Virus record (IMG/VR): IMGVR_UViG_3300038405_000366
Span: 1 to 21,751 of that record
Reading direction: 5' to 3' (one strand)
DNA length: 21,751 nt
Source of the DNA: a virus
In this document: piece by piece, positions 1 through 21,751 of the stretch
How positions within the stretch are numbered: the first letter of the stretch is position 1
How the letters are laid out: each line of letters begins with the position of its first letter
The notes under the pieces: generated by a model
Seen by the model: the letters and a program-made list of their open reading frames with translations, nothing else
Told to the model about the DNA's origin: nothing
The model's database searches: none
Translations under genes and position numbers: made by a program

Positions 1-993
1 TGAGAACCAGCCGGTTGCTGTCATATCGTGCCCGGGAACCGCTTGCGGAATCTCGATATCGTTCACCACAACTTTCATGACGCCCTGGATGGTTCCCATG
101 CTGAGCAGGGCTTCCATGTGGGTCAAGTTGCCGTCGTTTCGCGAGAAAATGATGAGAGCTTTGATCCAGCCGGTGCCGTAGACAAGCGGGACCGGATCAT
201 TGTATTTAGCGCTGTTCTCTTGGAGCGGCGATGGGTGCGTGGTTGTGGCGCCGGCCGTTCTTACCGTGATGAGCGAAGGCACATATTCAAACCCGCCGAA
301 GCGTTTCGTAACATTTCCCCGCGCGTCCCGCGAGAACATACCGCGCTCTATGCACTGGGTTCGCGAATAGTCGCACGATGTAAATGCTTGTCCGGAGCTC
401 AAATTCCCAACTCCGCCAGCAACATCCGCTGAGTACCCGCAGCGGTAATAACGTGAATACCGGCCGAGGCTTCCGCCGTTCAGCGCCTCGGCTCTCTGAT
501 CCGGGGAAGCGGGAAAGTTCCACGCACACGATCGCTGAATCCGCACCTCTGGTAGGGGAATGCGCTGCAGGCTCAGTTTGTTCGTGAATGTGAGAGTAAG
601 CGCGTCTTCCGTAATCTCATCCGGATCTCCGGCCACGCCACGGAACAGAGTCGTGCTCTCGGTCGTAATCGTCCCCGAAGGCAAATCCGCGAATGCAAAA
701 TAGACGGTAAGTTGAGTACCCTTCAACCCGATCTCGGTATTCAACTCCGAAATGGCCGAATCTGCGTTCGCCAGCACCACGGAGAGCTGACTGATACCGT
801 CCATTGCGTCGTCGGCCGAGAGTTGCAGGTCAAACAGATTGTGTTTCAGAACACGAGCTGAATACGGTTGGCCGTTGAATACCATCGAGTGGCTGCTCCA
901 ATATTGCATTTCACCGGAGGGCAGAACACACTCGAAGAACAGGAGTGGTGTATCGGCTTCTGCGAGCTGTTTAACCTGATTTATAGTTGCCAT
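1..993 (-). CDS. Tail hub protein with four-cysteine motif (gpL/GTA hub-like), 3' end cut by window
   Basis: An open frame of 331 codons starts at the ATG 993..991 and is still open at base 1. It begins MATINQVKQLAEADTPLLFF and has a hub-like beta-rich first 150 residues. Four cysteines (C156, C185, C207, C214) lie ahead of the motif KRFGGFEYVP; this Cys4 plus FGGF layout is what is known in lambda gpL and GTA-hub-type minor tail proteins, where the cysteines hold an iron-sulfur cluster. After residue about 250 the sequence changes character (PVPLVYGTGWIKALIIFSRN), resembling the start of gpJ-type central tail proteins, so the product may be a hub-fibre fusion. It starts 3 bases after the stop of the preceding distal-tail gene, so it is cotranscribed. 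The four-cysteine assignment is seen in the sequence; metal binding is inference. Family call fairly sure, full length unknown. Confidence 0.8.
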   Translation of the reverse strand, partial: MATINQVKQLAEADTPLLFFECVLPSGEMQYWSSHSMVFNGQPYSARVLKHNLFDLQLSADDAMDGISQLSVVLANADSAISELNTEIGLKGTQLTVYFAFADLPSGTITTESTTLFRGVAGDPDEITEDALTLTFTNKLSLQRIPLPEVRIQRSCAWNFPASPDQRAEALNGGSLGRYSRYYRCGYSADVAGGVGNLSSGQAFTSCDYSRTQCIERGMFSRDARGNVTKRFGGFEYVPSLITVRTAGATTTHPSPLQENSAKYNDPVPLVYGTGWIKALIIFSRNDGNLTHMEALLSMGTIQGVMKVVVNDIEIPQAVPGHDMTATGWFS

Positions 994-996
994 GTC

Positions 997-1800
997 TCAG
1001 TCCTGAATGGCTGCTTCGATTGAGAAGTTTGTTGCGAAGAGATTCGGGCCTTGCGCCGCAATGAGCAGTTCGTTCACGCTCCAATGAGCGGCCGCATAGA
1101 CCCCGCCTTTTTGAAGTGTGGGCCAATAGCGCGATGGCGCTGTTTGCGGTTCCAGCTGAGGCCCAAATACTGTCACCTGCTGGCCCGCCGCTAATTGTAA
1201 ACCGGCTGTAAAGGTTGCGGCGGTGTCTCCCAACACCCCCGCAGAAACAGCACGGGTCCAGTTACTGCCAATTGTGCAGGCTGTCTCGGCCGCTGACGAA
1301 GCGCCTTGGCGCGTTAATGTCAGTGTCGAGGGTTGATTGCTCATTGCGTATACCGAAAAGCAGTACTGATACCAGGCCGGAACCGCGAGCGTCTGCGTGA
1401 TCGCCTGCGCACTCTGCCCGGTGTTCGTCAGTACAAGCGCTCCTGAGCCGCCCATCGGGTCAGGCATGGCTGACGATACGGTAATGCCGCTCGGGATGGT
1501 CCAGAACGCCGACGACAAAGTTGCACTTCCGCTCAGCATGTTGTCAACCGGGTCAATGAACGTAAATGCATGGACCGGCCCCTGGCACTCCTGAAAAAGC
1601 GTTTGAAGCTGCTGCAGATCGGCTGCATTCAGGGCCGAGTAAGCCAATTGCCAGACAAGCTTCGTAGCGCCAGGGTCAGGCAAAAGGATCAGTTCGCCTG
1701 AAGGGAGTACATTCTTGACGCTTCGAGCGAGGTGCCCTCTGCGAAGGGGGTATTGGGCGATTGCGCCCGTCGAGAACTGGGGGAAAAACAAACTAGCCAT
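997..1800 (-). CDS. Distal tail protein (gpM/DUF2460-like) with an inserted carbohydrate-binding-like module
   Basis: 267 residues from the ATG at 1800, which overlaps the end of the upstream gene by 8 bases. A TTG nine bases earlier is possible, but ATG gives the start MASLFFPQFSTGAIAQYPL, which aligns with the start of the preceding gene product. Residues about 1-100 resemble small distal-tail proteins (FTFIDPVDNM near residue 87). Residues about 105-235 look like an inserted beta-sandwich of the kind common in phage receptor-binding proteins, ending in the typical VFGPQLEPQTAPSRYWPT. The last 35 residues appear to return to the distal-tail fold. Position between the tape-measure candidate and the hub supports a baseplate role. 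The insertion is inferred from comparison with the shorter neighbour; sugar binding is a guess. Confidence 0.65.
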   Translation of the reverse strand: MASLFFPQFSTGAIAQYPLRRGHLARSVKNVLPSGELILLPDPGATKLVWQLAYSALNAADLQQLQTLFQECQGPVHAFTFIDPVDNMLSGSATLSSAFWTIPSGITVSSAMPDPMGGSGALVLTNTGQSAQAITQTLAVPAWYQYCFSVYAMSNQPSTLTLTRQGASSAAETACTIGSNWTRAVSAGVLGDTAATFTAGLQLAAGQQVTVFGPQLEPQTAPSRYWPTLQKGGVYAAAHWSVNELLIAAQGPNLFATNFSIEAAIQD

Positions 1801-2152
1801 ATGTTTCAATCACCCAGAACTCAGTCGACGCCGAATCGATACCCAGATACTCGCTCACAAAGCCCGGCGCAGCAAACCGGCAATTGGGTACAGTCGTCCC
1901 GCTGTAAGGATCCGGAAATGCGAAGGTCGAGTAATCGCCGGCCTGTTCTACGAAAAACGCCTCTAACTGCCTGATCTCTTCTTCGCTCAGGAGATCCAGC
2001 TGAATTCTCCAACTGCGCAGCATTTTGGCCTGCGTGAGAAATCTTTGATCTGCTCCATCCAGAAATCTGACAACGTGTGCGCCTTGGCCCGTCTTAATCG
2101 CCAGCGGGTACTGCGCAACCACTCCAGTACTTAGGGTCGGGAAATTCGGCAT
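1793..2152 (-). CDS. Short distal tail protein (gpM/DUF2460-like), paralogue of the next gene
   Basis: 119 residues. The ATG at 2152 directly follows the TAG of the upstream gene with no gap, and a GGAG sits 7 bases before it. The start FPTLSTGVVAQYPLAIKTG matches FPQFSTGAIAQYPLRRGHLA of the next gene, and FAFPDPYSG corresponds to FTFIDPVDN, so the two are tandem paralogues. This copy lacks the extra module. The position (after tape measure, before hub) is that of RcGTA gp12 or lambda gpM, which link tail tube and hub. Its last bases overlap the next start by 8, indicating translational coupling. Family assignment rests on pattern and position and is moderately sure. Confidence 0.65.
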   Translation of the reverse strand: MPNFPTLSTGVVAQYPLAIKTGQGAHVVRFLDGADQRFLTQAKMLRSWRIQLDLLSEEEIRQLEAFFVEQAGDYSTFAFPDPYSGTTVPNCRFAAPGFVSEYLGIDSASTEFWVIETYG

Positions 2153-2794
2153 CTAAATCTCCGCGATTACGTCATTCAGAGAACTCGAGTTGAGCAGTGC
2201 CTGCTTGACTGCCTGGGCGATCTGCGCACTCTGATACTGAATGCCCGAAGTTGTGTTTTGGCCGGTTCCGGTAACAACAGTCGAGGTATTGCCGCTCTGA
2301 TAATCCGAGGCACCGTTCGAACCCACCGATATGGTTGCCTGCTGCGACTGTGGAAGTTGAAAAGGCACCAGCGCCGGAAGGGTAGTCTTCCCCCCTCCGA
2401 AAAGGTTTGATAAGCCCGAAAACACGCCTCCCAAACCGCCAATGCTTCCAAGCAGGCTGAGACCGCCGCCACTGGTGATGTTGCTCGCGACACCGCCCGA
2501 AAGGCTATGCTTCAGCACCTTGCCCCACTCGCCAGAAGAACTGCCCGCGCTAGCGCCTAAACTGGAAGGCGACCCGAACTTGATACCCGCGGGCACGTCC
2601 CTCGCGCTGAAACCGAGCGGCTTTAACTCATTGCCCGCCCCTATTCGTGGCTGCCCAGATCGCTGATTGTCCGATGTGGACAGCATCGAACCGATCAGAT
2701 CCGTCGCGCTAAATGTCGTCAGGCTGGTACCCGTGGTATTCGATTTACTCAGCTGGCTGAAAATCGATGTTAATAAGTTCTTACTGCTGGACAT
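2153..2794 (-). CDS. Putative short tape-measure protein
   Basis: 213 residues from ATG 2794, chosen because GGAG lies 7 bases upstream; a TTG at 2824 has no such site. The start overlaps the stop of the frameshifted chaperone frame by 14 bases. The protein is Ser/Gly/Thr rich, has no cysteine, and carries one hydrophobic Gly-rich stretch (LSLLGSIGGLGGVFSGL, about residues 113-129), as expected for a membrane-interacting tape-measure segment. Position between chaperone and distal-tail genes is the tape-measure slot. At this length it is far shorter than the 600-1,000+ residues of most siphophages and close to the roughly 220 residues known for RcGTA. The role is inferred from position and composition; it could instead be a small virion protein. 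Confidence 0.5.
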   Translation of the reverse strand: MSSSKNLLTSIFSQLSKSNTTGTSLTTFSATDLIGSMLSTSDNQRSGQPRIGAGNELKPLGFSARDVPAGIKFGSPSSLGASAGSSSGEWGKVLKHSLSGGVASNITSGGGLSLLGSIGGLGGVFSGLSNLFGGGKTTLPALVPFQLPQSQQATISVGSNGASDYQSGNTSTVVTGTGQNTTSGIQYQSAQIAQAVKQALLNSSSLNDVIAEI

Positions 2795-3119
2795 TTTGCT
2801 TCTCCGCTTGCCATTCGCGTTCAAGAAGGAGCATCGCCTCGACCGACTTCGCGTCCATCGAGAACAGAGGGCCTCCCCCGCCGCCCAGTTCCTTCCAGAT
2901 CAGAAATTCCTCAAGCCATGCTGCGCTTTGAGCCGTAATGATCGACTTCGGACATGCCGCCGAAGTCGTTCGCGACCGCGCCCAAACAATTTTGCCGGTC
3001 GTCGTGCCGCTTCGATCAAGGTGAGCGCAATTTCGTATCGTCGCCAGGCCGCTTGCCCGACACGGATCGCATTTCCACGCGGCTGGCGAGGAGAATTGAA
3101 AATGAAATGCGATCAGGAG
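2781..3119 (-). CDS. Tail assembly chaperone, -1 frameshift extension (T domain)
   Basis: This 112-codon frame has no plausible start codon of its own and is entered by -1 slippage at the end of the chaperone gene (codon CTC at 3119). The fusion product would be 243 residues. The frame starts LLIAFHFQFSSPAAWKCDPC and contains four cysteines in a C-x2-C ... C ... C pattern (CDPC, RNC, ACPKS), which looks like a small metal-binding knuckle. It ends in a clearly protein-like helical part (AAWLEEFLIWKELGGG, then VEAMLLLEREWQAEKQ). The TAA at 2783..2781 overlaps the tape-measure start. In lambda the corresponding GT fusion recruits tail tube subunits to the tape measure; the same role is inferred here. 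The Cys pattern and the continuous frame are seen directly. Confidence 0.72.
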   Translation of the reverse strand, partial: LLIAFHFQFSSPAAWKCDPCRASGLATIRNCAHLDRSGTTTGKIVWARSRTTSAACPKSIITAQSAAWLEEFLIWKELGGGGGPLFSMDAKSVEAMLLLEREWQAEKQNVQQ

Positions 3120-3125
3120 TTTTTT
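3041..3125 (-). promoter_or_regulatory. Programmed -1 ribosomal frameshift signal: slippery heptamer plus pseudoknot
   Basis: In the mRNA sense the zero frame reads GAA AGA AAA AAC TCC TGA, so the heptamer A-AAA-AAC (3125..3119) is in the exact X-XXY-YYZ register. Four bases later a perfect 11-bp stem begins: GATCGCATTTC (3114..3104) pairs with GAAATGCGATC (3075..3065) across a 28-base loop. Within the loop TCGCCAGCCGC (3089..3079) can pair with GCGGCCTGGCGA (3052..3041) with one bulged base, which makes an H-type pseudoknot. The zero-frame stop lies 3 bases past the heptamer. All of this is read directly; that it works as a recoding site follows from what is known of tail chaperone genes. 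Confidence 0.8.
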
Positions 3126-3511
3126 CTTTCTTGCTCGTCGAGCGCCGTTTCCGACCTGATCATTGAAATCGCTTCGTCGACCAGATCTTCAGGGCCCTTC
3201 TCAACCAATAGATTCACATTCGCCGGCTGCGCATCAATCAATAAGCCTTTGATCTCTGCGAGGCCCCATTCAAGATAGAGCTTGCGCGCCAATAGGTCTG
3301 ATAACGATGCTTCGAGCTGATCGGCTGCATCTCCAGCCCGTAGGAACTCATTCTTGAGCGTCAGTTCCCGTGTGCGCTGCGTCAGCTCGATTCTCTGGGC
3401 GAGCGAGCATCTTCGGATCGCGAAGTGCACGCCCGGACAAAGCGCGCTTTCATGCCAGACGATGCTCGAGTAGCAACACTCTTTATGCGAAGGCGATGTA
3501 GATTTCATCAT
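3113..3511 (-). CDS. Tail assembly chaperone (G frame)
   Basis: 132 residues from ATG 3511, preceded by AAGGTG six bases upstream, and overlapping the 3' end of the tail tube gene by 29 bases. A central part is helical (IELTQRTRELTLKNEFLRAG), followed by LYLEWGLAEIKGLLIDAQPA and EKGPEDLVDEAISMIRSE. It ends EQERKNS at the slippery site. The position between tail tube and tape measure, the acidic C-terminal half and the frameshift signal identify it as the G-type chaperone, which keeps tail tube and tape measure soluble during assembly. The WHES...PGVHFAIRR segment suggests that the N terminus is real well upstream of the helical part. An alternative start is the second ATG at 3508. Confidence 0.78.
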   Translation of the reverse strand: MMKSTSPSHKECCYSSIVWHESALCPGVHFAIRRCSLAQRIELTQRTRELTLKNEFLRAGDAADQLEASLSDLLARKLYLEWGLAEIKGLLIDAQPANVNLLVEKGPEDLVDEAISMIRSETALDEQERKNS

Positions 3512-4649
3512 TGGCAACACCTTGAGCAAGATTCTTTTTGAACTGCCACTGAAGGCGGGTTTCTGAGTCGTCAAACGCGGGAATCTCAGGAACTACGGCA
3601 GGCATATAAATGCCCATCAACTGGCCCGTCTGCTGACCCAGTTGGAGCATCGCCGGAACCGGAGTTCTGTTCTTTGCCGCCGCATAGATCGCATTAGTCT
3701 GCGCGTCGTCCTGGGCGAAGAGTGTGAACGTCGAACCAACCTGTCGCGGCCCCGGTACCACTGCCAACGGATACGAAGATCCATACTCCTTCGTCCGCAG
3801 TTCCAGATTGTTCTTCAACTCCACGTTCGCCGCCGTTAATGTGAAGAACTGATCCGCTCCACCGAGCCAGGCTTGTCCGAGATGACCGGGAACAATGGAG
3901 TAATCGAAGCTGCCAAGCGCCGGCTCCGCGGGAAAGCCCTGTAGGCCGGACTCGCCCGGCGCAAAACTAACGGTGTCGAGCAGGTTGGCAGCAGGCCCGG
4001 TGAACGAAAAGCCGTGATAATCACCGTTCACGACGATCTGCAATGAGTCAACGGCTGCTCCGGGTAACAAGCGGCTGGCTGTGGTTACCGGATCCCAGTA
4101 GTCATACAAAGTCACACTCGGCAACACAGTGCCTAACGGAAAAGTAATGGCCGGAGAGAGTGCGCTACTACCGGACGGCGGACTCAAGAACGGAGCGTTA
4201 ATGGTGATCGTCTGAGGGTCTATTACGCTTGTGACAAACCGGATCTCCCCGCCGAAAGCTACAGCCGAGCCTTTCGATAATGCGTGCGGTGCGGTCGTCG
4301 ACATCTGTGTCGCTGTTTGCACGGCGGCGATTATCAACCCCGAACTCGCAACTGGCGTTCCTCCGCATGCAGCCTCAAAAAGCGGTGCGTACCCCGGCTG
4401 ATTATTGCCATTCCACGAAGTGAGATAGGTCCGGACACTGAACGCGGTCTGCCGCCGGCCGTTGCTCGAAAATCCCAAGAATGTGCGCGTGCCCGTTTTG
4501 TCCTGGCGCTTGAGTCCTTCTAGGACCTGCTGTGCCTGCAGGTGCACCGCGGGGAATCTGTTCGCTGCCGTGACTGCCGCCGGCTGAGCATAACTTGCCT
4601 CCAGCGCGACATAGAATCTGTTAGCGTTCGATAAAATGTAGTTACTCAT
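3483..4649 (-). CDS. Major tail tube protein
   Basis: 388 residues starting MSNYILSNANRFYVALEASY. No good ribosome site precedes ATG 4649; the upstream gene stops 10 bases before, so translation is probably coupled. The N-terminal third has the RTFLGFSSNGRRQTAFSVRTYL pattern of tube subunits; a segment around residues 113-150 (MSTTAPHALSKG, VAFGGEIRFVTSV) looks like an inserted beta-sandwich. The C-terminal part (FDYSIVPGHLGQAWLGGADQ, then LELRTKEYGSSYPLA) completes a two-domain tube fold. It lies between the tail terminator-like gene and the chaperone, exactly the tube position in siphophages and GTAs. No family signature is certain by eye; the call rests on length, composition and context. 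Confidence 0.68.
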   Translation of the reverse strand: MSNYILSNANRFYVALEASYAQPAAVTAANRFPAVHLQAQQVLEGLKRQDKTGTRTFLGFSSNGRRQTAFSVRTYLTSWNGNNQPGYAPLFEAACGGTPVASSGLIIAAVQTATQMSTTAPHALSKGSAVAFGGEIRFVTSVIDPQTITINAPFLSPPSGSSALSPAITFPLGTVLPSVTLYDYWDPVTTASRLLPGAAVDSLQIVVNGDYHGFSFTGPAANLLDTVSFAPGESGLQGFPAEPALGSFDYSIVPGHLGQAWLGGADQFFTLTAANVELKNNLELRTKEYGSSYPLAVVPGPRQVGSTFTLFAQDDAQTNAIYAAAKNRTPVPAMLQLGQQTGQLMGIYMPAVVPEIPAFDDSETRLQWQFKKNLAQGVANDEIYIAFA

Positions 4650-4659
4650 AACAGTACGG

Positions 4660-5157
4660 TTAAGGAAGGCTTACATCGCAGCTCAGCGTCACTTTCGAAC
4701 ACGCGACGAAACCGAAGCCTCCGGCCTTCGGAGGCTGAAATTGCACATCGTACTTGCCGGTGAAAGTGAATCCATCTCCCCAATCGCCGACATTGGACCG
4801 CAGCACTTCTGAGAATGCCTCCACATAGAAGTGAATCCATTCGTCCGTCTGAGTCAAAAGGTTCGTACTCGCCCAGATCTCGGCGACAACACTCACAGCG
4901 CCGGAGAAGGACCGAAACTTCTCTGCTTTTTTGTTTTGCACAGCGTTCGTGTAGAGGCAGATTCGCGGATAAGAAAGCTGGATATTCTTATCAGCCAGGT
5001 CAGCACCGGCTGAGCTGGCAGCAATCTGTGTAGTGGCGATCTGTGGCAGTGTGATTTGAGCCGCGCCAGCTATATTCGTGAGAGCCTGTTGAAGTGCATC
5101 TCCTGTCGTGAGCATGCTGATTACCTTTTTCACTGCGAGTAACGATAGAGGAGGCAT
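4660..5157 (-). CDS. Tail terminator / tail completion-like protein
   Basis: 165 residues. ATG 5157 lies 2 bases after the stop of the connector gene and GAGG is 6 bases upstream. The sequence has an amphipathic N-terminal helix (GDALQQALTNIAGAAQ) then beta-rich parts (YPRICLYTNAVQNKK, GAVSVVAEIWAS, FTFTGKYDVQFQPP). Small alpha/beta proteins of this size between the head-tail connector and the tube gene usually cap the tail tube and join it to the head (lambda gpU or RcGTA gp8 type). The position is strong evidence; the family is not recognised with certainty from sequence alone, and a neck or stopper role is the main alternative. Confidence 0.5.
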   Translation of the reverse strand: MPPLSLLAVKKVISMLTTGDALQQALTNIAGAAQITLPQIATTQIAASSAGADLADKNIQLSYPRICLYTNAVQNKKAEKFRSFSGAVSVVAEIWASTNLLTQTDEWIHFYVEAFSEVLRSNVGDWGDGFTFTGKYDVQFQPPKAGGFGFVACSKVTLSCDVSLP

Positions 5158-5159
5158 AG

Positions 5160-5939
5160 TTACCCTCGGCGGATCTGCCTCGACAGCTGGATCCAGCAGT
5201 TCGGCTGCTGCCCGCCGGACGCGTCAGGGCCGTCGATCAAACCTGTAGCAGGAAGCTGCCACGTGGCCCCGATAGGCAACGGCGCCAAGTTCTGCCGGGT
5301 CAAACTGTCGTTTGTTGAGCCCGCATAAACGTTCCATCCGCAGGCGGCTGGCGGAGCTTTTAATACTCCCTCAGCCATGCCGATGACCACACTCGAGCTC
5401 GCAGTGAGAACGCTTCCATTCACAGCGCTGACCGCGCTCTCTTCGCCGATGTCGTTCACCCAGGCCGTTTGCACGAACAGCCCACCCTGAGGAGCGCTAC
5501 CAGTCTCAACGGAAACGAGCGGCACCAAAGGTCTGGGAAGCGGCTTGTAAACGATGCCTACCCCAGACTGGAAGTACGCATCCGCGGCCCGCTCCGTCTC
5601 GCTCTTATATTCGGTCAGCTTCGCATCGAACCGGGTGTTGAGTTGCACGTTGTAGGCTTCGGAGAAAAAACGTGAGAGTGAATCAAAGCAGAGCCACCGC
5701 TGAAGCGTGGGCGTTACAACGACTGTCGACAACCCCAACAGCCTGCGACTCATCCACTGCGGATCCGATGCGCCTACATTGAGAAGCCATAGCATCAGCT
5801 TGTCGGCAATCGCATTTGTCGCAAGCGTGATCTTGGTGTTGATGTCTATCCCATGCGAAGCGGCGATGGAATCGAGCGCAGTCTCATACTCAAGCAGGTC
5901 GTCCTCGGTCACGACGTTTGCGTCTGTGAATAGCGCCAT
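5160..5939 (-). CDS. Head-tail connector (adaptor) with C-terminal Ig/FnIII-like domain
   Basis: 259 residues from ATG 5939, 6 bases after the stop of the upstream gene. Residues 1-125 are mostly helical (EDDLLEYETALDSIAASHG, LSRFFSEAYNV, LTEYKSETERAADAYFQ), as in head-completion adaptors that bind under the portal. Residues about 140-245 are a separate beta-rich domain with the pattern WVNDIGEESAVS ... CGWNVYAGS ... ATWQLPATGLIDGP, which is the common Ig/FnIII-like decoration of phage structural proteins. The two-domain composition is read from the sequence; adaptor function is inferred from the place between capsid and tail genes. The ribosome site is weak (AGGG), suggesting coupling. Confidence 0.6.
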   Translation of the reverse strand: MALFTDANVVTEDDLLEYETALDSIAASHGIDINTKITLATNAIADKLMLWLLNVGASDPQWMSRRLLGLSTVVVTPTLQRWLCFDSLSRFFSEAYNVQLNTRFDAKLTEYKSETERAADAYFQSGVGIVYKPLPRPLVPLVSVETGSAPQGGLFVQTAWVNDIGEESAVSAVNGSVLTASSSVVIGMAEGVLKAPPAACGWNVYAGSTNDSLTRQNLAPLPIGATWQLPATGLIDGPDASGGQQPNCWIQLSRQIRRG

Positions 5940-5945
5940 AAGACC

Positions 5946-6281
5946 CTACTTTTTCGATGCGATCGGCTTCGTGTGAACGCTAAGCTCGCCTTGAGAGCCG
6001 CCCTCAGGAATGATCGCGACTTGAAGCCGCTTCGCGAGTTGAGCCTTCTCCGCTGCTTCCCTCGCGCATGCCTGCGCATCGTAGAAGTGTTTTGCGGTAT
6101 GTTCATCCGCGAGCGCAGCACGTCCTTCCGCGATCAGCTTGGCCGCTGCCTCGCGCGAAACTTCCGAGCAAACTCCGGGCTTTCCACCGTCGGACGTTTC
6201 GAGACTGACAACCACGACGTAGGCGGCTGCTATGCTCGCCTCAATCTCGCGAACCTTCCGGAAGTATTGTTTCAAGTCCAT
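5946..6281 (-). CDS. Small protein of unknown function in the head module
   Basis: 111 residues. ATG 6281 is preferred over the TTG at 6293 because AGAGG precedes it by about 4 bases. It starts MDLKQYFRKVREIEASIAAA, has a short hydrophobic strand (YVVVVSLET), and then a long Ala/Glu/Lys-rich helix (SREAAAKLIAEGRAALAD ... CAREAAEKAQLAKRL). It is not recognised as a known family. Its place directly after a terminator-like hairpin and before the connector suggests a head or neck accessory protein whose expression is stepped down compared with capsid. Coding is supported by the tight spacing to the next gene and clean ribosome site. Confidence 0.55.
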   Translation of the reverse strand: MDLKQYFRKVREIEASIAAAYVVVVSLETSDGGKPGVCSEVSREAAAKLIAEGRAALADEHTAKHFYDAQACAREAAEKAQLAKRLQVAIIPEGGSQGELSVHTKPIASKK

Positions 6282-6290
6282 ATTTCCTCT

Positions 6291-6324
6291 CAAAAAGAAA
6301 AGGGGGAGCCGTTGTGGCTCCCCT
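6291..6324 (-). terminator. Rho-independent terminator-like hairpin after the capsid gene
   Basis: On the minus strand GGGGAGCC (6323..6316), a five-base loop and GGCTCCCC (6310..6303) form an 8-bp GC-rich stem (extended by one pair), followed by CTTTTCTTTTT. It lies 20 bases after the major capsid stop and just before the start of the next gene. Since the tail genes lie beyond it without another obvious promoter, it probably lets part of the transcripts through, giving high capsid and lower downstream expression. Confidence 0.82.
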
Positions 6325-6343
6325 GCCGGTTGGGCCTTGCTGG

Positions 6344-7258
6344 TTAGCTGTTTACCTGAACGGCAAAATTGTTCCGCAGAACACCGCAGCCGTACAGCAC
6401 GTCTACCGTGAACTGCTGCGCCAGCGTGTTCGGCTGATAGCTCATCACGATTCGCAGGCCGAAATTACCCATTTCGGCATACTCCGCAATTGCGCCCGTG
6501 CCAGGAAGAGGTTGCGGCAAACGGCGAACAACCAGGCCGATCGCATCACGCGTAAACGCAAGGTTATGCGTGTTCGGCGTAGTAACACCGCCCGTTGTCT
6601 GAATAAACTGCGACCGGAAGATGAAAAAGTCTTTCATCTTGCCGACATTGCCTTCAACGAGCGCCTTGAGGCCGGCTTCACCGGACGAATAGTACTCACT
6701 AAACCGCGGAATCTGGCGGATCTGAGAGTAAGTATTGGAATCGACCACCAGGTATTTTGGCGCTGACGGGGGAACCTTCGCGCTGAACAGCGATGTTTCA
6801 GCGGCGTCGATGACCGCTTCGGTGACTGCCGTGCCTGCCACGCCCACCGGGGTGTTGCTGGTGAACTGGCTGTAGAGTCCAAGCAGATCGCTCTCGACGC
6901 GCTCGGCAATCGCGATCACGGCCGGCTGCATGTAAGCGCGCAGCAGCTCCGGAAAGGCGAGCGCCTTTGTCACGTCAGGGATCTGAAACGATGCTTCCGC
7001 ATGTGTGTTGAGCACAATCTGCGCGTTCCCCAGGTTCGGGTTTTGCGGCAGCACCGTCCCGCCTTCGGCGATGTTATTCGCCACCAGCACGGGGGGAATC
7101 GGTACGTTGACTGTATCGCCGGCGTGCGCCAATACGGGTTCATAGTCACGATTGACGAGATTGCCCATGATGAGATTGCCCACCAGAGCAGGCAGCGCAT
7201 CGGCAGCCACCAGTTTGACAATCGCGTTCGCCAAATTGGCAGAGGTAATGGTTGACAT
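6344..7258 (-). CDS. Major capsid protein (P22 coat-like / HK97 fold)
   Basis: 304 residues from ATG 7258, preceded by AAGGAG with a 5-base gap; a TTG just upstream is less likely. The N-terminal part (LIMGNLVNRDYEPVLAHAGD, TVNVPIPP) and DVTKALAFPELLRAYM are typical of P22 coat-type major capsid proteins, as is a middle section with LVVDSNTYSQIRQIPRFSEY and a C-terminal FTRDAIGLVVRRLP ... GNFGLRIVMSY. The length matches the family. It follows the scaffold gene, as expected for a protease-free head assembly. A 331-base structured gap precedes it and a terminator-like hairpin follows, so it may form its own expression segment. Confidence 0.85.
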   Translation of the reverse strand: MSTITSANLANAIVKLVAADALPALVGNLIMGNLVNRDYEPVLAHAGDTVNVPIPPVLVANNIAEGGTVLPQNPNLGNAQIVLNTHAEASFQIPDVTKALAFPELLRAYMQPAVIAIAERVESDLLGLYSQFTSNTPVGVAGTAVTEAVIDAAETSLFSAKVPPSAPKYLVVDSNTYSQIRQIPRFSEYYSSGEAGLKALVEGNVGKMKDFFIFRSQFIQTTGGVTTPNTHNLAFTRDAIGLVVRRLPQPLPGTGAIAEYAEMGNFGLRIVMSYQPNTLAQQFTVDVLYGCGVLRNNFAVQVNS

Positions 7259-7589
7259 CAATTCTCCTTAAAAGCTCAAAAGCCGCGGACGCGCTCCACC
7301 GGTCATCGAAGTTACTGTTGATGTTCCGGATGGCGCGATTGACACCGCGACATTTGCGCGTGTTCCTCAATAGCGCAGGGCCACGGCAGCGTGCCGGCCT
7401 AAGAGCAAGCAACGCCTTCTCTCGAGCGGCACACTCCCAACTGGGCCGTATTGCGCGTTATTCAAAAACAGGGCATGCCTCCATGCCCCAACTCACGGCG
7501 CCTGCAGTCGCATACCGTGAGTTCTCGCCTGGCGCTCCGAATACGGCGCGTTCAAGCGATGGCGCTTTCGGAATTCTATACTCCGAAAC
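7259..7589 (-). other. Structured non-coding gap between scaffold and capsid genes
   Basis: No convincing gene lies here on either strand. On the minus strand three hairpins stand in a row after the scaffold stop: TTTCGGA/TCCGAAA (7588..7566, 9-base loop), AACTCACGG/CCGTGAGTT (7523..7490, 16-base loop) and GGGCATG/CATGCCC (7488..7471), the last followed by TGTTTTTG. The remaining 200 bases up to the capsid ribosome site show no promoter that I can name. This gap is unusual in an otherwise tightly packed operon. Confidence 0.55.
7463..7488 (-). terminator. Terminator-like hairpin after scaffold gene
   Basis: The minus strand reads GGGCATG, loop GAGG, CATGCCC, then TGTTTTTG. A 7-bp stem plus a T-rich tail is compatible with intrinsic termination or attenuation about 100 bases after the scaffold stop. 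The T tract is interrupted by a G, so efficiency may be partial. Confidence 0.6.
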
Positions 7590-8174
7590 TTATGCGCCGC
7601 GTAAGGCCTGGGATGCTAGGCGCGAGATGTGTTGACGTATCCGCTCCAACTCTTCTTTGTTCATCCCGGGCTTAATCTTTTCGAGCTCGAAGCCCGCCGG
7701 TTCACTTTGTGCCTGGCTTCGCGAAGAGGATACCGCTCCGCTGCCCCCCGCAATTCTCGCCGGCAGCAGTTCCGGGTTCTCCTCAACAAAATGGGCGATA
7801 TAGTCTTGAAGAGATCTGCCATCGCCGCCCTTCGCCTGAAGACGGCCATCTTCTGTCCGCATGATGTCGTCCTTAATGGCCTTAAAAGCGAGATCGACCT
7901 TCGATATGCCCATCCGCTGCAGCTCTCCTCGAATCTGCGCGTTCCTGTCCGCCTCTTCGGCCATGGCCCGCGCTTTGCGGTTTTCTTCCACAAGCTGATT
8001 CACGCGTGCTTCAAGGCTCTCGCGGCGTTTGCGTTCCTCCTGAAGTTCAGTCTTGTAGGCGGGCTCAGCCTTGCGCTGTTCGGCACTGATGAACTCCTGA
8101 ATCGCCTGCCGCACGACGTCGCGCACGTCCGGCGCCTTTTTCTGTTCCAATTCGTCTGATATCTGATCTGACAT
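7590..8174 (-). CDS. Capsid scaffold protein
   Basis: 194 residues; ATG 8174 has a perfect AGGAGG six bases upstream, overlapping the end of the portal gene region. Residues about 1-90 are highly charged and coiled-coil (AEPAYKTELQEERKRRESLE, VNQLVEENRKARAMAEEADR), followed by a more structured middle (MGISKVDLAFKAIKDDIMR, LQDYIAHFVEENPELLPARI), a Ser/Gln-rich linker, and a basic helical C terminus (NKEELERIRQHISRLASQAL), which in scaffolds usually binds the coat protein. The place between portal and capsid, length, and helical charge pattern fit a phage scaffold. No protease gene is present in the head module, consistent with a scaffold that leaves intact, as in P22. Confidence 0.78.
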   Translation of the reverse strand: MSDQISDELEQKKAPDVRDVVRQAIQEFISAEQRKAEPAYKTELQEERKRRESLEARVNQLVEENRKARAMAEEADRNAQIRGELQRMGISKVDLAFKAIKDDIMRTEDGRLQAKGGDGRSLQDYIAHFVEENPELLPARIAGGSGAVSSSRSQAQSEPAGFELEKIKPGMNKEELERIRQHISRLASQALRGA

Positions 8175-8184
8175 TCATTTCCTC

Positions 8185-9570
8185 CTAACGCAGCAACTGG
8201 GCCTGGATCTCCCGCGCGATCTGGTCTTTGACTTCCTGCCGCGCATCGTCCAGATACTTGAAAGCAAGCCGCTGGAAAATCTGCCGCTTCAAGGTCGGTG
8301 ATTCAATGCCCAGGCTCAACAGACTCGTCGCCTGCTGCAGCTCCGTTCCGAAATCGCTGATGTCCAGTTCATCCAGGCCCATCACCGAAACCGACACGCC
8401 GTCCTCCCGCGCTTCGCTGATTGCACCGGTTATGCGCCTGAGGCAGTCTTTTACAATCGCACCGTAAGCACGCAGAATCTCCTCTGTGATGGTGAAATCT
8501 AACTGCTTGCTGACGGCCGACACGGCATGTCCGCTGTTCATTTCGCCGGATGCCTGCGAAAGATAGCAAACCCGGTAAATCTCTTCCTTCAATGTCTCCA
8601 GGTTGGCGGCTGCAATCTGATACACCTTGCCGTCGGGTTCGGTCCAGCCAAACTTGTCAGAAGGACCCAGTTGCAAGAAGTAGCTCTCTCCCACGATCTG
8701 GTTCCACTCACGATCCGTGTAAATAACCGGCATCGCGAACAAACCCATCGTTATAGCCCAGCCCAGCGCGTTTGACTTATTGAAGTGTTCAAGCTGTAGA
8801 TGAGCGGCCTTATTCATGAGCCACAGTCCGCCATTGACTCTAAGATCAAAGAGCGGCACCCTGCGCTGGCGCGCTAATCCGTGAGCTCCTTGAGCTACCA
8901 GTTCCACCGGAGCTTGCGCTTCCGGCGATTCGGCCCGGCGATAAATACTGTAGTTGGCGCGGTCGTAGTAATACCAATGCGTCTCGCGCACGATCGTGCT
9001 GGAGGACGCATTTGGTTGACGTTCAGTTCGCCGGCGTAGCACAATCCAGTCGTAATCGCCCCGCTCATTACCGCTCCAATTAATAAGCTCCTCGGCTTCA
9101 TAGCGGACCAGAAAGGCGCGTGATAACCCGGCCAGATCCTCTTCGGCCCGGTTTTGAGGTGCATCCGCTGCCCGCGGAAAGTCAAGTAGGATATGGCTCT
9201 GGCCGGTAATGAGCGCATCGGTAAAGCAAGCCCGGAAAAACTGCGAAAGCTTCGTTCCATTGCAATCGCAGTCGTCAGCAAAGGCAGTCAGAAATTCTCT
9301 GCCCGAGGCAAGCCCGCCAGCGAGATCCAGGCTCGGTTCACGCCGGAATAGCGTCGAGGTGTACCAGTCGATAATCGAACCGATGTAGTTCTCGTAAAAC
9401 ACTCTATGCAACCGCTCGGCGTAAACATCGAGCGGTTCCTTCTGCCGTCGCAAAAGGTAATCGGCGGCGCGATTCCTGAACTCCTGCCCTCCCGCGTACA
9501 GATCGCGATACATACGCAGCATGTGGTGTCTGCGTCTGTACTCGGGATGTTCTCGATCGATTTCAATCAT
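8185..9570 (-). CDS. Portal protein
   Basis: 461 residues from ATG 9570, with GAGG about 9 bases upstream; a TTG at 9585 is the alternative. It begins MIEIDREHPEYRRRHHMLRM and has the portal-type features YLLRRQKEPLDVYAERLHRV, YIGSIIDWYTSTLFRREPS, a central wing with FFRACFTDALITGQSHILLD, the crown/stem region (LEHFNKSNALGWAITMGLF), and a C-terminal helical part. Portals of this size form the dodecameric channel at the capsid vertex through which terminase drives DNA. It lies 21 bases downstream of the terminase stop and before the scaffold gene. Family call by pattern; position makes it nearly certain. Confidence 0.88.
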   Translation of the reverse strand: MIEIDREHPEYRRRHHMLRMYRDLYAGGQEFRNRAADYLLRRQKEPLDVYAERLHRVFYENYIGSIIDWYTSTLFRREPSLDLAGGLASGREFLTAFADDCDCNGTKLSQFFRACFTDALITGQSHILLDFPRAADAPQNRAEEDLAGLSRAFLVRYEAEELINWSGNERGDYDWIVLRRRTERQPNASSSTIVRETHWYYYDRANYSIYRRAESPEAQAPVELVAQGAHGLARQRRVPLFDLRVNGGLWLMNKAAHLQLEHFNKSNALGWAITMGLFAMPVIYTDREWNQIVGESYFLQLGPSDKFGWTEPDGKVYQIAAANLETLKEEIYRVCYLSQASGEMNSGHAVSAVSKQLDFTITEEILRAYGAIVKDCLRRITGAISEAREDGVSVSVMGLDELDISDFGTELQQATSLLSLGIESPTLKRQIFQRLAFKYLDDARQEVKDQIAREIQAQLLR

Positions 9571-9591
9571 TCGTCCATTCCTCAACGGTGG

Positions 9592-10917
9592 TCAAAACAG
9601 CCGCTTTCCCACTTCACCCACTTTGGGGTTGTCGCCGTACAAAGCCCAAATCGCATAACCCAACGCATCGGAGGCATGGGTGCGGCGCGGATCACGGGCT
9701 TTGTCAATGATTCCCGAATCGGCCTTGAACATCACCTCTTCGAGATCCTTCACCAGTTCCTTACAGTGCGGGTCGATCTCCAGCCGAACCTCGCCCAATG
9801 CATTTGTCAGCAGTGCGTTGACCCTATTTACACGCACTAGCACTGCGGGGTTTGCCGCCGGTACGCGGATCTTCACGTTCCGAAACCCGGCGCGGTACAA
9901 GAAGCCCTGCAGCATCGTGTAGTCGTTCGTTCCGGTAGTGTGCATGTTCCGCCCACTCGCATCACCGTAGATTTCGAGCGGCCCCCGGTGACCGCCGTAC
10001 CGGTTCTGAAACTCCTGGCATGCCTCTTCCGTCGTCGCCCGTTCGAGCACAATCTCATCGATCACCGCCAGCCGTCCCTCCGTCTTTTGCAGAATGACGG
10101 AGCTCATGGGAGCGACGTTAAAATCCAGTGCCCACATCAGCGGCCTAGCCGGATCATAGCTGTGAGCTGCGACGTGTACGTTCCGGTCAAAGCAGTGGTA
10201 CACCCTGTCTGCCCGGCTGTTAACGTATTCACCGAGCACTTCCTGCCTGTAGAATCGAGGATCGTAACTGCTCTCTAGGCGCTCGTAGTAGTCAGGCGTC
10301 CTCTCCAGCAGGAACCGGTTCTCGAACGGTTGGGCGCGGACGCAGCCATACCCCGCAACGGGTTCATGAATGAACCTTTGATATAGCCAGTCGTGCCCTT
10401 GTGGCGTCCACACGCCAAAGCCGCACAGATTCGCCGCTTTCGGATCGCGCAAACGGGCTTCTAACCTGAGCCAGCCCTCCTCGCGTGTGTAAGAGAGTTC
10501 GTCTATGCCGAACCACGCCAGGTTCGTTCCGCGCAGTCTTTCGGGCTCATCTAGCGAACGAAGCAATATAACGCTGTCAGTGGCTGTAATTGTGAGTTCG
10601 CCATCCGATTTCCGGTGTTCGTAATCGATGTCTTGTTCTTCAAAGGAACGGAACAGGGTTACCAGCGTGGCGTCCCGCAGCATCGCGTACGTGGGCGCTG
10701 CCAACAACCCTTGCCGGGAGGGGTTGCAGTATGCCAGCCGAATAGCTTCACACGCGAGTGCGGCACTTTTGCCCGATCCCACAGGCCCCGAGAAGCCTTT
10801 GAATCTGGTGGCCAGTGACAAGAACTTTGCCTGCGACGGAAGCGGTCTATACGCCCAACACAGAGTCTCGGCGAGATTGCAGGGCAATCTGTGCTCGTCC
10901 ACTGGTGTTGGCCTCAT
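9592..10917 (-). CDS. terL: Terminase large subunit
   Basis: About 441 residues; ATG 10917 or GTG 10923 could be the start, as neither has a clear ribosome site. Numbered from the GTG: Walker A GPVGSGKS at residues 46-53, Walker B AWFGIDE at 136-142, and an RNase H-type nuclease with acidic residues D267 (ALDFNV), D321 (IYGDASG) and D419 (HASDALGYA). All are intact, so ATPase and headful-cutting nuclease should both work. It packages DNA through the portal encoded by the next gene. It is the first gene of the visible operon; no small terminase is found upstream in the window. Confidence 0.93.
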   Translation of the reverse strand: MRPTPVDEHRLPCNLAETLCWAYRPLPSQAKFLSLATRFKGFSGPVGSGKSAALACEAIRLAYCNPSRQGLLAAPTYAMLRDATLVTLFRSFEEQDIDYEHRKSDGELTITATDSVILLRSLDEPERLRGTNLAWFGIDELSYTREEGWLRLEARLRDPKAANLCGFGVWTPQGHDWLYQRFIHEPVAGYGCVRAQPFENRFLLERTPDYYERLESSYDPRFYRQEVLGEYVNSRADRVYHCFDRNVHVAAHSYDPARPLMWALDFNVAPMSSVILQKTEGRLAVIDEIVLERATTEEACQEFQNRYGGHRGPLEIYGDASGRNMHTTGTNDYTMLQGFLYRAGFRNVKIRVPAANPAVLVRVNRVNALLTNALGEVRLEIDPHCKELVKDLEEVMFKADSGIIDKARDPRRTHASDALGYAIWALYGDNPKVGEVGKRLF

Positions 10918-11467
10918 CCGCACATGAAGTTACTGCGGGCAGGAGCCTAGTGAGCCGAAAAAAGCACCTGTAAATAGCGGCAGACGCGATACATAATTTT
11001 TTTGGCCGGTCGGTGATGAGGAGGAGGATGTCCGGAATTTGTTAGAAATTGAACCGATTCCCCGCAGAGCCGGATTAGCTCCGTTTACCCCCCGGATGTA
11101 CTCCTATGCTCACTGCTGGCGGACGCCAAGGTGGACGTTAGCGCAGGTGGTGGGTCGCTTCCGCCCTGATCTGTATCGCGGCGCTATCGAAACCCGCAAC
11201 ACGGTGTTCGGCAGATTCGGCACTTGTGAACCGCGTCGCATCCGCCATTCTCAAACGAGATGCGCGGGAGCCGCAAGAAGCCCGTCAGACTGTATCCGGC
11301 GACATGAACGCACCGATGCGCATCCGGCAAGCAACTGACGAATGCTACCCGACATTTGGCTTTTTTTTAGGAGAATGTTGCCTTTTATTTAGGACGTCGC
11401 ATTGGGCTAGTCACGCATAATCGCTCCAAGATCCGAATGATCTTCGGCCCTGCTGGAGGGGCAATTC
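10918..11467. other. Gene-poor junction between phage module and host-type genes
   Basis: About 550 bases with no ORF that I can support. There are AT-rich patches (a T run near 10,998-11,005 and around 11,361-11,390) and short open frames on the plus strand without a recognisable product. The segment must hold the promoter for the minus-strand packaging genes and the plus-strand promoter for the cytochrome gene. A weak -10-like CATAAT lies at 11,416-11,421, and GGAGG stands about 9 bases before the start at 11,468. A palindrome AAGATC-CGAAT-GATCTT is at about 11,429-11,445. Confidence 0.4.
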
Positions 11468-14122
11468 ATGCGAAGTCTGAAATATACAAAACGTTTTTTC
11501 GGTGTTCAGGAAACAAAGAAACGATTCGCGATCTCTGCTAGCCTTGGCTTGCTAGGGGTTTTGATAGCGAGCGTTCTCATTGGGCGTGAGCAGGCGAACT
11601 ATTATCCGATCTACAACTCCGCCACCTATTCGAGCCCGATTGCGATTTCATCCGACAACCGGCTGGTATGGTCGGTGAATCCGGCCGGCAATAGCGTCTC
11701 CGTCATTCGAACCGACACCGAAACGCTGATCAAAAACATTCCTGTCGGCCAGGAGCCGCAGAGTGTTGCGCTCGCTCCGGGTAACAATTGGGCGTATGTG
11801 GCGAACGCCGCTTCCAGCAATGTCACCGTGATCCGGATTACCGATCCGAATCCATACGCATTCAAAGCTGAGCCGTACGCGAATCTGACGACCGGGGCGG
11901 AGCCGTGGAACATTGTTGTGTCCCCCAATGGGCAGCGCGTGTTCGTCGCCAACAGTTCGCAAGATACGATCACGGTGATAGATGCCAGCAAGCAACGGAT
12001 CATCGGGAATGTGGATCTGCGCGATAGCCTGTGTAACGATCCCGATCATAACCGCCATTTCCAGCCGCGCGGCCTTGCGGTCACGGAAGACAACAGCAAA
12101 CTCTATGTGACGCGATTTTTGTCTTTCACTGCGCCGGGCGGTGTACAAGGTGCGGACAAAGGAAAGGAGGGCGTAGTTTGCCGGTTGGATATCGACACCA
12201 ATGCCAAAGAAATCAAGGGCTATACCCCCGCGGCCGTCATCCGGCTTGCTCCCAGAGTGACTGGGTTCGAGTTCCCCGGCCTGAATCAAAACACGCTCGC
12301 TTTCCCCAATCAGTTACAGAGTATGGTCATCCGAGGCGACCAGGCTTACTTACCGAACATCGCGGCCTCGCCGAACGACCCGCTACGGTTCAATGTCGAT
12401 ACGCAAGCCTTCGTCAATATCATCGATGGAGTGAACGGCGCCCATCAGACGGACGCAAGCCTGAGTAAATTCTTCCTTGGCCGCGAGAATCTGGGCCCCA
12501 ATTTACACCTGGGCGCGCGAGTACCGGAGACGGGAAAGAAGCAGTTATTCTTTGCCAATCCATGGGGAATTGCGTTCACAAATCAGAGCGGGTATGGTGC
12601 CGGGTACGCGATCTCGGCAGGAAGCGATCTGCTAGTGAAAGTCAATGTGGCACCGGACGGCACGCTATACTTTACGGGCGGCCCGTCCACGACCCGCTAT
12701 ATCGACTTAAATGACCCCACCAACCCGGCAACCAGCGGATTCAATGCAGGCAAGAACCCGCAAGGCATTGTAATCAACGCCGCAGGCACCACTGCTTATA
12801 CGGCGAACTTCGTGTCGCGGAATGTCTCAGTTGTGGACTTGACTACGGACAGCGTGCGTAAGGTCATTAGCACAACCGCTCTGCCTGCGCCCGGAAGCAA
12901 ACAAGAAGTGGCACTCGTGGGCGCGGAAGTATTTTTCTCTTCGCGCGGTCATTTTGACCAGCCTCCAGGAACCAAGATTTCAACCGACGAGCGGCTCGCC
13001 CAACTTGGCTGGCAGTCCTGCTCGAGCTGCCATTTTAAGGGCTTTAGCGACGGTGTTGTCTGGGTCTTCAATACCGGTCCGCGTAAGTCCATCCCGCTCA
13101 ATGGAACGTTTGATCCTCAGGATCGGAAGAAAGACACCAGCGAGCAGCGTGTTCTCAACTACTCGGCGATCTTTGATGAGGTTCACGACTTTGACCTGAA
13201 TATCCGCAATGTCTCCGGCCCGGGCGCACTAAAAAAAGCCCAGCCATGTGACGAACCGCCGCCGGCCACGAGTACTTTTGATCCGAATCACGGTTTGCTG
13301 CTGGGAGATGACGATGCGGAACTGGCGCCTTGCACGATCGTTGCGTTCGTAAAGCCGAACGGGCCGGTGCATGGTATCACGCGCAATGAAATCACCATCA
13401 CCTTGCCGGGAAGCCATGTTCCGGTGAAGGCCCTCTCTGCGTTGAACGAGTGGGTCAGGGTTGCAATACGAACTCCCAACGGACCGTTAAACAGTACCCA
13501 AGTCCAAGGTGGCCTTCCGATTTCTGATGTCCTAGCAGGGAGAGCTCTGTTCAAGCAAGCCGGCTGCGAGGGATGCCATGGCGGCAATCAATGGACCTCC
13601 AGCATTCGAGACTTCTCGCCTCCACCAGCAGTTAAGGAAATATTCTGCGAGACCGATACGGGAGCGGGAACGCCGCCGGGATGTCAGAAGGCTGCTGTTA
13701 CAGGGAATCCCGTCAACGCACAGTATCTTGATAAATTCCTGAGGAATATCAACTCATTCGATCTAAACGTGCCCGGTTCGGGAAACAGCATACCGGGTCA
13801 ACCTTCAATCGGGGCGGTTGAGAAAGCAACACGAATACTTGTCAAAGGCGTCCTACAGGCCAAACCGCAGGATGCGCTAGGCAAGGACTTCAACGATGAC
13901 GGCCACGGCAATGGTTTCAGTCCGCCGTCGCTGTTAGGTATCAATGCGTTTCAGCCTTATTACCACAACGGCGCGTGTGAGACTCTCGCCTGCGTCCTCG
14001 CAGATGTCAATCACCGCTCTGCGGGAACGGGCGGTTATGACATACTCTCGGATCCGCACGATCAGGCGCAAGTAGTTCGGTTCCTGGAGTCGGTAGACGC
14101 AAATACCGAGCCGTTCAAGTAG
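11468..14122 (+). CDS. Exported YVTN beta-propeller protein fused to a two-heme cytochrome c domain
   Basis: 884 residues. GGAGG precedes the ATG by about 9 bases. A basic N terminus and a hydrophobic stretch (residues about 21-39, FAISASLGLLGVLIASVLIG) give a signal or anchor. Residues about 45-470 hold propeller repeats (SVSVIRTDTETLIKNIPVG, WAYVANAASSNVTVI, RVFVANSSQDTITVIDAS, TAYTANFVSRNVSVVDLTTD). Two heme c motifs follow: CSSCH at 518-522 and CEGCH at 700-704, in domains like di-heme cytochrome c peroxidase or MauG-type proteins. A periplasmic or surface redox role is likely; substrate unknown. It stands alone on the plus strand, opposite to both flanking clusters. Fusion and motifs are seen directly; function is inferred. 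Confidence 0.82.
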   Translation: MRSLKYTKRFFGVQETKKRFAISASLGLLGVLIASVLIGREQANYYPIYNSATYSSPIAISSDNRLVWSVNPAGNSVSVIRTDTETLIKNIPVGQEPQSVALAPGNNWAYVANAASSNVTVIRITDPNPYAFKAEPYANLTTGAEPWNIVVSPNGQRVFVANSSQDTITVIDASKQRIIGNVDLRDSLCNDPDHNRHFQPRGLAVTEDNSKLYVTRFLSFTAPGGVQGADKGKEGVVCRLDIDTNAKEIKGYTPAAVIRLAPRVTGFEFPGLNQNTLAFPNQLQSMVIRGDQAYLPNIAASPNDPLRFNVDTQAFVNIIDGVNGAHQTDASLSKFFLGRENLGPNLHLGARVPETGKKQLFFANPWGIAFTNQSGYGAGYAISAGSDLLVKVNVAPDGTLYFTGGPSTTRYIDLNDPTNPATSGFNAGKNPQGIVINAAGTTAYTANFVSRNVSVVDLTTDSVRKVISTTALPAPGSKQEVALVGAEVFFSSRGHFDQPPGTKISTDERLAQLGWQSCSSCHFKGFSDGVVWVFNTGPRKSIPLNGTFDPQDRKKDTSEQRVLNYSAIFDEVHDFDLNIRNVSGPGALKKAQPCDEPPPATSTFDPNHGLLLGDDDAELAPCTIVAFVKPNGPVHGITRNEITITLPGSHVPVKALSALNEWVRVAIRTPNGPLNSTQVQGGLPISDVLAGRALFKQAGCEGCHGGNQWTSSIRDFSPPPAVKEIFCETDTGAGTPPGCQKAAVTGNPVNAQYLDKFLRNINSFDLNVPGSGNSIPGQPSIGAVEKATRILVKGVLQAKPQDALGKDFNDDGHGNGFSPPSLLGINAFQPYYHNGACETLACVLADVNHRSAGTGGYDILSDPHDQAQVVRFLESVDANTEPFK

Positions 14123-14220
14123 AAGGATGATATGAGCACCCCATCTCTCCGTCAAGTGGAGCGACCAATCCCTCGCAGAAGCCACGGTCGCTGGTGCCGG
14201 CCTAATCACGTGACGGGCTC

Positions 14221-14257
14221 CCGGAAGCGCTCTTACGTGCGCTTCCGGTTCCGTTTA
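14221..14257 (+). terminator. Hairpin terminator after the cytochrome gene
   Basis: CCGGAAGCGC (14221-14230), an 8-base loop and GCGCTTCCGG (14239-14248) form a perfect 10-bp stem about 100 bases after the stop, followed by TTCCGTTTA. The T tract is short, so termination may rely on the strong stem. It lies between two convergent genes. Confidence 0.6.
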
Positions 14258-14296
14258 TCTCAGGGGCTTCTGAACCCTTGACAAGGTCGCTCCATA

Positions 14297-17200
14297 TCAG
14301 AACGTGGGTGGTGCAACGATCTTGATAAAGAGATCCTGTTCCGCCTGTGGGGGCACTCCGTTATCGGCGAAGATGGCAACCGCCCACTCGTCTCCTACAT
14401 GTGCGTCGGCCGGGGCCGTGATCGTCAACGTTCCCGTTGCGAAGCCCTCGGCGTTACGGTTGGTAACCTGGAAGCCGTCTGGCGAGTGGAGCAGATAAAA
14501 AGACATCCATTTCTCCCCGTAAGTAGAATACTGTGGAAGGGGGCCGGCGGATGCGGGCAATGGTTGCGATGACATGAACGGGAACCCGCCAGTTGTCACC
14601 GCCAATGTTCCTCCGGCGGCCAACTGAACCGTACACGCCGGCGGCGTCCTGCCTGAAACTGGGCACGGGCCGGTGAAGATCGGCGCTTCTTTGACATTTA
14701 GAGTCAGCTGTTGCATGCCCGGTCCGCTTGTCCCGGGTGCGCTCGCCAGCAGGTTGAGAGTGTACTGACCTCCCGTTCCAGGCGCCGGTGTCCCGGAGAT
14801 AATGGCCGAACTTCCACCCAAAGGCCCACTTACGGATGCGTTGAATGTAAGACCCGCGGGCAGCGCGCCGACGAGCGTGATGTCCCCCTCGCTGGCCTGA
14901 ACTGCAAAGCTACCGCCAGCTCCGGCGATCAACGTCGCGGTGTTCGGACTGGTGAATACAGGTCTATTCTCAACGGTTACGGGGAACGGGTTGATGATAG
15001 TGAACGTTCCATAAGCAACCGGCCCGATCTTAGGATTGAATGTGCCGGAGATACCCGCCGGGGGGGTACCCGTCAGCAACGCGGTCCCATTGCCGTTGTC
15101 CTTCAGTTTCAACCAGGATGCTTTGGGGTCTGGTATCAAGGTCCACGATACGGGCGTAATCGCCCCGTTCGAGTACAACAGATGTTGATTGGGAACCCCG
15201 GCGCTGAAAGTTGCGCTCGCAGGAGGAACCAGGTTCGCCAGCGGAGCAGAACCCGCCGTGATCGCGAGAAATTGCGTGGCGGTGCCCTGCGAATTGGTGG
15301 CGGAAATCCCTGTGTTACACGGCGCGAAGCAAACGGCGTTGCTTTCCGGGTACGGGACCACACCGCTGATGGTCGCGGTACCGTTGCCGTTGTCCTTAAA
15401 GTTCAGCCCGAGCAGATTCTCGCTTGCCGAAAGTGTGGGCGTCGGAACTCCGGTAGCCACCAGTGTGAAATTCACCGGGAGGCCCGCGGTTACATTCAGC
15501 ACATTAGGCGAGATGATGGCGAGTTGCGGGCTAACATTGACTGTGACAGGAATCGAGATATTTCCCACGCCATTGCTGGCGCTCAGCGTGAGCGCATAAG
15601 ACTGGGTCGCGGCATCGCGATTGCCGTTGAATTGAATCTGGAAGCTTCCGGTTCCGCAGCTCCCTCCATTGAGCGAGAAATCTGCCGTTAAGAATCCGCT
15701 CGACAGGCAAACCTTCGCTGCAGGATTGCCGATAACGGTAACCGTTTGCGTGGAAGGAATGCCTGGTCCGAACGCCAGAAGCGTAGAACCGCTGATAGCA
15801 GGCGGCGTCAATACGGCGAGCTTGGCCGTTACAAGATTGCCCCCCACATCCTTCAAAGTAATGTCATCAGTCACGTAGGTCGCACACTTGGTGAAATCGG
15901 TGCCGGCGGGAGTTACGCCCGTCTTCGTGTCGGCCGTGCATACCAAGTCTGTCGACGCGGGTTGCGCTTTCGTATGCACGAAGCTGTTGGCCAGACGAGA
16001 TGCTGTCCATTTCACTCCGGCGGCATCCACATACCGGATATCGGCGTTGATGCCCCGGCCGACTAGGCACGGCGCGTTAACGTTGGTACAGGTCTCAAGG
16101 AACCAGCCACCCCAAGTTTCCGCCGTCGCCTGATTTCCGTCCCAATCCTGATAAGTGAGAGTGTCCGAGATGCTCGATGCGCCAGAAGCACCGGTGATCG
16201 CAAAAGTAAAATCCGTTCCAGGCCGGTGTGCCGGAAGCGTGGCTGAGCTCGGCTTGTCCGGCATAGTTTGCGAGTTCATAGTGGCCTGGATCTTATAGGT
16301 ACCGAGGCCACTCGTGTCAGCCACCATGGCCGCCAAATCGGGCAGATTATTTTGCGCCTGGGTTAGAAGATTGCTGAAATTTGCAATATCCGCCTGGTGT
16401 TCAGAGTTCGTCACGAGTTGCAGTGCCGCCAGCACACCGGCCGCTACGCAGATCAAGACGATCGCTACCGGGCCCGCAACAGCGGCGCCGACGCCTACGG
16501 CACTGACAGTCGAGCCACTAAGAATGAATGACGAACCTGCGGCGAGAGCGCCTGTGCCTTCGATCGTGACTTCTCCCGCCGCGAGTGCGGTTCCCCAGGC
16601 CGCCAAAGCGGCAGAGAGATTGGCATAGATGGCTGCTCCGGCTATCGCAGCAGCAACGGCGCCCGCGCCCAAGGAAATCCCAGCCTGTGCACCGACTGAC
16701 AGTGAAGTATCGGCCATCACCGAGCCGAACTCGTTAAATTGCTGTGCCGCTGCCCCGTAGGACGTTTTGAGTCCGTACGCCGTAAAGTAACTCGCCGCCG
16801 GAACCGGAGCTCCAAAAACATTGCTCTGTAGACCTCCACAAAACGGATGGCCGTTGTAGCTCAATTTGTAAGCGCTGGCAATGTCGGGGTCAAGCGTGAA
16901 CGTACACGGGTCAGCGAAAAACCGGTCGGACTCCGCAATGGCGTTCGTGTAGAGCGCAATCTCGTTCTGCTGAACGAGGAGCTGCAACCAGTTGAACAAC
17001 GTCTGTTCGTGTGGCGTCCGCTCCGATGGTGCTTTCTTGATGATCGCCACCATCTGGGTGAACATGCTGGCACGAATTGCATCACGCAGATCTTGCCGGC
17101 CATAGGTGTAAATGACGCTGGCGTCGGTTGCGGGCAGACCGTGCAGGCCCAGGTAAGCATTTACCGAATCCGATTCCAATTGATTCAGATCGCCAAATAA

Positions 17201-17509
17201 GTTAAATAGTTGGCCATTTACGCAATTGGTCCGAATGATCGCGGTTGCGGACGCCGCTCCGCAACCGGTGCCGCCGCTGCTCTGTGCCGAGGCCTGAAAC
17301 GAGTTGGCGCCGGAACCGAGCGGAATACCTGCCAGGCTCTCGAACCAGGAAAGCGAGGGAATAAGCAACACCGACATCGCCACGGCCAACGGGTGAAAGA
17401 GGAACCAGCGCCGTATGCCGCTCACGCTCAGTCGTTGCGAGCGGGAACCTTTGAACGTGTTGACCTGGAGCCGACTTCCCGATTGAGAACTGCGAAATGA
17501 CGTACCCAT
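14297..17509 (-). CDS. Large exported protein with helical hydrophobic N-terminal half and Ig-like C-terminal half (copy A)
   Basis: 1,070 residues; AAAGGATTCAC precedes the ATG, so AGGA is at normal distance. A basic leader of about 33 residues is followed by a hydrophobic segment (FHPLAVAMSVLLIPSLSW, 38-55), a signal or anchor. Residues about 105-265 are helical with paired cysteines (C202, C224). Two Ala/Gly-rich hydrophobic stretches at about 270-310 and 336-364 flank a small spacer, then a helix (ADIANFSNLLTQAQNNLPDL). From about 590 on there are repeated Ig-like (He_PIG type) modules, e.g. LNFKDNGNGTATISGVV. The family is not recognised. The layout of helices, hydrophobic hairpin and helix recalls alpha-helical pore formers, but this is speculation. 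Forms a tandem pair with the next gene upstream. Confidence 0.7.
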   Translation of the reverse strand: MGTSFRSSQSGSRLQVNTFKGSRSQRLSVSGIRRWFLFHPLAVAMSVLLIPSLSWFESLAGIPLGSGANSFQASAQSSGGTGCGAASATAIIRTNCVNGQLFNLFGDLNQLESDSVNAYLGLHGLPATDASVIYTYGRQDLRDAIRASMFTQMVAIIKKAPSERTPHEQTLFNWLQLLVQQNEIALYTNAIAESDRFFADPCTFTLDPDIASAYKLSYNGHPFCGGLQSNVFGAPVPAASYFTAYGLKTSYGAAAQQFNEFGSVMADTSLSVGAQAGISLGAGAVAAAIAGAAIYANLSAALAAWGTALAAGEVTIEGTGALAAGSSFILSGSTVSAVGVGAAVAGPVAIVLICVAAGVLAALQLVTNSEHQADIANFSNLLTQAQNNLPDLAAMVADTSGLGTYKIQATMNSQTMPDKPSSATLPAHRPGTDFTFAITGASGASSISDTLTYQDWDGNQATAETWGGWFLETCTNVNAPCLVGRGINADIRYVDAAGVKWTASRLANSFVHTKAQPASTDLVCTADTKTGVTPAGTDFTKCATYVTDDITLKDVGGNLVTAKLAVLTPPAISGSTLLAFGPGIPSTQTVTVIGNPAAKVCLSSGFLTADFSLNGGSCGTGSFQIQFNGNRDAATQSYALTLSASNGVGNISIPVTVNVSPQLAIISPNVLNVTAGLPVNFTLVATGVPTPTLSASENLLGLNFKDNGNGTATISGVVPYPESNAVCFAPCNTGISATNSQGTATQFLAITAGSAPLANLVPPASATFSAGVPNQHLLYSNGAITPVSWTLIPDPKASWLKLKDNGNGTALLTGTPPAGISGTFNPKIGPVAYGTFTIINPFPVTVENRPVFTSPNTATLIAGAGGSFAVQASEGDITLVGALPAGLTFNASVSGPLGGSSAIISGTPAPGTGGQYTLNLLASAPGTSGPGMQQLTLNVKEAPIFTGPCPVSGRTPPACTVQLAAGGTLAVTTGGFPFMSSQPLPASAGPLPQYSTYGEKWMSFYLLHSPDGFQVTNRNAEGFATGTLTITAPADAHVGDEWAVAIFADNGVPPQAEQDLFIKIVAPPTF

Positions 17510-17644
17510 GTGAATCCTTTCTTCCTTCGGCTGGAAAGCGCCGCTGATGCAAACATGCCCGGTGAGTGAATCTCACCGGGCAAGGTCCGCTAAATTCTAA
17601 TGGGAGAGGAACGGGCGACTTTACGCCACATTCGGCTTTCACGG
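17510..17644 (-). promoter_or_regulatory. Leader of copy A with perfect hairpin and conserved box
   Basis: Upstream of copy A the minus strand holds AATGTGGCGTAAA (17632..17620), then a perfect 11-bp stem TGCCCGGTGAG/CTCACCGGGCA with a 5-base loop (17582..17556), then a block of about 30 bases before the ATG that is nearly identical to the one in front of copy B, including the ribosome site. The hairpin is also downstream of the copy B stop, so it could be its terminator, though the tail (TGTTTGCATC) is poor in T. Confidence 0.55.
17620..17632 (-). repeat. 13-base box AATGTGGCGTAAA, copy 1
   Basis: One of three copies in the window, 111-123 bases upstream of the copy A start. It is identical to the copy at 20990-21002 and differs by one base from that at 20915-20927. 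Possible promoter part or regulator site. Confidence 0.6.
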
Positions 17645-20600
17645 TTAAAACGTGGGAGCTTTAACGATCTTGATAAAGAGATCCTGTTCCGCCTGTGGGG
17701 GCACTCCGTTATCGGCAAAAATGGCAACCGCCCACTCGTCTCCTACATGTGCGTCGGTCGGGGCCGTGATCGTCAACGTTCCCGTTGCGAAGTCCTGGGC
17801 GTTACGGTTCGTAGCCTGGAAGCCGGCAGGCAAGTGGAGCAAGAAGAAGGACATGGTCCCCAGTTGTGGGAGGGGGCCGGCGGATGCAGGCAGAGGTCCC
17901 AGTGACATGAAGGGGAATCCTTCTGTGGTCACCGTGAATGCTCCCCCAGGCACGACCTCTACGGTACACGCAGGTGGCGTCCTGCCGGGAAGAGGACAAG
18001 GACCCGTGAAGATCGGCGCCTCGTTGACATTCAATGTCAGCTCTTGCGTGGCAGGCCCTTGAGTGGCGGGAGCCGTGGCCACGAGTTCGATAATGTATTG
18101 ACCTCCCGTTCCCGCGGCCGGGGTCCCGGAGATAACGGCCGCACCTCCACCTAAAGGCCCACTTACTGAGGCATTGAATGTAAGGCCCGCGGGCAACGCT
18201 CCGACGCGCGTGATGTCGCCTTCGCTGACCGCAATTCCAAAGCCACTCTCTTTTCCGACGGTAAACGTCGCGCTATTGGGGCTGGTGAATACAGGCCTAT
18301 TCACGACGGTCACGGGGAACGGGTTGATGACGGTGAATGATCCGGCAGCAACCGGCCCGATCTTAGGATTGAATGTGCCGGCGGTTCCCCGGGGAGGGAT
18401 GCCCGACAGCAAGGCCGTCCCATCGCCGTTATCTTTCAGATTCAACCAGGAGGCGTTCGGGTCTGGTATGAGGGTCCACGATACGGGTGTAATGGCGCCA
18501 TACGACTTTAGGCGAACTACATTGGGAACGCCTGCGCTGAACGTTGCGCTCGTGGGAGGAACCAGGTTCGCCAGTGGAGGAGAACCCGCCGTGATGGCGA
18601 GAAATTGGGTGGCGGTGCCTTGTGAGTTAATGGCTGAAATTCCCGTGTTGCAGGGCTCGATGCAAACGGCATTGCTCTCCGGGAACGGGACCACGCCGCT
18701 GATGGTCGCGGTGCCGTCGCCGTTGTCCTTGAAGTTCAGCCCCAGCAGATTCTCGCTGGCCGAAAGCCTGGGTGTGGGAACTCCAGTGGCGACCACCGTG
18801 AAATTCACCGGAACGCCCGCAGTTACGTTTAACACATGGGGCGAGATGATGGCCAGTTGGGGGCTGACATCGACGGTCACGGGAATCGAAATACTTCCGA
18901 CGCTATTGCTGGCGCTCAACGTGAGTGCATAACGGGCGGTGGGAGCGTCCCGATTGCCATTGAACTGAATCTGGAAGGTTCCAGTCCCACACCGTCCTCC
19001 ATTGAGCGAGAAATCTGCCGGTAAGGATCCGCTTGAAAGGCAGACCGACGGCGCAGGATTGCCCATGACGGTAACGGTCTGAGTGGCAGGAATGCTCGGT
19101 CCGAAGGCGAGGAGGGTAGAGCCGCTCAATGTAGGGGGAGTCAATACGGAAAGCTTGGCCGTTATAAGGTTGCCGTCGCCATCCTTCAACGTAATGTGGT
19201 CATCGGTGTACGTGCCACACTTGGTGAGATCGGTAGCGGCAGGAGTTACGCCGGTCTTCGTATCGGCCGGACAGACTAAATCTGTCGAAGCAGGCTGCGC
19301 TTTGGTATGCACGAAGCTGTTGCCCACTCGAGAGGCGGTCCAATTCACTCCGTCGCCATCGACATACCGGATATCGGCATTGATGCCGTTGCTGACCAGG
19401 CACGGCTGGTTCACGGTTGTGCAGGTCTCGAGAAACCATCCGCCCCAAGTTTGTACAGCGGCCTGATTCCCTCCCCAATCCTGATAAGCGAGGCTGTCCG
19501 AAATGCTCGATGAGCCAGAGGCGCCAGTGATCGCAAAAGTGAAATCCGTTCCAGGGCGGTGTGCCGGCAGCATGGCTGAGCTGGGCTTATCCGGCACCGT
19601 TTGCGAGTACAGCGTAGCCTGGATTTTATAGTTGCCGAGGCCAGAGGTGTCGGCCACCATAGCCGCCAAATCGGGCAGATTATTCTGCGCCTGGGCCAGA
19701 AGATTGCTGAAGTTTGCAATATCAGACTGGCGTTGAGAGTTCGTCACGAGTTGCAGAGCCGCAATTACGCCGACCGCTACGCTGATCAAGATGATCGCCA
19801 CAGGCGCTGCAACAGCGATGCCCGCTCCTCCCAGGGCGCTCACCGCGCCCCCGCTGACAATGAAAGATGATGATGCGGCGAGAGCGGTCCCTCCGCCTGT
19901 ATAGGCCGCCAAAGCAGCAGAGAAACTGATGTAAAGAGGTATTCCAACAGCTGCAGCAACGGCCGCCCCAGCGCCTAAGGCGATCCCTGCCTGAGCGCCC
20001 ACCGACAGCGAGCTATCGGACATCAACGAGCCGAACTCCGCAAATTGCTCTGCGGCTGCCCCATAGGACTTTTTAAATCCATACGCTGTGAAGTAACTCG
20101 CTGCTGGAACCGGAGGCGTGAAGATATTGCTCTGCAAGCCCCCACAGAAAGGCGTACCGTTGTAACTCAAATTGTAAGTGCTCGCAATATCTGAGTCGAG
20201 CTTGAAGGTGCAGGGGTCATTGATAAACCGGTTGGCTTCCGCAATGGCGGTCGTGTAGAGCGCAATCTCATTCTGCTGAACGAGGCGCTGCAACCAGTCG
20301 AATAGCGCCTGTTCGTGTGGCGTCCGGTCTGATGGCGCCTTCCTGATGATTGCCAGCATCTGGTTGAAGATGCTGGCACGAATTGCATCATGCAGATCCT
20401 GCCGGCCATAGGCATAAATGACGCCAGCGTCACTTGCGGGCAAGCCGTGCAGCGCGAGGTACGCGTTCACGGCATCGGAGTCCAGTTGCTTGAGATCCCT
20501 GGCTAAGAACGGCGCTTGGGCGCCGGCGGGGCAAGTGTTCTGAATAATCAGATTTGCCGGGTTCGGGGGACACACGAGCGTCGCTTCCGCAGATGCCTGG

Positions 20601-20803
20601 AAGAGGTGTACTCGTCCCTCGTTCGACCCCTGCTGCCAAGACAAGACCGGCAAGGCCATTAAAATGGCCAGCGCCACGGCGAGCGGGTGAAAGATGAACC
20701 AGCGCCGCATACCGCTCACGCTCAGGCGTCGCAAGCTGGAGCGTTTGAACTTATTGACCTGTAGCCGATCCTCCGATGGAAAGGCTCGAGATGACGTACC
20801 CAT
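17645..20803 (-). CDS. Large exported protein with helical hydrophobic N-terminal half and Ig-like C-terminal half (copy B)
   Basis: 1,052 residues, paralogue of the downstream copy with the same domain order. Basic leader, hydrophobic segment (FHPLAVALAILMALPVLSW), helical N-terminal domain (NAYLALHGLPASDAGVIYAY, TPHEQALFDWLQRLVQQNEI), two hydrophobic Ala/Gly-rich stretches, helix, then Ig-like modules ending VGDEWAVAIFADNGVPPQ. It is shorter by 18 residues, mainly through small gaps in the spacer between the hydrophobic stretches and near the C-terminal module. The mature N terminus (residues about 60-105) is unrelated in detail to copy A. No sortase or PEP-type sorting signal is seen at the C terminus. 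Function unknown; likely exported and possibly exposed at the cell surface. Confidence 0.7.
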   Translation of the reverse strand: MGTSSRAFPSEDRLQVNKFKRSSLRRLSVSGMRRWFIFHPLAVALAILMALPVLSWQQGSNEGRVHLFQASAEATLVCPPNPANLIIQNTCPAGAQAPFLARDLKQLDSDAVNAYLALHGLPASDAGVIYAYGRQDLHDAIRASIFNQMLAIIRKAPSDRTPHEQALFDWLQRLVQQNEIALYTTAIAEANRFINDPCTFKLDSDIASTYNLSYNGTPFCGGLQSNIFTPPVPAASYFTAYGFKKSYGAAAEQFAEFGSLMSDSSLSVGAQAGIALGAGAAVAAAVGIPLYISFSAALAAYTGGGTALAASSSFIVSGGAVSALGGAGIAVAAPVAIILISVAVGVIAALQLVTNSQRQSDIANFSNLLAQAQNNLPDLAAMVADTSGLGNYKIQATLYSQTVPDKPSSAMLPAHRPGTDFTFAITGASGSSSISDSLAYQDWGGNQAAVQTWGGWFLETCTTVNQPCLVSNGINADIRYVDGDGVNWTASRVGNSFVHTKAQPASTDLVCPADTKTGVTPAATDLTKCGTYTDDHITLKDGDGNLITAKLSVLTPPTLSGSTLLAFGPSIPATQTVTVMGNPAPSVCLSSGSLPADFSLNGGRCGTGTFQIQFNGNRDAPTARYALTLSASNSVGSISIPVTVDVSPQLAIISPHVLNVTAGVPVNFTVVATGVPTPRLSASENLLGLNFKDNGDGTATISGVVPFPESNAVCIEPCNTGISAINSQGTATQFLAITAGSPPLANLVPPTSATFSAGVPNVVRLKSYGAITPVSWTLIPDPNASWLNLKDNGDGTALLSGIPPRGTAGTFNPKIGPVAAGSFTVINPFPVTVVNRPVFTSPNSATFTVGKESGFGIAVSEGDITRVGALPAGLTFNASVSGPLGGGAAVISGTPAAGTGGQYIIELVATAPATQGPATQELTLNVNEAPIFTGPCPLPGRTPPACTVEVVPGGAFTVTTEGFPFMSLGPLPASAGPLPQLGTMSFFLLHLPAGFQATNRNAQDFATGTLTITAPTDAHVGDEWAVAIFADNGVPPQAEQDLFIKIVKAPTF

Positions 20804-20914
20804 GTGAATCCTTTCTTCCTTCGGCTGGCAAGCGCCGCTGGATGCGGAGGTTGCCCAGGCGCTTACTGCCGTTGGGCATGTCCGCTGAATCCTTATGGGA
20901 TAGGAGCGCGCGAG

Positions 20915-20927
20915 TTTACGCCACGTT
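20915..20927 (-). repeat. 13-base box AACGTGGCGTAAA, copy 2
   Basis: Lies 112-124 bases upstream of the copy B start, practically the same spacing as in front of copy A. One base differs from the other two boxes. Confidence 0.6.
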
Positions 20928-20989
20928 CAGCGGCGAAATTTCCGAAGAACTGGATTTCTGTCGAGAGCGACGCCCCGGCCGGAGCATAA

Positions 20990-21002
20990 TTTACGCCACA
21001 TT
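20990..21002 (-). repeat. 13-base box AATGTGGCGTAAA, copy 3
   Basis: Lies 75 bases further upstream of copy 2, with no counterpart in front of copy A. It is not followed by its own gene start, so it is an extra site or a leftover from the duplication. Confidence 0.55.
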
Positions 21003-21132
21003 GCAAAGCGTGAGTTGGTTCCCGCGTGGCTGACCTGGCTAGCGACGCCGGAAGGAGCGGCAAGCGGCGTCACTGGCCGGACAATCAGCAGGATGCCGCA
21101 GGCGAAGCGGCCACATCTGAGCGCCTGCGATT

Positions 21133-21751
21133 CTACTGTCCCTGGTGCGCCTTGATCATTTCTTCGACCTGACGCTTCACGGCATCGAGATTGAAGGAAG
21201 CGGGGGCTTGCATCGGGGGAAATTCAACCGCCGTCTGAGCTAATTGCGCGACTTCTCTCTGAACCATTACGAAACGCCAGAACTCACGAGCATAGAAGTC
21301 GTTCATATATCCGCCACCGAGATTGTTCAGATGCTCGCCGAAAATTGATGGTGTCCGCTCGAAGGGATCCTGACGAAGATTGACAATGGTGGGCATGTCT
21401 GTTGTCGTCTTTTCGCCGGGCCAGCCGTTTGGCTGCTGATAGAACTGGAACTTGAAATCGTCGATGCGGATCGCGCCCAAATGCGGGCCGCCGAAGTAGA
21501 AGAGTTCATGGCGCGCTGATGGCCCTCTCCCCTCGAGGAGAGCCAGTTGATTATAGCCGTCAAGATGGTTCTTGTATGTTTGGCAGCACAGATTTACACC
21601 TTTCAGCAGCTGTTCTGTTATATCTGGATTTCCGGCCGCGGCCGCGAGTGTGGGCAGCCAGTCGAGGCCGGAGATTATACCGTTCTCGACGGTGCCGGGC
21701 TTGACATGGCCGGGCCACCGGATCATCGCGGGCACGCGGAAGCCGCCTTCC
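21133..21751 (-). CDS. Sulfatase (arylsulfatase-like), C-terminal part; 5' end cut by window
   Basis: The frame is open to the right edge; 205 residues are visible. It starts within the canonical EGGFRVPAMIRWPGHVKPG motif of the alkaline phosphatase-like sulfatase fold, followed by SGLDWLPTLAAAAG and, further on, the C-terminal part (ELFYFGGPHLGAIRIDDFKF, IVNLRQDPFERTPS). The catalytic Cys/Ser and metal-binding N-terminal half lie outside the window, so activity and subclass cannot be judged. The C-terminal helical tail (FNLDAVKRQVEEMIKAHQG) is typical of family members. Such enzymes usually cleave sulfate esters in the periplasm. It is separated by 330 bases from copy B and has no T-rich terminator. 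Confidence 0.88.
   Translation of the reverse strand, partial: EGGFRVPAMIRWPGHVKPGTVENGIISGLDWLPTLAAAAGNPDITEQLLKGVNLCCQTYKNHLDGYNQLALLEGRGPSARHELFYFGGPHLGAIRIDDFKFQFYQQPNGWPGEKTTTDMPTIVNLRQDPFERTPSIFGEHLNNLGGGYMNDFYAREFWRFVMVQREVAQLAQTAVEFPPMQAPASFNLDAVKRQVEEMIKAHQGQ

Follow-up and report, generated by a model that had tools for sequence, protein, structure and literature searches.

The window, by which we mean the whole 21,751-base IMG/VR record that was analysed, very probably carries a programmed -1 ribosomal frameshift signal through which one mRNA would yield two tail assembly chaperones, as judged from the sequences of the window and its relatives. Direct reading of the minus strand placed the slippery heptamer A_AAA_AAC in the register of the chaperone gene (...GAA AGA AAA AAC TCC TGA), with the chaperone stop codon three bases further on, in agreement with the original prediction. 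The predicted open -1 frame of 112 codons up to the next gene also was confirmed by direct reading; it runs from C3119 to 2784, has its stop codon (TAA) at 2783-2781, and its end overlaps the ATG of the next gene at 2794. In the window, no ATG, GTG or TTG codon was present before the invariant N-terminal residues of the -1 domain. The coordinates of the cassette and of the neighbouring genes are listed in the table.

Positions of the frameshift cassette and of the surrounding head and tail genes in the window.
Feature	Position	Strand	Basis or remark
Slippery heptamer A_AAA_AAC	3119-3125	-	Direct read; kept among relatives
Zero-frame ORF, putative G-like tail assembly chaperone	3113-3508	-	ATG 3508-3506 (predicted start), stop TGA 3115-3113
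-1 frame extension, putative T-like domain, 112 codons plus stop	2781-3119	-	Open and conserved in every gene-keeping relative
Stem 1, 5' arm GATCGCATTTC	3104-3114	-	Family consensus register 3113-3103
Stem 1, 3' arm GAAATGCGATC	3065-3075	-	Family consensus register 3077-3066, bulge at 3072
Stem 2, 5' arm TCGCCAGCCGC, within stem 1 loop	3079-3089	-	
Stem 2, 3' arm GCGGCCTGGCGA, C3047 bulged	3041-3052	-	Pair 47-74 is 3079-3052, covaries C-G/G-C
Tail tube-type protein (PHROG 290, annotated minor tail protein), just upstream	3483-4649	-	PHROG E 7.6e-14
Short Gly/Ser/Ala-rich protein in tape-measure position	2153-2794	-	Position, conserved C-terminus ..LNDVI.E.; putative tape-measure role
DUF2460 protein (distal-tail type), first copy	1793-2152	-	Pfam PF09343 E 3.8e-08
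DUF2460-like protein, second copy	997-1809	-	Pfam PF09343 E 5e-06, below Pfam cut-off
Major capsid protein	6344-7261	-	Pfam P22_CoatProtein E 8.1e-13
Portal protein	8185-9585	-	PHROG 145 E 2e-47
Large terminase	9592-10923	-	Pfam PF03237 E 6e-08

Two sets of relatives were analysed. The first was obtained by searches with the chaperone and with the neighbouring tail protein, the latter not presupposing the heptamer, and comprised 31 loci, 27 of which keep the gene with readable sequence; together with the window these gave 28 sequences, two pairs of which are alike. AAAAAAC was present at the same place in all 28. A profile of the -1 domain matched 513 viral contigs and 99 genomes, and 160 loci, partly overlapping the first set, were fetched as a larger set; the search pattern used for it fixes K-K-L, not the codons AAA AAA C. 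In this set the heptamer was AAAAAAC in 159 loci, the zero-frame stop codon lay two to three codons past the heptamer in 160 of 160, and the -1 ORF was 106-126 codons long wherever the contig was long enough (it runs off the contig in L045 and L049). The original prediction had named the lack of the heptamer in relatives, or stops in their -1 frame, as evidence that would count against it; all relatives in which the gene is kept had the heptamer at the same position, and none had an early stop.

Some individual loci were of separate interest. The sole heptamer variant is AAAAAAT (L091:3001-3007), in which the register and the -1 frame Leu (TTA) are kept. At one locus (L028:7161-7700) the whole G/T region has been lost, so that the short gene in the tape-measure position comes immediately after the tail tube gene. 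The same DNA as the window also is present in an Acidobacteriaceae MAG contig (L113). Neither the -1 domain nor the tail protein had a match among GenBank phages.

The conserved -1 domain has approximately 110 amino acids, begins with KKLLIAFHF and includes four invariant cysteines (C19, C22, C33 and C58) together with invariant W17, R31, W48 and P59; the cysteines suggest a metal site, which they probably form. An AlphaFold2 model of the domain had a confidently predicted mixed fold (pLDDT 87.8). No Foldseek or VIA match to this model was found in the PDB, a result that does not in itself make the fold new, and searches of Pfam and PHROGs gave no convincing family for the domain.

In the window, the heptamer is followed by the spacer TCCT and by a perfect 11-bp helix formed by GATCGCATTTC and GAAATGCGATC. 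The loop segment TCGCCAGCCGC pairs with GCGGCCTGGCGA, as was confirmed by direct reading of the predicted pairing with 12 downstream bases and one bulge (C3047). Because the pairs of the two stems cross, the topology is that of an H-type pseudoknot, which has a stem 1 of 11 bp, a loop 1 of approximately 14 nt, a junction of 1-3 nt and a loop 3 of approximately 12 nt. A perfect stem of at least 11 bp starting 3-9 nt past the heptamer occurred in 0.04% of dinucleotide shuffles, and loop-downstream complementarity as strong as that of stem 2 in 1.5%. The perfect 11-bp stem originally described, starting four bases past the heptamer, was thus present in the window; in the relatives stem 1 usually is bulged and starts at 5 nt. 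This register, with a 1-nt bulge and 11 pairs, was paired in 97.5% of cells compared to only 80.7% for the perfect register. On account of this better pairing among relatives, the bulged register and not the perfect helix was taken as the family form. Either register is possible in the window, where an additional G-C pair, if formed, would move the start to 4 nt. The family spacer of 5 nt fits the usual range of 5-9 nt (PMC7618472). A search of Rfam gave no convincing family for the frameshift-site RNA.

The two to three codons before the heptamer (3126-3133 on the minus strand, and their equivalents in 148 relatives) showed a strong bias towards GAA GAA (A/C)GA, with GAG avoided, so that the stretch immediately before the heptamer is constrained as well. 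AGGAG, as a Shine-Dalgarno-like stimulator, was found within 18 nt upstream of the heptamer in just one of 148 sequences.

Both stems lie within protein-coding sequence (the -1 frame), so that their arms could be maintained by conservation of the protein alone; four tests therefore were carried out. In 25 sequences, 97.5% of stem 1 cells (bulged register) and 84.4% of stem 2 cells were paired, and the observed covariation score was not reached by any of 500 shuffles or by any slid version. Random synonymous recoding of 148 sequences weakened both stems (mean z of -1.94 for stem 1 and -2.26 for stem 2); in five downstream control windows z was approximately 0. Synonymous codons also were permuted among the sequences within each site, which preserves both the protein and the codon composition. 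Stem energies were -17.09 kcal/mol compared to -15.57 ± 0.14 kcal/mol after permutation for stem 1, and -17.69 compared to -15.75 ± 0.18 kcal/mol for stem 2, an average loss of 1.5 and 1.9 kcal/mol, respectively, which was more than 10 s.d. in each case.

Individual base pairs gave consistent results. In columns 18 and 54, each of which is a third codon position, C18 occurred with G54 in 49 of 50 sequences, a count that is uncorrected for shared ancestry and is inflated by it, and column 18 changed approximately 20 times on the tree. At pair 47-74, C-G occurred with Ala (GCN) or Ser (AGY) codons, and G-C with Gly (GGN) or Ser (TCN) codons. The choice of Ser codon class went with the partner base (Fisher 4e-15; 77:3 versus 5:22). 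These counts likewise are inflated by uncorrected shared ancestry, and the p-value overstates the independent evidence because the pair changed about five times on the tree. In a large second subgroup SPAA is replaced by NQAG, and a perfect 9-bp stem 2 is kept in a shifted register. Synonymous conservation was raised mainly in two places, the codons immediately preceding the heptamer and roughly the first 27 codons of the -1 frame. As read from these alignments, both stems covary beyond the protein requirement; much of either stem is, on the other hand, under constraint from the coding sequence. Loss of stem pairing in relatives was the other observation that had been expected to speak against the prediction; compensatory changes were found in both stems.

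Other explanations of the cassette were weighed against these results. Transcriptional slippage on the A run, instead of ribosomal frameshifting, could generate a -1 product, and the heptamer does contain six A residues. Such slippage normally needs longer runs, however, and six A residues followed by C or T were found in all 160 loci; it also would leave unexplained both the pseudoknot that follows and a double-shift heptamer placed in register. It was rejected because the A run is short, and we regard it as highly improbable. A different possibility is that the frameshift is real and is stimulated by the stem 1 hairpin alone, stem 2 being a by-product of protein conservation. This would resemble dnaX, a known bacterial site that uses a simple stem-loop (PMC7618472), and would be in keeping with the poor conservation of the outer pairs of stem 2 (columns 37-39), which are paired in just 30-39% of 148 sequences, and with the many stem 2 positions that lie within conserved codons. 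Stem 2 nevertheless exceeded the codon nulls by as far as stem 1 did, Ser codons switch between AGC and TCC with the partner base, the second subgroup keeps stem 2 in another register and with other amino acids, and most indel variants still have a stem at that place. We consider a signal without stem 2 to be quite unlikely.

The identity of the two products also was considered. The AlphaFold2 model of G (pLDDT 84.6) had BFVD matches among annotated tail assembly chaperones (Gordonia phage Teatealatte and Siphoviridae ctiJm4; E 0.014-0.021, prob 1.00), and the best two of 286 PDB chains were YqbN 3klu (Z 6.6) and 2ob9, the tail assembly chaperone of HK97 (Z 6.5), both middling values below 8. 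Searches of Pfam and PHROGs gave no sequence family match for G. The cassette directly follows the tail tube-type gene, and the next gene lies in the tape-measure place. The fold matches and this position support the assignment of G as a chaperone, short of proof; the gene call in the original prediction thus agreed with fold and position, and lacked a family match and a high Z score. It would be consistent with the failed family searches, and with the absence of a structural match for the four-cysteine domain, if G and the -1 domain were some other assembly or regulatory pair sited between tail genes. The location directly after the tail tube-type gene argues against this reading, as does the combination of the frameshift architecture with chaperone fold matches, and it appears improbable. 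The product of the gene in the tape-measure position, for which Pfam and PHROGs gave no family match, has approximately 213 amino acids; this is short for a tape measure and would imply a very short tail if the protein is the ruler.

In the tail chaperone frameshift that we favour, most ribosomes would read G and terminate just past the heptamer. A minority would pause at the H-type pseudoknot, whose stem 1 begins at 4-5 nt from A_AAA_AAC, and after both tRNAs had re-paired one base back translation would go on for 112 codons. The resulting fusion would have approximately 242 residues, with a predicted junction of ...ERKN followed by LLIAFHFQFSSPAAWK..., and the predicted junction peptide NLLIAFHFQFSSPAAWK would correspond to tandem slippage at A_AAA_AAC. 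If the products act as gpG and gpGT do in lambda, the tape-measure protein would be coated by G, and tail tube subunits would be brought in by the additional domain, whose four cysteines probably bind metal. We infer the occurrence and frequency of the shift, its stimulation by the pseudoknot, the binding of metal and the roles of both products. In Escherichia coli A_AAA_AAC is reported to be much less shift-prone than A_AAA_AAG (PMC5009743), so the pseudoknot may be needed for a useful level of frameshifting with this weak heptamer; the high efficiency suggested in the original prediction is not supported. In lambda the two products are made at approximately 30:1, a ratio that is critical (PMC5009743).

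The head-tail cluster that contains the cassette (1-10923 on the minus strand of the window; loci L193-L202 and L263-L301) is, on its distribution, its inheritance and the lack of a nearby tyrosine integrase, a candidate gene-transfer-agent-like element and not a typical prophage. It spans from the terminase to a hub-like protein of approximately 1300 amino acids, which in some genomes is followed by a protein of approximately 910-990 amino acids, and is immediately flanked by host-like genes. That the head, packaging and tail genes are phage-like, and that many such contigs are classed as viruses in IMG/VR, would fit an ordinary prophage family with a narrow host range, in which the cassette would be standard phage biology. 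However, of 257 genomes of the order, which belongs to the soil Acidobacteria and is Bryobacterales according to most record titles, 191 contain the terminase, mostly as one intact copy, and close matches were found almost nowhere else: 396 genomes across the phylum yielded three, each of them also listed among the genomes of the order. The acidobacterial isolate KBS 96 has the cluster as well. The terminase was used to estimate prevalence because the search with the -1 domain profile, which scored at most 11 candidates per genome across the phylum, is insensitive. The portal tree tracked the rpoB tree in 26 genomes (Mantel r 0.61, 0/5000), with 11 of 23 splits shared where 0.2 were expected; the trees are partly incongruent, which leaves room for horizontal movement. 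Flanking genes also were shared, a downstream ABC-ATPase gene being common to 8 of 25 genomes, no tyrosine integrase was found within approximately 40 kb of the cluster in 11 genomes, and the closest GenBank phage terminase was only 34% identical. An ordinary prophage family is doubtful on this evidence.

The simple phage setting of the original prediction was not upheld, since the cluster behaves as an inherited, order-wide host element. Because it usually is single-copy, occurs across the order and largely is vertically inherited, the cassette most likely serves the assembly of a domesticated, gene-transfer-agent-like particle, a conclusion that is less certain than the frameshift itself. 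It is possible, at somewhat less than an even chance, that this is an undescribed gene-transfer-agent-like element inherited across an Acidobacteria order and still selected for making tails, and that the proportion of its two chaperones, of which the longer bears a new four-cysteine domain, is set by a signal like those of eukaryotic viruses, namely A_AAA_AAC with a covarying H-type pseudoknot. Gene transfer agents have been reviewed in 2024 from RcGTA-like Alphaproteobacteria, Bartonella, Brachyspira, Desulfovibrio and Methanococcus (PMC11841831), and prophages have been described in Acidobacteria (PMC5900883); no paper found reports an element of this kind.

Several hundred IMG/VR "virus" contigs, L002-L112 among them, encode the cluster. 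Many of these are probably fragments of host chromosomes, because the window itself has approximately 10 kb of host-like genes, and many contigs of this type would be pieces of host chromosome if the gene-transfer-agent-like reading is true. Directly beyond the terminase (11468-14122 on the plus strand) there is a host-like protein of 884 amino acids with beta-propeller-like repeats and CxxCH haem-type motifs. The flank also encodes two tandem paralogous, host-like and probably secreted proteins of approximately 1050-1070 amino acids (14297-17509 and 17645-20803 on the minus strand).

Frameshifting at tail chaperones is common; a downstream pseudoknot that is backed by covariation over approximately 150 natural variants is unusual. 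These variants provide a ready test set for how bacterial ribosomes deal with pseudoknots at an Asn-type slip site. The predicted frameshift is intact across an order of hosts, which is evidence that the cluster still is used to build particles, and a cluster still in use makes gene transfer directly testable in abundant, poorly cultured soil bacteria.

When compared to known systems, the cassette is of a known kind, a tail chaperone frameshift. DUF2460-type tail genes presumably are common to RcGTA and the cluster, in which the DUF2460 matches are weak. Like RcGTA and other gene transfer agents (PMC11841831, PMC10883770), the cluster is a head-tail cluster at a single host locus, is largely vertically inherited and has no nearby integrase, mobility genes having been searched for as tyrosine integrases; unlike RcGTA, it belongs to another phylum. 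The signal resembles coronavirus-type -1 signals (PMC7618472) in heptamer type, spacer, pseudoknot topology and a first stem of approximately 11 bp, and differs from them in being read by bacterial ribosomes, in its unrelated gene and in its single-nucleotide stem bulges. The capsid gene of Listeria phage PSA (PMC5009743) also combines a phage structural gene with a stimulatory pseudoknot, but its shift is +1, at a proline codon. Bacterial signals of the dnaX type have an upstream Shine-Dalgarno-like stimulator, unlike the present family with its single AGGAG. The HK97 chaperone and YqbN resemble the G model in structure at middling Z scores, with no detectable sequence similarity. A parallel in organization is lambda gpG/gpGT (Levin 1993; Xu 2004, 2013, 2014; reviewed in PMC5009743), where two overlapping ORFs follow the tail tube gene, a heptamer close ahead of the zero-frame stop is the site of the -1 shift, and the longer product consists of the N-terminal chaperone plus an extra domain. 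The window has the corresponding in-register heptamer shortly before the zero-frame stop and a conserved, start-less -1 ORF that would be fused to G. No sequence similarity to lambda G/GT was detectable, and in contrast to lambda, where the heptamer is G_GGA_AAG, the cassette combines A_AAA_AAC with a covariation-supported H-type pseudoknot, a four-cysteine extension and a very short tape-measure candidate.
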